This document shows, one piece after another, positions 1 to 64,000 of a DNA stretch of 64,000 bases. The notes below the pieces were generated by a model, which searched no databases, was not told where the DNA came from, and saw only the letters and a list, made by a program, of their open reading frames with translations. The translations under genes were made by a program, and so were the position numbers. Position 1 is the stretch's first letter; every line of letters begins with the position of its first letter. The stretch covers positions 124,001 to 188,000 of the forward strand of contig NZ_LGAP01000003.1 of NCBI RefSeq assembly GCF_001270265.1, read 5' to 3'. The stretch is from Ensifer adhaerens (GTDB lineage: Bacteria > Pseudomonadota > Alphaproteobacteria > Rhizobiales > Rhizobiaceae).

Positions 1-761
1 ACCCGCTCAAAATTGTGAAAGGCCGTACCGGTCGATGTAACGCCATTGACCACATCGACCGTGACATCATCGGTCCGATCCGCATCCTCGAACCGTAACG
101 TGTCGTCACCGTCGCCGCCGTCGAGTTCGGCAGATGAAAGTGTCGTTGTGATGCTGTCGTCGCCACTGCCGCCAGAAAGATGATTGGCCCCGAACCGATC
201 GATTATCGTGTCGTTGCCTGCACCGGCGTCGATAACATCAGCACCCAGGGAACTTTTTTCATTATGGGTGTTCGGCAATGACTGGCCGCCGATGATGTCC
301 GCGCCGTCTCCGGTCGAGATCACGTCGTCACCCGTGCCACCCTCGACAATGTCGTTGCCGCTACCGGTCGTCAGCTTCAGCCGCTCAATGCCGCGGTAGA
401 AGATGTGATTGTCGGTCTCAGCTGGGTCACCGAAGGTTACGTGGCGGTTCATGCCGTTAAACGTGACTCGGTTGCCCGTCCCTGAAAGATTGATGACCAG
501 CGTATCGATGCCGGCACCTCCCCGCGCCGCGCCGCCCGTTCCGTTGAGTTCCAGCCGGTCATCGCCATCGCCGCCATCGAGCTCGTCATAGCCGCTGAAA
601 CTCATCAGGCCGTCGTTGCCGGCCCCGCCATAGAGAAAATCGTTCCCAAGCCCGCCGTCCAGCGTGTCATTGGCGCCGAGACCCCAGATATTGTCGTTTT
701 CGTCTGTCCCGAACAGGGTGTCGTTCGCATCAGTGCCGACTATCTTTGAGATTGTTTTCAT
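1..761 (-). CDS. RTX calcium-binding repeat protein (N-terminal part, runs off the window)
   Basis: Reading the minus strand from an ATG at 761 gives an open frame with no stop to the window edge, so only the first 253 residues are visible. It opens MKTISKIVGTDANDTLFGTD and carries repeated glycine/aspartate nonapeptides (GGxGNDxLx, e.g. DGGLGNDFLYGGAGND, DGGDGDDRL, GGSGDDSI). These bind calcium in hemolysin-type proteins exported by type I secretion. There is no N-terminal Sec signal, as expected because such proteins carry a C-terminal export signal, which lies outside the window. The Shine-Dalgarno GGGAGG touches the ATG with no spacing, which is unusual. The enzymatic domain, if any, is unseen. 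Confidence 0.85.
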   Translation of the reverse strand, partial: MKTISKIVGTDANDTLFGTDENDNIWGLGANDTLDGGLGNDFLYGGAGNDGLMSFSGYDELDGGDGDDRLELNGTGGAARGGAGIDTLVINLSGTGNRVTFNGMNRHVTFGDPAETDNHIFYRGIERLKLTTGSGNDIVEGGTGDDVISTGDGADIIGGQSLPNTHNEKSSLGADVIDAGAGNDTIIDRFGANHLSGGSGDDSITTTLSSAELDGGDGDDTLRFEDADRTDDVTVDVVNGVTSTGTAFHNFER

Positions 762-1516
762 CCTCCCGAAAGCAATCTATAAGCAAACAACAATTGCAAA
801 CAAGTATTATATTTATGACGCATTATTATGTTCAGTCATTTATTGTAATTCAATTATAATTCAAAACTTAAATCAATATCCATCACTGTCATTCAAACAG
901 CTGAAAACTGGCGCGATCCTGGAACAACTGGCGTTGAGATCGATGACGCTAGGTGACACTACGCTACTGACATCGCCGTTAGCGCGACGATCGCTTCACT
1001 CGCGCACGACATCAGCCGCAGCTTTTTGCGCCGCCATATGCCGCTCCGCAACTTCAGCCAGGCTTGGCCCGGCCCCTTCAATTCTCGCTTCAACCATTGC
1101 CGCCCACTCGAAGAGTCGGGGTAGGGATGCCATGAAGGGAAGCTCAAACGCGTCAGGCTATGGGCGACGTGGGAAATCGACCGCCGCCGCATCGGTCGCG
1201 ATCTGCGCCGCGAGACCTTCCCTAATTTTCGAGTAGCCTGAGCGGCGTCGGTGAAGAGATCGAAAACCGGCGACTCGCAGCTTTCACAGTTACCGCTGGC
1301 CCTATCCGCCAGGCGTCGTGCCTCCCTGTGAGGCCGGCTCCCGAGGCTGATGCGGATCAGACCGCCAATTTGCCAATAGCCAATCTCTTTGGACACCTTA
1401 ATCTGAAAAAGATAAACGGAGCCTGACCGGACTAGGTACCGCCCCGGCGAGGGTTGTCGCCGGCATTCGGCCGTGTGATTCATGCCCGCTGTTTGCGATA
1501 CCGGACGCGATGAAAA
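762..1516. other. Gap without a recognisable gene; AT-rich promoter side plus degraded sequence
   Basis: About 770-905 is strikingly AT-rich compared with the rest of the window and probably holds the promoter of the RTX gene, although I cannot pick a convincing -35/-10 pair. From about 960 to 1500 both strands have open frames of ordinary base composition, but none resembles a known family. A minus-strand stretch at 996-1133 reads as a plausible 45-residue amphipathic peptide (starts MASLPRLFEW) and could be the tail of a lost gene. Confidence 0.4.
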
Positions 1517-1610
1517 CTTCCCGATCAGTATGCTTGAGAGCCGTTTCTGCATCTCCTTCCCGATCGGTAAGAATAGTATTGAGATCTAGGGATTCTTCCT
1601 GTACGGTAAG
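1517..1610. promoter_or_regulatory. Three 16-bp palindromic boxes at exact 39-bp spacing, putative HipB operators
   Basis: Boxes start at 1517 (CTTCCCGATCAGTATG), 1556 (CTTCCCGATCGGTAAG) and 1595 (CTTCCTGTACGGTAAG). The middle one is a 14-of-16 inverted repeat (CTTnCCGATCGGnAAG); the third is 12 of 16. The 39-bp interval is constant while the DNA between boxes is unrelated, which points to protein sites rather than a tandem duplication. The last box ends 20 bp before hipB. HipB proteins are known to autoregulate through several palindromic operators, so binding by the downstream HipB is the natural inference; the promoter itself is not evident. Confidence 0.6.
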
Positions 1611-1629
1611 CCAACATTGGGGAGACGCG

Positions 1630-1905
1630 ATGATCCGGTCAGCACAGGAGTTTGGAGCCCTAGTCCGGCAAAGGCGCAAGGCGCTCGCCTGGACGCAGAC
1701 CGAACTTGCGACCCGTTCCGGCACCGGGGAACGCTTCATCGTCGAGCTCGAATCCGGAAAGCCGAGCTGCCAGCTTGAGAAGGCTCTTGTCGTTGCGCGG
1801 ACAGTCGGCCTTGAAATCGGCGACCTCAAAGCGGCACCGCCGTCACCGGCCAGCGCGGAGGAGGACGAGCTCGGCTTCCTGCCCACTTTCGGTGACAAGC
1901 GATGA
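1630..1905 (+). CDS. hipB: HipB-like antitoxin, XRE-family HTH
   Basis: This 91-residue protein has a helix-turn-helix across about residues 8-62 (LVRQRRKALAWTQTELATRS, then ERFIVELESGKP), typical of HipB/Cro-C1 repressors, followed by a short acidic tail. It should neutralise the HipA kinase and repress its own operon. I chose ATG 1630 because it follows GGGGAGA and gives a normal HipB length; an upstream in-frame start at 1510 would run through the operator boxes. Its stop overlaps the hipA start by 4 bp (ATGA), so translation is coupled. Confidence 0.88.
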   Translation: MIRSAQEFGALVRQRRKALAWTQTELATRSGTGERFIVELESGKPSCQLEKALVVARTVGLEIGDLKAAPPSPASAEEDELGFLPTFGDKR

Positions 1906-3134
1906 CGTCGATCTATTACGAGACCCTCCCCGTCGCGCACCTGACCTTCGCAGACGAATGGCGGCTCGACTATGATCCGTCCTGGGAGGCGCGCCGGTCG
2001 GCCTTTCCGGTCTCGCTGACCATGCCGTTGCGATCGGGACCTGTCGGCGCAGACAGGGTGCTGCCGTGGCTCGCCAATCTGCTTCCAGAAACTCATCTCG
2101 CCGAGATCGGTCAGCGCCTGAAGGTGTCGCCGCAGGACATTGTCGGTCTGCTCAGCCACATTGGCCGCGATACGGCCGGCGCCCTATCGATCGGCGCCCC
2201 AAGGAAAGCAGGCGTCAACCTGCAGCCCATCCCGGACGAGGCCGCTCTGGAGCGCATTCTCAACGAGCTTCCGGCCAAACCTTTTCTGGTTGGCGAGCAC
2301 GGCATCTCAATGTCGCTTGCTGGTGTGCAAGAGAAGCTGCCCGTCTTCGTCGACGAGGATGGGAAGATTTCCATAGCCATCGATGGGACGCCATCGACAC
2401 ATATCATCAAGCCCGATACGGATCGCCTGACGGCCAGCGTGGAAAACGAGGCGTTCTGCCTGGCCTTGGCACGGGTGTGTGGCCTCGAGGCGGCGGAAGC
2501 GACGATCGGTCAGGCCGGCAACCGACGCTACCTGCTGGTGAAACGATATGACCGCTTCAACGACCCGCAGGCGCAGATCCGACGACTGCACCAGGAAGAC
2601 CTTTGCCAGCTAACGGGTCATTTTCCGGCGCAAAAATATGAGCGCTCATCGACCGATCGCGGCGTGACACTGAAGATGATGTTCGATGCAATCAGCGAGC
2701 TTATCTCGCCCGGCGAGCGCCTGAAGCTTCTGGATGCAGTGATTTTCAATGTGCTGATCTGCAATTCCGACGCGCATGCCAAGAATTATTCCATCCTGAT
2801 TGGCGCGGCTGGATCTGCCAGGATGGCACCGCTTTATGACCTGATGTGCGCCGCCGTGTACAGGCAGGTCGATCAAAGCCTTCCTCAAGGGATTGCCGGG
2901 CGGTTCATTGCCCCTGACCTGCGCGGCAGCGACTGGAAGGCGCTTGCGGAGAATGTCGGCCTAAGCGGGGCATCCACGCTCAAGCGCGTCAAGGAGCTTG
3001 CAGAACTGGTGAGCGGTGCCTGCTACGACATAGCCACCAACTTGTCCGCAGTAGCGGGCGACCCAAGCAGAGTCCTGGAACGCATCACCCACGAGATCAG
3101 GAAACGATCGCGGCGCGTTCAGCAGCAGCTTTGA
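1902..3134 (+). CDS. hipA: HipA-family serine/threonine kinase toxin
   Basis: This 410-residue protein has the HipA N-terminal domain (about 1-100) and kinase core. Visible landmarks are the P-loop region SLAGVQEKL (136-144) with Ser138 at the place of the inhibitory autophosphorylation serine of E. coli HipA (Ser150), HIIK (167-170), the catalytic loop NSDAHAKN (288-295, Asp290) and the metal-binding YDLM (312-315). E. coli HipA phosphorylates glutamyl-tRNA synthetase and induces persistence; the target here is unknown. All catalytic residues are present, so the toxin is probably active and held in check by the coupled antitoxin upstream. Confidence 0.9.
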   Translation: MTSIYYETLPVAHLTFADEWRLDYDPSWEARRSAFPVSLTMPLRSGPVGADRVLPWLANLLPETHLAEIGQRLKVSPQDIVGLLSHIGRDTAGALSIGAPRKAGVNLQPIPDEAALERILNELPAKPFLVGEHGISMSLAGVQEKLPVFVDEDGKISIAIDGTPSTHIIKPDTDRLTASVENEAFCLALARVCGLEAAEATIGQAGNRRYLLVKRYDRFNDPQAQIRRLHQEDLCQLTGHFPAQKYERSSTDRGVTLKMMFDAISELISPGERLKLLDAVIFNVLICNSDAHAKNYSILIGAAGSARMAPLYDLMCAAVYRQVDQSLPQGIAGRFIAPDLRGSDWKALAENVGLSGASTLKRVKELAELVSGACYDIATNLSAVAGDPSRVLERITHEIRKRSRRVQQQL

Positions 3135-3153
3135 GGAGGGCGGCGTACGGGCG

Positions 3154-3170
3154 CTCCAGAGCCTCTGGAG
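3154..3170 (+). terminator. Short hairpin after hipA
   Basis: CTCCAGA, a 3-nt loop, then TCTGGAG make a 7-bp perfect stem 19 bp after the hipA stop. There is no T-run, so intrinsic termination is uncertain. Confidence 0.35.
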
Positions 3171-3201
3171 GGAGTGTAATTGCCCTGACCGAACCACGGT
3201 T

Positions 3202-3729
3202 TGGGCTCACGGCCTCAGTCAGTTCGCATGGCTGCGAGAAAGTCCCGCATGGTTTCTCTTGAAGGAGCCTTTCGCCTGCGCAGTGCTCGCCATGAGCCTT
3301 TGCTCCGGCGCTTACACCGCCGAAGTAATGCGCGGCGGCTTGGCCGCCGTGCCGAAAGGGGCAATCGAGGCCGCCCGTGCGCTCGGACTGTCGCCGTTCA
3401 AGGTCTTGTTCCTGGTTACGGCGCCCATTGCAGTCAGGCGCGCGTTGCCCGCCTATAGCAACGAGATTGTCGTGACGCTTAAGGCGACTTCGCTTGCCAG
3501 TACCATCACCGTGATGGAACTGACCGGTGTCGCAAAAGACTTGATGAGCGAGACCTTCGCAGTCATCCAGGTTTTTTGCATGGTGGCCGCCATTTATCTC
3601 GCCATCAACACGATCCTGATTTTCGCATTGCGTTCGCTGGAGATTTACCTGGCCCCACCGCATGAGCGCCCACGGGCCCGGCGGGGTATCGCTAGTCAAA
3701 ATGTCGCCGTGCGAACCGGCAGCACGTGA
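3202..3729 (+). pseudogene. 3' remnant of a polar amino acid ABC transporter permease (HisM/OccM type)
   Basis: From about 3208 the frame reads HGLSQFAWLRESPAWFLLKE, then AYTAEVMRGG and the cytoplasmic EAA loop (GGLAAVPKGAIEAARALGLS), followed by hydrophobic segments to the end. This is the second half of a polar amino acid permease. The first membrane segments and start codon are missing: the homology stops abruptly about 70 bp downstream of hipA, and no partner ATPase or binding protein is present. A TTG at 3259 could start a short product, but it would lack half the membrane domain. I read this as a gene cut by the rearrangement that placed hipBA here. Confidence 0.75.
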
Positions 3730-3762
3730 TGGCGGGAACTGCCGAGCAGAAAACCTGCTCAA

Positions 3763-4010
3763 GGAAGCGCGGTCGAGCCCGGAGCCAGTCCTTAGGAGGC
3801 ATCGAGATCGACTTGCCACCAGGTGGCGCGGATCCGAGAAGCACCGGACTTCAAAGGATGATTGTCATTGATACCAACGTGCTGCCGAAGCTTTTAGGGG
3901 CCAGCTCCCACTCCCGTTGTGGAGGCTTTGGCTCGGGGCTCAACATGCGGCGGTCGTCTCTATTACCCCAAAAAGCATCCCAGCATTCCAGCAAATCACC
4001 AGAACGTTGG
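3763..4010 (+). pseudogene. Degraded FitAB/VapBC-type toxin-antitoxin remnant
   Basis: The stretch GGIEIDLPPG resembles the C-terminal tail of FitA/VapB antitoxins. At 3858 a frame opens MIVIDTNVLPKLLG, the canonical first strand of a PIN-domain toxin with its first metal-binding Asp. The toxin frame then shifts: homology resumes in another frame at about 3917 (RLWLGAQHAAVVSITPKSIP, compare WLRAQPAAALFTTTITEAEI in FitB relatives). A frameshift near 3840 also separates the antitoxin tail from the frame in which it would end as APDFKG with a stop overlapping the toxin ATG. Neither product can be functional. This is inferred from family resemblance by eye. Confidence 0.6.
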
Positions 4011-4043
4011 GATGCCATTCTCTTGAAGCTGACGTAACGGCGG

Positions 4044-4550
4044 TTACGCGGCCGCCTCCCGCTTGGGCAGTACCCAATTCGCCCGCGGAAAGTGGCAGGT
4101 GTAACCGTTGGGATAGCGCTCCAGGTAGTCTTGGTGCTCCGGCTCCGCTTCCCAGAAATCTCCAGCCGGCTCGACTGAAGTCACGGTTTTTCCCGGCCAC
4201 AGGCCCGACGCGTCCACATCTGCGATGGTATCTTCGGCTATTCGTCTCTGTTCATCACCCAGAACGAAAATCGCCGATCGGTAGGAGCTGCCGATGTCGT
4301 TGCCCTGTCGGTCGACGGTGGTTGGGTCGTGAATCTGGAAGAAGTACTCCAGAATCCGGCGATAGCTGATCGTCTCGGGATCGAACACGATCTCAATGGC
4401 TTCGGCGTGTGTGCCGTGGTTGCGATAGGTCGCATTCGGTACGTCGCCGCCGGCATAGCCCACGCGGGTTTTGATGACGCCGGGCAGCGCGCGGATTAGA
4501 TCCTGCATGCCCCAGAAGCAGCCACCGGCCAGAACAGCTTTCTCGGTCAT
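4044..4550 (-). CDS. msrA: Peptide-methionine (S)-S-oxide reductase MsrA
   Basis: This 168-residue protein has the MsrA signature GGCFWGMQD near the N-terminus, whose Cys is the catalytic nucleophile, followed by VGYAGG, NHAE-like [11 protein letters not shown] and FFQIHDPTT. It reduces the S epimer of methionine sulfoxide in proteins and in free methionine. Its ATG overlaps the msrB stop (ATGA), so the two are translationally coupled and repair both epimers. Length is typical of the short bacterial cytoplasmic form; no signal peptide is visible. Confidence 0.95.
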
Positions 4551-4999
4551 TTAATAGTCTCCACTTGGTTGAGATAGGCACCATAGCCCTCGGCGTCCAT
4601 TTCGCCGAGCGGAATGAACCGCAGTGCCGCGGAGTTGATGCAATAGCGCAACCCGCCCCGGTCCGCCGGGCCATCTGTGAACACATGGCCGAGGTGACTG
4701 TCGGCATGAGCTGAGCGTACTTCGGTGCGGATCATGCCATGAGAGCCATCCGCCACCTCCTGAACATTCGCGTGTACGATAGGCTTGGTAAAGCTCGGCC
4801 AGCCGCAACCGGAATCAAACTTGTCGGCGGAAGCAAACAGCGGTTCGCCGGAAACGATGTCGACGTAGATGCCCGTTTCCTTGTTGTCGGTGTACGCCCC
4901 GGTAAAGGGGCGTTCAGTCGCACTTTTCTGGGTCACTTGGTACTGAATTGGCGTCAGCCTGCCGATCGCGTCGTCGGTCTTCGTGTACTTCACTGCCAT
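4547..4999 (-). CDS. msrB: Peptide-methionine (R)-S-oxide reductase MsrB
   Basis: The 150-residue protein contains SGCGWPSF and the catalytic RYCINSAAL (nucleophilic Cys), plus [10 protein letters not shown]. The two CxxC pairs that bind structural zinc in many MsrB proteins are absent: IYVDIVSG stands where the first pair would be, and HADSHLGH shows no second pair. This is therefore the zinc-free type. I placed the start at 4999 (MAVKYTKTD), just after AGGAG; an upstream in-frame start adds 23 residues without family similarity. It is the first gene of the msrB-msrA pair. Confidence 0.93.
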
Positions 5000-5101
5000 A
5001 ACTCCTATTGGCTCGGTTGCTCCCAATATGGCGAGTGGCCGGCTGGTTTCCCAATAGAGGACGTGCATAGATTCAATAGCGGTGCCATGACGCGTCTCGG
5101 C

Positions 5102-5977
5102 TCAGTCCCAATCATGACGGGCCGCCATCTGTGCGAGCTTGCGCACCTCAAGTGGCGTGCCGGACCCGGAAATGGATACCAACACCACCTCTCGCGCCAA
5201 CGACATGCCCTCAATCTTGCGGGTGGCTATTCCCTGCACGACGACCGAGCGCTCGGGCATAATGCATATCGCGCGCCCTTCCGCCACCAGCTGCTGGACC
5301 CAGTCCTCGCGATCGGCGCTGAAACGCGGTTGCATCACCGCATTTTGGTTCATCAGGTGCTCTGTGATCTGGCTATGGAACTCGCAGGCGAGCCGGTCGA
5401 CATATGGATAGGAGGCGATGTCCCCGGCGCTGACGACGTCATCTCCTGAAAGTGGATGCCCCTCCGTGCAAGCCAGCAGAAATCTCTCACGAAACAGCGG
5501 CACGATGTTGAGCTTGGGGTTGGCGCGCGGCGCCTCCGGCAGGATACACGCATGATACTTGCCGGAGAGCACCTCGTGCGCTCCCTCACCGGCCAATAGT
5601 TGATGCATGTTGATGTTTACGGCGGGGAGTTGGCAAAGCACATCGTCAAAGAATGCCGTGAATGCAGCGGGACCGATGGTCGGGGCAACGGCGATGTCGA
5701 GAATACGGCGGCGGCCGTGCACTGTACTTTCTGAATGTTCGCGCACATTTCGAAGGGCGAGTTCAACGCGCATGAATTCGGCCTGGACGTCGCGACCGAG
5801 CGCCGTCAGTCGGCTGTCCTTGCCATCGCGGTAGATCAGTGGGCTGCCCAGCTCTTCTTCGAGGCGCTGAATTGCTCGCGTTAAACTGGGCTGCGAGACG
5901 CCGCTTCGCCGCGCGGCTTCGGTGAAATTCAACGTTTCAGCCAGATTGAGAAAGTATTTGACCTGATTGATGTCCAT
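5102..5977 (-). CDS. LysR-family transcriptional regulator
   Basis: This 291-residue protein has a LysR winged helix at about residues 1-60 (FLNLAETLNFTEAARRSGVS followed by QPSLTRAIQRLEEELG) and a periplasmic-binding-protein-like effector domain from about 90. It is divergent from the hydrolase-OsmC gene at 6170, and the roughly 190-bp intergenic region is the likely shared control region. Its 3' end lies about 100 bp from the msrB start on the same strand, so msrBA may also be under its influence. Oxidative or electrophile stress as the signal is only an inference from these neighbours. Confidence 0.88.
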   Translation of the reverse strand: MDINQVKYFLNLAETLNFTEAARRSGVSQPSLTRAIQRLEEELGSPLIYRDGKDSRLTALGRDVQAEFMRVELALRNVREHSESTVHGRRRILDIAVAPTIGPAAFTAFFDDVLCQLPAVNINMHQLLAGEGAHEVLSGKYHACILPEAPRANPKLNIVPLFRERFLLACTEGHPLSGDDVVSAGDIASYPYVDRLACEFHSQITEHLMNQNAVMQPRFSADREDWVQQLVAEGRAICIMPERSVVVQGIATRKIEGMSLAREVVLVSISGSGTPLEVRKLAQMAARHDWD

Positions 5978-6169
5978 TTCTGACGTTCCACGTTGGCTGC
6001 CTGCATGCGGTCCCAGAAGGCCTGCTTACGCTCCTGACAGACAGTTAGCTTGCCGCAACCCTATGCTGAGGTGAAGGGCATGAGCGGCATTGATTTGGAG
6101 CGGATCTGGGTGGTCGGCTGTCCGTGCTCCTATAGAATGCGCGCTTCCCAGCAGCGAAGGAGCATTCAT

Positions 6170-7408
6170 ATGGCTTTCAGTTCGCAACGGCTCCAATTTT
6201 CCGGCCATTCCGGCGCAACTCTTGCCGCCCGCCTCGACTCCCCGAGCGGACCTTTGCGCGCATACGCTGTCTTTGCGCATTGCTTCACCTGCTCGAAGGA
6301 TCTGGCGGCAGCACGTCGCATAGCGGCCGAGCTTGCGCGCGAAGGCATCGCCGTCTTGCGCTTCGATTTCACCGGGCTGGGATCGAGCGAAGGCGAATTC
6401 GCTTCGACAAACTTCTCCTCCAATGTTGCCGACCTCGTCTCCGCGGCTGACTATCTACGCCATCACTTCCAGGCGCCCGCGTTGCTCGTCGGTCATTCGC
6501 TCGGCGGAGCCGCAGTGCTGGCGGCGGCCAAGGACATCCCTGAAGTCCGCGCGGTCGCGACGATTGGCGCACCGGCCGACGTCGGCCACGTCTTGAAGAA
6601 CTTCGGAGCGAGCCTCGAGGAGATCGAGACGTCCGGCGCGGCGGAAGTGGACCTCGCCGGGCGCAAGTTCCTCGTCAAAATGCAATTTGTCGAGGATGCG
6701 CGCGCACGCCGCATCCAGGATGCCGTCGCGTCTCTGAAAAAGCCGCTGCTCATTCTGCATAGCCCATTGGACCAGACGGTCGGCATTGAGAACGCAACCG
6801 AAATCTTCGGCGCAGCCAAGCATCCCAAAAGCTTCGTATCACTCGACAAAGCAGATCACCTGCTCACCAGCCCTGAAGATGCAGCCTTCGCCGGACGGGT
6901 CATTGCGGGATGGGCCACGCGCTATCTCGCCGCCGATGCGCCGCAAGGTACGGAGCCGACAGAGCATGTCCGCGTCATGGAAACAGGTGATGGCAAATTT
7001 CAGAACACTGTCCAGGCCGGGCGACATCGTCTTTTCGCCGACGAACCCCAGGCAATGGGTGGCCTCGATTCCGGTCCGTCACCCTATGACTTCCTGTCCA
7101 TTGCGCTTGGCGCCTGCACGTCGATGACGCTGCGCCAATACGCCGATTACAAGAAGCTGTCGCTCGGACGCATCGGCGTTGATGTCTCCCACGCGAAGGT
7201 CCATGCCAAGGATTGTGCGGAGTGCACTGAAACGGAGCGCAGCACCGGCGCTAGGATTGATCGCTTTGAACGCGTCATTTCGATCGACGGCGAGGTCTCA
7301 GAGGAACTTCGACGTAAGATCGCTGAAATCGCCGACAAATGCCCCGTCCACCGTACGCTGGAGGGTGTCGCAAAGATAATAACGGTCGTGAAAGCGCCGT
7401 CGCGGTAG
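6170..7408 (+). CDS. Bifunctional alpha/beta hydrolase-OsmC fusion protein
   Basis: This 412-residue protein has two domains. Residues 1-255 form an alpha/beta hydrolase with GHSLGG (Ser110), a late Asp (LDQTVG, Asp201) and KADH (His230). Residues 270-410 are an OsmC/Ohr-type domain with the two redox cysteines (GACTSM, Cys316; DKCPVH, Cys391). OsmC proteins reduce organic hydroperoxides with thiols, and the hydrolase may release acyl or peroxyester substrates for it. The start at ATG 6170 follows AAGGAG with 7-nt spacing and is the family start. Divergence from the LysR gene suggests inducible expression. Confidence 0.9.
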   Translation: MAFSSQRLQFSGHSGATLAARLDSPSGPLRAYAVFAHCFTCSKDLAAARRIAAELAREGIAVLRFDFTGLGSSEGEFASTNFSSNVADLVSAADYLRHHFQAPALLVGHSLGGAAVLAAAKDIPEVRAVATIGAPADVGHVLKNFGASLEEIETSGAAEVDLAGRKFLVKMQFVEDARARRIQDAVASLKKPLLILHSPLDQTVGIENATEIFGAAKHPKSFVSLDKADHLLTSPEDAAFAGRVIAGWATRYLAADAPQGTEPTEHVRVMETGDGKFQNTVQAGRHRLFADEPQAMGGLDSGPSPYDFLSIALGACTSMTLRQYADYKKLSLGRIGVDVSHAKVHAKDCAECTETERSTGARIDRFERVISIDGEVSEELRRKIAEIADKCPVHRTLEGVAKIITVVKAPSR

Positions 7409-7461
7409 CCGCTTTCGGTATCGGCATGCCGCGGTCCGCGGATACACGATGCTCGACGCCC

Positions 7462-7575
7462 GGCATGATCGTATCCGGCGCCGGCACGCTGGCCCTCACC
7501 GGCAACAATACCTACACTGGCACAATCACGGTCAATGCCGGCACACTTCTGGTGAACGGCTCAAGCGTCTGGTCA
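7462..7575 (+). pseudogene. Scrap of an autotransporter passenger (beta-strand repeat)
   Basis: Between the OsmC fusion gene and the next gene a frame reads SGAGTLALTGNNTYTGTITV followed by NAGTLLVNGSS. This is a clear autotransporter-associated beta-strand repeat, which normally occurs in large secreted adhesins. Only this single repeat unit remains; the signal sequence, the rest of the passenger and the barrel are absent. The frame runs on for 10 codons after the repeat and stops at 7605, overlapping the next gene by 11 bp. Confidence 0.65.
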
Positions 7576-7594
7576 GTTGTAGGGGAACGGGGCG

Positions 7595-8536
7595 ATGGAG
7601 TTTGACTTGATGTTCGGCGGCGGCCATGTCCTCATCGCCATGCTAGGGCTGCTCGGTGCGCTGCTGCTGATCGTGTCGGTGTTCATAAACAACCAAGTCG
7701 CCCACTACACGAAAAGAGACGAGCGACATAAGGAAAAACAGCTCGAATATTATCGCAATACATTTTCGCAGCTTGGCGTGATCCTCCTGGGGATCGGCGT
7801 TTCGCTGTTCATTTTCTTCTTTCAGCAGAACTACCTGGAAACTCAGAGACAGCACTCCCAAACGCAAGAGCTTTTGGGAAAGCTTGCGGTAAGGCTGAGC
7901 CGGGCGGCACCGCTTCTCGAATTCGTCGCTCAGATTGACCCAGTTCTGGACGATGGTGGCGCCTATCTCGACCCCAAGGACGGCGGGGCGAACCGAGCCG
8001 CAACCGCAAGCGGCTCTGACTTGACCAAGCAGATCGAGGCCATTGGGCTGCTTGAGCGGGAGATCGATCTCGATGGATTCGCGGCCATGCAGTTCTCAGA
8101 CGATTTCCAATCGTCACCATTGGTGAACCGAATAGACCCGAACCTGTGGTTTGGCATGGTCAAGGACGAGGCGGATCTGCAGTATGCAGTAGAACAGCTT
8201 CGCCAGGACTATGGTGACCTGCAGGCGGCGATCGCGGCTCGCAAGGACGACGAGGTTGTGGCTGACACCAGTCCTGGCGGCAGCGTTAAGCGTGAGGTGC
8301 TGGATGTGCTCTGGGACTACGCTTGGCTCCGCGACCGCAGCCGGCGCCTCGTCGGGCGGGCCTGTTGGTTCTTGAGCCACGGCCCGCAATTCCTGTCGCT
8401 AAAGCCGATTCATGCCGTCGAGGCCAGATACGCATCGCACCGCGAATGGCTTGAGCAGGCGCAAAAGACCTACGAACAGGTCTCGGCCGGCGGAGAGAAT
8501 TGCTACGCCACACTCAGGGTTGCCGAGCAGTCCTGA
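7595..8536 (+). CDS. Hypothetical membrane protein with two N-terminal transmembrane segments
   Basis: I do not recognise this 313-residue protein. Two hydrophobic helices are clear: about residues 10-31 (VLIAMLGLLGALLLIVSVFI) and about 58-76 (LGVILLGIGVSLFIFFF). They are separated by a basic, charged loop rich in Lys/Glu/His. The remaining roughly 235 residues are soluble, acidic and probably helical, with LLEREIDLDGF and DYAWLRDRSRRL stretches and one Cys near the end. The start ATG follows GGGGAACGGGGCG. It stands alone between remnants, so context gives no function. A membrane-anchored cytoplasmic domain is the most that can be said. Confidence 0.65.
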   Translation: MEFDLMFGGGHVLIAMLGLLGALLLIVSVFINNQVAHYTKRDERHKEKQLEYYRNTFSQLGVILLGIGVSLFIFFFQQNYLETQRQHSQTQELLGKLAVRLSRAAPLLEFVAQIDPVLDDGGAYLDPKDGGANRAATASGSDLTKQIEAIGLLEREIDLDGFAAMQFSDDFQSSPLVNRIDPNLWFGMVKDEADLQYAVEQLRQDYGDLQAAIAARKDDEVVADTSPGGSVKREVLDVLWDYAWLRDRSRRLVGRACWFLSHGPQFLSLKPIHAVEARYASHREWLEQAQKTYEQVSAGGENCYATLRVAEQS

Positions 8537-8673
8537 AGCATCCCCAGCGCCGACACTGCCTGGCCGACGCTGCTCGACGCACCCCGGAAAAGGCTCACCG
8601 CCGTCCTTGGCGCAGACATCGGTCACATGATCGCGCAACCAGAAGGGCCCGGCGGATCGAGCCGGTGCCTTCT

Positions 8674-10095
8674 TCATTTGGAGGATGTGCAGCGATGAAT
8701 GATTTCAAGAAGGCGATCACAGGATCGCTCGACATATTGTTGAGGGCACGTGGCAACGCCCAACAGCAGACCTGATCGCGCGGAGGCCGGCGCTGCGTAC
8801 CAGACCGACAGCGGCGCAGGCGACAGGCCGAACGGCAGCGTTTCCCGCACGATGGAGACATCTGGCGCGCCAGCGGGAAGGCGCAGCAGAACGGCCAGAC
8901 CCGCCGTATTGACGATGATCTCCTCCGTGCGCGCTTCCAGACATCGCAGCAATGCGTCTCGGCGCGCTGCATATGCACGCTTCGTGCGCCGCAGATGCCG
9001 CAAAAAATGCCCCTCGGAAATAAACTCCGCGGTGGCGAGTTGCACGGATGGCCCAGGCGGAGGCGCCAGACATGCGGCCACCTCGGCGAAGCGGGCTTCC
9101 AGAAACTGGGGTACAAGGACAAAGCCAAGGCGCAATGTGGGGCTTATGGTCTTGCTGAACGAGCCGATATGGATGACCCTGCCTGCACGATCGATCGAGG
9201 CGAGCGCTGGCGCGGCGCGGCCTTTCAGCTGCAACTCGCCCAAATAGTCATCCTCGATTACCCAAGCCCCCTGCTCCGCCGCCCACTCGAGAAGACGCAA
9301 TCGCCGCGCGAGCGACAGCGTCGTCCCAGTTGGGGCCTGCTGGCCGGGGGTCACGACAGCAAGTGCCGCTTCCGGAGCGTATTGAAGGCCGTAGTCGACA
9401 TCGATGCCCTCGCGGTCAACCGGGACAGGTACAGGCAACAGTCTCGCCAGCTCGAGCCCGCGCCGTGTGAACGGAAACCCAGGATCCTCCATCCATGCCT
9501 TGCGCCCTTCGAGCCCCAGCGCGTGGAGCGTCAATCCAAGACCGCTTGCAAAGCCGCAAGTAATGAGGATCTGGGAGGGCAAACACTCGATCCCGCGGGC
9601 GATGGTAAGATAGGCGGCGATCTCTCTGCGCAGCTCAAGTTCGCCACGCGGATCCGGATACATCGCCGGCGCGCTCGCCTCGGCGCGCACACTGTGGGAT
9701 CGGATCCTGGCGAAGAGTGTTGCGGGAAAGGTCTCCTTCGCCGGCACGCCCATCTGGAAAATCGCCGGGCCCGCGATCATCTCCTGATACCGCTCCATGA
9801 ACGATCCAGGCTCCGGTGGCGGATCCTGTCGTCGGGATAGAATCGGTCGCTCTGTCACGCGCGTTCCCGTTGCGCGGGAGGCAACGATAAGCTGAGCTGA
9901 CGCCAGTTTGTCGTATGCCAACCGCACTGTGCCGCGTGCGACGCCCAGTTGGGCCGCCAGGTCGATCCAAGAGGGCAGCCGTGCACCCGCTGTCAATACG
10001 CCACTGTCGATGGCGGCGGTGATGCCCATGCAGATCTGGTCGACCAGTGGGGTCTTCGCAGTGCGGTCGATCTGCAGCTCAAACGGTTTAGCCAT
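8674..10095 (-). CDS. MocR/PdxR-type regulator (GntR HTH fused to class I aminotransferase fold)
   Basis: This 473-residue protein begins with a GntR winged helix (about 10-75; LAAQLGVARGTVRLAYDKL) and continues as an aminotransferase-like domain. The PLP lysine is in SFSKTISP (Lys315), with the ring-nitrogen aspartate in IEDDYLGE (280-287). MocR proteins use PLP or PLP adducts as signals rather than catalysing transamination. It is divergent from the cupin and AhpD-like genes across about 108 bp, which are the likely targets. The PLP site looks intact. Confidence 0.9.
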   Translation of the reverse strand: MAKPFELQIDRTAKTPLVDQICMGITAAIDSGVLTAGARLPSWIDLAAQLGVARGTVRLAYDKLASAQLIVASRATGTRVTERPILSRRQDPPPEPGSFMERYQEMIAGPAIFQMGVPAKETFPATLFARIRSHSVRAEASAPAMYPDPRGELELRREIAAYLTIARGIECLPSQILITCGFASGLGLTLHALGLEGRKAWMEDPGFPFTRRGLELARLLPVPVPVDREGIDVDYGLQYAPEAALAVVTPGQQAPTGTTLSLARRLRLLEWAAEQGAWVIEDDYLGELQLKGRAAPALASIDRAGRVIHIGSFSKTISPTLRLGFVLVPQFLEARFAEVAACLAPPPGPSVQLATAEFISEGHFLRHLRRTKRAYAARRDALLRCLEARTEEIIVNTAGLAVLLRLPAGAPDVSIVRETLPFGLSPAPLSVWYAAPASARSGLLLGVATCPQQYVERSCDRLLEIIHRCTSSK

Positions 10096-10203
10096 TCCGT
10101 CCCGTGGTACAAAGTTTTCCTGCGTTCTTGGTGCTTATTACAGGACCAGCCGGAGCGTATTTATAGCGGGCAGATGAACAGGCCACAAAGGAGAAATGTC
10201 ATC

Positions 10204-10629
10204 ATGAATGCACGATCCATCATCGGTGCAGCCTTCGCCGCAGTCGCCATCGCCAGTGCAATGCCGGCCGCCGCGCACGATCCCCTCGAAACAGTTACGC
10301 CCGCTTTCGAGCAGAACATCCCGAACATTCCCGGCAAATCGGTTCGCGCCGTGGTCGTCGATTACCCCCCAGGCGGTGCGTCGCTGCCGCATATCCATGC
10401 GAAGTCGGCGTTCATTTTTGCCTATGTTCTGTCCGGAGAAATCGAGTCGCAGGTGAACGATGAAGCCAAAAGGATCTATCGTCCCGGCGAAAGCTTCTAC
10501 GAGACCCCTGGCTCCAGCCACCTTGTGAGCCGTAACGCAAGCAAGGCCGAGCCCGCGAAGCTCCTGGCTGTCTTTGTCGTCGACACCGACGACAAGGAAC
10601 TGACCACCACGACCACCACAAAGGAATGA
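10204..10629 (+). CDS. Exported cupin-domain protein
   Basis: The 141-residue product has a Sec signal peptide (about 1-24, ending AMPAAA) followed by one cupin barrel: PGGASLPHIHAKSAFIFAYV supplies the metal-binding His pair, and YRPGESFYETPGSSHLVSRN the second motif. The C-terminus ends in a run of threonines. ATG 10204 was chosen because it gives the signal peptide; an in-frame ATG at 10174 would precede the AAAGGAG ribosome site. It is followed after 4 bp by the AhpD-like gene. The substrate is unknown; related cupins accompany carboxymuconolactone-decarboxylase-like proteins. Confidence 0.82.
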   Translation: MNARSIIGAAFAAVAIASAMPAAAHDPLETVTPAFEQNIPNIPGKSVRAVVVDYPPGGASLPHIHAKSAFIFAYVLSGEIESQVNDEAKRIYRPGESFYETPGSSHLVSRNASKAEPAKLLAVFVVDTDDKELTTTTTTKE

Positions 10630-10633
10630 ACAG

Positions 10634-11089
10634 ATGTCGGCCCGTCTGGATTATAACCAAATCGCTCCTGCCGGCGCGAAAGCGCTGGGCGGTGTCTACG
10701 GTTACGTAATGCAAAGCGGCATTCCTGCCGTTTTGCTCGAGCTGGTCTACCTGCGCGTTTCGCAAATCAACAACTGTGCCTATTGTCTCGACATGCACAC
10801 GCGGGACCTTCTGAAAAAGGGACAGCAGATCGAGAAGCTCGCGTTGCTACAAGCGTGGAGGGAAGCCGGCAATCTCTTCGACGAGCGTGAGCGTGCGGCG
10901 CTCGCCTGGGCGGAAACGGTGACGCGCGTCGCCGAGACCGGCGTGCCTGACAACGCCTATGAAGCCGCAAGTGCGGTCTTCAGCGAACGTGAACTCGTCG
11001 ATCTCACAATCGCGATCAGCCTCATGAACAGCTACAATCGGATGGCCATAAGCTTCAGGAATGTGCCCCACGCGGCGATCGGCAGATAA
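10634..11089 (+). CDS. Carboxymuconolactone decarboxylase/AhpD-family alkylhydroperoxidase
   Basis: This 151-residue protein carries the AhpD-core motif CAYCLDMH (Cys48, Cys51, His55), the thiol-disulfide and proton-relay site of alkylhydroperoxidases. The helical surroundings (LELVYLRVSQIN, ERERAALAWAETVT) match the YciW/AhpD subgroup. It probably detoxifies peroxides or reactive electrophiles using thiols. It is the second gene of the cupin operon under the divergent MocR regulator. The following stretch to 11279 is non-coding. Confidence 0.88.
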   Translation: MSARLDYNQIAPAGAKALGGVYGYVMQSGIPAVLLELVYLRVSQINNCAYCLDMHTRDLLKKGQQIEKLALLQAWREAGNLFDERERAALAWAETVTRVAETGVPDNAYEAASAVFSERELVDLTIAISLMNSYNRMAISFRNVPHAAIGR

Positions 11090-11279
11090 CCCCGAAGCAG
11101 CGCTTGCGGACCGCGACTGTTCGCGCGTCCGCGGCGCAATCGACATCTGACCTTGATAGAGCCCCAGCGGATCAAGCGCGACATCCCCTGGATCGGCCCG
11201 ACGCGGCTTGGCGTTAGAGCCTCTCCGGGCTCCCTGTGAACCCCGCCCCGCCAGCGCACCAAAGTCGAAAGGAAAACTT

Positions 11280-12251
11280 ATGCCAGATGTTTCAAAGAAT
11301 TTTTCCGGCAAGGTCTGGCGCGTCCATCAATTCGGGCCGCCAGATGTAATGCAATTGGAAATTTCAGACACACCCGAACCGAGCAGGGACGAAGTCATCG
11401 TCAAGGTGCATGCAGCCGGTGTTGGCCCCTGGGATGGGTGGATTCGCGCAGGCAACAGCGCCCTGCCCCAACCTCTCCCGCTCATTCTAGGCTCGGACAT
11501 CTCAGGCGAGGTGGTTGCTGTTGGCGAAGCTGTTACACGCTTCAAGGTCGGAGATGATGTATACGGCGTCACCAACAAGCGCTTTTGTGGTGGTTACGCC
11601 CAATACGCAGTCGCCAGTGCTTCCATGCTCGATCATAAGCCAGCCTCTATTGGCCACGTCGCTGCAGCATCGCTGCCGGTGATCGCGGTGACAGCTTGGC
11701 AAGCACTCTTCGATCAGGCTGGTCTGGAAAAGGGACAAACTGTGCTGATCCACGGTTCAGCGGGAAACGTGGGTGCCTACGCCGTGCAATTCGCCAGAGA
11801 GGCAGGCCTTCGGACAGTATGCACCGCCTCTTCCGGCGACATCGACAGCGTTGTTGCTCTCGGTGGTGAAACGGTCATCGACTATACGAAGATTAGATTT
11901 GACGACGAAATCCGCGGGGTCGATGCCGTAATCGATCTGGTGGGCGGGGACACCCAAAGTCGATCCTTCCGGGTGCTGAAAAAGGGAGGGCGATTGATTT
12001 CGGCCGTTTCCGTTCCCGACCAGGCACTGGCAGAACAACACCGGGTCTTGGCCAAGTTTTTCCTCGTCGACGTATCGACCGAGAGCCTTGCCCGCATTTC
12101 ATCTCTCATCTCCAGAAACGCCCTCAAGATGAATATCGGGGCGACATTACGGTTTGAGCAAGCGAAGGAGGCGCACTTGATGCTCGAGGGTCAGTTGCCG
12201 CGACCGAAGGGGAAGATCGTCCTGGCAACGGGAGAAGTCGGCCAGCGCTAA
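11280..12251 (+). CDS. Zinc-independent medium-chain NADP-dependent quinone oxidoreductase
   Basis: This 323-residue MDR-superfamily protein resembles quinone oxidoreductases and enoyl reductases. It has an N-terminal GroES-like fold (VWRVHQFGPPDVMQLEISDT), GSDISGEVVAVGEAVTRFKV, and the nucleotide-binding motif LIHGSAGNVGAYAVQFA. The catalytic zinc Cys/His ligands of alcohol dehydrogenases are missing. It should reduce quinones or activated alkenes with NADPH. ATG 11280 follows GAAAGGAAAACTT; the longer frame from 11208 has no ribosome site. It stands alone on the plus strand. Confidence 0.9.
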   Translation: MPDVSKNFSGKVWRVHQFGPPDVMQLEISDTPEPSRDEVIVKVHAAGVGPWDGWIRAGNSALPQPLPLILGSDISGEVVAVGEAVTRFKVGDDVYGVTNKRFCGGYAQYAVASASMLDHKPASIGHVAAASLPVIAVTAWQALFDQAGLEKGQTVLIHGSAGNVGAYAVQFAREAGLRTVCTASSGDIDSVVALGGETVIDYTKIRFDDEIRGVDAVIDLVGGDTQSRSFRVLKKGGRLISAVSVPDQALAEQHRVLAKFFLVDVSTESLARISSLISRNALKMNIGATLRFEQAKEAHLMLEGQLPRPKGKIVLATGEVGQR

Positions 12252-12389
12252 TGCATGACGCCCGAAAGCGAGCAACGGTTTCGGCATAACACATAAGACC
12301 AAGTGCCTAAAGCGGGTCACATGCATCCGTTTGCATGCGACCTGCTTTCGCAGCTCCGGACTACTGGAAAGATGGAGCGATGGCTCTCT

Positions 12390-13334
12390 TTAGTGGACTC
12401 TTCTTCCATGAAACACGCGGATCGCCAGAACGACCCCGGCGATCAGGATCGCGACGCCGGCTCCTTCCAATACCGTGGGCATTCGGGCATGGACGATGAG
12501 CCCGCCGACGACGCCGAAGGCCGTCTCTGACACGATCAATTGAGCGGCCAGCGCGACAGGTAGGCTGCGCGCGGCCACATTCCAGGTCCAGACCCCACCA
12601 ACGGTAGCGACCAAGGCGAGCGACACACCCCACAGATACAGCGGCGCGGCAGTGTCCCATCCAAAGCCAAGCCTAGGAAGCTGGAAGAGCTCCATGGCGG
12701 CACCAATCGGGTAGAAGACCAGCATCAATATGCCGCCGCCGATCAGGATGAGTGCCGACCATACACCTGAAGGCATGCCGGGTCTGGCAGCCAGTGCCGA
12801 CTGGTTGGCAATGGCAAACCACACCCACAACACGACCGCTGCGATGGCAAGCGGAACTCCGATCCAGAGTGAACGTACCGAATCCAGCCCACCGGCGGTG
12901 AATGCTGCGCTGTTGACAAGAACAAGACCGATCAACACCAGCATGAGAGGCATCATCAAAAATCGCCACCGAAGGGAGCCTTGCCGCTGATTGCCAATGA
13001 GGGCGAGGACGATCGGGACAAGGCCGAGGAAAGCAGGTGCAATTACCGGCCCGGCATAGATGGCAGCACCCGTTACCGTGAGGAAATAGCCGACATAGCC
13101 GATGAAGGCGATCCAGGTCGCCATGAGCCAGTTGCCGGGCGTAAGATACTGAGCCACCCCTTTTGTAGCGAACAAGAGATACAAACCCACCAGCGCTGAA
13201 ACGACATGTCGGATCAGGGCAAAGTCAAAGGTGGAGTATTCGCCGATCACGAACGGCACGATGAAATTGAGAGAAAAGGCGAATGCCGCGAAAATCGCAG
13301 CGAAAACGCCGATGTGAAACTGCCTGTCCATCAA
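12390..13334 (-). CDS. DMT-superfamily EamA transporter
   Basis: The 314-residue protein is almost entirely hydrophobic, with about ten membrane helices arranged as two EamA repeats, starting HIGVFAAIFAAFAFSLNFIV and ending AGVAILIAGVVLAIRVFHGR. EamA proteins export amino acids, metabolites or drugs; the substrate cannot be read from sequence. It is convergent with the quinone oxidoreductase and lies 67 bp downstream of the epoxide hydrolase gene on the same strand, so co-transcription with that gene is possible. Confidence 0.87.
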   Translation of the reverse strand: MMDRQFHIGVFAAIFAAFAFSLNFIVPFVIGEYSTFDFALIRHVVSALVGLYLLFATKGVAQYLTPGNWLMATWIAFIGYVGYFLTVTGAAIYAGPVIAPAFLGLVPIVLALIGNQRQGSLRWRFLMMPLMLVLIGLVLVNSAAFTAGGLDSVRSLWIGVPLAIAAVVLWVWFAIANQSALAARPGMPSGVWSALILIGGGILMLVFYPIGAAMELFQLPRLGFGWDTAAPLYLWGVSLALVATVGGVWTWNVAARSLPVALAAQLIVSETAFGVVGGLIVHARMPTVLEGAGVAILIAGVVLAIRVFHGRRVH

Positions 13335-13401
13335 TGGCCCCGATCTGCCAAGCGAGGCGGCCCCGCCGTCCGCGTCGTTCGCTGCTACAGTGATTTACTC
13401 T

Positions 13402-14718
13402 TTAGGACCGCAGCGCTTTGAACGCGGCCCTCAGCTCTTCGCTGAAGAGCTCGGGCTCTTCCCAGGCAGCGAAGTGTCCACCTTTTGCGACACGGTTGTA
13501 ATAGATGAGCTGAGGATAGGCTTTTGACAGCCAGTTTTTGGGCGGTCTGTAGACCTCTCCCGGGAACACCGTGACTGCGACCGGAACCTTTATGGCGGTC
13601 AGCTTCGCTCCGGACGTGGTGTTCTCCCAATAAATCCTTCCGCTGGACGGGCCCGTATTCGTCAGCCAGTAGAGCGTGATGTTGTCGAGGATCTCGTCCC
13701 TGGTCAGAGCGAGTTCGGGATGGCCGCGCGTGAATACCCAATCGGCAATCTTGTCGTACAGCCACGCAGCCAAACCGACAGGCGAATCCGCAAGACCATA
13801 CCCTACCGTTTCTGGCCGGGTCCCCATAATGGCAGCGTATCCAAAGCCATTGTTCAGGAAGTCGCGGGCGTCGGAAAAGATAGCCTTCTCTTCCGGGGAC
13901 AGGCTGTCGGGCGCAGGTCCGCCGCTCTTTAGAGCTTGGGCCGCATCGGCGGGGAAAGTGGTCGCGCGTTCAACCCTGTTGACGTGGATCCCCAGCAGTC
14001 CTTCCGGCGCTTGACGGCCCAGTGCATCGCTGATGATTGCCCCCCAGTCGCCGCCTTGGGAGGCGTAGCTGGTGTAACCGACACGCTTCATCAAGACGTC
14101 CCACGCAGCGGCAATGCGCTGCGGGTTCCAGCCTGTGGTCGTGGGTTTCTCAGAGAAGCCGAATCCCGGGATCGAGGGAATGACCAAGTGGAAGGCGTCT
14201 TCGGCCTTGCCGCCATGAGCGGTCGGATCGGTCAGTGGACCAATGACCTTCAGCAGTTCGAACACCGAGCCCGGCCATCCGTGCGTCATAATCAATGGCA
14301 ACGCATTCTGATGGCGGGACCGCACATGGATGAAATGGATGTCCAGGCCATCGATCTTTGTCAGGAACTGCGGAACTGCATTCAGCCGTCTTCCCGCCGG
14401 GCGCCGGTCGTAGGACGACCGCCAGTAATCCACCAGTTCCTTGAGTTTATGTGACTGAACACCCTGGGAGCGGTCAGTCACAGTCTCACTGTCGGGCCAC
14501 CGGGTCGCGGCGATCCGCCGCCGCATATCGATGAGCGCGCCTTCAGGAATTTCAGCCCTGAACGGGCGTATGTCGCCGGCGCCTGCATTCGTCACAGGGG
14601 CGGTTTTCGTCGCGGCCGCAACGGGCACGATTGCGGACGAAAGCCCGATCGCCGCTCCGGCGAACAGCAATGCGCGTCGTGACAGATACGTCTTCTCAAT
14701 CGATGGCTGTGTCGTCAT
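13402..14718 (-). CDS. Exported epoxide hydrolase with N-terminal EHN domain
   Basis: The 438-residue protein starts with a twin-arginine-like export signal (LSRRALLFAGAAIGLSSAIV), then an epoxide-hydrolase N-terminal domain (about 48-155; IPEGALIDMRRRIAATRWPD) and an alpha/beta hydrolase core. The oxyanion motif is HGWPGS, the nucleophile is the Asp in GGDWGA (Asp224) and the general base His lies in GGHFAAWEEPE. Such proteins resemble juvenile-hormone and microsomal epoxide hydrolases. ATG 14718 was preferred because AAAGGA lies 8 nt upstream; ATG 14727 abuts that site. The same strand continues with two SDR genes upstream. Confidence 0.9.
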   Translation of the reverse strand: MTTQPSIEKTYLSRRALLFAGAAIGLSSAIVPVAAATKTAPVTNAGAGDIRPFRAEIPEGALIDMRRRIAATRWPDSETVTDRSQGVQSHKLKELVDYWRSSYDRRPAGRRLNAVPQFLTKIDGLDIHFIHVRSRHQNALPLIMTHGWPGSVFELLKVIGPLTDPTAHGGKAEDAFHLVIPSIPGFGFSEKPTTTGWNPQRIAAAWDVLMKRVGYTSYASQGGDWGAIISDALGRQAPEGLLGIHVNRVERATTFPADAAQALKSGGPAPDSLSPEEKAIFSDARDFLNNGFGYAAIMGTRPETVGYGLADSPVGLAAWLYDKIADWVFTRGHPELALTRDEILDNITLYWLTNTGPSSGRIYWENTTSGAKLTAIKVPVAVTVFPGEVYRPPKNWLSKAYPQLIYYNRVAKGGHFAAWEEPELFSEELRAAFKALRS

Positions 14719-14855
14719 GACAAGCATCCTTTTTGTAGAGCGTCAAAGCTCCGTCGATGGGTTCGACAAAAGCGACGCGTTTCCCTTTGATCTAAGTCGT
14801 TCGTTCGAAAGCCTTGCCGGCATTGACGTTATCGTCCGGGTGTCCTTGATGGCAA

Positions 14856-15650
14856 TTAACCGGCCTGGTAGCGGGCCGCTGGCTTGCTGGTGGACAGATT
14901 GTCGGCCATTGCCTGGCGGGCGGCCTCATAGGCATCCCACTGGCCGACATCGTGAAGGCTGGGGATCGTGACGAATTCGTTGCGGGAGAGGCCCATGAGC
15001 GCGGCGTCGACCAGAGCATCGGCCGGCATGACGATTTCCTGGGGCAAATGCTGCACGGGCAGGCCGGCGATATCCCAGAAGTCGGTTGCGGTAGCCCCGG
15101 GGAGGACGACTTGTACATGAACATTGCTGTCGGCTAGTTCCTGGCGCAGGCTTTGGCTGAAGGCGAGAACAAAGGCCTTTGTGCCGCCGTAGACGCCATT
15201 CAGCCTCTCAGGTGCAACCGCCACGATCGAAGCGATATTGATGATGGTTCCCGCGTTGCGCTCGACGAAGCCAGGAACCGCGGCATAGGTGAGGCGCATC
15301 AGCGCATCGACATTGAGGGCAATCATCGCGCTCATGGCCTGAGGGTCAGATTGAAGCAGCGGCGCGGTTGCACCGACGCCGGCATTATTGACCAGCATTG
15401 TTATCCGCGGATCATCGGCGATTTGGGCAGCGACCCGCCCCACATCGTCCAAGACCGTGAGGTCGGCAGTGACCGTCTCGACCGTCCGGCCCGTTTGCGC
15501 ATGAATGGTCGCCGCGACACGCCGCAGCCGGTCGCCGTTTCGTGCGACGAGGATCAGGTCATAGCCCTTGCGGGCCAGGCGATCGGCGTAAAGCGCACCG
15601 ATGCCGCTTGATGCACCAGTAATGACGGCTTTCCCCAATGTCTCTTGCAT
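14856..15650 (-). CDS. Short-chain dehydrogenase/reductase (classical SDR)
   Basis: This 264-residue SDR has the cofactor motif TGASSGIG near the N-terminus, NNAG, the catalytic Ser in NIASIVAVAP and YGGTK (Tyr/Lys). The start at 15650 follows AAAGGAACGACG. It shares its overall plan, including the C-terminal stretch (TIPSLHDVGQWDAYEAARQA), with the next gene upstream (TIPSLARANRWAEYENARKT), so the two are tandem paralogues. The substrate is unknown; the neighbouring epoxide hydrolase suggests metabolism of hydroxylated or epoxidised compounds. Confidence 0.9.
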   Translation of the reverse strand: MQETLGKAVITGASSGIGALYADRLARKGYDLILVARNGDRLRRVAATIHAQTGRTVETVTADLTVLDDVGRVAAQIADDPRITMLVNNAGVGATAPLLQSDPQAMSAMIALNVDALMRLTYAAVPGFVERNAGTIINIASIVAVAPERLNGVYGGTKAFVLAFSQSLRQELADSNVHVQVVLPGATATDFWDIAGLPVQHLPQEIVMPADALVDAALMGLSRNEFVTIPSLHDVGQWDAYEAARQAMADNLSTSKPAARYQAG

Positions 15651-15795
15651 CGTCGTTCCTTTCCGATTTTGGTGAGCGCAGGCCGCAATCACTGGCGAGC
15701 TTCGGTGGCTGCTCATGCCCTGTAGATTAAGCTGGACACCCAGCGGCCGGTACTGAGGGGAAATGAGAGCCAGCCTCTCGTTTTTTAGTCTCGGG

Positions 15796-16587
15796 TCAGT
15801 CCGGAAACCGATATCGCGGCGCCGGCTCGCCATTCACGAGATCATCGAGCAGCGTTTTGCGCGCGTTTTCGTACTCCGCCCATCGGTTCGCCCTCGCCAG
15901 CGAGGGAATGGTCAGCGGCTCCTGACGGTCGAATCCGATCAATGCGGCATCCACCAGGTCTGCGGCACTCATCATTCCGGGCAGGACTTCGGGTTGGCAT
16001 CTGGGAAACGGCCAGACATCGGTGCGGATTGCAGCGGTTAGAACCAACTGCACATAGACGCCGTGATTTCCCAGTTCTTGCTGCATCGTGCGGGCCAGGG
16101 CGATCACGAACGCCTTGCTCGCGCCATAGGCACCGGTTGCAGTTTCAGGTGCGATGCCGACGGCAGACGCCACGTTGATGATCGCGCCGCGGTGCCGAAG
16201 AGCCATGCTTCGCGCAGCAGCTGCCGAAATGCGCGTGAATGCCCTGACATTCACGCCAATCAGGCGGTCGAGGTCGCCCGCCGAACCTTCAGTCAGCGTC
16301 TTGCCGGGCGGCAAGCCGACATTATTGACTACGACGTCAAAGCCGGTTCCTCGAGCGAAACTGGCTTCCATTTCGTCCAGGCCTTGATCGGTTGAGAGGT
16401 TTGGAGCGAGGATCTCGACCGCGGCATCAGTCTCGGCTTGCAGAATACGGGCAAGGGCGGCCGGTCGATCGGCACCATTTGCAAGCATCACAACATCGTA
16501 TCCGCGTCGCGCCAGCCGATCGGCATAAAGGAGGCCGATCGCGCATGACGCGTGGGTCACAAGGGCCTTCGGGTGCGTTCGCGACAT
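15796..16587 (-). CDS. SDR-family protein with degenerate cofactor motif
   Basis: This 263-residue paralogue of the adjacent SDR keeps the catalytic Ser (NVASAVGIAP) and YGASK, but the glycine-rich nucleotide loop reads THASCAIG where active SDRs have TGxxxGIG: two of the three glycines are replaced by His and Ala. NNAG has also become NNVG. Cofactor binding is probably impaired, so the protein may be diverging toward another role or decaying. The frame is otherwise intact. The gap to the downstream SDR is about 145 bp. Confidence 0.85.
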   Translation of the reverse strand: MSRTHPKALVTHASCAIGLLYADRLARRGYDVVMLANGADRPAALARILQAETDAAVEILAPNLSTDQGLDEMEASFARGTGFDVVVNNVGLPPGKTLTEGSAGDLDRLIGVNVRAFTRISAAAARSMALRHRGAIINVASAVGIAPETATGAYGASKAFVIALARTMQQELGNHGVYVQLVLTAAIRTDVWPFPRCQPEVLPGMMSAADLVDAALIGFDRQEPLTIPSLARANRWAEYENARKTLLDDLVNGEPAPRYRFPD

Positions 16588-16782
16588 GACATTTCGTCCT
16601 TTCGCGACCGGTGTATTTCATTCCACCCCGTTTGGGACTTGCCGACATCAAGAGGCTGCCTCTCGCATTCTCGCTCTACCGGCCACGGGGGCGACGCTCA
16701 ATTCTTATGCCAGGCCCTGAGTGTTGCTGAATGACAAACAGGCTGATCGAACCACCATTTTCAAACCTTCTGGGAGAGAGAC

Positions 16783-17004
16783 ATGAACATCCACGTGAAA
16801 CGGAAAATCGCATTCGCCCTGTCGATGGGCATCGTGACCACGGGGATCATCTCCTTCACGCTTCTCGCTTTCAATCTGGGCTTTTCGAATGGATTTGTCC
16901 TGACGTGGCTGCGTTCCTGGGGGATCGGCTACGTGATTGTCATTCCGGCAATTCTTCTGATCGGCCCTCGCCTTCAGGCGCAAGTCGATCGCCTGGTCAG
17001 CTAA
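16783..17004 (+). CDS. DUF2798 small membrane protein
   Basis: The 73-residue protein has two membrane helices (KIAFALSMGIVTTGIISFTL and WLRSWGIGYVIVIPAILLIG) ending in the conserved PRLQAQVDRLV, a match to the DUF2798 family. Function is unknown. A GGGAGAG site precedes the ATG. It lies 28 bp upstream of the exported hydrolase gene and probably shares its transcript. The region between 16588 and this gene contains the divergent promoters. Confidence 0.8.
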   Translation: MNIHVKRKIAFALSMGIVTTGIISFTLLAFNLGFSNGFVLTWLRSWGIGYVIVIPAILLIGPRLQAQVDRLVS

Positions 17005-17032
17005 GCCGACGTTACAGAGAGGAAACTGACAA

Positions 17033-17983
17033 ATGTCAAAGTCATCAATTCGGACGCTGTTTGCAACCGTCGCGATGCTTTGCGCTTCCATCGCACCGGC
17101 AAGCGCCCAAGACACCCAACAACCAAGGGCCAACATCGAATTCTTGGAGATCAATGCGGACATCACACTTAGACGAATGGTGGTGCACAACCCGAGACCG
17201 AAAGGGACCGTTCTCTTCCTGCATGGGTTCCCGGAGACCCTCTATGCCTGGAAAGACATTTCGCTCACGCTTGGCAATGACTACGAGGTTCATGCTTTCG
17301 ACTGGCCAGGCTACGGTCTCTCATCAAGGCCCGCGGTCGACAGATTTTCCTATGCGCCCAAGGACTACGCGCGCGTCTTGAATGAATACGTGGCGAAAGC
17401 GGGCATCGACACCTCGAATCTCACAATCTACGCAACCGACATCGGAGCTCTGCCGGCGCTTCTCCTGGCACTGGAAAACCCTGATATCGCCAAGACAATC
17501 ATCGTCGGGGACTTCGCCCCATTTAACAGGCCCGACTACATGTACGAGAGCCTGCAAAGCCTGAAGGTGGCGGGATCGACCGATCAGGCGCGCGCCCAGC
17601 TGAACAAGAACCGCGCGGATATCCTCGAGAACGCCTTCAGACGAGGCCTTCCCAGCGAAGCGCAGTTCGAGGTTTCGCAGGAATTCAAGGGCGACATGGC
17701 CAATGGCTGGAACCATGGCGCGATGACGACGGCAGACGCTTTCGCCCATTACTACTCTCATTTCACGCGGGATCAGGACCATTTTGAATCGCAATTGGCC
17801 CGGCTCAAAACATCAGTAAAAGTGGTTTGGGGCGAGAAAGACCTCTACATCAAGAAAGAAATGGGGCTCGAACTCGCCGCCAAGCTCAACGCCGAGCTCA
17901 AACTCCATGCCGGCATTGGGCACTACCCTCATCTGCAGAGCCCGAAGCAAGCGGTTGAAGAGGTTCGTGCCGCATTTCAGTGA
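17033..17983 (+). CDS. Exported alpha/beta hydrolase, haloalkane dehalogenase/epoxide hydrolase-like
   Basis: This 316-residue protein has a Sec signal peptide (about 1-25, ending APASAQ), then an alpha/beta hydrolase fold with oxyanion motif HGFPETLYAW. At the nucleophile elbow it has ATDIGALP, that is Asp rather than Ser, which places it with epoxide hydrolases and haloalkane dehalogenases. The C-terminal GHYPHLQ provides the catalytic His. It is co-directional with the DUF2798 gene and convergent with a LysR gene. Together with the epoxide hydrolase at 13402 it gives the locus two exported Asp-type hydrolases. Confidence 0.88.
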   Translation: MSKSSIRTLFATVAMLCASIAPASAQDTQQPRANIEFLEINADITLRRMVVHNPRPKGTVLFLHGFPETLYAWKDISLTLGNDYEVHAFDWPGYGLSSRPAVDRFSYAPKDYARVLNEYVAKAGIDTSNLTIYATDIGALPALLLALENPDIAKTIIVGDFAPFNRPDYMYESLQSLKVAGSTDQARAQLNKNRADILENAFRRGLPSEAQFEVSQEFKGDMANGWNHGAMTTADAFAHYYSHFTRDQDHFESQLARLKTSVKVVWGEKDLYIKKEMGLELAAKLNAELKLHAGIGHYPHLQSPKQAVEEVRAAFQ

Positions 17984-17996
17984 CACAGCGTGGGTG

Positions 17997-18902
17997 TCAG
18001 GCCGCAGCCCCATAGCGACTGCACGTTGCACGAAGCCGTGGCAGGGCCCAGTCGATGAATGCGCGCACCTTCAATGCGAGAAGCCCTTGGCGCGAGTACA
18101 CGATGTGGATCGGCCTTGCCTCGCCGCCATGGTCTTGCAGGATCGGCACAAGCGCACCGGTGGAAAGTTCCTCTGGTACCTGGTAGTCGAAAACCCGGGC
18201 AATGCCCACGCCGCTTAACGCTGCGGCTACACAATTAGCCGCCGTGTTGACTTCGATCCGGGCTCGCGGGATCACTTCGATCGGTTTGCCGTCAACATCA
18301 AATCCCCAGAAGAACGAGCGGTTATTGAACATGATGCCGTCGTGCTTCGGCAGGTCGCTCGGATGCTCAGGCACGCCATGCCGCTTGAGATAAGCTGGGC
18401 TGGCGACCGTCAGAAGGCGAAATTCACCAGCCTTGACTGCGTAAAGAGAGCTGTCGGCTAGTTCGCCGAGACGAATGGCAACATCCACCTGCTCGTTGAC
18501 GAGATTGACTGAGCGGTCCAACGATAAGATGTTCAAGGAGACTTCCGGGTGCTTGTCGATGAAATCCAATGCAATCGGCAGCACGTAACGGCTTCCGAAC
18601 TCCACGGGCATCGTGATTGTCAACGTGCCGCGCGGTGTTTGATACTCGCCCGAGGCGCGTCGCTCGGCCTCCTCTAGGTCCGCCACGATTTTCCGTGCCG
18701 CTTCGACGTAGTCGCGCCCGGCATCGGTAAGTTGCAGGTTCCGACTTGTGCGAATGATGAGATTTGCACCGAGGTGTCGCTCGAGATCTGCGACCTTACG
18801 ACTGACACTCGGCAAGGGAGCATTCAGCTTTCGGCTGCCAGCCGACAAACTTCCAGCGTCGACCACCGCAAGCAGTACCCGCATAGCATCAAGTCGATCC
18901 AT
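17997..18902 (-). CDS. LysR-family transcriptional regulator
   Basis: The 301-residue protein begins MDRLDAMRVLLAVVDAGSLS, a typical LysR HTH of the subgroup that controls oxidoreductases, with an effector domain from about 90. It ends 14 bp from the convergent hydrolase gene. LysR proteins of this type usually regulate an adjacent divergent gene, but the upstream side holds only a 490-bp gap, so the hydrolase/SDR cluster on its other side is the more likely target. The inducer is unknown. Confidence 0.87.
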   Translation of the reverse strand: MDRLDAMRVLLAVVDAGSLSAGSRKLNAPLPSVSRKVADLERHLGANLIIRTSRNLQLTDAGRDYVEAARKIVADLEEAERRASGEYQTPRGTLTITMPVEFGSRYVLPIALDFIDKHPEVSLNILSLDRSVNLVNEQVDVAIRLGELADSSLYAVKAGEFRLLTVASPAYLKRHGVPEHPSDLPKHDGIMFNNRSFFWGFDVDGKPIEVIPRARIEVNTAANCVAAALSGVGIARVFDYQVPEELSTGALVPILQDHGGEARPIHIVYSRQGLLALKVRAFIDWALPRLRATCSRYGAAA

Positions 18903-19392
18903 TGGACCCCGCGACCAGAGTTCTCATTCAGCTTGTGCAATCGGCCGACGGTGCCGAGAGGCCAGCCGCTGGCGAACATATTGTAGCCCCGAAGATTGCC
19001 GAATCGCTATGGCTGCGTTTCAACTCTTCGAGATCAGTGCCTGTCTGTGTTGTGGAGCGTTGGCCGCCTGGTGGCTGTTGCAACCCAGATTCCACTCCCT
19101 ATGCAGCGCACTGCCCAGCGGTTTCCGGGGTTTTCGCACAATTGCAGAAGCCGTAAACGCCGCCTCTCTCCAACCAAGCGGAATCACTGGATAAATCCAT
19201 CAAAAATTGTCCTTCGCAAGGCATGTGGGTTTTTGCTGACGTTGGTACATGTCTGGGATGGCGGCCCAGTTTTCTGCTGTCATAAGCCGCCCCCGGGGAC
19301 GGGCTGCGATGCACGAATTCAGCCTGGCAAAGGTCTCGCTGCCGCCGTATTCCTTTGGTTGCTCGACACTTTCGAAATGAAAGGATTATGCC
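18903..19392. other. Gap without a recognisable gene
   Basis: Both strands have open frames here, but none has a convincing start with ribosome site or any family resemblance. A plus-strand frame around 19009 gives a short hydrophobic peptide (ACLCCGALAAWWLLQP) that could be coincidental. I see no repeat or hairpin of note. Confidence 0.5.
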
Positions 19393-19695
19393 TTGATTTA
19401 TGCTCGTCATCTCGCCGCGCTTGCAGCAAGCCTTCTTCTGCTCGGGGTTGCCGGTTGCCAGAAGGAGCCGGAATCCGCCGCTGCCCAAGCTGCTGGCGCT
19501 TGCAAGCCGGAGGCTGCAGAAGCGCTGGTCGGTAAAGACAGAATTTCCGACGAGGACGCAAAGCAGTTGACGGGTGCGACGATCGTCCGGCAACTGAAGC
19601 CCGGGGATCCGGCGACGATGGATTTTCGGCAGGAGCGCGTGACGATCGAAACGGATCAGGCGACGGGTAAAATCGTGCGCGCCATGTGCGGATAG
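19393..19695 (+). CDS. I78-family peptidase inhibitor lipoprotein
   Basis: The 100-residue product has a lipoprotein signal with lipobox LGVAGC (Cys22) and a mature domain matching the potato-inhibitor-like I78 family: EALVGKDRIS, a central TGATIVRQLKPGDPATMDFR, and the terminal DQATGKIVRAMCG. It should sit in the envelope and inhibit serine proteases. The start is a TTG preceded by AAAGGA at 8 nt; the nearby ATG at 19388 is out of frame and stops at once. A strong hairpin follows the gene. Confidence 0.8.
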   Translation: MIYARHLAALAASLLLLGVAGCQKEPESAAAQAAGACKPEAAEALVGKDRISDEDAKQLTGATIVRQLKPGDPATMDFRQERVTIETDQATGKIVRAMCG

Positions 19696-19719
19696 GCCTC
19701 GACAGAAGGCATGAAAACG

Positions 19720-19739
19720 GCCGGTCTTTTCAGACCGGC
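19720..19739 (+). terminator. Hairpin after the I78 gene
   Basis: GCCGGTCT, a 4-nt loop TTTC, then AGACCGGC form a perfect 8-bp GC-rich stem 25 bp after the stop. The following bases (TTCCGCC) are only weakly T-rich. It is a likely intrinsic terminator. Confidence 0.6.
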
Positions 19740-19911
19740 TTCCGCCAAATTCGACCGCCTTGTCCGCCGGCGCGGACGGCCGCTGTCGAGCCGATGATTG
19801 GGCTCCCTATCACGTCGTTGAAGAACTCACATCAACAACGTGAATCGGTTCGCCCCAACCGATTCAAAACTCTCATTGGACGCCGACTCCTCGGCACGCG
19901 AAGCTGTGTCC

Positions 19912-20205
19912 ATGACCCAGCAGTGCTCCAGCCTCTACTTTCAGCGGATAGACCCAAACCGAAACATGGCGCGTTATTATGCGCTTTCGATACAGCCGAC
20001 GCTCTTTGGCGAAACCTCTCTTATCCGTGCCTGGGGGCGCATCGGCACGCTCGGCCAGGAGATGATCCATCACTTCGCCTCCGAGGCTGACGCCGTAGCA
20101 CTCCTTCTCGATATCGCCCGCCGAAAGAGGGCGAGAGGCTATGTTCCCATGCCAAGTTGTGGACAATCACCAGAAGAGGCGGTCGTTGTTGCGCAAGGCC
20201 GATGA
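19912..20205 (+). CDS. WGR-domain protein
   Basis: This 97-residue protein is essentially a single WGR domain: LYFQRIDPNRNMARYYALSI, then the name-giving AWGRIGTLGQ, and a helical end that includes ALLLDIARRKRARGY. WGR domains occur in PARPs and in many small rhizobial proteins and are thought to bind nucleic acid. ATG 19912 has a weak ribosome site; a GTG at 19840 in the same frame would add 24 residues. It lies 55 bp before the HU gene. Its specific role is unknown. Confidence 0.75.
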   Translation: MTQQCSSLYFQRIDPNRNMARYYALSIQPTLFGETSLIRAWGRIGTLGQEMIHHFASEADAVALLLDIARRKRARGYVPMPSCGQSPEEAVVVAQGR

Positions 20206-20260
20206 CATCCGCTCTATTCGCGCAAAGGATCATCGCGTCAAAAACGAGGAGGGACACCCT

Positions 20261-20539
20261 TTGACGACCACAACGGAAATTGCAGAAAAGATCGCCAGCG
20301 AGCATGGCCTCACGAAGGTTCAAAGCAAGGCAGTCGTCGAATCCGTGCTTGCGGCGATCTCCGCCGCCTCGGTCTCCGGCAACGAGACTTCCCTGCCCGG
20401 CTTCGGCAAGTTCAAGGTGAAGGCCACGCCAGAACGTGAAGCCCGCAATCCTGCTACCGGAGCAACCATCAAGGTCGCGGCAGCAAGGAAGCTATCCTTC
20501 GTGCCGGCAAAAGCTCTGAAGGACGCGCTCAACAAGTAA
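20261..20539 (+). CDS. HU/IHF-family DNA-binding protein
   Basis: The 92-residue protein is a standard HU monomer: an N-terminal helical dimerisation part (EIAEKIASEHGLTKVQSKAV), the GFGKFKVKATPEREARNPAT turn, and the DNA-binding arm with GATIKVAAARKLSFVPAK. The start is TTG 20261, set by a strong AGGAGG 7 nt upstream; a longer frame from 20141 overlaps the WGR gene and lacks a site. It bends DNA as an architectural protein. A strong terminator follows. It is probably an accessory HU paralogue. Confidence 0.9.
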   Translation: MTTTTEIAEKIASEHGLTKVQSKAVVESVLAAISAASVSGNETSLPGFGKFKVKATPEREARNPATGATIKVAAARKLSFVPAKALKDALNK

Positions 20540-20552
20540 CCACTCGACGCCT

Positions 20553-20578
20553 GCGGCTCCGCCGACGCGCGGAGCCGC
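20553..20578 (+). terminator. Terminator of the HU gene
   Basis: GCGGCTCCGC and GCGGAGCCGC make a perfect 10-bp stem around a 6-nt loop, 14 bp after the HU stop, followed by TTGAATCT. Confidence 0.75.
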
Positions 20579-20788
20579 TTGAATCTGAGTTGTGCCGATG
20601 CTCGGCCACGAGCATGTTTCAATGGTCATGTCCCGCCAATGCCGTCGGTGTTTGCATAGACCAAACCCACGTCTTCGGTCCGCTTGAAGTCGCGCCCCCC
20701 GGGGCGCCCGGCCGACGTCGTCGATCTACCCGACAGGAGGAACAAACTTGCGATCTGGGCGTTCTGCGGCGAAACGGAGGCAACGCAG

Positions 20789-21037
20789 ATGCAGGGCATC
20801 AATTGGGATCACCCCGTCAGGGTAGGCACCAATGGGGAACGGTGTATCAACGGGCCAGAGGACGCGCTTCAGTATCTAAGCGAATGGCCGCAAGGAGGAT
20901 GGTTCTACGAACGGGCCAGAAATCGCTGCCACGCGGCGCTCGAGCGCGGCGAGAGCCTTGGGCTTTCGCGGAAGGCCTTCATTGGCGCGGCCATCGAATG
21001 TTCGTTCCCGATTGCAGAGGACGATATCGCCTCTTGA
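20789..21037 (+). CDS. DUF982 protein
   Basis: The 82-residue protein matches the DUF982 family that is abundant in rhizobia: DHPVRVGTNGERCINGPEDA, then a Trp-rich core (LSEWPQGGWFYERARNRCHA) and a helical end with ARKAF-like RKAFIGAAIE. Function is unknown. ATG 20789 is supported by GGAGG 8 nt upstream and by the family length; an in-frame start at 20684 would add 35 residues of unrelated sequence. Its stop is immediately followed by a truncated monooxygenase, indicating a recombination junction. Confidence 0.78.
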   Translation: MQGINWDHPVRVGTNGERCINGPEDALQYLSEWPQGGWFYERARNRCHAALERGESLGLSRKAFIGAAIECSFPIAEDDIAS

Positions 21038-21039
21038 GT

Positions 21040-21482
21040 TGCTGGCAGGCAGCCTAATCTCACCGCTGATCGCAAGATTCGCTAGGGAGAACGGTATCGA
21101 CCCTGATGGTTTCGATCCGGATGCCATTTTGGAAGCCGAACGCTTCGTCCCCGATCCCAACCGGCTTCAGGCTGTGGGCATGGGTCTCGGACTTCTAGAC
21201 CTGCTAAGACACGAAAAGCTCACAGCGAGACAGGCTGTGCGCCGCTCGGAGGGCCATCACCGTCTGCTGCTCGGCACGCCGGAAGAGGTTGCCGACGCGA
21301 TCATCGATCTGTGGGCCGACGGCACCGTGGACGGTTATACCCTACAACCACCTCGCGCACCCGATGATATCGAGGAGTTCATCGACAAGGTCGTGCCGAT
21401 CCTGCAGGATCGCGGCGTCTACCGCAGCCGATATGAAGAGCGAACGGTCCGCGAGCGTTATGGTTTACCTTATCCTCCCTAG
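21040..21482 (+). pseudogene. C-terminal remnant of an LLM-class flavin-dependent monooxygenase (NtaA/SnaA type)
   Basis: The frame reads LELLAGSLISPLIARFAREN, then GTPEEVADAIIDLWADGTVD, IEEFIDKVVPILQDRGVYRS and YEERTVRERYGLPYP. These are the last roughly 145 residues of nitrilotriacetate-monooxygenase-type flavoproteins, which are normally about 430-450 residues. The barrel core with the flavin site and the start codon are missing. The open frame continues upstream to 20958, but there it overlaps the DUF982 gene in another frame. It is a dead fragment created at the DUF982 junction. Confidence 0.72.
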
Positions 21483-21571
21483 GACAATTGTTGCCGCGCC
21501 GCCGGACCGAGAATTAACGCGATGGAAAGCCAATGCTGCTAGCACTCCTGGGTTGAAAAGGAGAGCCCATC

Positions 21572-22360
21572 ATGCTGCCTGCCTCGTGGAAGCCGATTGA
21601 CGCCGGCGGCCTGATCCGTCTCGGATCTCCGCGTGACGGCGGCTATGTCGTATCGGAGCGGGCGGTTCGTGCCTCCAGGCTTCTGATCAGCATGGGATTG
21701 AACGACGACTGGCAGTTCGAGAAGGCGTTTCGCAAACATGCCGACGTCAGTGTCGTTTGCTTCGACCACTCCGTCACCTGGAAGTTCTGGCTGCGCTACT
21801 ATGTCGAGCAGGTCCTGCGCCTTCGCTGGGCAAGGCTGACGCGCTATCTGGACTATCGGTGGTTCTTCAGCCGGCCAGGGGTAGAGCATCGCCCCATTCG
21901 AATTGGTTATGATCAACCGGGCGAGGTCAGTGTCCCGGGCCTGCTAAGAGAATTCACCGGGAATGACATCTTCCTCAAGATCGATATCGAGGGCTCCGAG
22001 TATCGCATCCTTGACGACCTGGTGAAATATTCGGACCGCTTCACAAGCGTTGTGATGGAGTTCCACGATATCGACCTCAACAGAGATCGGATCGCGAGGT
22101 TTGTGGAGGGAATGGCGAACTTCTCGACCGTCTTCCTTCATGCCAACAATTACGGCGGCACCGATGGTCAAGGCGACCCCCTGGTCATCGAGATGAGCTT
22201 CGTGAGAAAAGATCTGCTCGACCCGGCCAAGCCGGGAGAAGCACGGCCCGAGCTACCGGCAAACACGTCCCGACTTCCCGACATCGAATTGCGGTACGCT
22301 CCGGTGGACACTAACGCTACGGCTGGCGTTGCCCGCGCCCTTCAGGCTGGAGCCAACTGA
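21572..22360 (+). CDS. FkbM-family SAM-dependent methyltransferase
   Basis: This 262-residue protein shows GSPRDGGYVVSERAV at the N-terminus and the FkbM core NDIFLKIDIEGSEYRILDDL, whose acidic pair is characteristic of the family, followed by VVMEFHDID. FkbM enzymes O-methylate sugars, lipids or polyketides, often in surface polysaccharides. An AAAAGGAG site precedes the ATG by 8 nt. No glycan genes adjoin it, so the acceptor is unknown. The gene appears complete. Confidence 0.83.
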   Translation: MLPASWKPIDAGGLIRLGSPRDGGYVVSERAVRASRLLISMGLNDDWQFEKAFRKHADVSVVCFDHSVTWKFWLRYYVEQVLRLRWARLTRYLDYRWFFSRPGVEHRPIRIGYDQPGEVSVPGLLREFTGNDIFLKIDIEGSEYRILDDLVKYSDRFTSVVMEFHDIDLNRDRIARFVEGMANFSTVFLHANNYGGTDGQGDPLVIEMSFVRKDLLDPAKPGEARPELPANTSRLPDIELRYAPVDTNATAGVARALQAGAN

Positions 22361-22460
22361 CGTGCGAACAAGCGGCCCACGACAAGTACAGCCGCTTCGT
22401 CGGATAAGACGATCCCCCCGGGCGGAATGAAAACCAGCCGCCCAGAGGAAAGATGCGACG

Positions 22461-22727
22461 TTACGACGAAAGGTACCTTGGTCCTGTTCCCCGTCCCGTC
22501 AGCAGCCATGAGAGGCTTACGCTAAGAACGCCGGCAATCATCGCCAGGCGATTGGCACGCGGAGCAGCTCGGTCATTTTCCCAATCGAACCATGTACTCG
22601 TCTCAACGCCCACGACCTTGGCAACGCTTTGCGCCGAAACATCGAGCGCATCGCGGGCGAGCGACATGCGTCCGCCAATCGTGTCATCCTGGGTGCAGAT
22701 CGCGTTCTCACAATCATTGAAGTTCAT
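22461..22727 (-). CDS. Small XRE-like DNA-binding protein
   Basis: The 88-residue protein has a helix-turn-helix at about residues 20-75 (RMSLARDALDVSAQSVAKVV, then GVETSTWFDWENDRAAPR and a third helix NRLAMIAGVLSVSLSWLLTG), the layout of lambda-repressor-like regulators. No second domain is present. A GAAAGGGA site precedes the ATG. It is 84 bp from the betaine importer operon on the same strand; whether it controls that operon is unknown. Confidence 0.75.
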   Translation of the reverse strand: MNFNDCENAICTQDDTIGGRMSLARDALDVSAQSVAKVVGVETSTWFDWENDRAAPRANRLAMIAGVLSVSLSWLLTGRGTGPRYLSS

Positions 22728-22810
22728 CGATATCCCTTTCCATTCTGATGCGAGCGGTCGCCCGGCACCGTTTGACAGGAGCCGGGCTGTCTTTCCGGGG
22801 GTTGACCGGC

Positions 22811-23677
22811 TTACTTTCCGGTCCAGGCTTTCACCTGGTCGGGATGGTCCGCGATGTATTTTTCAACCGCAGCCTCGTACGAGGTCTGCTGTGCCTGGAA
22901 CATCGCGGCTTCCAGATCGCCGATCGGGAGCTTCATGCGGGAAAGGAAGCCGGCGACATCCGGATTGTCCTGCTTGAACCCCTTGCGCGCCAAAACGTCG
23001 ACATGTTCGGCTTCACCGAGCGAGCCCTTCGGATCGGCGATGTAGCGAAGGTCGTATTTGCCGAACATCCAATGGGGGCTCCAGGACGTTGCAACGAACC
23101 ATTTCTCGGTCCTGATCGCGCGGTCGACCGCCGTGAGCATCCCGGCTTCGCTGGAGATCTGAAGCTTGTAACCATCAAGGCCGTAGTCCTTGAGCGCCTT
23201 TTCCGAAAGACGCGTCAGGCCGGCGCCGGGATCGATGCCCTGAACCGTTGAGGCAAGCTTCTGGTTGATCTCGGGCTTCTGCAGATCCTCGATCGAATTG
23301 AGCTCACTTTCGGGGATATAGGCCGGGACGACCCATCCGAGCTTGGCGCCTTCATAAACGGTCCCGAGCGTCTCAACCTTGTCTTTTACCTTGCCGTAGT
23401 AATCGGCATGGGTCTGCGGCAGCCATGCCATCATCATCGCATCGAGATCGCCACGGCTCACACCCTGATAGAGCGGTGCCACGTCGGTCTGTACGAGCTC
23501 GACGTCACGGTCGAGTTCATCTTTAATGATCTTCGCCGCCAGCTTGGTGACGAATTCCGCGTCCGACCATGCTGCCCAGCCAATTTTCACCGGCTTTGCT
23601 TCCTGGGCGAAGCTGGCGCCCGCCGGGCCGCCGATGAACATGGCCGCAAGGCCGATGGTTGCGATTGTCTTGAACAT
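22811..23677 (-). CDS. Glycine betaine-type ABC transporter substrate-binding protein
   Basis: This 288-residue exported protein (signal about 1-24, ending AGASFAQ) belongs to the OpuAC/ProX family: VKIGWAAWSDAEFVTKLAAK, VAPLYQGVSRGDLDAMMMAW and WFVATSWSPHWMFGKYDLRY. Aromatic residues of the last stretch form the box for quaternary ammonium ligands. It probably delivers glycine betaine, proline betaine or a related compound. ATG 23677 follows GGAAGG at 7 nt; the upstream TTG is not needed. It is the third gene of the operon with the permease and ATPase. Confidence 0.9.
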   Translation of the reverse strand: MFKTIATIGLAAMFIGGPAGASFAQEAKPVKIGWAAWSDAEFVTKLAAKIIKDELDRDVELVQTDVAPLYQGVSRGDLDAMMMAWLPQTHADYYGKVKDKVETLGTVYEGAKLGWVVPAYIPESELNSIEDLQKPEINQKLASTVQGIDPGAGLTRLSEKALKDYGLDGYKLQISSEAGMLTAVDRAIRTEKWFVATSWSPHWMFGKYDLRYIADPKGSLGEAEHVDVLARKGFKQDNPDVAGFLSRMKLPIGDLEAAMFQAQQTSYEAAVEKYIADHPDQVKAWTGK

Positions 23678-23742
23678 ATCCAATCCTTCCGTACATTTCG
23701 AATGACAGCGGGGCTCATGCCCGCCGATGAAGAAGCCAGCGC

Positions 23743-24621
23743 TCAGGCGGCTTTGGCCTCGGGCTCGCGCAAGCCAAATTTCGCGAACGGCAGGCGCCAG
23801 GAGGCGCCCTTCTTTCCAAGGCTTTGGGTGAGGCGGTCGAGAATGACGGCGAGGATGACCACGGCCAGACCGCCTTCGAAGCCGGTGCCGACATCAAGCC
23901 TTTGAATGCCCGTCAGCACCGTATTGCCGAGGCCGCCGGCCCCGATCATCGAGGCGATGACCACCATCGACAGAGACAACATGATGGTCTGGTTGATACC
24001 CGCCATGATCGACGGCATCGCATTGGGTAGCTGGACCTTGAGGAGAAGCTGGGTCGGCGTGCAGCCAAAGGCATTGCCTGCCTCGACGAATTCCACATGC
24101 ACCTGCCGGATGCCGAGATTTGTCAGCCGTACGACCGGAGGCATCGAGAAGATGACCGTCGCAATGGTGCCCGGAACCGCACCCAACCCAAAGAACATTG
24201 CCGCCGGGATGAGGTAGACGAAGGCCGGCATCGTCTGCATCAGATCAAGCCCCGGACGGATGATCGCGGCGACGGAATCCCGGCGCGCCATGGCCACGCC
24301 GAGTGGCAGGCCGATGACCATCGCGATCAAAGTCGAAGCGATGACCAGGGACAGCGTCTCCATCATCGCTGCCCACAGCCCCATCTGCCCGACCAGTGAA
24401 AGCGCCAGGCCGGCAAAGACCGCGAAGCCGAAGGAGACGCGCCATAAAGCGAGAAGAACAAAGATTGCGATGCCGAGAGGCATGGGAATGCCGAGCAGGC
24501 CGCTCTGCAATCCGCTCGTCACGAACCCGATCGAAGCGGCGATGAAGTCGAGCGTGGGCGAAAAATTGTCGAGGATGTAATTGACGGCCGAATCGATGCC
24601 GTCTCCGATGTCGAAGCTCAT
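23743..24621 (-). CDS. Glycine betaine-type ABC transporter permease
   Basis: The 292-residue permease has an extended N-terminus (VNYILDNFSPTLDFIAASIG), about six membrane segments and the cytoplasmic EAA loop (VEFVEAGNAFGCTPTQLLLK), as in ProW/OpuAB. It is the only permease of the importer and would act as a homodimer. The 26-bp gap to the ATPase gene and the shared strand place it in one operon. Ligand identity rests on the family only. Confidence 0.9.
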   Translation of the reverse strand: MSFDIGDGIDSAVNYILDNFSPTLDFIAASIGFVTSGLQSGLLGIPMPLGIAIFVLLALWRVSFGFAVFAGLALSLVGQMGLWAAMMETLSLVIASTLIAMVIGLPLGVAMARRDSVAAIIRPGLDLMQTMPAFVYLIPAAMFFGLGAVPGTIATVIFSMPPVVRLTNLGIRQVHVEFVEAGNAFGCTPTQLLLKVQLPNAMPSIMAGINQTIMLSLSMVVIASMIGAGGLGNTVLTGIQRLDVGTGFEGGLAVVILAVILDRLTQSLGKKGASWRLPFAKFGLREPEAKAA

Positions 24622-24647
24622 GGTTTTATCCGATTGGCTGGTGAGGT

Positions 24648-25880
24648 TCAGTTGGCGCGGTCGAGCGTCTCAAGCAGAGCCGACTTGCTGATGGCGCCGA
24701 TGTAGCGGTCTTGGTCGTCGACGACCGGAACCGGCCATGCGCTTGCCGCAACTTGTCCAAGGACGCTCGAGAGCTGCTCGCTGGCAAGGATCGGCGCTGC
24801 GTCCGCAAGGAAAGCCTTGTGATAAGGGTCTTCCGCCTTCGAACGGATCTTCTCCATCAAGGACGCCTGGCTGACCATGCCATGGTATTTCATGTCACGG
24901 CCGACGATGATCGCAAACTCGCGGTCTCGGCTCGTCTTCTGCTCAAGCGCGGCGGCGGCGGAAACACCCTGGCGATCGATGATCGTGATCTGAGTCTTGC
25001 GGGCCACGTCGCCGGCCTTGAAAACCTGAGAGACGTCGACATTGCGGAAGAACGACCGCACGTAGTCATTGGCAGGATTGCCGACGATTTCGTCCGGTGT
25101 GCCGACCTGAACGACATTTCCATTCTGCATGATGCAGATACGGTCACCTATGCGCATCGCCTCATCGAGATCGTGGCTGACGAAGACAATCGTGCGGCTT
25201 TGCTCGGATTGCAGACGAACCAGCTCGTCCTGCATTTCCGTGCGGATCAGGGGGTCAAGCGCCGAAAAAGCCTCATCCATAAGCAGGATCGACGGTTCGC
25301 TGGCCAGAGCGCGGGCAAGGCCGACGCGCTGCTTCATTCCGCCCGACAGCTCGTCCGGACGGCTGTCACTATAACCGTCGAGCCCGACGGCTTTCAGCGC
25401 CGCCATGGCCTTCGCCTTGCGTTCGGCCTCGCCGACGCCGGCCACTTCCAGCCCGAAGGCGGCGTTGTTGAGAACAGTGCGGTTGGGGAGAAGCGCGAAG
25501 GACTGGAACACCATACTGATGTCCCGACGACGGAGTTCGATCAGAGCCTTGCGCGACATCTTCGTAATATCGTGGCCGTCGATCTCGATCGATCCGGATG
25601 TCGGCTCGATCAACCTGTTGAGGAGGCGCAGAAGTGTGGATTTGCCGGAACCGGACAGGCCCATGATCACGAAGATCTCACCCGCCCTGATATCAAAGCT
25701 GGCGTTGTTGACGCCAATGGAGCAACCGGTTGCTCCGTGAATCTCTGTCTTGCTCTTGCCGGAGCGAAGAAGCTCCAGAGCATCTTCGGTGTGCTCACCG
25801 AAAATCTTGTAGACGTCCTTCAATCTGATCTTGGTCGAACCCTCGGACGTGCCGTTCTCGTGTTCCGTCGTAAAAGCCAT
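24648..25880 (-). CDS. Glycine betaine-type ABC transporter ATP-binding protein with CBS module
   Basis: The 410-residue ATPase has Walker A GLSGSGKST, signature LSGGMKQR, Walker B ILLMDEAFSALDP and the switch His in VSHDLDEA, then a C-terminal extension of about 130 residues with CBS character (IVGRDMKYHGMVSQASLMEK; DDQDRYIGAISKSALL). CBS domains of this family sense ionic strength, so osmotic regulation of uptake is plausible. The start is uncertain: ATG 25880 has a poor ribosome site, while GTG 25913 and TTG 25901 lie just after AAGGAG and would add 7-11 residues. Confidence 0.9.
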   Translation of the reverse strand: MAFTTEHENGTSEGSTKIRLKDVYKIFGEHTEDALELLRSGKSKTEIHGATGCSIGVNNASFDIRAGEIFVIMGLSGSGKSTLLRLLNRLIEPTSGSIEIDGHDITKMSRKALIELRRRDISMVFQSFALLPNRTVLNNAAFGLEVAGVGEAERKAKAMAALKAVGLDGYSDSRPDELSGGMKQRVGLARALASEPSILLMDEAFSALDPLIRTEMQDELVRLQSEQSRTIVFVSHDLDEAMRIGDRICIMQNGNVVQVGTPDEIVGNPANDYVRSFFRNVDVSQVFKAGDVARKTQITIIDRQGVSAAAALEQKTSRDREFAIIVGRDMKYHGMVSQASLMEKIRSKAEDPYHKAFLADAAPILASEQLSSVLGQVAASAWPVPVVDDQDRYIGAISKSALLETLDRAN

Positions 25881-26035
25881 AAAAAATTGCCGCCTGCTCA
25901 ATAGCTGACGCACTCTCCTTGTTTGTGGTTTTCAACATTCCTCAAGCAAAGCTCACTCAAGGAAACGAGTTTTTCAGACATCACCATCCTCCGTTTGAAA
26001 GATGCTGAAGTTATTCCTCGATAATCGCCAGATGA

Positions 26036-26053
26036 GTATTATTATAATAATAC
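26036..26053. promoter_or_regulatory. Perfect 18-bp AT palindrome upstream of the betaine importer
   Basis: GTATTATTATAATAATAC is its own reverse complement. It lies about 120 bp before the ATPase gene, within the likely promoter region, and could be an operator. No regulator for it is identified; the small HTH protein at 22461 is one candidate. Confidence 0.4.
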
Positions 26054-26386
26054 ATGCTGCGTTGATGAGCGCGAAGAAACTGCCGTTTCTACAATGGCAA
26101 ATAGATGCCGAGGCGCAAAGGATTGCCTTTATTACGACACAGAGTTCCGGATGTCCATTGAAAATTCTATTTTTTTGGCGACCAGGACGCGCCGGCGCAA
26201 ATCAGCGATGCTCCTGCGACGCCCAAACGCCTTGCAAAAGCGCGCATGCGCGTGCTCGGTTTTGCGTCCGAGATCGGTGAGCGACTGCTGAGTGCTAGCC
26301 GCACACAAGATGCGCCATTCGCGGTCGCAATCGTTGTCAAAACGTTAACGAAAAGTGCCTGGAAAACCGCCCCGCTACCCGAGATC

Positions 26387-26421
26387 GGGCGCAAGCCCAG
26401 CGCACAGCCGTGCTTGCGCCC
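26387..26421. other. GC-rich hairpin in a gene-free region
   Basis: GGGCGCAAGC and GCTTGCGCCC form a perfect 10-bp stem around a 15-nt loop. There is no T-run on either side, so it is not an obvious terminator; part of a small RNA or an RNA structure upstream of the BON gene is possible. Confidence 0.35.
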
Positions 26422-26560
26422 TGAATGGCTGTTTCGTGCGACGCTGATAAAAATATCGTGACTCGATTGTGTTCGCCTCAAGGGTCGACTCTCGGCCGTT
26501 TGCCGGCAAACATGAACGGGAGATGAACAGATATTCGACCAATGCCCGGAGCAATCGCCC

Positions 26561-26809
26561 ATGTTCGGCCTAACGTTCGCATCGTCTGCCCCGTCACAAC
26601 CCTTTGACATTGCTGGGGTAATGGCAGTGAGCGCTGCCATCGCCTACTGTGACGACCTAGCGGAAGCCGATATTTCGGTGACCCGCGAACGCGGCGAGAT
26701 CTACCTTGACGGCGTGGTGTCCTCCATCGCGATGCGCGATGAAGCTCAGAAAGTCGCCAAGGAGGTTACCGGTTCGCCTGTCAGAAGCCGACTTCGCGTG
26801 GCGAAATAA
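26561..26809 (+). CDS. BON-domain protein
   Basis: The 82-residue protein matches a single BON domain: AVSAAIAYCDDLAEADISVT, then EIYLDGVVSSIAMRDEAQKV and the end VTGSPVRSRLRVAK. BON domains bind phospholipid or peptidoglycan and are found in osmotic-stress proteins such as OsmY. No export signal is visible from this start, though an alternative ATG lies at 26621. It is convergent with the sugar operon. Function is uncertain. Confidence 0.65.
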   Translation: MFGLTFASSAPSQPFDIAGVMAVSAAIAYCDDLAEADISVTRERGEIYLDGVVSSIAMRDEAQKVAKEVTGSPVRSRLRVAK

Positions 26810-26843
26810 GGCGCGGCCGCGCACAATGAACAGCCGTCTCTGG

Positions 26844-27596
26844 TCAAATCGTGATGCCGCCGTCTACGTTGATCGCCTGACCGGTGATGAATGCGCCTTC
26901 GTCCGAAGCGAGAAACGCGCAGATGGCTGCGATCTCCTCGGCTGTTCCGAACCGGCCAGCAGGCTGCCGGCTGATGAAGGAGCGATGGGCTTCCTCGCGG
27001 CTGCCGAGCTTTGCCGCCAGTTCGTCGATACGGGCTTCGAGCGAAGGCGAAGCGACGGTGCCCGGGCAAACGGAATTGCAGCGTATTCCTGATGACACAT
27101 AGTCTGCGGCAACCGCCTTCGTCAGCCCGATTACGCCGCCCTTGGCGGCACCGTAGGCTGCGCGCCTCGGGAAGCCCTTGATCGACGAGGCCACCGAACC
27201 AATCGTGATGATGCTGCCACCGTTCGCCTTCATCTTGGGGATCGCCGATGCGAGCACATGATAGGCGCTGTCGAGCGTGATGCTGACGGAACGTCGCCAG
27301 TCATCAACCGAGCATTCCTCGATCGTGCCCTGATGTACATAGCCGACGGCATGCACGACAATGTCGACCTGCTCGAAGCTGGAGAAATAGTCGGCAACGG
27401 CATTTGCATCGGTCGCATCGAGCGTGGTTGTTTCGGCGCCTGTCAGTGTGGCAAGCGCCGTCGCATTGATGTCGCTGGCATGGACCTGCGCACCTTCGGC
27501 AACCAGGCGCTCCGCGACGGCCCGGCCGATCCCCTGGCCAGCTGCAGTGACCACTGCCACGCGCCCGACCAGTCTCTGTGTCATACCGTGCATCAT
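26844..27596 (-). CDS. SDR dehydrogenase, likely for a 2-keto-3-deoxy sugar acid
   Basis: This 250-residue SDR has a nucleotide motif TAAGQGIG, the catalytic Ser in TIGSVASSIKG, YGAAK and the C-terminal ITGQAINVDGG. It is the last gene of the sugar operon, 29 bp after the FAH hydrolase. In the L-fucose/L-rhamnose type diketo pathways an SDR oxidises 2-keto-3-deoxy-acid to 2,4-diketo-3-deoxy-acid, the FAH substrate. The pairing here supports that role by inference. I chose ATG 27596, behind AAAGG; a later ATG at 27584 is possible. Confidence 0.85.
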   Translation of the reverse strand: MMHGMTQRLVGRVAVVTAAGQGIGRAVAERLVAEGAQVHASDINATALATLTGAETTTLDATDANAVADYFSSFEQVDIVVHAVGYVHQGTIEECSVDDWRRSVSITLDSAYHVLASAIPKMKANGGSIITIGSVASSIKGFPRRAAYGAAKGGVIGLTKAVAADYVSSGIRCNSVCPGTVASPSLEARIDELAAKLGSREEAHRSFISRQPAGRFGTAEEIAAICAFLASDEGAFITGQAINVDGGITI

Positions 27597-27625
27597 TGCT
27601 TCAGCCTTTCCGTTGCCGCCGGACA

Positions 27626-28468
27626 TCAAATCGCCCGCACTGTCTGACGTTGCTGGCCCAGCCCTTCGATGCCGAGCTCGACGACATCACCAGGCCTGAG
27701 ATAGCGCGGCGGCTTCTGCCCCATGCCAACGCCGGGAGGCGTGCCGGTGCAGATAAGGTCGCCCGGCTCAAGCGCGCAAAATTCGCTCATGTAGGAAACG
27801 ATGGTGCGAACATCGAAGATCATCCGAGCGGTATTGCCGCTCTGCATGCGCTCGCCGTTGACATCCAGCCACATCGAAAGGTCTTGCGGGTCAGGAACCT
27901 CGTCGCGCGTCACCAGCCAAGGGCCGGTCGGGCAGAAATTAGGAAAGCTCTTGCCCTTCACCCACTGCCCGCCGCGCTCCATCTGCCAGGATCGTTCCGA
28001 GACATCGTTCACCACGGTGTAGCCGAGAACGTGATCCATCGCCTTGTCCGGCGATACGCTGAGCGTATGTTTGCCGATGACGATGCCGAGCTCGACCTCC
28101 CAATCGAGTTTGCTCATTTTCGGCGAATGGAGAAGCGGGGCGTTCGGGCCGCAAAAGGTCGCGGCCGACTTGTTGAAGAGGATCGGTTCCAGCGGGACCG
28201 GCAATCCGGCTTCCTCTGCATGGTCAGAATAGTTGAGCCCGATGCACCAGATCGTTCGTGGGGTGGGCACCGGCGGCAGGAGATCGGCGCCATCAAAGGA
28301 GACTTTTGGCAGCGCCGATAGGTCGGTCGCCAAAAGTGCGTCCAACGACGTGGCGAGCACGGAAGCCGAAATGTCCGAGACAACAGAGGACAGATCTCGT
28401 GCGGCTCCTTCGGTGTCCAGCGCGCAAGGGGTGACTGAACCAGCGATATCGAGGCGAAGCAACTTCAT
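27626..28468 (-). CDS. Fumarylacetoacetate hydrolase-family protein, likely diketo-acid hydrolase
   Basis: The 280-residue protein has the FAH fold with CIGLNYSDHAEEAG, metal ligands in WEVELGIVIGKH (the E-x-E pair) and the Asp in GYTVVNDVSERSWQ, and GDLICTGTPPGVGMGQKPPR. Relatives cleave 2,4-diketo-3-deoxy-L-fuconate or -rhamnonate to pyruvate and a hydroxy acid. I placed the start at 28468 (MKLLRLDIAG) because the 32 residues upstream do not match the family. It sits between the aldose epimerase and the SDR of the operon. Confidence 0.87.
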   Translation of the reverse strand: MKLLRLDIAGSVTPCALDTEGAARDLSSVVSDISASVLATSLDALLATDLSALPKVSFDGADLLPPVPTPRTIWCIGLNYSDHAEEAGLPVPLEPILFNKSAATFCGPNAPLLHSPKMSKLDWEVELGIVIGKHTLSVSPDKAMDHVLGYTVVNDVSERSWQMERGGQWVKGKSFPNFCPTGPWLVTRDEVPDPQDLSMWLDVNGERMQSGNTARMIFDVRTIVSYMSEFCALEPGDLICTGTPPGVGMGQKPPRYLRPGDVVELGIEGLGQQRQTVRAI

Positions 28469-28508
28469 GGTTTTTGTCTTTCGGTGGGCGGTCGGGTGAA
28501 GACGAAGT

Positions 28509-29528
28509 TCAGCCCATGGGTGCGGCTTCGACGGAGAGCCGGTAGCGCGTGGTGAATGGCTCATCGGGATGGAAGGACAGCGATGTAGGGGTGGTCGGCG
28601 AAGCCACAGGATTGTCGGCCGTCGACACGGCTGGACCGAGATCGAAGGCCGAGCAGACCGGCTCTACGCCAAGTGCCAGATGTTTCCCGTCCCACGGATA
28701 GGCCGTGCGGCCGCGATTGCTGTACCAGAGCAGCAGGCTGGGAAAATGCTCCTTCTGCCATTCAAGCCGGGCGCGAAAACCTTCGTCACGGTAGTGCAAG
28801 GCAACCGCACCATCGATGCCGACCAGTTGCAGCAGTTCCTCGACATTCTGGTCAAGCGGCACCGATGCCGCATCAATGGTGGCGCCATCTCGGGCATCGA
28901 CATTCTGGAGCTTCGACCATCGTCCACCCGGCGCAAACAGCGTCGCCTCCGGCTCCACATCACCGGGAAAACTGCGCACCTCGCCATAGTTTCTGGGTTC
29001 GAGCCCGACGGACCCCGGCCGCGGTGACAGGCGGAAAGTGGGATGCAGGCCGATCGGAAGTCTGCAGGGTCTGCGCACCTCGATTTCGAGCGTGATGTCG
29101 ACAGCGGCTGCATGCGGGTCCGGTATGATGCGCCGGCGCAGTTGGCGCACCGGATGGCCGTCCGGATAGCTGCACGTCAAGACGATCTGCTCCTCGTCGC
29201 AGTCGCCCCAGCTCCAGTGTGCGTTTGAGCCGTGGCCGTGCGGCACATCCGCTCCGGGGAAAGTGTCGCCTGCGTCCGACCAACCGGCGGCAAGCGGGCG
29301 CGAACCGTCGCTGCCGAAGGGCACGCAGGGCCATTCGCCGCGCAACTCCTGCAGGATCGGCGGCAGCGTCGTTCTGTTCGGATCGTGGCCCCAGGGTGCC
29401 ACATGCAGCGGGCTTACCTGCCGGCCGTCGGGCAACAGGAAGGTGACCGGCCCCAGCATGCCGCCCAGGGATTGCACCGCGAGGCATCCGTGCGCCCAGG
29501 CCAAACCGCGCCTTGTCGTCTCAGCCAT
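28509..29528 (-). CDS. Aldose 1-epimerase-family protein
   Basis: This 339-residue protein has the mutarotase-like beta fold: WGHDPNRTTLPPILQELRGE near the N-terminus, a HGHGSN/HWSW segment, and the late GLHPTFRLSPRPG and LGVEPVCSAFD (catalytic Glu candidate). It probably interconverts anomers of the imported sugar or binds a sugar acid. It lies 2 bp after the lactonase gene and 40 bp before the FAH gene in the operon. The family is divergent, so the exact substrate cannot be named. Confidence 0.75.
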   Translation of the reverse strand: MAETTRRGLAWAHGCLAVQSLGGMLGPVTFLLPDGRQVSPLHVAPWGHDPNRTTLPPILQELRGEWPCVPFGSDGSRPLAAGWSDAGDTFPGADVPHGHGSNAHWSWGDCDEEQIVLTCSYPDGHPVRQLRRRIIPDPHAAAVDITLEIEVRRPCRLPIGLHPTFRLSPRPGSVGLEPRNYGEVRSFPGDVEPEATLFAPGGRWSKLQNVDARDGATIDAASVPLDQNVEELLQLVGIDGAVALHYRDEGFRARLEWQKEHFPSLLLWYSNRGRTAYPWDGKHLALGVEPVCSAFDLGPAVSTADNPVASPTTPTSLSFHPDEPFTTRYRLSVEAAPMG

Positions 29529-29530
29529 CT

Positions 29531-30427
29531 CTAAGCTGCCCCGCCAAAACGGTTCTCCACCAGTCCGGAGGTATCGACTTTCAGCGCATACAAGCTGCCG
29601 GCCAACCGTTCTCCAGGTTTCGAGAGGATGCTGGCCGTCGTCACATAGAGCGTCTTCAGATCGGCGCCGCCGAAGGTGCAGGTCGTGATGTTGGTGACCG
29701 GCATTTCGATGATCTCCGCCACGGTGCCCGCGGGCGATATGCGTGCGATGCAGCCGCCGCCGAATCTGCAGTTCCAGAGATAGCCATCGCTATCCATCGC
29801 TGAGCCGTCCGGCGAACCGCGCGAGAAGTCAGCAAGGAAGGTCCGTTCGTTCGAGATCGACCCGTCCGCCATTGCGTAGTCGAAGGCGTAGATCTCGTTG
29901 GCAAGCGTATCGGCAAAATGGAAAGTGCTGCTGTCGGGGCTCCAGCACAGCGTGTTGGAAATGCCGAGCCCATGCCGCCATTCGCTCACCGCTCCGTCCG
30001 GGGTGATGCGGTAGAGAATGCCCTCGCCTTCTGCCGCCTCGCCCAGTTCGCCATCGGGCAGAACATTGTTCTTCATCGACCCGACCCAGAAGTTTCCCGC
30101 CGGATCGGCACGCCCATCATTCAGGCGCACGCGGGGATAGCCGGGCAAGCGGAAGCCGTGATCCTCCCGCCGGTCGGCTTCCGGCCACCACCAGACCAGT
30201 TTTGAGGCAAGCGCCAAAAGCAGCCGCCCGGGCTCGTCGGTGAGGGATACCGCGACCACCGGCTCATCAAACAGCCAGAAGCGGACCGAACCACTCACCT
30301 CCTCATACCGATGAACGAGGAAGCGATTGATGTCGCTCCAGTAGAGCGCTTGCTCGGATGCCGACCAGACGGCGCCCTCGCCGCATTTGTCGCCGACCGG
30401 GGCAACGCAGGTGACGGATCTCTTCAT
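29531..30427 (-). CDS. SMP-30/gluconolactonase-family sugar lactonase
   Basis: The 298-residue six-bladed propeller has the SMP-30 metal-site residues: CGEGAVW (Glu17), RVRLNDGRADPAGNFWVGSM (Asn/Asp), ISNTLCWSPDSSTFHFADT (Asn and Asp) and SPDGSAMDSDGYLWNCRFGG. It hydrolyses sugar-derived lactones to aldonic acids and would act on the product of the SDR at 31575. It is in the middle of the operon, 8 bp after the dehydratase. The particular lactone is not determined. Confidence 0.9.
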   Translation of the reverse strand: MKRSVTCVAPVGDKCGEGAVWSASEQALYWSDINRFLVHRYEEVSGSVRFWLFDEPVVAVSLTDEPGRLLLALASKLVWWWPEADRREDHGFRLPGYPRVRLNDGRADPAGNFWVGSMKNNVLPDGELGEAAEGEGILYRITPDGAVSEWRHGLGISNTLCWSPDSSTFHFADTLANEIYAFDYAMADGSISNERTFLADFSRGSPDGSAMDSDGYLWNCRFGGGCIARISPAGTVAEIIEMPVTNITTCTFGGADLKTLYVTTASILSKPGERLAGSLYALKVDTSGLVENRFGGAA

Positions 30428-30435
30428 CCTCGCTC

Positions 30436-31554
30436 CTATTCAGCTGCGAGATCGTGGGCAAGGGATCGGGACGGCCCGAGCGCATGGGCGTTTTGTACCA
30501 ATGCGCGCATGTACCCAAGCGCAAAGGCCTTGCCCGCATGCCATGAGGCGGCGCAGGTCATTGCCGGCGTATGGTCGGGGATCATCACGCCCTGGTAATT
30601 CTCATCACGCAGGATGCGCACGATTTCGGCCATGTCGATATCGCCTTCGTCGACGAAGGTTTCGACATAACGCGGCATCTTGCCCTTCACATTGCGGAAA
30701 TGAATGTAGCCGATGCGCCCCGAGCGCGCGAAACGGCGAACATGCTCGTAGATATCGCCGCCGGGCATTTCCTGGAGCGAACCGAGGCACAATTCCATCC
30801 CGTTCGACGGAGAATCGACGATCGACATCAGCCGATCGTACTTCTCCGGCCTGTTGACGAGGCGGGCCGTGCCACGCAGCACGTCGGCCGGCGGATCGTC
30901 CGGGTGGGCGCCGAGCATGACGCCGGCTTCCTCGGCGACCGGAACCACATCTTTCAGGAAGCGCGACAGACGATCCCAGATCTCGGCGCTGCTGACCGAG
31001 ACCGGTTGGGCGCCTGGCACGCCGCGCCGATACCGCATGTTCCAGACCATGCCGTCGGGGATGGGAGCGTCCGGATCAGGCACGACGTCCGGCGCATCCT
31101 CGACGCCGAATCCGACGGATTCGGCACCGCCGCGCGCATAAGGGCCGCGCGTCCAGCCATAGACGCCGGCGAGCGAGAAATTGTAGCCGATGCAGGGCAC
31201 GCCAGCGCGTCCGGCGTCGCGGATCAACTGCTTCAGGGCCTCGATCTGCGCATCGCGTTCCGGCCCGTCGAGCAGGATGTCATGCCAGAAGCGTGGCGAA
31301 AAATTCTCGATCGCGGCAAGCTCGAGCCCGGCTGCGCGAACATCCTGAACCAGAGCCGACAGTTCCTCATAGGTCCAAAGCCGATCGGTGGAGCAATCGC
31401 CCCATCCGCCGTTGTCGCCACTGTCGATCTTGGGATCCTTGCCGGCGAAATAGTTGGTCAGGTGCGCGACGATGTGGGTCGCGCCGGACTGAAGTGCGAA
31501 GCGGAAGTTGTCGGGCGTGAGCTGTTCACGATAGAGGCCAAGGCCGATCTTCAT
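30436..31554 (-). CDS. UxuA-family sugar-acid dehydratase (divergent mannonate dehydratase homologue)
   Basis: At 372 residues it is shorter than E. coli UxuA (394) but keeps the family's landmarks: CIGYNFSLAGVYGWTR, AHPDDPP, the metal Cys in ELCLGSLQEM, HFRNVKGKMPRYVE and the terminal IPDHTPAMT in place of RPDHGH. The N-terminus (MKIGLGLYREQLTPDNFRFA) also differs from classic UxuA. It probably dehydrates an aldonate made by the lactonase to a 2-keto-3-deoxy acid. Because a classic uxuA lies at 36982, this paralogue likely acts on another acid. Confidence 0.82.
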   Translation of the reverse strand: MKIGLGLYREQLTPDNFRFALQSGATHIVAHLTNYFAGKDPKIDSGDNGGWGDCSTDRLWTYEELSALVQDVRAAGLELAAIENFSPRFWHDILLDGPERDAQIEALKQLIRDAGRAGVPCIGYNFSLAGVYGWTRGPYARGGAESVGFGVEDAPDVVPDPDAPIPDGMVWNMRYRRGVPGAQPVSVSSAEIWDRLSRFLKDVVPVAEEAGVMLGAHPDDPPADVLRGTARLVNRPEKYDRLMSIVDSPSNGMELCLGSLQEMPGGDIYEHVRRFARSGRIGYIHFRNVKGKMPRYVETFVDEGDIDMAEIVRILRDENYQGVMIPDHTPAMTCAASWHAGKAFALGYMRALVQNAHALGPSRSLAHDLAAE

Positions 31555-31574
31555 CTTTTTCTTTCCCTGTGCGT

Positions 31575-32360
31575 TTATTTCACGCCGATGCCGGCGGTGA
31601 GCCCGCCGTCGATGCGGAAGTCCGATCCGGTAATGAAGCCAGCGCGATCGGATGCGAGATAGGCGACGAGTTCTGCGACTTCCTCCGGTTCGCCGATCCG
31701 GCCGATCGGATGGGCGGCGCCGAAGCGGGCAAAGGCTTCCTCCTCACTGACGCCCTCGCCGCCATAGGTGCGCGCGGCAAGCGACAGGAGCGGCGTGCGC
31801 ACGGAGCCGGGGCTCACGGAATTCACCCGCACCCGGGCCGCGGCGTGATCGAGCGCCATTGCACGGGTCAGCGCATGTATGGCGCCCTTGGTCGCGACGT
31901 AAGCCGCCACGTTCTGCTGGCAGCTATGGCCCTGAACCGAGGAAATGTTGACGATCGCGCCGCCGTCGCGCTTGGTCATCTCGGGGATGGCGAAGCGACC
32001 CGTCAGGTAGATCGAGCCGACGTTGACGGACAGGCATCGGTTCCAGGTCTCAAAGCTGGTATCGAGCACGGTGCCAAAGGGATGCACGGCGGCCGCGTTG
32101 ACGACGATATCGAGTCCGCCATGGCGCGACACCACGTCCGCGACGGCACCCGCCACATCAGCCTCAAGCGATACGTCGACCAATCGGGACGCCATTGTCA
32201 GGCCGCGCTCGTTTGCGATCCTGTCGAACGTCTGGTTGGCCGTGGCATCGTTGCCGCAGGCCAATACCTGGGCGCCAGCCGAAGCAAGCCTTATGGCCGA
32301 TGCCAGTCCGATGCCGGAGGTTCCGGTCACCAGCGCTACTTTTCCTGCAAATTCAGTCAT
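31575..32360 (-). CDS. SDR sugar dehydrogenase
   Basis: This 261-residue SDR has TGTSGIG, VNAAAVHPFG, the catalytic Ser in NISSVQGHSCQQ, YVATK and ITGSDFRIDGG. Its position between the importer and the dehydratase suggests it oxidises the imported aldose to the lactone, the step before the SMP-30 protein. The start at 32360 (MTEFAGKVAL) matches the family; an upstream in-frame start adds 36 residues without similarity. Substrate and NAD/NADP preference are unknown. Confidence 0.87.
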   Translation of the reverse strand: MTEFAGKVALVTGTSGIGLASAIRLASAGAQVLACGNDATANQTFDRIANERGLTMASRLVDVSLEADVAGAVADVVSRHGGLDIVVNAAAVHPFGTVLDTSFETWNRCLSVNVGSIYLTGRFAIPEMTKRDGGAIVNISSVQGHSCQQNVAAYVATKGAIHALTRAMALDHAAARVRVNSVSPGSVRTPLLSLAARTYGGEGVSEEEAFARFGAAHPIGRIGEPEEVAELVAYLASDRAGFITGSDFRIDGGLTAGIGVK

Positions 32361-32379
32361 GATCGGCTCCGAATTTCCC

Positions 32380-33372
32380 TTAACGCACACGTTCCAGAAC
32401 TTGGTTGAGAAGCACGGCGCCCAGGATGATCCCGCCACGCACGACGTACTGCCAGTATTCACTGACATTCATCAGCGTCATGCCGTTGGAGATGCAGCCG
32501 AGAAACAGCACCCCGATCAGGGTTCCCCAGATCCGGCCCTTGCCGCCGAAGAGCGAGGTGCCGCCGATGATGACGGCCGCAATCACGTCAAGCTCCATGC
32601 CGGTTGCGGTCGTACCGGTGCCGGCGCCGATCTGCGACGCGATCAGCGTCCCCGAAATCGCCGTCAGCGCGCCGGTGAGGCCGAGTGTCAGCGCCTTGAC
32701 CTTCCAGATGTCGATACCCGAGAGCCGTGCCGCTTCCATGTTGCCGCCGACGGCATAAACCTCGCGGCCGAAGCTGGTGTATTTCATCAGGAAGTGCATG
32801 GCCGCGAAGGTGAGCGCGAAAATGTAGACCGGGAAGGGAATGCCGAAGAGATAGCCGCCGCCAAGGAAATCGAAGCCGGCCGGAAACGTCGACAGCGGAA
32901 ATCCGCCGGTGATGAGGTTGGCGACCCCGCGAAGGGCGGCAAACAGGGCGAGCGTGGTAATGAAGGTCGGCACGTTGAACCACTGCCGGAAGCGGCCGGT
33001 GAGGTAGCCAAGTGAAAAGCCCACGGTGAGAGCGACAGCAAAGCCGAGGATGACCGCGTTCCAGCCGCCGATTGCGTCCGTGTAGGCGTCAGTGAACCAG
33101 GCAACGATGCATCCAGCCAGAGCGACCCCGGCGCCGACCGAAAGATCGATCTCGCCCGAGATGATCACCGCCGTCATGCCGAAGGCGATGATCCCCAGCA
33201 TCGCCACGGTTCGCAGCACATTGAGGATATGGGCGGTCGAGGCGAAGCCCGGCGCCATCAGGATGAGAAACAGGACCAGACCCGCCAGGATGATCTCCAT
33301 CGGGTAGGTCTTGAGGAAGCGCAGGGGCAGGTTCTGCTCCCTCGTTTCGATGGTTTGGCTGACGAGTGTCAT
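32380..33372 (-). CDS. Ribose-type (CUT2) sugar ABC transporter permease
   Basis: The 330-residue permease has eight to ten membrane helices, the RbsC-family motif VIISGEIDLSVGAGVALAGC and the cytoplasmic segment YAVGGNMEAARLSGIDIWKV. Its start overlaps the ATPase stop by 4 bp (ATGA). It should act as a homodimer with the ATPase and the binding protein downstream of the regulator. The gene continues into the SDR after 19 bp. Confidence 0.93.
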   Translation of the reverse strand: MTLVSQTIETREQNLPLRFLKTYPMEIILAGLVLFLILMAPGFASTAHILNVLRTVAMLGIIAFGMTAVIISGEIDLSVGAGVALAGCIVAWFTDAYTDAIGGWNAVILGFAVALTVGFSLGYLTGRFRQWFNVPTFITTLALFAALRGVANLITGGFPLSTFPAGFDFLGGGYLFGIPFPVYIFALTFAAMHFLMKYTSFGREVYAVGGNMEAARLSGIDIWKVKALTLGLTGALTAISGTLIASQIGAGTGTTATGMELDVIAAVIIGGTSLFGGKGRIWGTLIGVLFLGCISNGMTLMNVSEYWQYVVRGGIILGAVLLNQVLERVR

Positions 33373-34904
33373 TGGGAGGCCCCTTCCATGCATAGGCCGT
33401 AGAGTTGGGTGAGATCGGTCCGGGTGGGGTCCACCTCCGCGACCACATTGCCGTGGTGCATCACCAGAATGCGGTCCGCCACTTCGAGGACCTCCTCGAG
33501 CTCGGTCGAAACGAAGATGCTCGCCAGGCCGTCTGAGGCCTTTTGCCAGATGATGTCGAAGATCTGCCGCTTGGCCTGGACGTCGACGCCGCGGCTCGGC
33601 TCGTCAAAGAACATCACCGAAGGAGCGGTGTTCAGCCATTTGCCGATCACCACCTTCTGCTGGTTGCCGCCCGACAGGGAAGACACCGGCAACTCCGGAT
33701 CGCCGCACTTGATATGCAGGTCGGCGATCTGACGATCGATATGCGGCTGCTCTCGGCGACGCGAGATGAGCCCGTTGCGCGCAATGGGGCCGAGACTTGC
33801 CATGCAGAGATTGTCGGCGGTCGGCAGCGATTGCACGAGGCCGACCTCCTTGCGGTTCTCCGGCGTATAGCCGAGGCCGGCAGCACGCATCTGGCTCGGT
33901 GTGGCCCCCGTCATCGATCGCCCGGCAAAGTGAACCGTGCCGGCGTCGGTACGGTCGGCACCGAAGATCGCGCGCATAAGCTCGGTCCGGCCCGAACCGA
34001 GCAGGCCGGCAATGCCGAGGATTTCGCCGCGATAAAGGTCGAAAGATACGTCGTTGAAGTGCCCTGCACGGGTCAGGCCGCGCACTTCGAGCAGCGGTTT
34101 CACGCGGTCGATCGTCTGGCGTGGCGGACGCGTCGTCCGGGCGGCGTCGCCGAACATCATGCCGACGATCTCCGAGGGCGAAGTCGCCCGCATCTCGACC
34201 GCGCCGATATAGTGGCCGTCGCGAATGACGGTGCAGGTGTCGGCGATCTCGAAAAGCTCGCTCATGCGATGCGTGATGTAGATCATCGTCACGCCGCGGA
34301 CGCGCAATCGCTCGATCAGCGCGAAAAGCTGCTTGACCTCTTTCGAGGCGAGTGCCGATGTCGGTTCGTCAAGCAGCAGGATCGACGGGTTGAAGGACAT
34401 CGCCTTGACGATCTCGACGACCTGCTGCTGCCCAACGCTGAGCGCGGAGACCGGCTGGCGGGAATCGATCGAAAGTCCCATGTCGGACAGAAGCTCGGTC
34501 GCGCGCCGATGCAAACCCTTCCAGTCGACGACACGCAAGCCGGCGCGCCTGACGTGTGGCAGGCGACCAAGAAAGATGTTCTCGCCGACGGACAGTTCGG
34601 GAACCAGCGAGAGTTCCTGATGCACCGTCACAATGCCTGCATCGAACGCATCGTGCGGCGAGGTAAAGGTCTGGTCTCGTCCGTTGACGCTGATCGTGCC
34701 CGAGGTGGGTTCGGTCACGCCGGCGAGAAGCTTGATCAGCGTCGATTTGCCGGAGCCGTTCTTTCCCATCAGGGCGTGAACCCGCCCCGGGGCAAAGTCA
34801 TGGGTAAACTCCGACAGGGCAACCGTCGGGCCGTAACGTTTCGTGACGGATAGGAACTCGAGCCGCCCTTGGGCGGCATCTGTCCGGGGCTGAGAATAGG
34901 TCAT
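33369..34904 (-). CDS. Ribose-type (CUT2) sugar ABC transporter ATP-binding protein
   Basis: This 511-residue protein has two ATPase halves. The first has GKNGSGKST, LSVGQQQ and ILLLDEPTSAL. The second has a degenerate P-loop (GLLGSGRTEL), the signature LSGGNQQKV and VMFFDEPSRGVDV. This RbsA/MglA pattern is normal for the family. The start at 34904 (MTYSQPRTD) avoids an upstream extension lacking similarity. It energises uptake of the sugar bound by the protein encoded 61 bp upstream. Confidence 0.93.
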   Translation of the reverse strand: MTYSQPRTDAAQGRLEFLSVTKRYGPTVALSEFTHDFAPGRVHALMGKNGSGKSTLIKLLAGVTEPTSGTISVNGRDQTFTSPHDAFDAGIVTVHQELSLVPELSVGENIFLGRLPHVRRAGLRVVDWKGLHRRATELLSDMGLSIDSRQPVSALSVGQQQVVEIVKAMSFNPSILLLDEPTSALASKEVKQLFALIERLRVRGVTMIYITHRMSELFEIADTCTVIRDGHYIGAVEMRATSPSEIVGMMFGDAARTTRPPRQTIDRVKPLLEVRGLTRAGHFNDVSFDLYRGEILGIAGLLGSGRTELMRAIFGADRTDAGTVHFAGRSMTGATPSQMRAAGLGYTPENRKEVGLVQSLPTADNLCMASLGPIARNGLISRRREQPHIDRQIADLHIKCGDPELPVSSLSGGNQQKVVIGKWLNTAPSVMFFDEPSRGVDVQAKRQIFDIIWQKASDGLASIFVSTELEEVLEVADRILVMHHGNVVAEVDPTRTDLTQLYGLCMEGASQ

Positions 34905-34965
34905 CCGTGGTTCCCGGTTGGCGCAGCAAATGGTGGGCAGGGCCAACAGGCCCCGCCCGGGAGCC

Positions 34966-35931
34966 TCATTTCAGAGCCTTCAGGCCCTCCTTGTAGGCGG
35001 CCACGCCGTCGGCATTTGCGCGCGTCAGAGGAAGGACGGGAACATTGACCTTGGTCTCGAACGTCTTGCCTTCCAGAAGTTTCTGCGCCGCTTCGATCGC
35101 CTGCTTGCCCACTTCGAGAGGCTGCTGCGCGGTCGTCGCCTGAAGCACGTTATCCTTGTCGAGAAGCATGTTGGCGAGCTGTTCGGAACCATCGGTGCCG
35201 AAAACGAACACCTTGCCCTCAAGTCCAGCCTTCTTGACCGCCTGGACGGCGCCGATCGTGCCGCCTTCGTTGGCCGCGTAGATCACCTTGATATCCGGGT
35301 TGGCGGTCAGCATGTCGCTGGCAACGGCCAGCGCCTTCTCGGCCAGCCAGGCATCCTGCTGGGCAACGATCTCGACCTGAGAGGACACGACGTGAAGGAA
35401 GCCTTCGACGCGAGCGTTCGACTGTTCCGGCAAGAGCGCCTTGAAGGCGAGCGTCCCGATCTTGACCTTCTCGCCATTGCCGAGGGTTTTCAAAAACGGG
35501 GCGGCCGCCTCACCGGTGCCGATGCCGATATCCCGATCCGAGCTGGTCACCGTCGCCTGAGCGACGTCGCCATTGGCAGAGGTGCCATAGGTGACCACGG
35601 TGATGCCGGCATCACGTGCCTTCTTGAGCGCGGGAACCGAAGCGTCGGCCGACAGCGGCGCGACCACGATCGAGTTGACGCCGCGCGCGATATAGGTGTC
35701 GATCAGCTGCGCTTCTTTTTCGAGCTTGCTGTCGCTGTTTCCGGCCAGTAGTTCGTCGCCGGCGGCCTCCGCCGCCTTCTCCATCCCGATCTGGATGCCG
35801 CGGAAATACTGGTCCTGCTGGAAGACGATGCCGGCGATCGCCTTGCCGTCGGCAAGAACCGCGCTCGGTGCGAAGCTGACGCTCACCAGAAGTGCTGCGA
35901 ACGTCAGGACGTGGCGTTTTGCATTGATCAT
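34966..35931 (-). CDS. Periplasmic sugar-binding protein (RbsB/type 1)
   Basis: The 321-residue protein has a cleaved signal peptide (about 1-27, ending APSAVLA) and a two-lobed RbsB fold: AGIVFQQDQYFRGIQIGMEK, ARGVNSIVVAPLSADASVPA and VFVFGTDGSEQLANMLLDKD. It is the first structural gene of the operon and sits 90 bp downstream of the regulator. The ligand should be an aldose matched to the downstream dehydrogenase and lactonase; sequence alone does not identify it. Confidence 0.92.
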   Translation of the reverse strand: MINAKRHVLTFAALLVSVSFAPSAVLADGKAIAGIVFQQDQYFRGIQIGMEKAAEAAGDELLAGNSDSKLEKEAQLIDTYIARGVNSIVVAPLSADASVPALKKARDAGITVVTYGTSANGDVAQATVTSSDRDIGIGTGEAAAPFLKTLGNGEKVKIGTLAFKALLPEQSNARVEGFLHVVSSQVEIVAQQDAWLAEKALAVASDMLTANPDIKVIYAANEGGTIGAVQAVKKAGLEGKVFVFGTDGSEQLANMLLDKDNVLQATTAQQPLEVGKQAIEAAQKLLEGKTFETKVNVPVLPLTRANADGVAAYKEGLKALK

Positions 35932-36021
35932 ATTGGGTCTCCTCCCCGATGCCCTTGATCGTATTGCCGGACCCGCGGGCAGTGGGGCCGGTACTGACTG
36001 AATGCTGGAAACGTTGCCGCC

Positions 36022-36777
36022 TTATGTCTTGGCCGCGGCGTGTCGGTCGCCCGATGGCGCTCCGACGAATTTGAGGCCGAATTCGAGGTGGCGGCTCATG
36101 AGATAGGCGTAGGCAATTCGGTCGCGTGCTCTCAGCGCACCGATGATTTCGGCATGGGCCTCGTAGGTCGCCGACTGGACCGGCCGCTCCGCCTTGCCGA
36201 GGCGCATGACTTCCTCGATGACCGTGCGCATCATCCGGTAGGCAGCGAGCGTCGTCCTGTTGCCTGACAGTTCGACGATCGCCTCGTGAAATTCGTAGTC
36301 ATAACGGGCCGCTTCCTCGACGCTCTCCGCTGTCCGGATGCGGGCATTGGTCGCTTCCAGCCTGTCGAGGTCCGCTTCGCTCGCATGGAGGATAATGTGG
36401 TCGCCGACGCCGGTTTCGATGATGCGGCGGAAACCTTGAAGGTCGCGGAAGGAATCGGGCGATATGCCGTTGTGAAACGCAAAAAGCCTGCGGATCGCCT
36501 CGCCATGACCGCCGCTGATGACGGCGCCAACCTTGGGCCGCGTTTCGACCAGGCCATAGGCGCGCAGAACCTGAAGCGCCTCGCGAACCGTGTTCCTTCC
36601 TGCCTGAAATTGTTCGCCGAGATCGCGTTCGGTCGGCAGCGCATCACCAATCCCGAGGCCGCGCTCGGCGATCAGGTCCCTGATCTGTTCGACGAGCCTG
36701 TCGACCGCCGACGTCTTGCCGACTTCAGCTGGCTCGACGCCTGTCGAATGCTCCGGTTTTGCCGAATTGTGCACCAC
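36022..36777 (-). CDS. GntR-family regulator, FadR/FCD subgroup
   Basis: The 251-residue protein has a GntR winged helix (about 25-90; LPTERDLGEQFQAGRNTVRE, ALQVLRAYGLVETRPKVGAV) and an FCD helical effector domain with metal-binding histidines (DYEFHEAIVELSGN; SATYEAHAEIIGAL; LMSRHLEFGL). FCD regulators of this type (UxuR, LgoR, ExuR) respond to sugar acids. It is divergent from uxuA-rraA and leads the import and catabolic operon, so it likely controls both through the paired boxes in the intergenic region. Confidence 0.9.
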   Translation of the reverse strand: MVHNSAKPEHSTGVEPAEVGKTSAVDRLVEQIRDLIAERGLGIGDALPTERDLGEQFQAGRNTVREALQVLRAYGLVETRPKVGAVISGGHGEAIRRLFAFHNGISPDSFRDLQGFRRIIETGVGDHIILHASEADLDRLEATNARIRTAESVEEAARYDYEFHEAIVELSGNRTTLAAYRMMRTVIEEVMRLGKAERPVQSATYEAHAEIIGALRARDRIAYAYLMSRHLEFGLKFVGAPSGDRHAAAKT

Positions 36778-36802
36778 GCTCTCCTCCTGTGTGCGTTTCT
36801 AT

Positions 36803-36939
36803 TTGTTGGTCCAGATTGGATGATAAGTCAAGCGCGACGCCAGAAAATTGATTATTTTGCGGATCAAATAACGATTATCGCCTCTTTTCACTTGAAATCC
36901 TATCGATGGCGATCCTTAATGCTTCATCTGGTCCAACAA
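36803..36939. promoter_or_regulatory. Pair of inverted 14-bp boxes in the divergent promoter region
   Basis: TTGTTGGTCCAGAT at 36803-36816 and, on the other strand, TTGTTGGACCAGAT at 36926-36939 differ at one base. Each contains the palindromic core TGGWCCA. They lie near the starts of the FCD regulator gene and of uxuA respectively, 123 bp apart centre to centre, facing each other. This fits autoregulation and co-regulation by the FCD protein, possibly with looping. The motif assignment is an inference. Confidence 0.6.
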
Positions 36940-36981
36940 TAAAGACCATCACGAAACAGCAGGGAGTAGGAGATGAGGCCG

Positions 36982-38187
36982 ATGGAAGAGTGCTTTCGCT
37001 GGTATGGTCCGGATGATCCGGTGCCGCTCAGCCATATCCGGCAGGCAGGCGCGACGGGCATCGTCTCAGCGCTTCATCACATCTATGACGGCTCGCCCTG
37101 GTCCGACGATCAGATCCTGAAGCACAAGGCATTGATCGAGGCAGCGGGCCTGCGCTGGAGCGTCGTCGAGAGCATTCCCGTGCACAATTCGATCAAGCTC
37201 AAATCCTCAGGCAGCGCGCGCTACATCGGCTGGTACAAGGACACGATGCGCGCGCTCGCGCGCTGCGGCATTCGCACGGTCTGCTACAATTTCATGCCAG
37301 TGGTCGACTGGACCCGCACCGAACTCATGCATCCCCTGCCGACCGGCGGATACGCGCTGCGTTTCGATGCCATGGATTTCGCAGCCTACGATCTCTTCGT
37401 CTTGAAACGGCCGCGCGTCGAGCAAAGCTATTCGCCGGCCCAGATCGAAACGGCGCAGACCCGCTTTACGGCGATGGATCCTGCGAAGATCGACCGTATC
37501 GAACGCAACCTGATTGCCGGCCTGCCGGCGTCGGAGCGCAAGTTCGATCGCGCGGGCTTTCTCGGAGCGCTCGCGGAGTACGATGGCGTCGAAGCCGAGG
37601 ATCTGCACGAAAACCTCGCACACTTCCTGCGCGAGATCGTGCCGGTTGCCGAGGAGATCGGGGTGAAGCTCTGCATTCACCCGGACGATCCGGCCTTCCC
37701 GCTCTACGGCTTGCCGCGGATCGTTTCCACGGCGCAGGATGCGCGCCGCATCCTGGCTGCCACCGACAGCCCGGCCAACGGTCTTACCTTCTGCACCGGA
37801 TCCTATGGCACCCGCGCCGAGAACGACCTGCCCGCCATGGTGCGCGAATTCGGATCCCGCATCCATTTCGCCCATCTGCGCAACGTCCAGCGCGAAGCTG
37901 ACGGGTCGTTTCATGAGGCCGACCATCTCGGCGGGTCGAGCGATATTCCGGCCGTCATTCTCGCTTTGCTGCAAGAGCAGGAGCGCCGGCATGCCGCGGG
38001 GCGCGACGACTGGCAGATCCCCGTTCGCCCCGACCATGGGCATCTGCTTGCCGACGACATCGGCAAGGAAAGGATCAATCCCGGCTACTCGCTCATCGGT
38101 CGCCTGAAGGGGCTGGCTGAGATCCGCGGCGTGATGCAAGGCATTTCAGCGGTCAGGGCCGCACAGAACGAACGGGTGACACTATGA
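36982..38187 (+). CDS. uxuA: D-mannonate dehydratase UxuA
   Basis: This 401-residue protein follows E. coli UxuA closely throughout: [91 protein letters not shown] and RPDHGH. It dehydrates D-mannonate to 2-keto-3-deoxy-D-gluconate. ATG 36982 was chosen because AGGAG lies 9 nt upstream and the protein then begins as UxuA does; ATG 36973 abuts the ribosome site. It overlaps rraA by 4 bp. Confidence 0.93.
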
Positions 38188-38876
38188 AGACCTTTCAGGA
38201 CGATGCCGAGTTGTTCGCTGCGATGCGAAGCCGGCTCTTTACCGCCGTAGTCGGCGATATTCTGGACACGATGGGGCTACAGCACCAGTTCTTGCCGCCT
38301 CGGATCCGCGCCTTGCGTGATGACATGGTGGCGGTCGGGCGTGCCATGCCGGTGCTGGAGGCGGATTTCTTTGCGACCACTGGTACCGGCGGCCACGCCG
38401 AAATCAGCACCAAGCCCTTCGGCCTGATGTTCCATGCGCTCGACAGCCTGAAACCCAACGAGATCTACGTCTGCTCCGGCGCCTCGCCGCGCTACGCCGT
38501 CTGGGGCGAACTGATGTCGACGCGCGCCATCCAGCTAAAAGCAGCAGGCGCAATCTGCGACGGCTACTGCCGAGATAGCGGCGGCATCCTCGCTCTCGAT
38601 TTTCCGACCTTCTGCTACGGAGCCTATGCGCAGGATCAGGGCCCCCGCGGCAAGGTCGTCGACTACGCGGTTCCGATCGAGATCGGCGGCATCCGAATCC
38701 GGCCCGGCGACATTCTGTTCGGCGACCGTGACGGTGTTTTGGTCATTCCGCGCGAGGCGGAACAGGAAGCGATCGCCCTGGCATTCGAAAAGGCCGAGAC
38801 GGAAAACAAGGTCCGTCTGGCGATCGAAGCCGGCATGACCACGGTCGAGGCATTCGAGCGCTTCGGCGTCATGTAG
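38184..38876 (+). CDS. RraA/HMG-aldolase-family protein
   Basis: The 230-residue protein belongs to the RraA-like family that includes 4-hydroxy-4-methyl-2-oxoglutarate aldolases: [20 protein letters not shown], the active-site motif [14 protein letters not shown] (Arg/Asp pair) and [20 protein letters not shown]. Such enzymes cleave 2-keto acids to pyruvate. Coupled by an ATGA overlap to uxuA, it may cleave the 2-keto-3-deoxy product directly, replacing a kinase and KDPG aldolase. This is inference; other family members act as dehydratases or regulators. Confidence 0.82.
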
Positions 38877-39332
38877 AAGATCATGGGCGGGGAGCACCAA
38901 GCCGCCGACGTCTTCTCGCCGCGCCGACCAATTGCCGGGAACGGCCAGTACCGGCAGTCGCTGCCCGCAGATGTAGTCGGACGGAGATCCGAGGGCGGCA
39001 ACAGGTGCGATATAGGCAAGCCATGACGGCTTGCCCGGCCTAGACAGCGTCGGCATCGGCGCGCGACGATCAATGGTGCGAATTTGTCGGCGGGACAGGC
39101 GTGCGAGCCAGCGCCGAATTCGAGATATTTTCTGTCCCTACGGGCGATGTCGGAACGATCGGGGTCGGGGTTAAGCGCCGGGTCCCGGTTGGCCGCCGCC
39201 TCAAGACAGGCGCCAGATTGGCGTCTTCTGGAAAAAGAGGAAACGACACGCTTCGGCCTTGCAAGCCGCCGGAGATGCGCGTGCGTTGATGTATGTTGCA
39301 GGTGCGCGAAACTCCAAGCCGTATTGTAACGG
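38877..39332. other. Gap without a recognisable gene
   Basis: This 456-bp stretch between rraA and the BBE oxidoreductase gene (which ends facing it) has open frames on both strands but no family resemblance and no strong hairpin. It may be old gene debris. Confidence 0.5.
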
Positions 39333-40739
39333 CTACGGCACGACAACGGCCGCCGTCGTAGCTGGTTGCGGCAATATGTTCTGGTTCATGTGAAAATGAT
39401 TGTCTGGATCGTAGATGCGCTTGATCTTCTGAAGTCTTGAGTAGGTTTCAGCGCCGACAGCATTGCAAACCAGGTTGTCACCTTCTCCGAGCCCGGGAAA
39501 ATTCAGGTAGAGGCGCCCGGTAGAATGGCGTTGCATATCCTGCCAGGTATTGCGAACCCAGCTGATGTTCGCCTCATCATCTGACGGATCGGACCAGATC
39601 GCATCAAGGCTCAACATGAAAGGCATGGTGCGATCGCCGAAGGCAGTGGCGTCGGAAGCAATCCGCTGGACGGCGCCGCCAAATTTCCAGATCGACGCGT
39701 AGGTCATCTCGGAGGGTCGATTGGCCAGCCGCTCGATAATCTCGTCGACGACATCGTCACCGAGGCCAGAGAGGTAAGTCGATTTCCAATAGCAGCGGTC
39801 GCGCCCTTTGGGGAACAATCCGTCATAGATGGACTGGAGCTCGCGATAGGACATCCGCCCACTGAAGTCGAGCAACGGCTCCCCAAAAGCGCGCAGCGGC
39901 TGCGTGATGCACTCTCCCATTTCAGCTGGACCGTCATAGACGGTAGCGAGCGTTATCACCCGCCTGCCCCATATCTCCTGCGGATAGGCCTGATCGCTGG
40001 GTATGGTAGAGAATTCCGCAAGACCACTGACTTCATCAGGAGCTGAGGCCATATAGTCGCGCCATTTTGGGATGATGTCGACGGCGTGCTCCTCAGGATA
40101 GGCGGGAGCGCAGAACATCACCTGATCGGCGATCGGGTGAAGACGAAGCTCAAAGTTCACGACGATACCAAAATTCCCACCGCCGCCCTTCAGTGCCCAA
40201 AGCAAGTCGGTGTTTTCGACTTCGCTCGCACGGATGAGACCGCCATCCGCCGTAACCACATCTGCAGCAATGAGATTGTCACAGCTCAGGCCGTGGGTGC
40301 CACGCAGCCAGCCAATGCCGCCCGACAAAATGAGCCCGGCCACACCTGTCATTGAAATCAGTCCGCCGGGCGTCGCTCGCCCAAAAGGCGTGCTCGCGGC
40401 ATCGACATCGGCCCACGTCGCCCCACCTTCGATAAGTGCACGGTCAAGTCCCGGCGCGATGTGGACCGCATTCATGAGTGACATATCGATCATCAAACCA
40501 TCATCGCAGACAGCGTAGCCGGCGACATTGTGTCCGCCGCTACGAACGGCGATGGTGAGCCGATGATTGCGAGCATGGTTTACCGCCGCGATGACGTCGG
40601 CGGCATTGCGGCACCTGGCAATCAGGGCCGGTCGCCGGTCGATCAGCCCGTTCCAAACCACTCTAGCAGCGTCGTAAGCAGAGCTTCCCGGCTCGAGCAG
40701 TTCGCCACGCAGAACACTGCGGAGCAGATCATGGGACAT
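39333..40739 (-). CDS. FAD-linked oxidoreductase with berberine-bridge (BBE) domain
   Basis: This 468-residue flavoprotein has a PCMH FAD-binding domain (VRSGGHNVAGYAVCDDGLMI, whose His is usually the covalent FAD site; TGVAGLILSGGIGWLRGTHG; WALKGGGGNFGIV) and a C-terminal BBE motif (YDPDNHFHMNQNI). Relatives oxidise sugars or alkaloids with O2. No signal peptide is visible. It is divergent from the GlxA-type regulator at 40829, its likely controller, across about 90 bp. Confidence 0.9.
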   Translation of the reverse strand: MSHDLLRSVLRGELLEPGSSAYDAARVVWNGLIDRRPALIARCRNAADVIAAVNHARNHRLTIAVRSGGHNVAGYAVCDDGLMIDMSLMNAVHIAPGLDRALIEGGATWADVDAASTPFGRATPGGLISMTGVAGLILSGGIGWLRGTHGLSCDNLIAADVVTADGGLIRASEVENTDLLWALKGGGGNFGIVVNFELRLHPIADQVMFCAPAYPEEHAVDIIPKWRDYMASAPDEVSGLAEFSTIPSDQAYPQEIWGRRVITLATVYDGPAEMGECITQPLRAFGEPLLDFSGRMSYRELQSIYDGLFPKGRDRCYWKSTYLSGLGDDVVDEIIERLANRPSEMTYASIWKFGGAVQRIASDATAFGDRTMPFMLSLDAIWSDPSDDEANISWVRNTWQDMQRHSTGRLYLNFPGLGEGDNLVCNAVGAETYSRLQKIKRIYDPDNHFHMNQNILPQPATTAAVVVP

Positions 40740-40828
40740 ATCGAGACCTCCTCTTGGTCGACAAGAACCTAGTCGCGTTCGACGCTTGGTACTAAAGTCA
40801 AAAATGCTGGAAGGCGGTCATTTCTGCC

Positions 40829-41860
40829 ATGCTTGATCAAGATTGTCCGATCAGTGTCGCACTTCTCGCGGTGCCCGAAGTCACGGCCTCCGCCTTGTTC
40901 GGCATGTTTGATCTGTTTTCATCTCCCGGCCGCGACTGGCCGTTCATCGTCAAAGGCCAAGCGGGAAAACAGCGCATGCGTCCCTATGTCGTTGCCCGGT
41001 CACGTGACGGTTTCCGGGCCGCGAACGGCATTTGGGTCAAACCAGACTTTGCTTTCGGCCACTGCCCTTCACCCGATATCGTGTGCATCCCGGATTTCTT
41101 CGTCAATCCGGGCGAAAGCGTCGCGGGACTGTATGAGCCTGAAACAAGATGGCTAAGGCGATCGCATGCGGATGGGGCGATGCTTGCCAGTGCCTGTTCC
41201 GGTGCAGTCCTGCTCGGCGAGGCGGGACTGCTCATCAATTGCGACGCGACTATCCACTGGGGCTATGCGGCGACCCTTTCCAACAATTACCCGAGCGTGA
41301 ACGTGCGTGTGGATCGATCTCTGGTGTTGAGTGGCGAGGCGCAGCGCATCGTCATGGCGGGAGGCGGGTCAAGCTGGCAAGATCTCGCGCTCTACCTCAT
41401 TGCGCGGTTTGTCGGCCTCAAGGAAGCGATGGAGGTCGCCAAGGTCTATATGCTGCAATGGCATGACCTGGGACAACAGCCATTCGCATCGCTCATGAGC
41501 CTCCGGCAGACGGCTGACGCGGTAATCAACACCTGTCAGCAATGGCTCGCGCTGAACTACAAGACCCGCGCGCCCGTCGCCGCGATGGTGGCTCTTTCCG
41601 GGCTGTCGGAACGCTCGTTCATCCGTCGCTTCACCAAGGCCACAGGCATGACGCCGCTCGCCTACGCACACGCGCTCCGCCTCGAAGAAGCCAAGCAGAT
41701 GCTCGAAACGACCGACTTGACGATCGAGGCGATCGCCAACGAAACAGGCTATGAGGACGCAAGCTTCTTCGGCCGCCTGTTCCACCGCGAAACGGGCCTG
41801 ACCGCCGCGCACTATCGCCTGAGATTTGGCTCGTTGAGCCGAGCCTTGAAGCATAGCTAG
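40829..41860 (+). CDS. GlxA-type AraC-family regulator with DJ-1/PfpI domain
   Basis: The 343-residue protein has an N-terminal DJ-1/PfpI-like domain (about 8-200; nucleophile-elbow-like ASACSGAVLLGEAGLL) and a C-terminal AraC DNA-binding domain (about 240-335; VAAMVALSGLSERSFIRRFT, then DLTIEAIANETGYEDASFFG RLF). The family regulates catabolic genes, classically GbdR for betaine. It is divergent from the BBE oxidoreductase gene and is its probable activator. The signal is unknown. Confidence 0.9.
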   Translation: MLDQDCPISVALLAVPEVTASALFGMFDLFSSPGRDWPFIVKGQAGKQRMRPYVVARSRDGFRAANGIWVKPDFAFGHCPSPDIVCIPDFFVNPGESVAGLYEPETRWLRRSHADGAMLASACSGAVLLGEAGLLINCDATIHWGYAATLSNNYPSVNVRVDRSLVLSGEAQRIVMAGGGSSWQDLALYLIARFVGLKEAMEVAKVYMLQWHDLGQQPFASLMSLRQTADAVINTCQQWLALNYKTRAPVAAMVALSGLSERSFIRRFTKATGMTPLAYAHALRLEEAKQMLETTDLTIEAIANETGYEDASFFGRLFHRETGLTAAHYRLRFGSLSRALKHS

Positions 41861-42001
41861 CCGGACCTTTGCTTGGGCGCCGTCACATTTGCTTCAACGG
41901 GATGGGCCCGACATTCGCTCAACTCGTTCTCGATACCAGCCAACGGATGATGTTTGACCGTCGCGGCGCCGAACTGACAAGAGCAATGCCTGAGGCCGTC
42001 G

Positions 42002-42658
42002 CTACATGCGCGGCATCAAGCCATTCAGGACCGTTTCGGATATCGTGCGGGCTGCCGAACTGTAGTCGCTCGCTTTGAGTTGCCCTACCTGCAAGGCATC
42101 GCAGGCCAGGGCCTCGAACTCGGCGTAGAACTGCGTCGCCGACCACAGCATTATGAACAGATGTCTCGGGTCCACCGGCGCAAGTTTTCCCGCCGCCACC
42201 CACGCGTTCAATACCTCAGCCTTCTCGGCGGTGACCTCCCGCATGTGCTGGCGGGCATCGGCAGGCAGATGTTCAGCACCTTGCAGGATCTCGTTTGCAA
42301 ACAGGCGAGTCTCGGCAATGTTTCGCCGCGCATGCTCGAGCTTCGCCTTGATGTAGGCCTCGATTGCCTCGGCCGGTTCTCGATCCGCCGAGATATGGCG
42401 GAACGCCTGGTCCCAGCTGTTGATCAGGTGAGCGATCGTTGCCTTGTAGATCTCTTCCTTGGAGGAGAAATAATAATAGACGTTTCCCTTTGGCAGGCCG
42501 GAAAGCTCGGCGATCTCGTTTATTCTGGTGCCATCCAGACCCTTGCGCGAGAATATCTCCGTCGCCGCTTTCAATATCTTCAAAACGTTGCGCGCCCGAA
42601 TACGCTCGTCCGCGTTGTCGGTCGCGAGCTGCTTTCGCGATTTCTCAGCACTGGCCAT
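42002..42658 (-). CDS. TetR-family regulator, RutR-like
   Basis: The 218-residue protein has a TetR HTH (about 22-75; ILKAATEIFSRKGLDGTRIN, EIAELSGLPKGNVYYYFSSK) and a C-terminal domain resembling RutR/YcdC (LFIMLWSATQFYAEFEALAC). RutR is a uracil/thymine-sensing repressor of pyrimidine catabolism. The divergent operon carries two RutR-like operators in its promoter, so it is almost certainly the local repressor. A nucleobase or nucleoside derivative is a reasonable inducer guess. Confidence 0.88.
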   Translation of the reverse strand: MASAEKSRKQLATDNADERIRARNVLKILKAATEIFSRKGLDGTRINEIAELSGLPKGNVYYYFSSKEEIYKATIAHLINSWDQAFRHISADREPAEAIEAYIKAKLEHARRNIAETRLFANEILQGAEHLPADARQHMREVTAEKAEVLNAWVAAGKLAPVDPRHLFIMLWSATQFYAEFEALACDALQVGQLKASDYSSAARTISETVLNGLMPRM

Positions 42659-42810
42659 TTTGCTGACGATCCATTGTTGTTGATCTCATAGGGTCACTGA
42701 TCCCGGTCGACATTGCCGACGCCCTTCCGGCCGAACCATTAGGCCCCTTTCTAGCACAACTGGCGAGAGTGGACTCAAACGGCTCGGTCGATCACCCCTT
42801 AAAAAACAAG

Positions 42811-42859
42811 TTGACAATTTGGTCAACTTTTTTCATGAATTACTTGACCGTTTGGTCAG
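42811..42859. promoter_or_regulatory. Two RutR-like operators with an embedded -35 element
   Basis: TTGACAATTTGGTCAA at 42811-42826 and TTGACCGTTTGGTCAG at 42844-42859 are near-palindromes close to the RutR consensus TTGACCAnnTGGTCAA. They are 33 bp apart, about three helical turns. The first begins with TTGACA, a perfect sigma-70 -35 hexamer reading toward the operon, although the matching -10 is weak. Binding would occlude the promoter, consistent with repression by the divergent TetR protein. Confidence 0.75.
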
Positions 42860-42912
42860 GTTTTTTTGGCCGACCACGAAACGGGTCGCCTTGGGAGGGG
42901 TGCGCATTGGCC

Positions 42913-43758
42913 ATGCTGTTGAAAGACGCCATGAGGGAGTTCACGACAAACTGGTCGCTGGACCTCGACGCCAACTGGCGCGCCCTCATCGGCCAGGCAG
43001 AACCTGATATCGATGCGATCGCAGCGGAGCTCGAGCTCGATGTCTGGGAACCGATCTTTCCCGTGCGTCGCGGCAAGATCTTTCCTGGAATGCCGGCAGG
43101 CGCGCATTGCCTACGCGCCTTCGACGCCATTGCGCCTGAAGATGTCCGGTGTGTCGTTCTCGGCCAGGATCCCTATCCGGAACCGGGCTTTGCCACCGGC
43201 CGCGCCTTCGAAACCGGCAATGTCGCTGCCTGGCACGAGCTCGACAAGATGTTCTCAAAAAGCATTCGCGCCTACATGCAGCTGATCGTGGCGGCGCGCA
43301 CCGGCGATCAGAGCTACGCCCGCACTTTCGATGATTGGCCGAAGACGCTTGCCGCGATGGAAAGCGGTCTGGTGGACATGGAACCGCCGGCGGGTATCGC
43401 CGATCGCTGGGTGACCAACGGCGTCCTCCTGCTCAATGCCTCGCTCACGCTCACGCGCTTTAAGGTGTCGATCGACCCGCATCAATCGGCCGGTCACCTG
43501 CGGCTTTGGCGGCCCATCGTCAGGCAAGCGCTGCATGCGCTCGCCGAGCGCGGGACACCGCTGGTGTTTATCGGCTTTGGCGATGCCGCTGCGGAAGCCC
43601 TTCTTGAGGTCGGTATCGATGAGCACAGCGCAGGTCACCTGCGCTGCATCCTTCGCGATCATCCCGCCAGGGCCGAAGCGGTCCTCTCTCGGCCAAACCC
43701 GTTCATCCTTTGCAACGAATATCTGGAGGCGATGGGCGCAAAGCCCATTGCGTGGTAA
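42913..43758 (+). CDS. Uracil-DNA glycosylase-like protein (atypical Ung homologue)
   Basis: This 281-residue protein has the family-1 UDG layout with altered motifs. Motif A reads VVLGQDPYPEPGFATGRAFE: Asp86 (water-activating) and Tyr88 are kept, but GQDPYH has become GQDPYP. VLLLNASLTL keeps Asn175 of the uracil pocket. Where Ung has HPSPLS there is HPARAE (His250 kept), and the end CNEYLEAMGAKPIAW matches Ung. It is the first gene of the operon with a GMC enzyme and a BMP importer, an unusual setting for DNA repair. The start may also be TTG 42907, 8 nt after GGAGG. Confidence 0.82.
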   Translation: MLLKDAMREFTTNWSLDLDANWRALIGQAEPDIDAIAAELELDVWEPIFPVRRGKIFPGMPAGAHCLRAFDAIAPEDVRCVVLGQDPYPEPGFATGRAFETGNVAAWHELDKMFSKSIRAYMQLIVAARTGDQSYARTFDDWPKTLAAMESGLVDMEPPAGIADRWVTNGVLLLNASLTLTRFKVSIDPHQSAGHLRLWRPIVRQALHALAERGTPLVFIGFGDAAAEALLEVGIDEHSAGHLRCILRDHPARAEAVLSRPNPFILCNEYLEAMGAKPIAW

Positions 43759-43760
43759 CC

Positions 43761-45392
43761 ATGGCGGCTCACGATACTTACGACTTCATCATCATCGGCG
43801 CCGGTTCAGCCGGTTGCGTGCTGGCAAACCGGCTTTCGGCCGATCCATCGCACAAGGTTCTCTTGATCGAGGCCGGCGGCAGGGATGCCAACCCGCTCTT
43901 TCGCCTGCCGATGCTGATGGGAAAGCTCTTCCATTCCGGGATCTACAACTGGCACTACCACACGGAGCCCGAGCCGTTTCTCAATGGCAGGTCGCTCTAT
44001 TGGCCGCGCGGAAAGGTTCTCGGCGGCACCTCGACAATCAACGGCATGATCTATGTGCGCGGCAATCGCCACGACTATGACCGCTGGGCACAGATGGGAT
44101 CGTCCGGCTGGTCCTATGACGAGGTTCTGCCGGCGTTCCGACGTTCGGAGGCGCATGTTCAGCGCCGCGACGAATACCACAATGGCGAGGGCGAGCTGAC
44201 CGTCTGCCGCGCTCGCGGCTGGAACACGCTGCTTGACGTCTTCAACGAGGCCGGCGGACAGGCAGGGCATCCGCTCAACGACGACTTCAACGGCGCCGAC
44301 CAGGAAGGCTTTGGCCGCTACGATTTCACGATCAGCAAAGGCAAGCGCTGCTCGACCGCGTATGCCTTCTTGCGTCCGGTAAAGAACCGCCGCAACCTGA
44401 CGATCGTGACCCGGGCTCAGACGCAACGGATCATCGTCGAGAACGGTCGTGCCGTCGGCGTCGAGTTCCGCCAGAAGAACGGAATTCGGCGGGTGCATGC
44501 GGATCGCGAGGTGATCCTTTCTGCCGGCGTCGTCAACTCGCCACAGATCCTCATGCTGTCGGGCATCGGCCCTGCCGACGAGCTCGCCAAGTTCAACATC
44601 CGCAGCGTTCAGGACCTGCCGGGCGTCGGCAAGAACCTTCAGGACCATGTCGACTGCGTCATGGCCTATGAATGCCCGCAGCCGGTGACACTCTACTCGG
44701 ATCTGAGAGCCGACAAGCTCACATGGTCGGTCATCCAGGGCATGCTGTTCGGCAAGGGCATCGCGACGACATTTCCTTACGAGGCAGGCGCCTTCGTCAA
44801 ATCACGATCGGACCTGACCGCCCCGGATATCCAGCTGCATTTCATGCCGGCGCTCGAAAAGACGGCCAATCTGCACTTTCCAAATCCCTTCAAAAAGGTG
44901 CCCGTCGAGGCCAATCACGGGTTCTCGATCCGCGTCGGTCCGGTCAATCCGGAGAGCCGCGGCGAGATCACGCTGCGCTCCGACAATCCGATGGAGCCTC
45001 CGAAGATCAACGCCAACTATCTGCAGACCGATTTCGACGTGCGCACCATGATAGATGCCATCCGCATGACCCGCGAGATCATCAACCAGAAGGCCTTCGA
45101 CAAATACCGCGGCCGGGAGCTTGCGCCGGGACCGACGGTCGACAGTGACAGCGACATGGTCAAATGGTTGCGGGCAAACGCCATGACGACATTCCATCCG
45201 GTCGGCACCTGCAAGATGGGCAACGACCCGATGGCTGTGGTCGACAACCGTCTCAAGGTTCGGGGGATCGACGGACTTCGCGTCGCCGACGCCTCGATCA
45301 TGCCCATCATCTCCAGCGGCAACACCAATGCCCCCGCCATCATGATCGGCGAACGGGCCAGTGACTTCATTCTAACGGAGACATCGCGATGA
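43761..45392 (+). CDS. GMC-family FAD oxidoreductase (choline dehydrogenase-like)
   Basis: The 543-residue flavoprotein has the dinucleotide motif DFIIIGAGSAGCVLANRLS, the GMC signatures WPRGKVLGGTSTINGMIYVR and VILSAGVVNSPQILMLSGIG, and the C-terminal active site FHPVGTCKMG with the catalytic His and a later Asn (NTNAPAIMIGERA). It oxidises a primary alcohol, possibly of a nucleoside or other BMP-importer cargo. It starts 3 bp after the UDG-like gene and overlaps the NIPSNAP gene by 4 bp, so the three are co-translated. A paralogue is at 55820. Confidence 0.93.
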   Translation: MAAHDTYDFIIIGAGSAGCVLANRLSADPSHKVLLIEAGGRDANPLFRLPMLMGKLFHSGIYNWHYHTEPEPFLNGRSLYWPRGKVLGGTSTINGMIYVRGNRHDYDRWAQMGSSGWSYDEVLPAFRRSEAHVQRRDEYHNGEGELTVCRARGWNTLLDVFNEAGGQAGHPLNDDFNGADQEGFGRYDFTISKGKRCSTAYAFLRPVKNRRNLTIVTRAQTQRIIVENGRAVGVEFRQKNGIRRVHADREVILSAGVVNSPQILMLSGIGPADELAKFNIRSVQDLPGVGKNLQDHVDCVMAYECPQPVTLYSDLRADKLTWSVIQGMLFGKGIATTFPYEAGAFVKSRSDLTAPDIQLHFMPALEKTANLHFPNPFKKVPVEANHGFSIRVGPVNPESRGEITLRSDNPMEPPKINANYLQTDFDVRTMIDAIRMTREIINQKAFDKYRGRELAPGPTVDSDSDMVKWLRANAMTTFHPVGTCKMGNDPMAVVDNRLKVRGIDGLRVADASIMPIISSGNTNAPAIMIGERASDFILTETSR

Positions 45393-45709
45393 TCGTCGAA
45401 CACCGCACCTATACCTTCCGCCCCGGCACGGTCGACGGCTGGATGAAGAAGTACGAACAACAGGGACTGCCGATCCAGAAGCGGCACCTCAACCGTTTTC
45501 TCGGACTTTATGTCAGCGAAATCGGACATCTGCACACCACGGTGCTGATGTGGGGATATGACAGCCTGGCTGACCGCGAAGCGCGCCGGACTGCCATGTA
45601 TGCCGATCCCGAGTGGCAGACGTTCATCTCCGGCGTCTGGGCGCTCGACGCCATCCAGAGCCAGGACGTGATGATCATGAATCCGGCGCCGTTTTCTCCC
45701 GGCGCCTGA
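45389..45709 (+). CDS. NIPSNAP-family protein
   Basis: The 106-residue protein matches NIPSNAP/ferredoxin-like small proteins: MIVEHRTYTFRPGTVDGWMK, LGLYVSEIGHLHTTVLMWGY and REARRTAMYADPEWQTFI. These fold as dimeric alpha/beta barrels and sometimes serve catabolic oxidations. Its start overlaps the GMC stop (ATGA). A partnership with the GMC enzyme is inferred from coupling alone. No metal or cofactor motif is visible. Confidence 0.83.
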   Translation: MIVEHRTYTFRPGTVDGWMKKYEQQGLPIQKRHLNRFLGLYVSEIGHLHTTVLMWGYDSLADREARRTAMYADPEWQTFISGVWALDAIQSQDVMIMNPAPFSPGA

Positions 45710-45815
45710 GCATGCCGGGTGCGAGGTTCGCGCCCGTTTACGCAGAGAAGGTGGCGAAGACGTCGCCTCGACAACGAAAAGAACCGGAAACCGGAACTCC
45801 AGAAGGAACATCGAC

Positions 45816-46886
45816 ATGACGAAAAAGATCACTGATGGGATGAGCCTGATTAATCGTGCGATCGATCGCCGCTTTTTCCTCAAGGCAACCGCCGGGTTGG
45901 GCATGGCCAGCATGGCGAGCGGCTTGCTTGCCGCGGTCGCCCATGCCTCGGGAGGGCTCGTGGCCCTCGTGCATACGCAGGCTGCCGGAGACGCCGGCCC
46001 GGTCGATTCCATGATCGCCAGGTTGAAGCAGCTCTCTGATGAAAAAGGGTTCGAATATCGCGCCGTCTATGCGCAAGATCCCGCAACCTACGAAACGATA
46101 TTTCGCACGCTCGGCGACGCCGGCGCAGCCGTGATCGTCTCGACGTTCAACGAAGTCGCCGAGCCGTTCAAGGCGCTGGCGCCGTCCTATCCCAACACCA
46201 AATGGGTGCAGCTGTTCGCCGATCCCTTCGAGCCGGCCATCCCGAACGTTGTCACGGTTTCCTACGACTACTATCTCGGCTGCTATCTCTCGGGCATCTT
46301 TGCCGCCCGGATGAGCAAATCCGGTAAGCTCGGCTTCATCGGTGGTGTTTCGATCCCGCCGATCAACGCGGATTTCAATGCGTTCAAGGCCGGCGTCCTT
46401 TCTGTCCGACCGGACGCGACCGTCACATCGGCATTCGCGGGCTCCTTCCAGGACCCTGCAAAGGGCCAGGAAATCGCCACACAGATGTTCAGCAGCGGCA
46501 TCGACTTCATCCAGACCGATGCCGCGGCCACCGACTTCGGCATCATCGCGGCCGCCAATGAAGTGCCTGGCCGGCTGGTCAGCGTGCTCGATCCGGCGCA
46601 GTTTCCCAAGGGTCCGCAATCCGTCATTTCGATCGTCGGCCTGGATTTCGGAACGTCGCTCTACAACGAAGTGAGCAAGGCACTGGGGTCTGACTGGGCG
46701 GGTGGCACGCACGAGCATACCGGGCTCGGCACTGGCGTGATCGACTTCATCCCCTCTCCCCTCTTCAAGGAGCAAGGGCCGGCAGAAATCGTCTCTGCCG
46801 CGAAGGCGACAGAGGCGGAAATCGACGCGGCGCGAGCTGCGATTCTCGACGGATCGCTGAAGGTCGAATTCAACACCAAGCTCTAA
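45816..46886 (+). CDS. BMP-family (Med/PnrA-type) ABC substrate-binding protein
   Basis: This 356-residue protein has a twin-arginine-like signal (about 15-44; IDRRFFLKATAGLGMASMAS) and a BMP fold: VALVHTQAAGDAGPVDSMIA, VIVSTFNEVAEPFKALAPSY and FIGGVSIPPINADFNAFKAG. Known BMP proteins bind purine or pyrimidine nucleosides, or autoinducer-like molecules. It starts the transport part of the operon, 106 bp after the NIPSNAP gene, behind AGAAGGAA. The ligand may be a nucleoside derivative. Confidence 0.9.
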   Translation: MTKKITDGMSLINRAIDRRFFLKATAGLGMASMASGLLAAVAHASGGLVALVHTQAAGDAGPVDSMIARLKQLSDEKGFEYRAVYAQDPATYETIFRTLGDAGAAVIVSTFNEVAEPFKALAPSYPNTKWVQLFADPFEPAIPNVVTVSYDYYLGCYLSGIFAARMSKSGKLGFIGGVSIPPINADFNAFKAGVLSVRPDATVTSAFAGSFQDPAKGQEIATQMFSSGIDFIQTDAAATDFGIIAAANEVPGRLVSVLDPAQFPKGPQSVISIVGLDFGTSLYNEVSKALGSDWAGGTHEHTGLGTGVIDFIPSPLFKEQGPAEIVSAAKATEAEIDAARAAILDGSLKVEFNTKL

Positions 46887-46915
46887 GATACCCGAGCTGA
46901 ACGGATCATGCTGCG

Positions 46916-48478
46916 ATGATGGAAGACAGATCCCCCATATTTGAGTGCCGGGATGTCACCGTGCGCTACGGTGACATTACGGCACTTGCTGATGTCGGCG
47001 TGACGTTCGAGCGCGGCATGATCCACGCCGTCGTCGGTCAGAACGGCGCGGGCAAGACAACCTTTGCCCGCGTTCTGGCCGGCCTCGTCCGGCCGGCGGC
47101 CGGCAGCCTCAAGTTCAGCGGCCGGCCGCATGCCGGCGGTAGTGTCAACGATGCCCGCAAGGCCGGCGTCGAACTCGTGCATCAGAGCTTCGCACTGCCA
47201 CCAACTTTTACCGTGGCGGAAGCAATGCAGTTCGGCGCCGAAGGGGGCAGCCTGTTTACCCGGTCTGCCCTTGAACGCCGCTGGCAACCGCATCTCGACA
47301 GCCTCGACGTGAAGGTGAAGGCGCGCCAGCGCATTCGCGACCTGCCCGTCGAGATCCAGCAGGGCGTGGAGATCGCCCGCGCGCTCGTCTCGGAGGCAAA
47401 GCTTCTCATTCTCGACGAGCCGACTGCTGTGCTCTCCCCGGAAGGCACCGAAAAACTCTTCGAGCGAATAAGGCGGCTCAAGGCGCGCGGCGTCACCGTC
47501 ATCCTGATCCTGCACAAGATTAGGGAGGTATTGGCGATTGCCGACACCGTCACGGTGCTGCGCAGCGGCCGCCTCGTCGACGGCCCGCTTGATTGCACTG
47601 AAATCGATGCGGACAGGCTTGCCGAGCTCATCATTGGTCCGGCGGCCGCACGCGGCCTCAATGCCGACGACAAGGCGGCCCTTACCGGCTCTGCGACCGT
47701 CGCCCATGCGCACAACGAAACACCTTCCGCTGGGAAGAACACAGTCCTGGACATGCGCGCCGTCTCGACACGGCCCGATACGGAAGGACCGGCGCTCGAC
47801 AACGTCGACCTGACGATCTCGGCAGGTGAGATCATTGGTGTCGCGGGCGTCGAAGGCAACGGCCAAAGGACGTTGGTGCGGGCAATCTCCGCGCTCGTCG
47901 ATGTTGTCGACGGCAAGCTCGCCATCGGTGGCGACAACGTCACCGGCAAGCAGCTGGCAGCAAGACGGGCCGCCGGTCTGCGCATCATTCCCTTTGAACG
48001 AAACGTCGAGGGCCTCAGCCTTTCAAGCTCGCTCTGGGAGAACTGGTCAGCGCGCAGCCTGCTGCAAATGCCGCTTCTCGCCGCCATCAATCCGATAACG
48101 ATACAAAAGCGTTGTGCGGCGGCGTTGAACCGGTGGGACGTGCGCTATGCCAACGTTACCCAGCGTGCCAGCTCGCTTTCGGGCGGCAATGCGCAAAAGG
48201 TCATTCTGTCGCGCGAGATGGACGATGACGCCCGGCTGATTCTTGCCGCACAGCCGACCCGGGGCCTCGATATCGGCGCAACCTCCTTCGTCTGGGATGC
48301 CATGCGCGACGCGAAGGCGCGCGGCTGCGGTCTCCTGTTCATCTCGTCCGACCTCGATGAAATCTTCGACATATCCGACCGTGTGGTCGTTATGCTCTCC
48401 GGTCGGATCGTCGCGGAATTTCGCCCGCCCTATGATATTTCCGCTGTCGGCGCCGCCATGACGGGAGTCCTGAAATGA
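46916..48478 (+). CDS. BMP-type ABC transporter ATP-binding protein
   Basis: The 520-residue ATPase has two halves. The first has GQNGAGKTT, a degenerate signature (LPVEIQQGVEIARAL) and LLILDEPTAVL; the second has a degenerate P-loop (GVEGNGQRTL), an intact signature LSGGNAQKV and the altered Walker B ILAAQPTRGLDIGA. This matches NupO/YufO-like nucleoside importers. Its stop overlaps the first permease start by 4 bp. It would drive import of the BMP ligand. Confidence 0.92.
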   Translation: MMEDRSPIFECRDVTVRYGDITALADVGVTFERGMIHAVVGQNGAGKTTFARVLAGLVRPAAGSLKFSGRPHAGGSVNDARKAGVELVHQSFALPPTFTVAEAMQFGAEGGSLFTRSALERRWQPHLDSLDVKVKARQRIRDLPVEIQQGVEIARALVSEAKLLILDEPTAVLSPEGTEKLFERIRRLKARGVTVILILHKIREVLAIADTVTVLRSGRLVDGPLDCTEIDADRLAELIIGPAAARGLNADDKAALTGSATVAHAHNETPSAGKNTVLDMRAVSTRPDTEGPALDNVDLTISAGEIIGVAGVEGNGQRTLVRAISALVDVVDGKLAIGGDNVTGKQLAARRAAGLRIIPFERNVEGLSLSSSLWENWSARSLLQMPLLAAINPITIQKRCAAALNRWDVRYANVTQRASSLSGGNAQKVILSREMDDDARLILAAQPTRGLDIGATSFVWDAMRDAKARGCGLLFISSDLDEIFDISDRVVVMLSGRIVAEFRPPYDISAVGAAMTGVLK

Positions 48479-49521
48479 ACGAACGTTTCGTCTCGGTGCT
48501 ACGCGCCGTGATCTTCGTGCTGCTTGGCCTTGCGCTTTGCGGCATCATGTTCCAGCTCGCGGGCTACTCCGCTCCGCTGATGTTTCAGGCCATCGCTGAC
48601 GGCGCGTTCCTCAGAGCGGGCGCGCTGCAGCAGGCCCTGCGGTGGAGCCTTCCGCTGTTCATAACTGCCACGGGCGTCGCGCTTTCGTTCAGAGCCGGCT
48701 ACTTCAACATCGGCGCGCAAGGCCAGTTCTACGTCGGCGCCGTGTCGGCAGCCTTCATGGCCGAGTGGTTGAATGGCGCCCCCGCCGCGATCGTCATCCC
48801 AGCCTGCATTGCCAGCGGCATGCTCGGTGGTGCTGCCTGGGCGCTTTGGCCGGGACTGTTGAGGCTGAAGTCAGGGGCCGATGAAGTCATCACAACGCTG
48901 ATGGGCAACTTCCTTGCCGGCCTCGTCCTGCTCTATGTAACCTCCGGCCCGCTGAAGGATCCTTCCGGTTCCGGCCAGCAGGCATCGAGCCGCCCGCTCG
49001 ACGCCGCCTATCGCATCAGCGATTCCATGGGGCTGTCGCCGACGATCGTGGCCATCGTCGCTGTTGTCGGCGTCGCGATCTGGCTCCTCATCAACCGCAC
49101 GACCTTCGGCGTTCTTTCGGGTCTCGCCGGCCGTAACCCGACGATGGTGGAATGGCAGGGCGCCCGCACCTGGCGGATTGGCTTGGCCAGCTTCCTCATC
49201 AGCGGCGCCTTGGCGGGGCTTGCCGGAACCGTTGAGTTGATGGGTCCGAACGGGCGGTTGACTGGCGGGTTCCTGCCCGGGCACGGCTTCACCGCGATCC
49301 TCATCGCCCTCGTTGCCAATTTTTCGGTGGTTGGCACCGCATTCGTCGCCCTGTTCTTCGGCGGCCTGGCGTCGGCCGCACTTTACCTGCCCATCATGGC
49401 GGGTCTGCCATCGGCTGCCATCGATGTCATCAATGCCGCCATCGCACTCTTCATCACGGCCAAGTCCAGTCTGATCGACCGGATCGCAAAACTTAAGGGA
49501 CGGACATGGAAGACATCGTGA
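48475..49521 (+). CDS. BMP-type ABC transporter permease 1
   Basis: The 348-residue permease has about nine membrane helices and the family motif FRAGYFNIGAQGQFYVGAVS and SGADEVITTLMGNFLAGLVL, as in YufP/NupP. It forms the heterodimeric channel with the next gene, which begins 16 bp before this one ends. Both permeases and the ATPase are contiguous, giving a complete importer. Confidence 0.92.
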   Translation: MNERFVSVLRAVIFVLLGLALCGIMFQLAGYSAPLMFQAIADGAFLRAGALQQALRWSLPLFITATGVALSFRAGYFNIGAQGQFYVGAVSAAFMAEWLNGAPAAIVIPACIASGMLGGAAWALWPGLLRLKSGADEVITTLMGNFLAGLVLLYVTSGPLKDPSGSGQQASSRPLDAAYRISDSMGLSPTIVAIVAVVGVAIWLLINRTTFGVLSGLAGRNPTMVEWQGARTWRIGLASFLISGALAGLAGTVELMGPNGRLTGGFLPGHGFTAILIALVANFSVVGTAFVALFFGGLASAALYLPIMAGLPSAAIDVINAAIALFITAKSSLIDRIAKLKGRTWKTS

Positions 49522-50399
49522 TCGCCATTCTGCGGTCGGGAACGCCGCTCGTCTACGTCACCCTTGCAGGCGTCATCGCCCAGCGCGCCGGCATCTGGCA
49601 TCTCGGTCTTGAAGGGCTGATGATCACAGGCGCTTGCGCGACCGTGCTTGGCATCGTCCTGACCGGTTCTATCTGGGCAGCGCTGCTTTGGGCTATCGCC
49701 GTCTGCGTTGCGGGCTCGGTGCTGTTCTGGTTCGTCGTCGAGAAGCTGCGCGCCAACCAGATCATCGCCGGCCTCGGTCTCACGGGCCTGGGGCTTGGCG
49801 GTACAACACTCGCCGTCCAGTCGATCTTCGGAACGCAGGCCGCCGTCAGCGCGCCATTCGGCCTGCCTCGATTGGGACCCGCCTTCGGCGCCTATGGCTC
49901 ACTGTCCGTCCTCGTGGTCTTGATGCCCGTCCTGGTGCTGGCGGTCTGGGTCATGCTTCGACGCACCCGCTTCGGTCTTCGGTTGGCAGCCTCTGGCGAA
50001 CACCCCTTTGCCGCGCGCAGCGTCGGCGTGAACCCATCGGCCATGCGCCTTGCCGCACTTGTCATGGGCGGCGCCCTTTGCGCTCTGGCGGGTGCCGAGC
50101 TTGCCACCGGCAGCCTGCAGATCTTCGCGCAAAACATGACCGCCGGCCGTGGCTTCATGGGGTTCGCAGCCGTCATCTTCGGCGCCGGGCACCCGATCGG
50201 CGCGACGCTTGCTGCGCTGTTCTTTGCGATCGTCGGCGCGATCGGTATCAAGGCCCAGCTGATCTTCGGCGACCGCATCCCCCACGACCTTCTCTTAGGA
50301 CTGCCCTATATCGCGACCGTGCTCGGTATCTGGGTGAGCACCAAGCTACGAGGCGGGACCAAAGCCGCAAACGGCTTCACCGAGTTGCGCAACGAGTGA
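49506..50399 (+). CDS. BMP-type ABC transporter permease 2
   Basis: The 297-residue permease has about eight helices with the motif QRAGIWHLGLEGLMITGACA and a late RGFMGFAAVIFGAGHPIGAT, as in YufQ/NupQ. It overlaps permease 1 by 16 bp, so translation is coupled. The amidohydrolase gene follows after 43 bp on the same strand. Confidence 0.92.
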   Translation: MEDIVIAILRSGTPLVYVTLAGVIAQRAGIWHLGLEGLMITGACATVLGIVLTGSIWAALLWAIAVCVAGSVLFWFVVEKLRANQIIAGLGLTGLGLGGTTLAVQSIFGTQAAVSAPFGLPRLGPAFGAYGSLSVLVVLMPVLVLAVWVMLRRTRFGLRLAASGEHPFAARSVGVNPSAMRLAALVMGGALCALAGAELATGSLQIFAQNMTAGRGFMGFAAVIFGAGHPIGATLAALFFAIVGAIGIKAQLIFGDRIPHDLLLGLPYIATVLGIWVSTKLRGGTKAANGFTELRNE

Positions 50400-50442
50400 C
50401 GCACACAGCACGCCGCGATCAACCTATCGCCAGGAGCCGTCT

Positions 50443-51954
50443 ATGAACCAGATCGTGATACGCAAGGCGACCCTACTGACGATGGAGGGTACGAACGGGT
50501 GCAAACCCTTCGAAGCCGATCTCCTGATCGAAGGAGGCCGGATCGCCGCCATCGGCGAAAACGTCGTCGCCAGATCCGACGCCAAGGTGATCGACGGTCG
50601 CAATCGCCTGGTCATGCCCGGCCTGATCAACGCGCACACGCATTCAAGCGAGACTTTCTTTCGCGGCCGCTATGAAGGCATGCCGCTCGAGGTCTGGCTC
50701 CTCTATGCCTATCCCCTGCTCATGGGCCCGGTGATTGACGAACGACTTCTCTATCTCCGCAGCCTGCTGCTGGCGATGGATTCGCTGCGCAACGGCGTGA
50801 CGACCATCTGCGACGACTTCTTCGATCCGCCAACTCATGATCTTTCACGTCTCGGGGCCGCATTTCGCGCTTACGAACAGGCCGGCATCCGCGCCAACGT
50901 GTCGAGCGCCGTCATGAATGTGCATACGCTGGATGCCTTGCCTTATGCCCGCGAGGTTTTACCGAAAGCGCTGCAGGACAAGCTCGATTTTGGCCCGCTC
51001 ATGCCGGCAGGCGATTACATCGATTATTGCCGATCCGCATTCGCCTCGCTGCACGGAAAGCCCGAACGGTTGCGTTTCATGATCGCGCCCTCCGCGCCAC
51101 AGCGATGCACGCCGGACATGCTTGCCGCCTGCCACGATCTCGCTATCGAAATGGGCGTTCCGCTCCACACCCATGTGCTGGAGACCAAGACGCAGGCCGT
51201 AACCGGCCCGGAATTCTACGGAAAGAGCCTGATTGCCTACATGCACGAGCTGGGCGCTCTGTCGCGCAACACCACCATTGCGCACTCCGTGTGGGTGAGC
51301 GACGCCGACATCGCGTTGATGGGTGCTGCAGGTTGCTCCATTGCCCACAATGCCGTGTCGAACCAGAAACTCGGCGCCGGCATCGCGCCGATCCGCAAAC
51401 TGCTCGATGCCGGCGTGGTTGTCGGACTTGGCACGGATGGCGTTTCTTCAAACGATACTGCCCGCATCTTCGATGTCATGCGGACGGCTGCCCTCATTCA
51501 CAGCACATCGGGGCCCGATTACGAGCGCTGGATCAAGGCGGAGGAGATCCTCGCCATGGCGACGATCGGCGGTGCGCGCAGCGCCATGCTCGAACAGCGC
51601 ACCGGGTCATTGGCTCCGGGCAAGGCGGCCGATCTGTTGATCCTCAACCTCAACACGTTCAACTTCTTTCCGCTCAACGACATACCGAAGCAGCTGGTAT
51701 TTTCCGAAAACGGATCATCCATCGAGACCGTCATGGTCGATGGTGAGATCGTCGTTCAAGGCGGCCGCCTCCAGACCGTCAACGAAGACGATGTGCTCGC
51801 CGAGATCCGCGAGCGCGTTCCCGCGCATCTCGCAGCGCATGCGGAACTGGAGAAACTCAACTCGATTTTCCACGTTTCTGTGGCTGAGATCCATCGCCGC
51901 GCGACCGCGCAGCCGATCGGTTTCGACCGTTACGCCGGAGACGCAATGCGTTGA
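50443..51954 (+). CDS. Amidohydrolase-superfamily deaminase/chlorohydrolase (TRZ/ATZ type)
   Basis: This 503-residue enzyme has the metal site of the TrzN/AtzB/guanine- and 8-oxoguanine-deaminase group: NAHTHSSET (His65, His67), HTHVLETK (His244, Glu247), IAHSVW (His281) and LGTDGVSSND (Asp332). Such enzymes deaminate purines, pterins or triazines or hydrolyse related bonds. As the last gene of the operon it should process the imported compound. The mononuclear zinc ligands all appear intact. The substrate cannot be fixed from sequence. Confidence 0.9.
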   Translation: MNQIVIRKATLLTMEGTNGCKPFEADLLIEGGRIAAIGENVVARSDAKVIDGRNRLVMPGLINAHTHSSETFFRGRYEGMPLEVWLLYAYPLLMGPVIDERLLYLRSLLLAMDSLRNGVTTICDDFFDPPTHDLSRLGAAFRAYEQAGIRANVSSAVMNVHTLDALPYAREVLPKALQDKLDFGPLMPAGDYIDYCRSAFASLHGKPERLRFMIAPSAPQRCTPDMLAACHDLAIEMGVPLHTHVLETKTQAVTGPEFYGKSLIAYMHELGALSRNTTIAHSVWVSDADIALMGAAGCSIAHNAVSNQKLGAGIAPIRKLLDAGVVVGLGTDGVSSNDTARIFDVMRTAALIHSTSGPDYERWIKAEEILAMATIGGARSAMLEQRTGSLAPGKAADLLILNLNTFNFFPLNDIPKQLVFSENGSSIETVMVDGEIVVQGGRLQTVNEDDVLAEIRERVPAHLAAHAELEKLNSIFHVSVAEIHRRATAQPIGFDRYAGDAMR

Positions 51955-52363
51955 TCGCCGCTCTCGCTCAGCACCGATACAACCCTGTCCCGAGCCGCTG
52001 AACGAGGAATATCCTGATAACCGTCAAGACGGCCTACACCCTGGCTTAAGGGGCGCCGTCGCAGGCGCCGGCAGTGCATCAATAGTTCCGGATTAGACGG
52101 TGCCTTGAACCTTTTACGCTGAGTTGCGCGAACGCCACGGCCTGGGTCCGGCGCGCGGACGACAACAATCAGTGCTAGCTACCGTCAGGATGGTGCCACC
52201 AACTGACCGAGTGACGTCAACCCCTTGTTGATCTTCTCCTTCGCACCCACCTTGACGTCGATCGGCAAAAGGTAGGTCTCGAGCAAGAGTGATTGATTTC
52301 CCCTATCGAGAAATGCCAAATCCGGCAGATTGACGTGTTCCCGCGAAGACAAGGTTGAATTTC
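51955..52363. other. Gap with a weak hairpin and a coding-like minus-strand remnant
   Basis: GGCGCC-N6-GGCGCC at 52052-52069 is a 6-bp hairpin about 100 bp after the amidohydrolase and may terminate that operon. On the minus strand 52349 to a stop at 52185 reads as protein-like sequence (EHVNLPDLAFLDRGNQSLLL, ETYLLPIDVKVGAKEKINKG, LTSLGQLVAPS) with no start codon of its own. I do not recognise it; it looks like the tail of a lost gene. Confidence 0.4.
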
Positions 52364-53278
52364 ATGACCGAGAAACCCCCCGCCGACAATTTCCCCGCCG
52401 GCTATGAACCCCCCAAGGTCTGGTCCTGGGACAAGGGCAATGGCGGCGCGTTCGCCAGTATCAACCGCCCCACCGCCGGCCCGACCCACGAAAAAGCACT
52501 TCCCGTCGGCAAGCATCCGCTGCAGCTCTATTCGCTCGCCACACCCAATGGCGTGAAAGTCACGATCATGCTGGAAGAGCTTCTGGCCGCCGGCTATTCG
52601 GGCGCCGAGTACGATGCCTGGCCGATTCGCATCGGCGATGGCGACCAATTCGGTTCCGGCTTCGTCGAGGTCAATCCGAATTCCAAGATCCCGGCACTGA
52701 TGGACCATGGGCCGAAGGGCGGCGGGAAGCCGGTCCGCGTCTTCGAATCTGCTTCCATTCTGCTTTATCTCGCGGAAAAATTCGGTGCGTTCCTGCCAGC
52801 TGCGCTTCGCGCCCGCACGGAAACCTTCAACTGGCTGTTCTGGCAGATGGGCTCCGCCCCCTTCCTCGGCGGCGGCTTCGGGCATTTCTATGCCTATGCG
52901 CCGATGCAAATCAAATACGCCATCGACCGCTATGCCATGGAAGTGAAACGCCAGCTCGACGTGCTTGATCGCCATCTCGAAGGCAATCAGTTCATGGCCG
53001 GTTCCGAATACACCATCGCCGACATGGCCATCTGGCCCTGGTACGGCAACCTGGCACTCAATCAGGTCTATGGCGACGCCGGCAATTTCCTCGATGTCCA
53101 GAGCTACAGGCACGTCCAGCGCTGGACGGCCGAAATCGCCGCGCGCCCGGCGGTCAAGCGCGGCCGCATGGTCAACCGCCTGAGCGGCGATCCGTCCGAG
53201 CAATTGCACGAACGCCACGATGCCTCCGACTTCGATACGAAGACGCAGGACAAGATTGCCCAGAACGAGATCGCGTAA
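52364..53278 (+). CDS. yghU: YghU-type glutathione-dependent disulfide-bond oxidoreductase
   Basis: The 304-residue protein matches the YghU/Nu-class glutathione transferases: FASINRPTAGPTHEKALPVG, LYSLATPNGVKVTIMLEELL, VNPNSKIPALMDHG and FESASILLYLAEKFG in the thioredoxin-like domain, then a helical domain with GSEYTIADMAIWPWYGNLAL. YghU binds two glutathiones and reduces disulfides and peroxides. ATG 52364 was preferred to the TTG 9 bp upstream. A small hypothetical gene follows after 10 bp in the same operon. Confidence 0.92.
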   Translation: MTEKPPADNFPAGYEPPKVWSWDKGNGGAFASINRPTAGPTHEKALPVGKHPLQLYSLATPNGVKVTIMLEELLAAGYSGAEYDAWPIRIGDGDQFGSGFVEVNPNSKIPALMDHGPKGGGKPVRVFESASILLYLAEKFGAFLPAALRARTETFNWLFWQMGSAPFLGGGFGHFYAYAPMQIKYAIDRYAMEVKRQLDVLDRHLEGNQFMAGSEYTIADMAIWPWYGNLALNQVYGDAGNFLDVQSYRHVQRWTAEIAARPAVKRGRMVNRLSGDPSEQLHERHDASDFDTKTQDKIAQNEIA

Positions 53279-53288
53279 GGAGGACCGA

Positions 53289-53666
53289 ATGGCCAAGCTG
53301 CCTGACATGACGAAACACCGGGGTTTTCCCTACGCCATGCCGGGCACCGGCATCCAGTTTGTCATCCGCCGCGCCAATCCAAAAGGGGCGACGCCGATCA
53401 AGGCGTTGCCCCGCCATGCCCGCCCGGGCTCGGGCGCGCACCGCATCGACGCGGCATTCCTCCACGCCCTTTGGCACCATTTCGGCGCGGAGCCGTTTGA
53501 GCGTGGCAATCTTGACGCCGCCCGGCTTAACCTCCTGTTCGGCCGCGAGGTTTTGTCCGCTGAAAAGGACTTCGACCCGACGTCCTACGAAGCCTTGCTC
53601 GTCATCAACGAAAGGGTCGCCCGCCAAAGCTTTCCGGAATCGTTCGAGGACGTCTTCGAGGTATGA
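53289..53666 (+). CDS. Hypothetical protein co-transcribed with yghU
   Basis: I do not recognise this 125-residue protein. A strong AAGGAGG precedes ATG 53289 and the gene starts 10 bp after yghU, so expression is likely. It has a basic N-terminal third with IQFVIRRANPKGATPIKALP and a helical second half ending SYEALLVINERVARQSFPES. No signal peptide, membrane segment or cysteine is present. Its neighbour suggests a redox setting, nothing more. Confidence 0.65.
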   Translation: MAKLPDMTKHRGFPYAMPGTGIQFVIRRANPKGATPIKALPRHARPGSGAHRIDAAFLHALWHHFGAEPFERGNLDAARLNLLFGREVLSAEKDFDPTSYEALLVINERVARQSFPESFEDVFEV

Positions 53667-53715
53667 AGTCAATGGGCCAGACCGACTGGCCCATCGACCA
53701 CGGTTTTCCTGGCGC

Positions 53716-54627
53716 TCAATGCTTGAAGCAGTTCTCGCGATGCCAGCGCAGAAAATGGGGATGCGGTCTATCAAGTGCCCGCAATGGCACGATCGCTTTG
53801 CCGGTTCTGTTGATCAGACCTCGAACACCATCGGGATCGTTGACTTGTCTTGAGACCATGATGTCGAAGTCATCTGAAAAGCTGATCAGGCCCCGGTCAA
53901 ACATCCAGTGAGCGGTTCCCGAAAGGGCAATTCCATTGGTAAGAATGTCAGGCCCATTCGCCTCGACCGGCCGAATGTGGGCGGCATCCACCTCGGCGCG
54001 GCCTCCCCCATTGATGAGTTTCAGGCCGGTGACCGCGCAGCGTTTGTCGTAGACTTGAAGTACCCGGCGGCGGAAGAGCCGGTCGCGGACAATCCGTGAC
54101 GATAGGAGCGTGACGCGATCACGCTCCTGCTCGATGATGAAGGGTGTCTGGGGCGCTTCGTCGAGCTCACGAACTTGACCTGTGTCGATCGCCTCGCCCA
54201 CGCGCGGTAGCTCAGGCTCTTGCTCATCAATGCCCAAGGACACAATGCGATTGAAGTCCCCCGGGGAGATCGGCCTTACAGCAGACTGCGCCCTGCCCGA
54301 AATCCGCAAGTCCTCATTGAGGACGCCGCGTTCGACCACGCCATCCAGTCCGCTGAATGGTACCGGGTTGATAAAATCGAGATAGCTGCCGGGCTCGATG
54401 AGCGCGACGAACATTCCAGGCGCTTTCGGGTCGGGGATGACCTGAGATACTTTCGCAACGGCAAAATAGCCCCGAGTGGCTGCAACCTTGCGTGGCTCGT
54501 AGTATATTATCCAATCTCCGACACAGGCTTGAACGCGACCGAGATACTGCCGCGGGAACTGATACTGTTCCGCCGGACTGTCATCGTAGATCGAATCTGA
54601 GCGATGAATGAAAACTCCGAATCCCAT
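53716..54627 (-). CDS. HNH endonuclease with N-terminal PUA/EVE-like domain
   Basis: This 303-residue protein ends in an HNH nuclease: RCAVTGLKL (Cys197), DAAHIRPVEANGPDILTNGI (His217, Asn231) and TAHWMFDRGLISF (His240, Asp244). The first roughly 100 residues (YLGRVQACVGDWIIYYEPRK, GYFAVAKVSQVIPDP) look like a PUA/EVE-like fold, a reader of modified bases. The same architecture is known in modification-dependent (Type IV-like) restriction enzymes such as VcaM4I. The role as an antiphage nuclease is inferred. It stands alone, without a methylase, which fits a modification-dependent enzyme. Confidence 0.82.
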   Translation of the reverse strand: MGFGVFIHRSDSIYDDSPAEQYQFPRQYLGRVQACVGDWIIYYEPRKVAATRGYFAVAKVSQVIPDPKAPGMFVALIEPGSYLDFINPVPFSGLDGVVERGVLNEDLRISGRAQSAVRPISPGDFNRIVSLGIDEQEPELPRVGEAIDTGQVRELDEAPQTPFIIEQERDRVTLLSSRIVRDRLFRRRVLQVYDKRCAVTGLKLINGGGRAEVDAAHIRPVEANGPDILTNGIALSGTAHWMFDRGLISFSDDFDIMVSRQVNDPDGVRGLINRTGKAIVPLRALDRPHPHFLRWHRENCFKH

Positions 54628-55148
54628 CCTGCCTGCTTAACAGGTTGTACCGATCCTGAAAATCGCGTGCCTGGTGAGCGCGCGCACAAAGCGATCGGCA
54701 GGTTTCGCGGTTGGGGCGGCGAGATCTCAAATCGCTGCAGATGACCGGGATACAAAGCATCCTTTTATTCTGCATCCATCATATTGTTTTTGCTTGCAAA
54801 TATTGAGTGAAAATTTCAGATTTCGACAAAACCAAAGATAAAAGTCAGTGGCTGATTTCACTCTCCCCGAAACGGCAGCAACAACGGGGGCACCGGCGTT
54901 CGATCAGCTTTTGAGCTCCGCCCCATCGGCGACACCAGCTATGGTAGAGAATCATTAACCATGGCTCGCGCTGCTCGGGCAACCCTCATAGCGAATTTCT
55001 AAGCGGACAACGACGCTGGGGTCGGCGCCCCTTGTGATCGCCTGGGCGAAACGGGCACTTTCGGGGTGGAAAAAAACGGCTGGGCGCCTACTTCGAGGCA
55101 TAGCGATGGGGACAGGGCCGGATGGCTCAAGAGCGAAAGGAACCCGCA
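54628..55148. other. Gap; AT-rich segment and one possible micropeptide
   Basis: About 54770-54850 is AT-rich. A GTG at 54848 opens a 36-codon frame to 54958 (VADFTLPETAATTGAPAFDQ, LLSSAPSATPAMVENH) without a good ribosome site; its amino acid make-up looks protein-like, but no family is evident. Nothing else is recognisable. Confidence 0.35.
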
Positions 55149-55622
55149 ATGGCAAAGAATACGATTTGCGTCTGGTACGATAAGGACGCCGAGGCCGCCG
55201 CCCGCTTCTACTCCGAGGTCTTTCCAGACAGCGCCGTGAGTGCCATACATCGCGCACCCAGTGACTACCCAGCCGGCAAAGAAGGCGACGTCTTGACGGT
55301 CGAATTCACAGTTGCGGGCACATCGTGCCTCGGCCTGAACGGCGGCCCCGCATTCAAGCATAGCGAAGCTTTTTCGTTCCAGATCGCCACCGACGATCAG
55401 GAAGAGACCGACCGATACTGGAACGCCATCGTCGGCAACGGCGGCCAGGAGAGTGAGTGCGGCTGGTGCAAAGACAAGTGGGGAATTTCCTGGCAAATCA
55501 CTCCGCGGGTACTGATGGACGCGCTGGCGGCTGGCGGCGGCGAAGCAAAGCGCGCGTTCGAGGCGATGATGACCATGAAGAAAATCGACGTCGCCAAGAT
55601 CGAGGCGGCGCGGCGCGGTTGA
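55149..55622 (+). CDS. VOC/glyoxalase-fold protein (PhnB, 3-demethylubiquinone methyltransferase-like)
   Basis: The 157-residue protein begins with the PhnB-like CVWYDKDAEAAARFYSEVFP and continues with GLNGGPAFKHSEAFSFQIAT, WGISWQITPRVLMDAL and a helical tail containing AFEAMMTMKKIDVAKIEAA. These proteins have the VOC fold; despite the family name, methyltransferase activity is unproven. Start ATG 55149 follows GAAAGGAACCCGCA. It is a single gene convergent with the GMC oxidoreductase. Confidence 0.88.
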   Translation: MAKNTICVWYDKDAEAAARFYSEVFPDSAVSAIHRAPSDYPAGKEGDVLTVEFTVAGTSCLGLNGGPAFKHSEAFSFQIATDDQEETDRYWNAIVGNGGQESECGWCKDKWGISWQITPRVLMDALAAGGGEAKRAFEAMMTMKKIDVAKIEAARRG

Positions 55623-55819
55623 CATCCTCGCGACGCAACGATCGGCAAAACGGTCGCACTGGTTCGGCGGCCAGTTAGCGCTGCAACCGTCAATGCCATT
55701 CACGACGCCGCCCCGCTGGAAGCCCTTCCTTGCGTGGTAGCCGGTGCGTGTCGGCGCCATCGTGCAGATCCCAGGCATGTTTCGCTACGCGCCTTTCGGG
55801 CCTGGGTCCCTTTGGAACC

Positions 55820-57436
55820 TTAAATCGAGCTCCCTTTGATCACCATGGAAGCGGCTTTTTCGGCGACCATCATCGTCGGGGCATTGATGTTGCCGGCCGT
55901 GATGTTGGGGAAGATCGAAGCGTCGATGACGCGCAACCCTTGTACGCCGTGGACCTTCAGCGATGAATCGACGACGGCGGTTGAAGCACCCGGCCCCATC
56001 GCCGCAGTACCGCACAGGTGATAGATCGAACCGCTATGTTCCCGAAAGTAGTTCAGCAGCTCGGCGTCGGTGGAGGCTTCTGCGGAAGGAGGCATTTCGC
56101 TTGCAGTAATCGAGCGCAGTGCCGGCGCACCCATGATTTTGCGTGCAAGCCGACTTGCCTGAAGGACTTCGGCCTCGTCGTGAGCCGTCGTCAGGTAGTT
56201 GGGGTTGATGCGCGGCGCATCGGTAAAATCCGGTGAAGCGATCGTGACGCTGCCGCGGCTTGTTGGTCTGCATGCATTGAATGCCAACAGGAAGCCGGAA
56301 TAGGGTTCGGGCTTCAGTCCTGCACGTGGGTCGGACGGAATGCGATAGGAAAGCGGGTTGAAGTAGAGTTGGATGTTGGGCCTTTCCTCCCCCGGTTGAC
56401 CGCGCAGGAAGCCGCCGGCCTGGTTGACGCTGAGAGCCAAGGGGCCGCGCCTTGTCAGCGCATAGCGCAGCGCCTGCCGAGCCTGGCCGAACAGGCTCCC
56501 CAGCTCGTCGTTCAGTGTCGGGACCCTCGAGCGGTAGTAGAAGCTCGCGCAAAGGTGATCCTGGAGGTTTCTCCCGACCGCCGGCGAATGTCGGACAACG
56601 GGTATGCCGAACGCCTGCAGCTCTCGGCCATCGCCAATGCCGGAGAGCTGCAACAGCTTCGGCGTATCGACCGCGCCGGCACATAGGATCACCTCGCTGC
56701 GGGCGGAATGGGTTACCATCCCTTCAGGTGAGGCTACCTCCACGCCGACGGCCTTTCCTTCGTCGAAGACGACCCTGCGGGCGCGGGTTTTGCGCTGGAT
56801 GGAAAGATTGGGACGGTTGAGAGCCGGACGCAGATAGGCAAATGAAGAGGAAGAGCGCACGCCATTTCGCGTGTTGATATCGTAAATCCCTGCGCCCTCG
56901 ATCGATGCGCCATTGAAGTCGGAATTGAGCGGCAGTTGCAGTTCGGCACAGGCGGATAGGAACCGCGCGGTAATCGGATGGGTTTGATCGCGCATCGGCG
57001 TGACGTGGACAGGCCCATCTCCCCCATGAAATTCGGACTGGCCATCGGCATGGGTTTCAAGTTTCTTGAAATAGGGCAGCACATCCTCATAGGCCCATCC
57101 GGGATTGCCGGCCTTGGCCCAGTCGTCGAAATCCGCCGCGGCACCACGCACGAAGATCATGGCATTTATCGAGCCCGAACCTCCCTGCACCTTGCCGCGC
57201 GGCGCATAGATGCGGCGATTGCTCAGGGCGGCTTCCGGCTCGGTCCAGTACATCCAGTTGACGTTCGGATCGTAGTAGGACCGGGCGTAGCCCAACGGGA
57301 TGCGAAACCATGGCGAGCTGTCGTTGCCGCCCGCCTCGAGCAGAAGCACGCTGTGCTTGCCTGCCTCGCTCAGGCGCGCCGCAACGATACAGCCGGCGGA
57401 CCCGGCCCCGACGATGATGTAATCGTAGGTCGCCAT
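55820..57436 (-). CDS. GMC-family FAD oxidoreductase (choline dehydrogenase-like)
   Basis: The 538-residue flavoprotein starts YDYIIVGAGSAGCIVAARLS and has APRGKVQGGSGSINAMIFVR, VILCAGAVDTPKLLQLSGIG and the C-terminal IYHLCGTAAMGPGASTAVVD with NTAGNINAPT-like Asn. The catalytic His lies in SIYHLCGTAAMG. It oxidises an alcohol to an aldehyde. It lies 7 bp after the enolase-superfamily gene; with the ALDH two genes upstream it forms an alcohol-to-acid module. The start at 57436 matches the family; the longer frame upstream is noise. Confidence 0.92.
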   Translation of the reverse strand: MATYDYIIVGAGSAGCIVAARLSEAGKHSVLLLEAGGNDSSPWFRIPLGYARSYYDPNVNWMYWTEPEAALSNRRIYAPRGKVQGGSGSINAMIFVRGAAADFDDWAKAGNPGWAYEDVLPYFKKLETHADGQSEFHGGDGPVHVTPMRDQTHPITARFLSACAELQLPLNSDFNGASIEGAGIYDINTRNGVRSSSSFAYLRPALNRPNLSIQRKTRARRVVFDEGKAVGVEVASPEGMVTHSARSEVILCAGAVDTPKLLQLSGIGDGRELQAFGIPVVRHSPAVGRNLQDHLCASFYYRSRVPTLNDELGSLFGQARQALRYALTRRGPLALSVNQAGGFLRGQPGEERPNIQLYFNPLSYRIPSDPRAGLKPEPYSGFLLAFNACRPTSRGSVTIASPDFTDAPRINPNYLTTAHDEAEVLQASRLARKIMGAPALRSITASEMPPSAEASTDAELLNYFREHSGSIYHLCGTAAMGPGASTAVVDSSLKVHGVQGLRVIDASIFPNITAGNINAPTMMVAEKAASMVIKGSSI

Positions 57437-57443
57437 GTGATCC

Positions 57444-58664
57444 TCAACCGCGCGCCGGGGCAAATGCCTTGATGTCGGCGGGCTTGTCGTCCATCTGCAG
57501 GTGCAGACGCTTTCCTTCGTAGGGAGAGTGCTTTTCAACCACCTGGAGATCGAGCTCCACGCCGAGCCCCGGCTCGCGCGACGGAATGAGATAGCCATCG
57601 TCGAACTGCAACGGCGTCTTGAGGATCTCGGCGTAGAATCCGGAGAAGTCGACGATCGCCTCATGGATGAGGAAATTGGGGGTGGCCGCCGCCAATTGGA
57701 TGCTCGCCGCCGCGCCGACTGGCCCGTTGTAGACGTGCGGCGCGACCTGGGCATAGTGCGCCTCGGCCATGGCAGCGATCTTCTTTGCCTCCAGCAAACC
57801 GCCGCACCGCGCGACGTTCATCTGCAGGATCGAGGCTGCACCCGTTTCGAGCACCCGTTGGAACTCGTATTTGGTGGTCAGTCGCTCGCCGGTGGCTATC
57901 GGGATCGAGGTCGCACTGGCGACTGTCGCCATCGCTGCCTCCTGGCCGGGCGGCACCGGCTCCTCGAACCAGAGCGGATCGTACTTCTCAAGCCGCCGCG
58001 CAAGCCGAATGGCCGAGGACGGCACCATCTGGCCATGGGTACCGAAAAGCAGATCGGCACGCCCGCCAACCGCGGCGCGGATCTTGGCGCAAAACTCTTC
58101 GCACCGCTCCATGACGCCAATCGAAAGCTGGTGACCGGAATAGACGGTATAGGGTCCGGCAGGATCGAACTTGACGGCCGTGAAGCCCTTCCTGTCGACC
58201 ATTTCCGCAGCAAAGTCGGCGGCAAGCTCGGGATCGTTATAGTCGTATTCGCCGGCTGCATTCTTGGGGTAGAGATAGGTATAGGCGCGCAGCTTTTCGT
58301 GTACGAGGCCACCCAACAGCTTGTGCACCGGCCGGCCGGCCGCCTTGCCGATAATGTCCCAGCAGGCGATTTCGAGGCCGGAGACAACGCCCATGATCGT
58401 CGGATCCGGGCGCTGCGTGAAGCCGCTCGAATAGGCCGAGCGCCAGAAGCGCTCGATATCGTGCGGATCGTGGCCGAGCAGGTGGCGCTCGAACATATCC
58501 TCGATCAGCGGCACCAACGCCTTTGGATGGAAGGCGGTCGCATAGATTTCCCCAACCCCTTCGATGCCGTCCTTCGTGGTGAGCCTGACAAAGATCCAGT
58601 ACATCCCGCCGATATGGGGCGGCGGGACGGCAACGACATGAATGGCGAGCGAAGCGATCTGCAT
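57444..58664 (-). CDS. Enolase-superfamily dehydratase (mandelate racemase/muconate lactonizing type)
   Basis: This 406-residue protein has the capping domain (IASLAIHVVAVPPPHIGGMY) and the barrel with AVKFDPAGPYTVY, LLFGTHGQMVPSSAIRLARR, WFEEPVPPGQEAAMATVASA, ATGERLTTKYEF and APHVYNGPVGAAASIQLAAA, giving the Asp/Glu/Glu metal ligands and catalytic histidines of sugar-acid dehydratases. Likely substrates are aldonates such as galactonate or gluconate isomers. It is co-transcribed with ALDH (25 bp) and GMC (7 bp). Confidence 0.88.
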   Translation of the reverse strand: MQIASLAIHVVAVPPPHIGGMYWIFVRLTTKDGIEGVGEIYATAFHPKALVPLIEDMFERHLLGHDPHDIERFWRSAYSSGFTQRPDPTIMGVVSGLEIACWDIIGKAAGRPVHKLLGGLVHEKLRAYTYLYPKNAAGEYDYNDPELAADFAAEMVDRKGFTAVKFDPAGPYTVYSGHQLSIGVMERCEEFCAKIRAAVGGRADLLFGTHGQMVPSSAIRLARRLEKYDPLWFEEPVPPGQEAAMATVASATSIPIATGERLTTKYEFQRVLETGAASILQMNVARCGGLLEAKKIAAMAEAHYAQVAPHVYNGPVGAAASIQLAAATPNFLIHEAIVDFSGFYAEILKTPLQFDDGYLIPSREPGLGVELDLQVVEKHSPYEGKRLHLQMDDKPADIKAFAPARG

Positions 58665-58689
58665 GTTGACGTTCCTTCTGGCAATCCGA

Positions 58690-60108
58690 TCAGTGCTTCA
58701 GCACCACAAGACGGGTTTGCGTGAATTCGAGCATGCCATGCTTGCCGTCATCGCCTCCGAGACCCGAACGCTTCCAGCCTGCATGAAATCCTTGATAGGG
58801 ATCGGCCGGAAATCGGTTGACGTAAAGTTCACCGGCCTCGATGGCGTCGGCGAAGCGCATGACCGTGCTGTAGTTGTTGGTGAAGAGAACCGAACTCAGG
58901 CCGAACTGGTGATCGTTGGCAAGCGCCAAGGCTTCCTCGGCGCTGTCATAGGACAGCACGGCGAGAACCGGGCCGAACACCTCTTCGGCAACGACATCCA
59001 TATCCTGTCGGCAATTGGAAAGCAGGGTTGGCGGATAGTAATTGCCCACGCCCTCCGGCAGCATGCCGCCTGCCTCGATGCGTGCCCCCTGCTCCACCGC
59101 ATGGCGAACCATCGCATGAATATTGACCTGCGCCGATTTCGTTTCCAGCGGTCCCATGCGCGTCGGGTCGTCGGCGCGGTTGCCGAACGCCCTTGCAGTG
59201 AAGCCGGTGCGAAGCCGTTCGATAAGCGCGTCATGGATGGAACTGTGCACATAGACCCGTTCCGGCGCAGTGCAAACCTGCCCGCAATGATTGGTCTTGG
59301 CGGCAACAAGCTGAGCGGCAACCGCATCGAGATCCGCATCGGGTTCGACGATGACAGGTGTCTTGCCGCCGAGTTCCAGCGATGGCTTCGCGATATTGGC
59401 CTTGCAATATTCGAGAACCACGCGGCCTGCCTGCAGGCTGCCGGTGAGCGTTATCATGCCGACCGACGGCTGGGTGCAAAGCGTCGCGGCGACATCGTGC
59501 GACATGGTCAAGATGTTGACCAGCCCCGGTGGAAGCTCGGCTTCCAGCGCCGCTTCGGCGATCTCGAAGGCGGAGGTCGGCGTCGAATTGCTCGGCCGCA
59601 CCACGACGGCGTTGCCGGCGATCAGTGCGGGGGCAATCTTGCGCACCAGCGTATAGACCGGAAAATTGAACGGGATGAGGCAGGCGACGACCCCGATCGG
59701 CTCGCGCTTCAAAAGCAGAGTCTCACCCGGATTGTCGCTCTGGATCACCTCCCCCTCGATCCGGCGCGCCCATTCCGCATGGTAGCGCATCAATTCCGCG
59801 CCATAGATCGCCTCCGCCGTGGCATCGGCGAGGCTCTTGCCGGACTCAAGCGCAAGCGCCTGGCCGATCTTTTCGGCGCGCGCCTCGATAGCCGCCGCGA
59901 AACGCCGCAAGGCATCCCCGCGGGCGATCGCCGGCAAGGCTTTCCATGCCTTCTGCGCTGTAGCGGAGCTTTCGACCGCTGCGATTGCCTCCCGTGCGCT
60001 TGCCGCCGGCACCCGCGCGGAGGTCTCTCCGCTTGCGGGATTGAGCACCGGGACCAGGTCCGACGCGGGCTGAAACGCGCCGGCGACAAAGTTGCGGTAG
60101 TCGGTCAA
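58690..60108 (-). CDS. NAD(P)-dependent aldehyde dehydrogenase
   Basis: The 472-residue ALDH has PFNFPVYTLVRKIAPALIAG, NAVVVRPSNSTPTSAFEIAE, TLTGSLQAGR, the catalytic Glu in LELGGKTPVIVEPDADLDAV and the catalytic Cys in NHCGQVCTAPERVYVHSS. It resembles lactaldehyde and glycolaldehyde dehydrogenases. In the operon it would oxidise the aldehyde made by the GMC enzyme to an acid, which the dehydratase could use. A LysR gene ends 89 bp upstream on the same strand. Confidence 0.93.
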   Translation of the reverse strand: MTDYRNFVAGAFQPASDLVPVLNPASGETSARVPAASAREAIAAVESSATAQKAWKALPAIARGDALRRFAAAIEARAEKIGQALALESGKSLADATAEAIYGAELMRYHAEWARRIEGEVIQSDNPGETLLLKREPIGVVACLIPFNFPVYTLVRKIAPALIAGNAVVVRPSNSTPTSAFEIAEAALEAELPPGLVNILTMSHDVAATLCTQPSVGMITLTGSLQAGRVVLEYCKANIAKPSLELGGKTPVIVEPDADLDAVAAQLVAAKTNHCGQVCTAPERVYVHSSIHDALIERLRTGFTARAFGNRADDPTRMGPLETKSAQVNIHAMVRHAVEQGARIEAGGMLPEGVGNYYPPTLLSNCRQDMDVVAEEVFGPVLAVLSYDSAEEALALANDHQFGLSSVLFTNNYSTVMRFADAIEAGELYVNRFPADPYQGFHAGWKRSGLGGDDGKHGMLEFTQTRLVVLKH

Positions 60109-60197
60109 GACGATATCCTTCCGTGTTTACGCCGGAGGACGGGCTTCAGAACGTGCTCGATTCCCTCATTCATTCCTCCTCCTTAGATCACATTCGC

Positions 60198-61151
60198 TCA
60201 GGCGCCGTCGCTGCTCGACACCAGGCGTAGCACCGGCTTTTCGCCTTCGTCGCGATTGTGATTTCTGAAACGGCTGATGAGCCATGAACGGAAGCCCGCC
60301 ATCAGCGGGTCGGCCAACCCTTCGGCATCGATTTTCAGATAGTAGCCGAAGCCTTCATAATGATGGGCGTCAAAGGGAGCGACGACGCGCCCGTTCTCGA
60401 TCTCGTCACGAAACAGAATGGGATCGACCAGGGCCAAGCCCTGACCGGAAAGCACATATTGGATGGCGAAGCTTGCCGTGTCGAACGTGACGCCGCGAGC
60501 CGTCGTGACGCCGGAAATGCCGTTCTGCGAAACGAAGCGCTGCCAGGTGTGGTAGGGCTCCGTCTCGACGATCTTCACATGGACAAGCTCGTTGGCGTTG
60601 ATGAAGGCTGCAATATTATTGGATCCGCGTCCCACCAGATCCGGATGGCAAAGGATCGCCGGACGGGCCTCCCAAAGAAGATCGGTAACCCACTCGTCCG
60701 CAGTCGGTCGTGTATAGACCACGGCGACGTCGAACTCGGTTGTCGGCCCGCCATATGGTGTCGAAACCTCAAGCACCACATCGGGAAAGCTCCGCTGAAA
60801 ATCGGTCAGGAGCGGCACTGCCAGCTTCGTCGCAAAGCTGGGTGGCAGGTTGATCCGCAGCTTGCGCTGGTGATGCCCCGGCTGACTGCTGATTTCCTGC
60901 AGCGCCTGGTCGATCCGGTCAAATCCCTTTGCTACACCTGCCAGTAAAACCCGGCCCTCCCTCGTCAACTGAATGGCCTTGTGACCCCGCTCAAACAGCT
61001 TGCGCCCGATGCTCTCCTCAAGGCTGATCACATGCCGCGACAGGGCGCTCTGCGAGATGCTGAGAGTGGCTGCCGCCGCCGTAAAGCTGCCAAATTGAGC
61101 GACGGCCTCGAAGGCGCGCAGCGCGTTGAGCGGAAGACGTCGGCGATCCAT
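60198..61151 (-). CDS. LysR-family regulator (GcvA-like)
   Basis: This 317-residue protein opens LPLNALRAFEAVAQFGSFTA with SISQSALSRHVISLEESIGR, the HTH typical of GcvA-like LysR proteins, and has an effector domain from about 95. The start at 61151 follows AAAGGATCCGCTG and matches the family; the longer upstream frame runs into a remnant. It is 89 bp upstream of the ALDH operon and co-oriented, so it may be read into the operon or regulate it from its own promoter. Confidence 0.9.
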   Translation of the reverse strand: MDRRRLPLNALRAFEAVAQFGSFTAAAATLSISQSALSRHVISLEESIGRKLFERGHKAIQLTREGRVLLAGVAKGFDRIDQALQEISSQPGHHQRKLRINLPPSFATKLAVPLLTDFQRSFPDVVLEVSTPYGGPTTEFDVAVVYTRPTADEWVTDLLWEARPAILCHPDLVGRGSNNIAAFINANELVHVKIVETEPYHTWQRFVSQNGISGVTTARGVTFDTASFAIQYVLSGQGLALVDPILFRDEIENGRVVAPFDAHHYEGFGYYLKIDAEGLADPLMAGFRSWLISRFRNHNRDEGEKPVLRLVSSSDGA

Positions 61152-61189
61152 CAGCGGATCCTTTCTGTTCGAGTTGACACAGGCTTCCA

Positions 61190-61458
61190 TCATTGCACGG
61201 AAAGCCCCCCGAACAGCATGCACTTGCTCTCCAAATACACGTCGAGGCCTCACTGGCGCCTTCGCGCCCAAGCACCGATTGCCTGAATCCGCCGAACGAC
61301 GCGACCTCGGTGGAGACCACCCCTTCGTTGATGTAGACCATGCCCGCCTCAAGCGTAGCCGCGACGCGCCAGACCCGGCTGAGGTCGCGAGTAAAGAAAT
61401 AGACCGACGAACCGGTCGGCGTCGCTTTTGCAAGCACGATGACGCTCGACCTTCGCAA
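61190..61458 (-). pseudogene. C-terminal remnant of a succinate-semialdehyde dehydrogenase-like gene
   Basis: The frame reads VIVLAKATPTGSSVYFFTRD, LSRVWRVAATLEAGMVYINE and GVVSTEVASFGGFRQSVLGR, the last part of GabD. It then shifts frame near 61244, and the true tail GLDVYLESKCMLFGGLSVQ continues in another frame to a stop at 61190. The preceding roughly 400 residues, including the catalytic Cys, are missing. It is a dead fragment next to the LysR start. Confidence 0.72.
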
Positions 61459-61724
61459 GCGCCGGCGCGTTGATCCGCGGCCGCTGTGCCGCCCTCTCGT
61501 CGGTGCTGGCGCGTCCTAAATGAAGTTTCTCCCTGACGCGGACTATGTCGACGGGGGGTGCGTCTGACAAATAGACTTATTAGATGCTGTCATCTCAAAA
61601 TGAGATAGCGTCAGGCGCGGTCAACGCGGAAAGAAACGATCTCAACGTTCTAGATCGCGTTCGAGGTCTCTTCCGGACGGAAGTTGGAGCATGAAAGCAC
61701 GGCTCATCCAAACGAGAGGCTTCC

Positions 61725-62752
61725 ATGCTCAAACTTCCATTCTGCGTCATCGGGTTATGGCTAATGACCACATCCCTTGCCCACTCCGCCCCCGCCGTCG
61801 GCTTTCAGCAGACAAACCTCGACAAGAGCGGTTCGCGACCGCTTCACGTCAGCATCTGGTACCCTACTGAACAGAGTACCGAGACGGAAATCGTCGGAGA
61901 AAATCCCGCCTTTTACGGCGTTCCAGTCATACTCGATGCCGCACCTTCCTCGTATGACCTGCCACTGGTTGTTCTATCGCATGGCTACGGAGGCAGTTGG
62001 CGCAATCTCTCCTGGTTAGCCGAAGAGTTAGCCAGACACGGCTACATCGTAGCGGCACCGGACCATCCCGGTACGACGACTTTCGACATGGATCCTGTGC
62101 GGGCAGCGATGATGTGGGAGCGCCCACGCGATCTAAGCCGCGTCATCGATGCGCTGGAACGCGATTCAACGCTGGCGGGCAAGGTCGATAGAAACAGGAT
62201 TGCCGCCATTGGACATTCGTTGGGAGGATGGACGGTTGCGGCGTTGGCCGGTGCGCGTTTCGACACAAAACGGTTTGAAGCGGACTGCAAAGCCAACACC
62301 AGCCCCGAGCATGTGATCTCAAGAACGAGCTAGGCCTTGGCCGCAAGGAGCTCGAAAGGGACATGGAGGACACACGGCTAAAGGCGTTCGTGTCTCTCGA
62401 CCTCGGCATTGCAAGAGGCTTTTCGCCCGAAAGCTTGGCCACCGTTCAAATGCCGGCCCTTGTTATCGGCGCGGGGATTGATATTGGAGGATTACCGCCG
62501 AAGCTCGAATCCCGATATCTCGCGGAGCATTTGCCAAAGTCGTCCTCGACCCATGTCGAGATTCCTGACGCAATGCACTTTGCTTTCGTGGGGCTCTGCA
62601 AGCCGGACGCTGTTGCGTTCATAGAAAAGGTGGAACCCGGCAACGGCGTCATCTGTAAGGACGGCGGAACGCGCAGCCGCGAAGAGGTGCACCGAGAAAT
62701 CAGCTTTCTCGTGATCGGTTTTCTCGTCAGATCCATTCCGGTCAAGCCGTAG
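61725..62752 (+). pseudogene. Frameshifted exported alpha/beta hydrolase (dienelactone hydrolase/PAF-acetylhydrolase-like)
   Basis: The first frame (61725-62333) encodes a signal peptide (ending TSLAHSA), GFQQTNLDKSG, SHGYGGSWRNLSWLAEEL and the nucleophile motif AAIGHSLGGWTVAALAG. It leaves frame around 62295 and stops at 62333. Homologous sequence continues in the -1 frame (LKNELGLGRKELERDMED, then 62363-62752 with FVSLDLGIARGFSPESLATV and AMHFAFVGLCKPDA, the late catalytic His). One indel explains it. It could also be a sequencing error, since both halves look well conserved. Confidence 0.72.
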
Positions 62753-62822
62753 CGCAGCGCGCGCGTCCGGAAGTTCACCCGAGCGGCGATAGTCGCTCGG
62801 GGTCATGCCGGCCAGCGCGCTG
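62745..62822 (-). pseudogene. Possible tail of an AraC-family regulator
   Basis: Minus-strand sequence RALAGMTPSDYRRSGELPDA resembles the last residues of AraC proteins (GMTPSxYR). Nothing else of such a gene remains, because leuB begins right beside it. The match is short and tentative. Confidence 0.3.
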
Positions 62823-62866
62823 CCGCACCCGCGCCCCTTGAGGGCCTACGGCCGTTTGGGCTGCCG

Positions 62867-63979
62867 CTACGCCGACAGGCTCTTGAACTCGGCGAGGATG
62901 GCTTCGCCCATCTCGCCCGTGCCGACCTGGCGGGCGCCTTCGGCCATGATGTCGCCGGTGCGGATGCCCTTGTCGAGCACGGTGGCGATCGCCTTCTCCA
63001 GGTTGTCGGCTTCCTTGACGAGGTTGAAGGAGTAGCGCAGGCACATGGCAAACGAGGCGATCATGGCGATCGGGTTGGCGATGCCCTTGCCGGCAATGTC
63101 CGGCGCCGAGCCGTGCACCGGCTCATAGAGCGCCTTGCGCTTGCCGGTCACGGCATCCGGGGCGCCGAGCGACGCCGAGGGCAGCATGCCGAGCGAACCG
63201 GTCAGCATCGCCGCCACATCCGAGAGCATGTCGCCGAACAGGTTGTCGGTGACGATGACGTCGAACTGCTTGGGCTGGCGCACCAGCTGCATGCCGCCGG
63301 CATCCGCCAGCATGTGTTCGAGCTGGACGTCGGAATATTTCGCCTTGTGGGTTTCGGTGACCACCTGGTTCCACAACACGCCCGACTTCATGACGTTGCG
63401 CTTTTCCATCGAGCAGACGCGGTTGTTGCGGGTGCGGGCCAGTTCGAAGGCAACACCGGCGATGCGCTCGATCTCGTAGGTGTCGTAGACCTGGGTGTCG
63501 ATGCCGCGCTTCTGGCCGTTGCCGAGATCGATGATTTCCTTCGGCTCGCCGAAATAGACGCCGCCGGTCAGCTCGCGCACGATCAGGATGTCGAGGCCTT
63601 CGACCAGTTCCGGCTTCAGCGACGAGGCGGCGGAAAGCGCCGGGTAGCAGATCGCCGGGCGCAGGTTGGCGAACAGCTGCAGGTCCTTGCGCAGCCGCAG
63701 CAGGCCGGCTTCCGGACGAACCTCATAGGGCACCGCATCCCACTTCGGACCACCGACGGCACCAAACAGCACGGAGTCGGCGCCGAGCGCCTTTGCCATG
63801 TCCCCTTCCGAAATCGCCTGGCCGTGGGCGTCATAGGCCGAGCCGCCGACAAGGCCTTCATCCGTCACGAAGCCGCTACCAAGCTCGGCATTCATGTAGG
63901 CGATGATTTTGCGGACTTCCGCCATGGCTTCCGGGCCGATGCCGTCGCCGGGAAGGATGAAAAGCTTACGATCGGCCAT
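62867..63979 (-). CDS. leuB: 3-isopropylmalate dehydrogenase
   Basis: The 370-residue enzyme has [20 protein letters not shown], substrate arginines in [40 protein letters not shown]-like [40 protein letters not shown] and [20 protein letters not shown]. It oxidatively decarboxylates 3-isopropylmalate with NAD+ in leucine synthesis. A consensus AGGAG lies 7 nt before the ATG. It stands apart from the accessory genes and marks the core chromosome side of the window. Length is typical of the family. Confidence 0.97.
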
Positions 63980-64000
63980 TTCGGCACTCCTGTTAAATTG

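Follow-up and report, generated by a model that had tools for sequence, protein, structure and literature searches.

The uracil-DNA glycosylase (UDG) superfamily is known for DNA-repair enzymes, and none of its members is known to have a part in free-nucleoside catabolism; a literature search with incomplete coverage of subscription papers likewise brought up no paper that places one there. A 64,000-nucleotide stretch of Ensifer adhaerens contig NZ_LGAP01000003.1, hereafter the window, raises the question of what a homologue of the family-1 enzyme (Ung) does as the first gene of an operon. The original prediction, made from the letters of the window, proposed that this protein cleaves a bond in a small molecule or is a co-opted fold; it argued from the operon context and stressed altered catalytic motifs.

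A divergent Ung homologue with an intact pocket

Profile comparisons indicate that the Ung-like protein is a divergent yet genuine homologue of Ung. It reaches 78.2 bits (E 7.7e-22) against TIGR00628, short of the equivalog cut-off of 185.75, and 21.7 bits against the Pfam UDG model, for which the cut-off is 24.3. The structure predicted from 40 sequences (mean pLDDT, 82.5; pTM, 0.86), which supersedes an earlier nine-sequence model (pLDDT, 63.2), matches the family-1 Ung fold: its best PDB match by Foldseek is Mycobacterium tuberculosis Ung (E 5.1e-11; target TM, 0.71), and all of the 50 PDB matches listed are UDG/UNG entries. The low dN/dS of the gene (0.06 to 0.20 in seven pairs) points to purifying selection, and therefore to neither a decaying gene nor a chance open reading frame.

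The residues named in the original prediction (the catalytic Asp, the pocket Tyr, the Asn and the His) are present, as are the two motifs that it described, GQDPYP and HPARAE. Asp86, Tyr88, Phe99, Asn175 and His250 are each invariant in the 35 family members counted, a set that leaves out three sequences with broken or split frames (L035, L077 and L079) and two from outside the operon family (L076 and L078). By analogy with Ung, we take Asp86 to be the catalytic residue, Tyr88 to belong to the pocket, Phe99 to provide stacking, and Asn175 and His250 to be active-site residues. Compared with 33 canonical and phage UDGs (viral L168 and L184 were left out), the family keeps G84, Q85, D86, P87, Y88, F99, S117, N175, H195 and H250 in all 35 members. 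It also has invariants of its own, among them T95, R97, E100, W107, R129, R182, D188, H190 and R248, that are seldom or never seen at the corresponding alignment positions of the comparison UDGs; R119 and Q191 are family-invariant too, yet 11 and 6 of the 33 comparison UDGs, respectively, share them.

Motif B is of the HPA type, its His, Pro and Ala being found in all 35 aligned members, and the motif-B leucine, which in Ung intercalates into DNA, is lost from the family. The original prediction stressed the altered motifs. As an argument for a role away from DNA, they do not hold: GQDPYP is found in M. tuberculosis Ung by sequence alignment with its PDB entries, and several phage UDGs have a motif B of the HPA type, with Ala after HP in 13 of the 33 comparison rows, so that the motif changes alone do not establish a non-DNA role. 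Among 33 viral loci checked for motifs, out of 80 kept from IMG/VR (L106 to L185; 31 entered alignment A3), GQDPYP phage UDGs split into groups with HPSPLS and with HPA-type motif B; since the viral set was retrieved by a pattern containing GQDPYP, the share of this motif among viral UDGs carries no meaning. A loss of all DNA-contacting serines is also ruled out, Ser117, which presumably occupies the position of the DNA-pinching or DNA-contacting serine of Ung, being invariant in the family.

The original prediction had called for a tree of Ung homologues, and in the likelihood tree (midpoint rooted, with bootstrap values not fully settled and Nitratifractor salsuginis UNG entered as a 157-aa PDB fragment) the Ung-like proteins form a clade of their own. 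The operon proteins, together with the Variovorax and Alloyangia outliers, lie on a long stem beyond a 98/98 branch that parts them from canonical Ung, the phage UDGs and the Nitratifractor branch. The computed pI is 5.28 for the window protein and 4.75 to 6.61 across 33 operon members, against 7.85 to 9.64 for six canonical Ung proteins of the group (one with an over-long start); the Variovorax relative is itself basic (pI 10.3). At 281 aa, the window protein is longer than five of these six canonical proteins (231 to 239 aa), the sixth being the one with the over-long start.

The closest known likeness is to M. tuberculosis Ung (PDB 4wpk and 2zhx), with which the protein shares the predicted fold, GQDPYP and the catalytic Asp, Tyr, Phe, Asn and His. 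It differs from family-1 Ung in having HPARAE rather than HPSPLS, in its acidity, in its extra family-conserved residues and in its metabolic operon. N. salsuginis UNG (PDB 5x3g and 5x3h) aligns in one stretch, residues 61 to 223, which includes GQDPYP and the SLR...AR helix, and falls on a separate tree branch (as a fragment only). UdgX has the motif A GEQPG and a KRRIH loop, according to PMC10359453, whereas motif A of the Ung-like protein is GQDPY. The BdiUng class of Bradyrhizobium diazoefficiens, another UDG from rhizobia, reportedly lacks a classical motif B; it was not recognised among the PDB sequence matches of the Ung-like protein.

Elsewhere in the genome, as the original prediction had asked, we looked for a canonical ung and found one (C22:48002-48625; TIGR00628, 265.4 bits, above the cut-off), along with two more UDG-superfamily genes on C1. 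The repair function is therefore already covered, the Ung-like gene being an extra paralogue. The genome also encodes a thymidine kinase, which removes any argument from the absence of this enzyme: with it, imported deoxynucleosides could reach DNA, where the Ung-like protein might act in repair.

Operon layout and conservation

The window carries, in order, a TetR-family gene on the minus strand and then the Ung-like, GMC, NIPSNAP, BMP, ABC ATPase, two permease and amidohydrolase genes (Table 1). Pfam and NCBIfam matches agree with the original prediction, which had placed the Ung-like gene at the head of an operon for a GMC oxidase, a NIPSNAP protein, a nucleoside-type importer and an amidohydrolase. 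The PF02608 BMP protein and its ABC partners correspond to a nucleoside-type importer, its specificity being predicted from the family, and nucleosides are frequent ligands of characterised BMP proteins. The BMP protein additionally resembles an atrazine-binding protein (62.9 bits). The amidohydrolase falls under the cut-off of every one of the 25 NCBIfam models listed (63 matched). Neither a RihA-like hydrolase nor a thymidine phosphorylase was found in the window's own operon. Further downstream, on the minus strand (window positions 55820-57754), lies a second GMC oxidoreductase with 52% identity to that of the operon.

Table 1. Positions of the operon, its protein motifs and its operator-like sites in the window
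Feature	Position	Strand	Basis or remark
RutR-like repressor of the TetR family, divergent from the operon	42002..42658	-	TIGR03613 RutR, 172.4 bits
Operator-like palindrome 1, TTGACAATTTGGTCAA	42811..42826	+	Pattern match; paired sites in relatives
Operator-like palindrome 2, TTGACCGTTTGGTCAG	42844..42859	+	33 bp from palindrome 1
Ung-like gene, operon head	42913..43758	+	281 aa; ATG 42913, TAA 43758
Motif A, GQDPYP, residues 84-89	43162..43179	+	Presumed catalytic Asp86 and pocket Tyr88, both invariant in 35/35
Motif B, HPARAE, residues 250-255	43660..43677	+	Replaces HPSPLS; His250 kept, no Leu at motif position
GMC oxidoreductase, choline-dehydrogenase subfamily	43761..45392	+	PF00732/PF05199; NF002550, 688.1 bits (cut-off of 605 passed)
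NIPSNAP-family protein	45389..45709	+	PF07978, 99.4 bits
BMP/PnrA-type substrate-binding protein	45816..46886	+	PF02608, 132.5 bits
ABC transporter ATPase	46919..48478	+	PF00005
ABC permease 1	48475..49521	+	PF02653
ABC permease 2	49506..50399	+	PF02653
Amidohydrolase (TRZ/ATZ or deaminase-like)	50443..51954	+	PF01979, 194.6 bits

The operon context asked for in relatives is conserved: the divergent TetR gene and the Ung-like, GMC, NIPSNAP and BMP genes follow the same order in 35/35 loci, all fetched via the Ung-like gene and 33 of them distinct, since two pairs represent the same contig (L036 and L065 duplicate L027 and L032 and were dropped). The ATPase and permease genes come next in 34 of the 35, the exception, L072, stopping at a contig edge. 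The GMC start codon lies 2 nt past the stop of the Ung-like gene in the window, and an ATG for GMC is found at most 16 nt from that stop in all 33 listed relative loci, individual frames being unchecked.

Outside the order, the family is seldom found. With the Ensifer genome itself included in each count, matches at E below 1e-100 occur in 14 of 101 close relatives (among them 11 of 15 genomes of the same genus), and the gene was found in 15 of 397 genomes of the order; class-wide it turned up in 2 of 385 genomes, and phylum-wide in 2 of 398. The operon's BMP protein occurs in 12 of 297 genomes, own included, 11 of which also carry the Ung-like gene. A NIPSNAP search at E 1e-20 matched 33 of 264 genomes; the 11 genomes in which the match reaches 55% identity or more are exactly those that carry both the BMP and Ung-like genes, and the next match, at 50%, is far weaker. 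The gene is also present on Sinorhizobium meliloti plasmids, Sinorhizobium accounting for 31 of the 50 matching plasmid records. Many of the copies on S. meliloti plasmids bear the annotation uracil-DNA glycosylase, which is likely mistaken.

Two loci depart from this layout. In G341 (L099), the twelfth genome with the BMP protein, the locus consists of a TetR gene, the transporter genes and genes for a VOC protein, an amidohydrolase and a thymidine phosphorylase (DeoA) and is devoid of the UDG, GMC and NIPSNAP genes, and the Ung-like gene was not found in that genome by a search run without a positive control. In G740 (L098), the UDG-GMC-NIPSNAP trio is retained, with an inverted TetR gene standing between it and the transporter. 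Together with the co-occurrence across genomes, this joint absence and joint retention indicate that the trio behaves as one module. A second copy of the operon, with several genes frame-broken by decay or sequencing error, was seen in Brucella pituitosa (L035:10001-20841).

A probable pyrimidine signature in the regulator and in relatives' operons

New to this analysis are the RutR-like TetR protein, two RutR-like palindromes, and the RihA-type hydrolase or thymidine phosphorylase encoded in relatives' operons. On these grounds, pyrimidine-nucleoside catabolism is the most likely function of the operon. The best PDB relatives of the divergent TetR protein are RutR entries (123 to 129 bits; next best, 58.7), although it misses the curated RutR cut-off (TIGR03613) of 368 bits. 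The operon shares regulator family and operator shape with the RutR regulon, but its targets are neither rut nor pyd genes.

Within the window, the pattern YTGACNNNNTGGTCAR occurs twice, where 0.03 occurrences would be expected. The two window sites come close to the RutR consensus palindrome, TTGACCANNTGGTCAA, agreeing with it at 13 and 12 of its 14 positions. Across 34 promoters, the window included, two of the three best matches to this consensus upstream of the gene lie 32 to 35 bp apart in 33, L070 being the sole exception; the paired sites match 8 to 13 of the 14 positions, and these counts for the relatives stand without a shuffled control. A wider regulon did not emerge from the operator pattern: the other six of eight sites in the genome (control: two) had no visible pyrimidine genes in 3-kb loci, as judged by eye from the starts of the open reading frames.

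Relatives' operons add, 3' of the permeases, a RihA-like nucleoside hydrolase or a thymidine phosphorylase, often with a VOC protein. Two representatives of the hydrolase score 305 and 344 bits against PF01156 and 288 and 329 against the RihA model (cut-off, 433); two of the phosphorylase score 519 and 504 bits against NF004490 (cut-off, 269) and 522 and 524 against TIGR02643 (cut-off, 570.7), the remaining copies of both being recognised by tblastn. Across 36 UDG-bearing operon rows, the hydrolase is present in 11 and the phosphorylase in 4, with both in 2 and at least one in 13. An amidohydrolase is present in 27, the start of one more being visible at the stretch edge of L070 (a 28th row), and 4 rows have none of the three enzymes, one of them cut by a contig end. 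As several stretches stop about 10 kb downstream, genes that seem to be lacking at the 3' end may still be present.

RihA/IUNH hydrolases and thymidine phosphorylase perform the kind of reaction that we propose for the Ung-like protein, cleavage of the N-glycosidic bond of a free nucleoside, on folds unrelated to that of Ung. The Ung-like protein as the operon's sole nucleoside-cleaving enzyme is ruled out by its coexistence with a RihA-like hydrolase and DeoA. Since its gene is retained beside theirs, it is no simple replacement for them, and there it would either take a different nucleoside or do something else.

Among the variants of the locus, one (L100, in G075; 4515-14749) has an inserted cytochrome P450 gene and, in addition, another BMP gene and a gene for a Glyoxalase_8 protein. 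In the UDG-less operon, a 2OG-Fe(II) oxygenase gene (L099:15734-17059) is convergent to the thymidine phosphorylase gene; its product might act on thymine.

A possible metabolic role and its alternatives

The small-molecule role put forward in the original prediction keeps part of its footing, in the conserved context, the separate ung, the intact pocket, the acidity and the nucleoside enzymes of relatives, and loses its argument from the motifs. Our preferred reading, a tentative one, is that the Ung-like protein may be a metabolic N-glycosidase that is coupled to the GMC oxidase and acts on a free nucleoside of the uracil type or on a derivative of one. The kept pocket, the lost motif-B leucine, the acidity, the strict linkage to the GMC gene and the nucleoside operon under a RutR-like regulator all point this way.

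The substrate, the reaction, the order of steps, the part of the GMC and NIPSNAP proteins and the ligand of the repressor, as we infer them, would be as follows. The RutR-like repressor, bound to the two palindromes, would be freed by a pyrimidine, and the BMP-type ABC importer would take up a pyrimidine nucleoside or derivative. The Ung-like pocket would bind a uracil-type base, against which Phe99 would stack while Asn175 and His250 contact it and Tyr88 restricts C5; water activated by Asp86 would then cleave the free nucleoside at its N-glycosidic bond, the sugar side being recognised by family-conserved residues instead of a DNA groove. The coupled GMC oxidase and NIPSNAP protein might process the sugar or a base alcohol, before or after cleavage, while the amidohydrolase, RihA-like hydrolase or thymidine phosphorylase could handle other members of the substrate pool. 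On such a scheme, a fold known from DNA repair may have moved into ordinary metabolism; in a conserved operon member with the full active-site set and no motif-B leucine, this move is directly testable.

Several observations weigh against an N-glycosidase. Tyr88 and Ser117 are kept, the Variovorax relative is basic, a thymidine kinase is present and the G341 operon does without a UDG; moreover, the gene is kept beside RihA or DeoA (13/36 rows), the window's own operon has neither of these enzymes, and the regulator misses the RutR cut-off. The Tyr88 equivalent of Ung excludes thymine, so that thymidine would fit poorly as the substrate. Nor is Ung known to cleave free deoxyuridine.

The same thymidine kinase, together with the catalytic residues intact in 35/35 members, would suit a DNA glycosylase, perhaps acting on single-stranded DNA, that is co-induced with nucleoside import and removes uracil or C5-modified uracils entering the DNA pool. 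Phage UDGs for which DNA is the probable substrate also have HPA-type motif B, and the alignment with N. salsuginis UNG over residues 61 to 223 fits as well. We nevertheless find this explanation unlikely: a canonical ung is already present, the protein is acidic and without the motif-B leucine, its gene is tightly linked to GMC oxidase and NIPSNAP genes rather than to repair genes, and its clade is separate from both phage and canonical Ung.

About as improbable is that the protein hydrolyses a C-N bond of some N-heterocycle other than a nucleoside, such as a triazine- or uracil-like compound, which would make the operon a pathway for a xenobiotic or plant metabolite. The TRZ/ATZ-type amidohydrolase and the resemblance of the BMP protein to an atrazine-binding protein favor it, but the RihA-like hydrolase or thymidine phosphorylase in relatives and the RutR-like regulator point to nucleosides, as does the frequency of nucleoside binding among characterised BMP proteins. 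Least probable, in our estimate, is a fold co-opted without catalysis, by which the protein would serve the GMC oxidase as a carrier, an assembly factor or a partner that binds the base. The close spacing to the GMC start and the shared fate of the trio in G341 and G740 would suit it, but a mere binder would not need the water-activating Asp, the Asn and the His that are invariant in 35/35 members.

Beyond the operon family, the Variovorax and Azospirillum relatives share 42% in the UDG-like gene and 42% in a nearby amidohydrolase gene, the Azospirillum UDG-like copy being split over two frames. The Alloyangia and Paracoccus relatives adjoin an exonuclease and an HNH protein, so the catabolic setting is not universal among distant members. 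On Paracoccus pMARC5 (L079:3753-10991), the UDG-like match extends beyond the annotated coding sequence, an HNH gene is adjacent, and a multiubiquitin/E2/ThiF-like cluster lies a few kilobases away. Finally, proteins of Embleya sp. (L103:4803-6425) and Nonomuraea (L104:4839-6446) combine a GQNPYP UDG-like domain with an ADP-ribosyltransferase domain at the C terminus, which scores 38.5 and 43.9 bits, respectively, against PF01129 (cut-off, 22.3).
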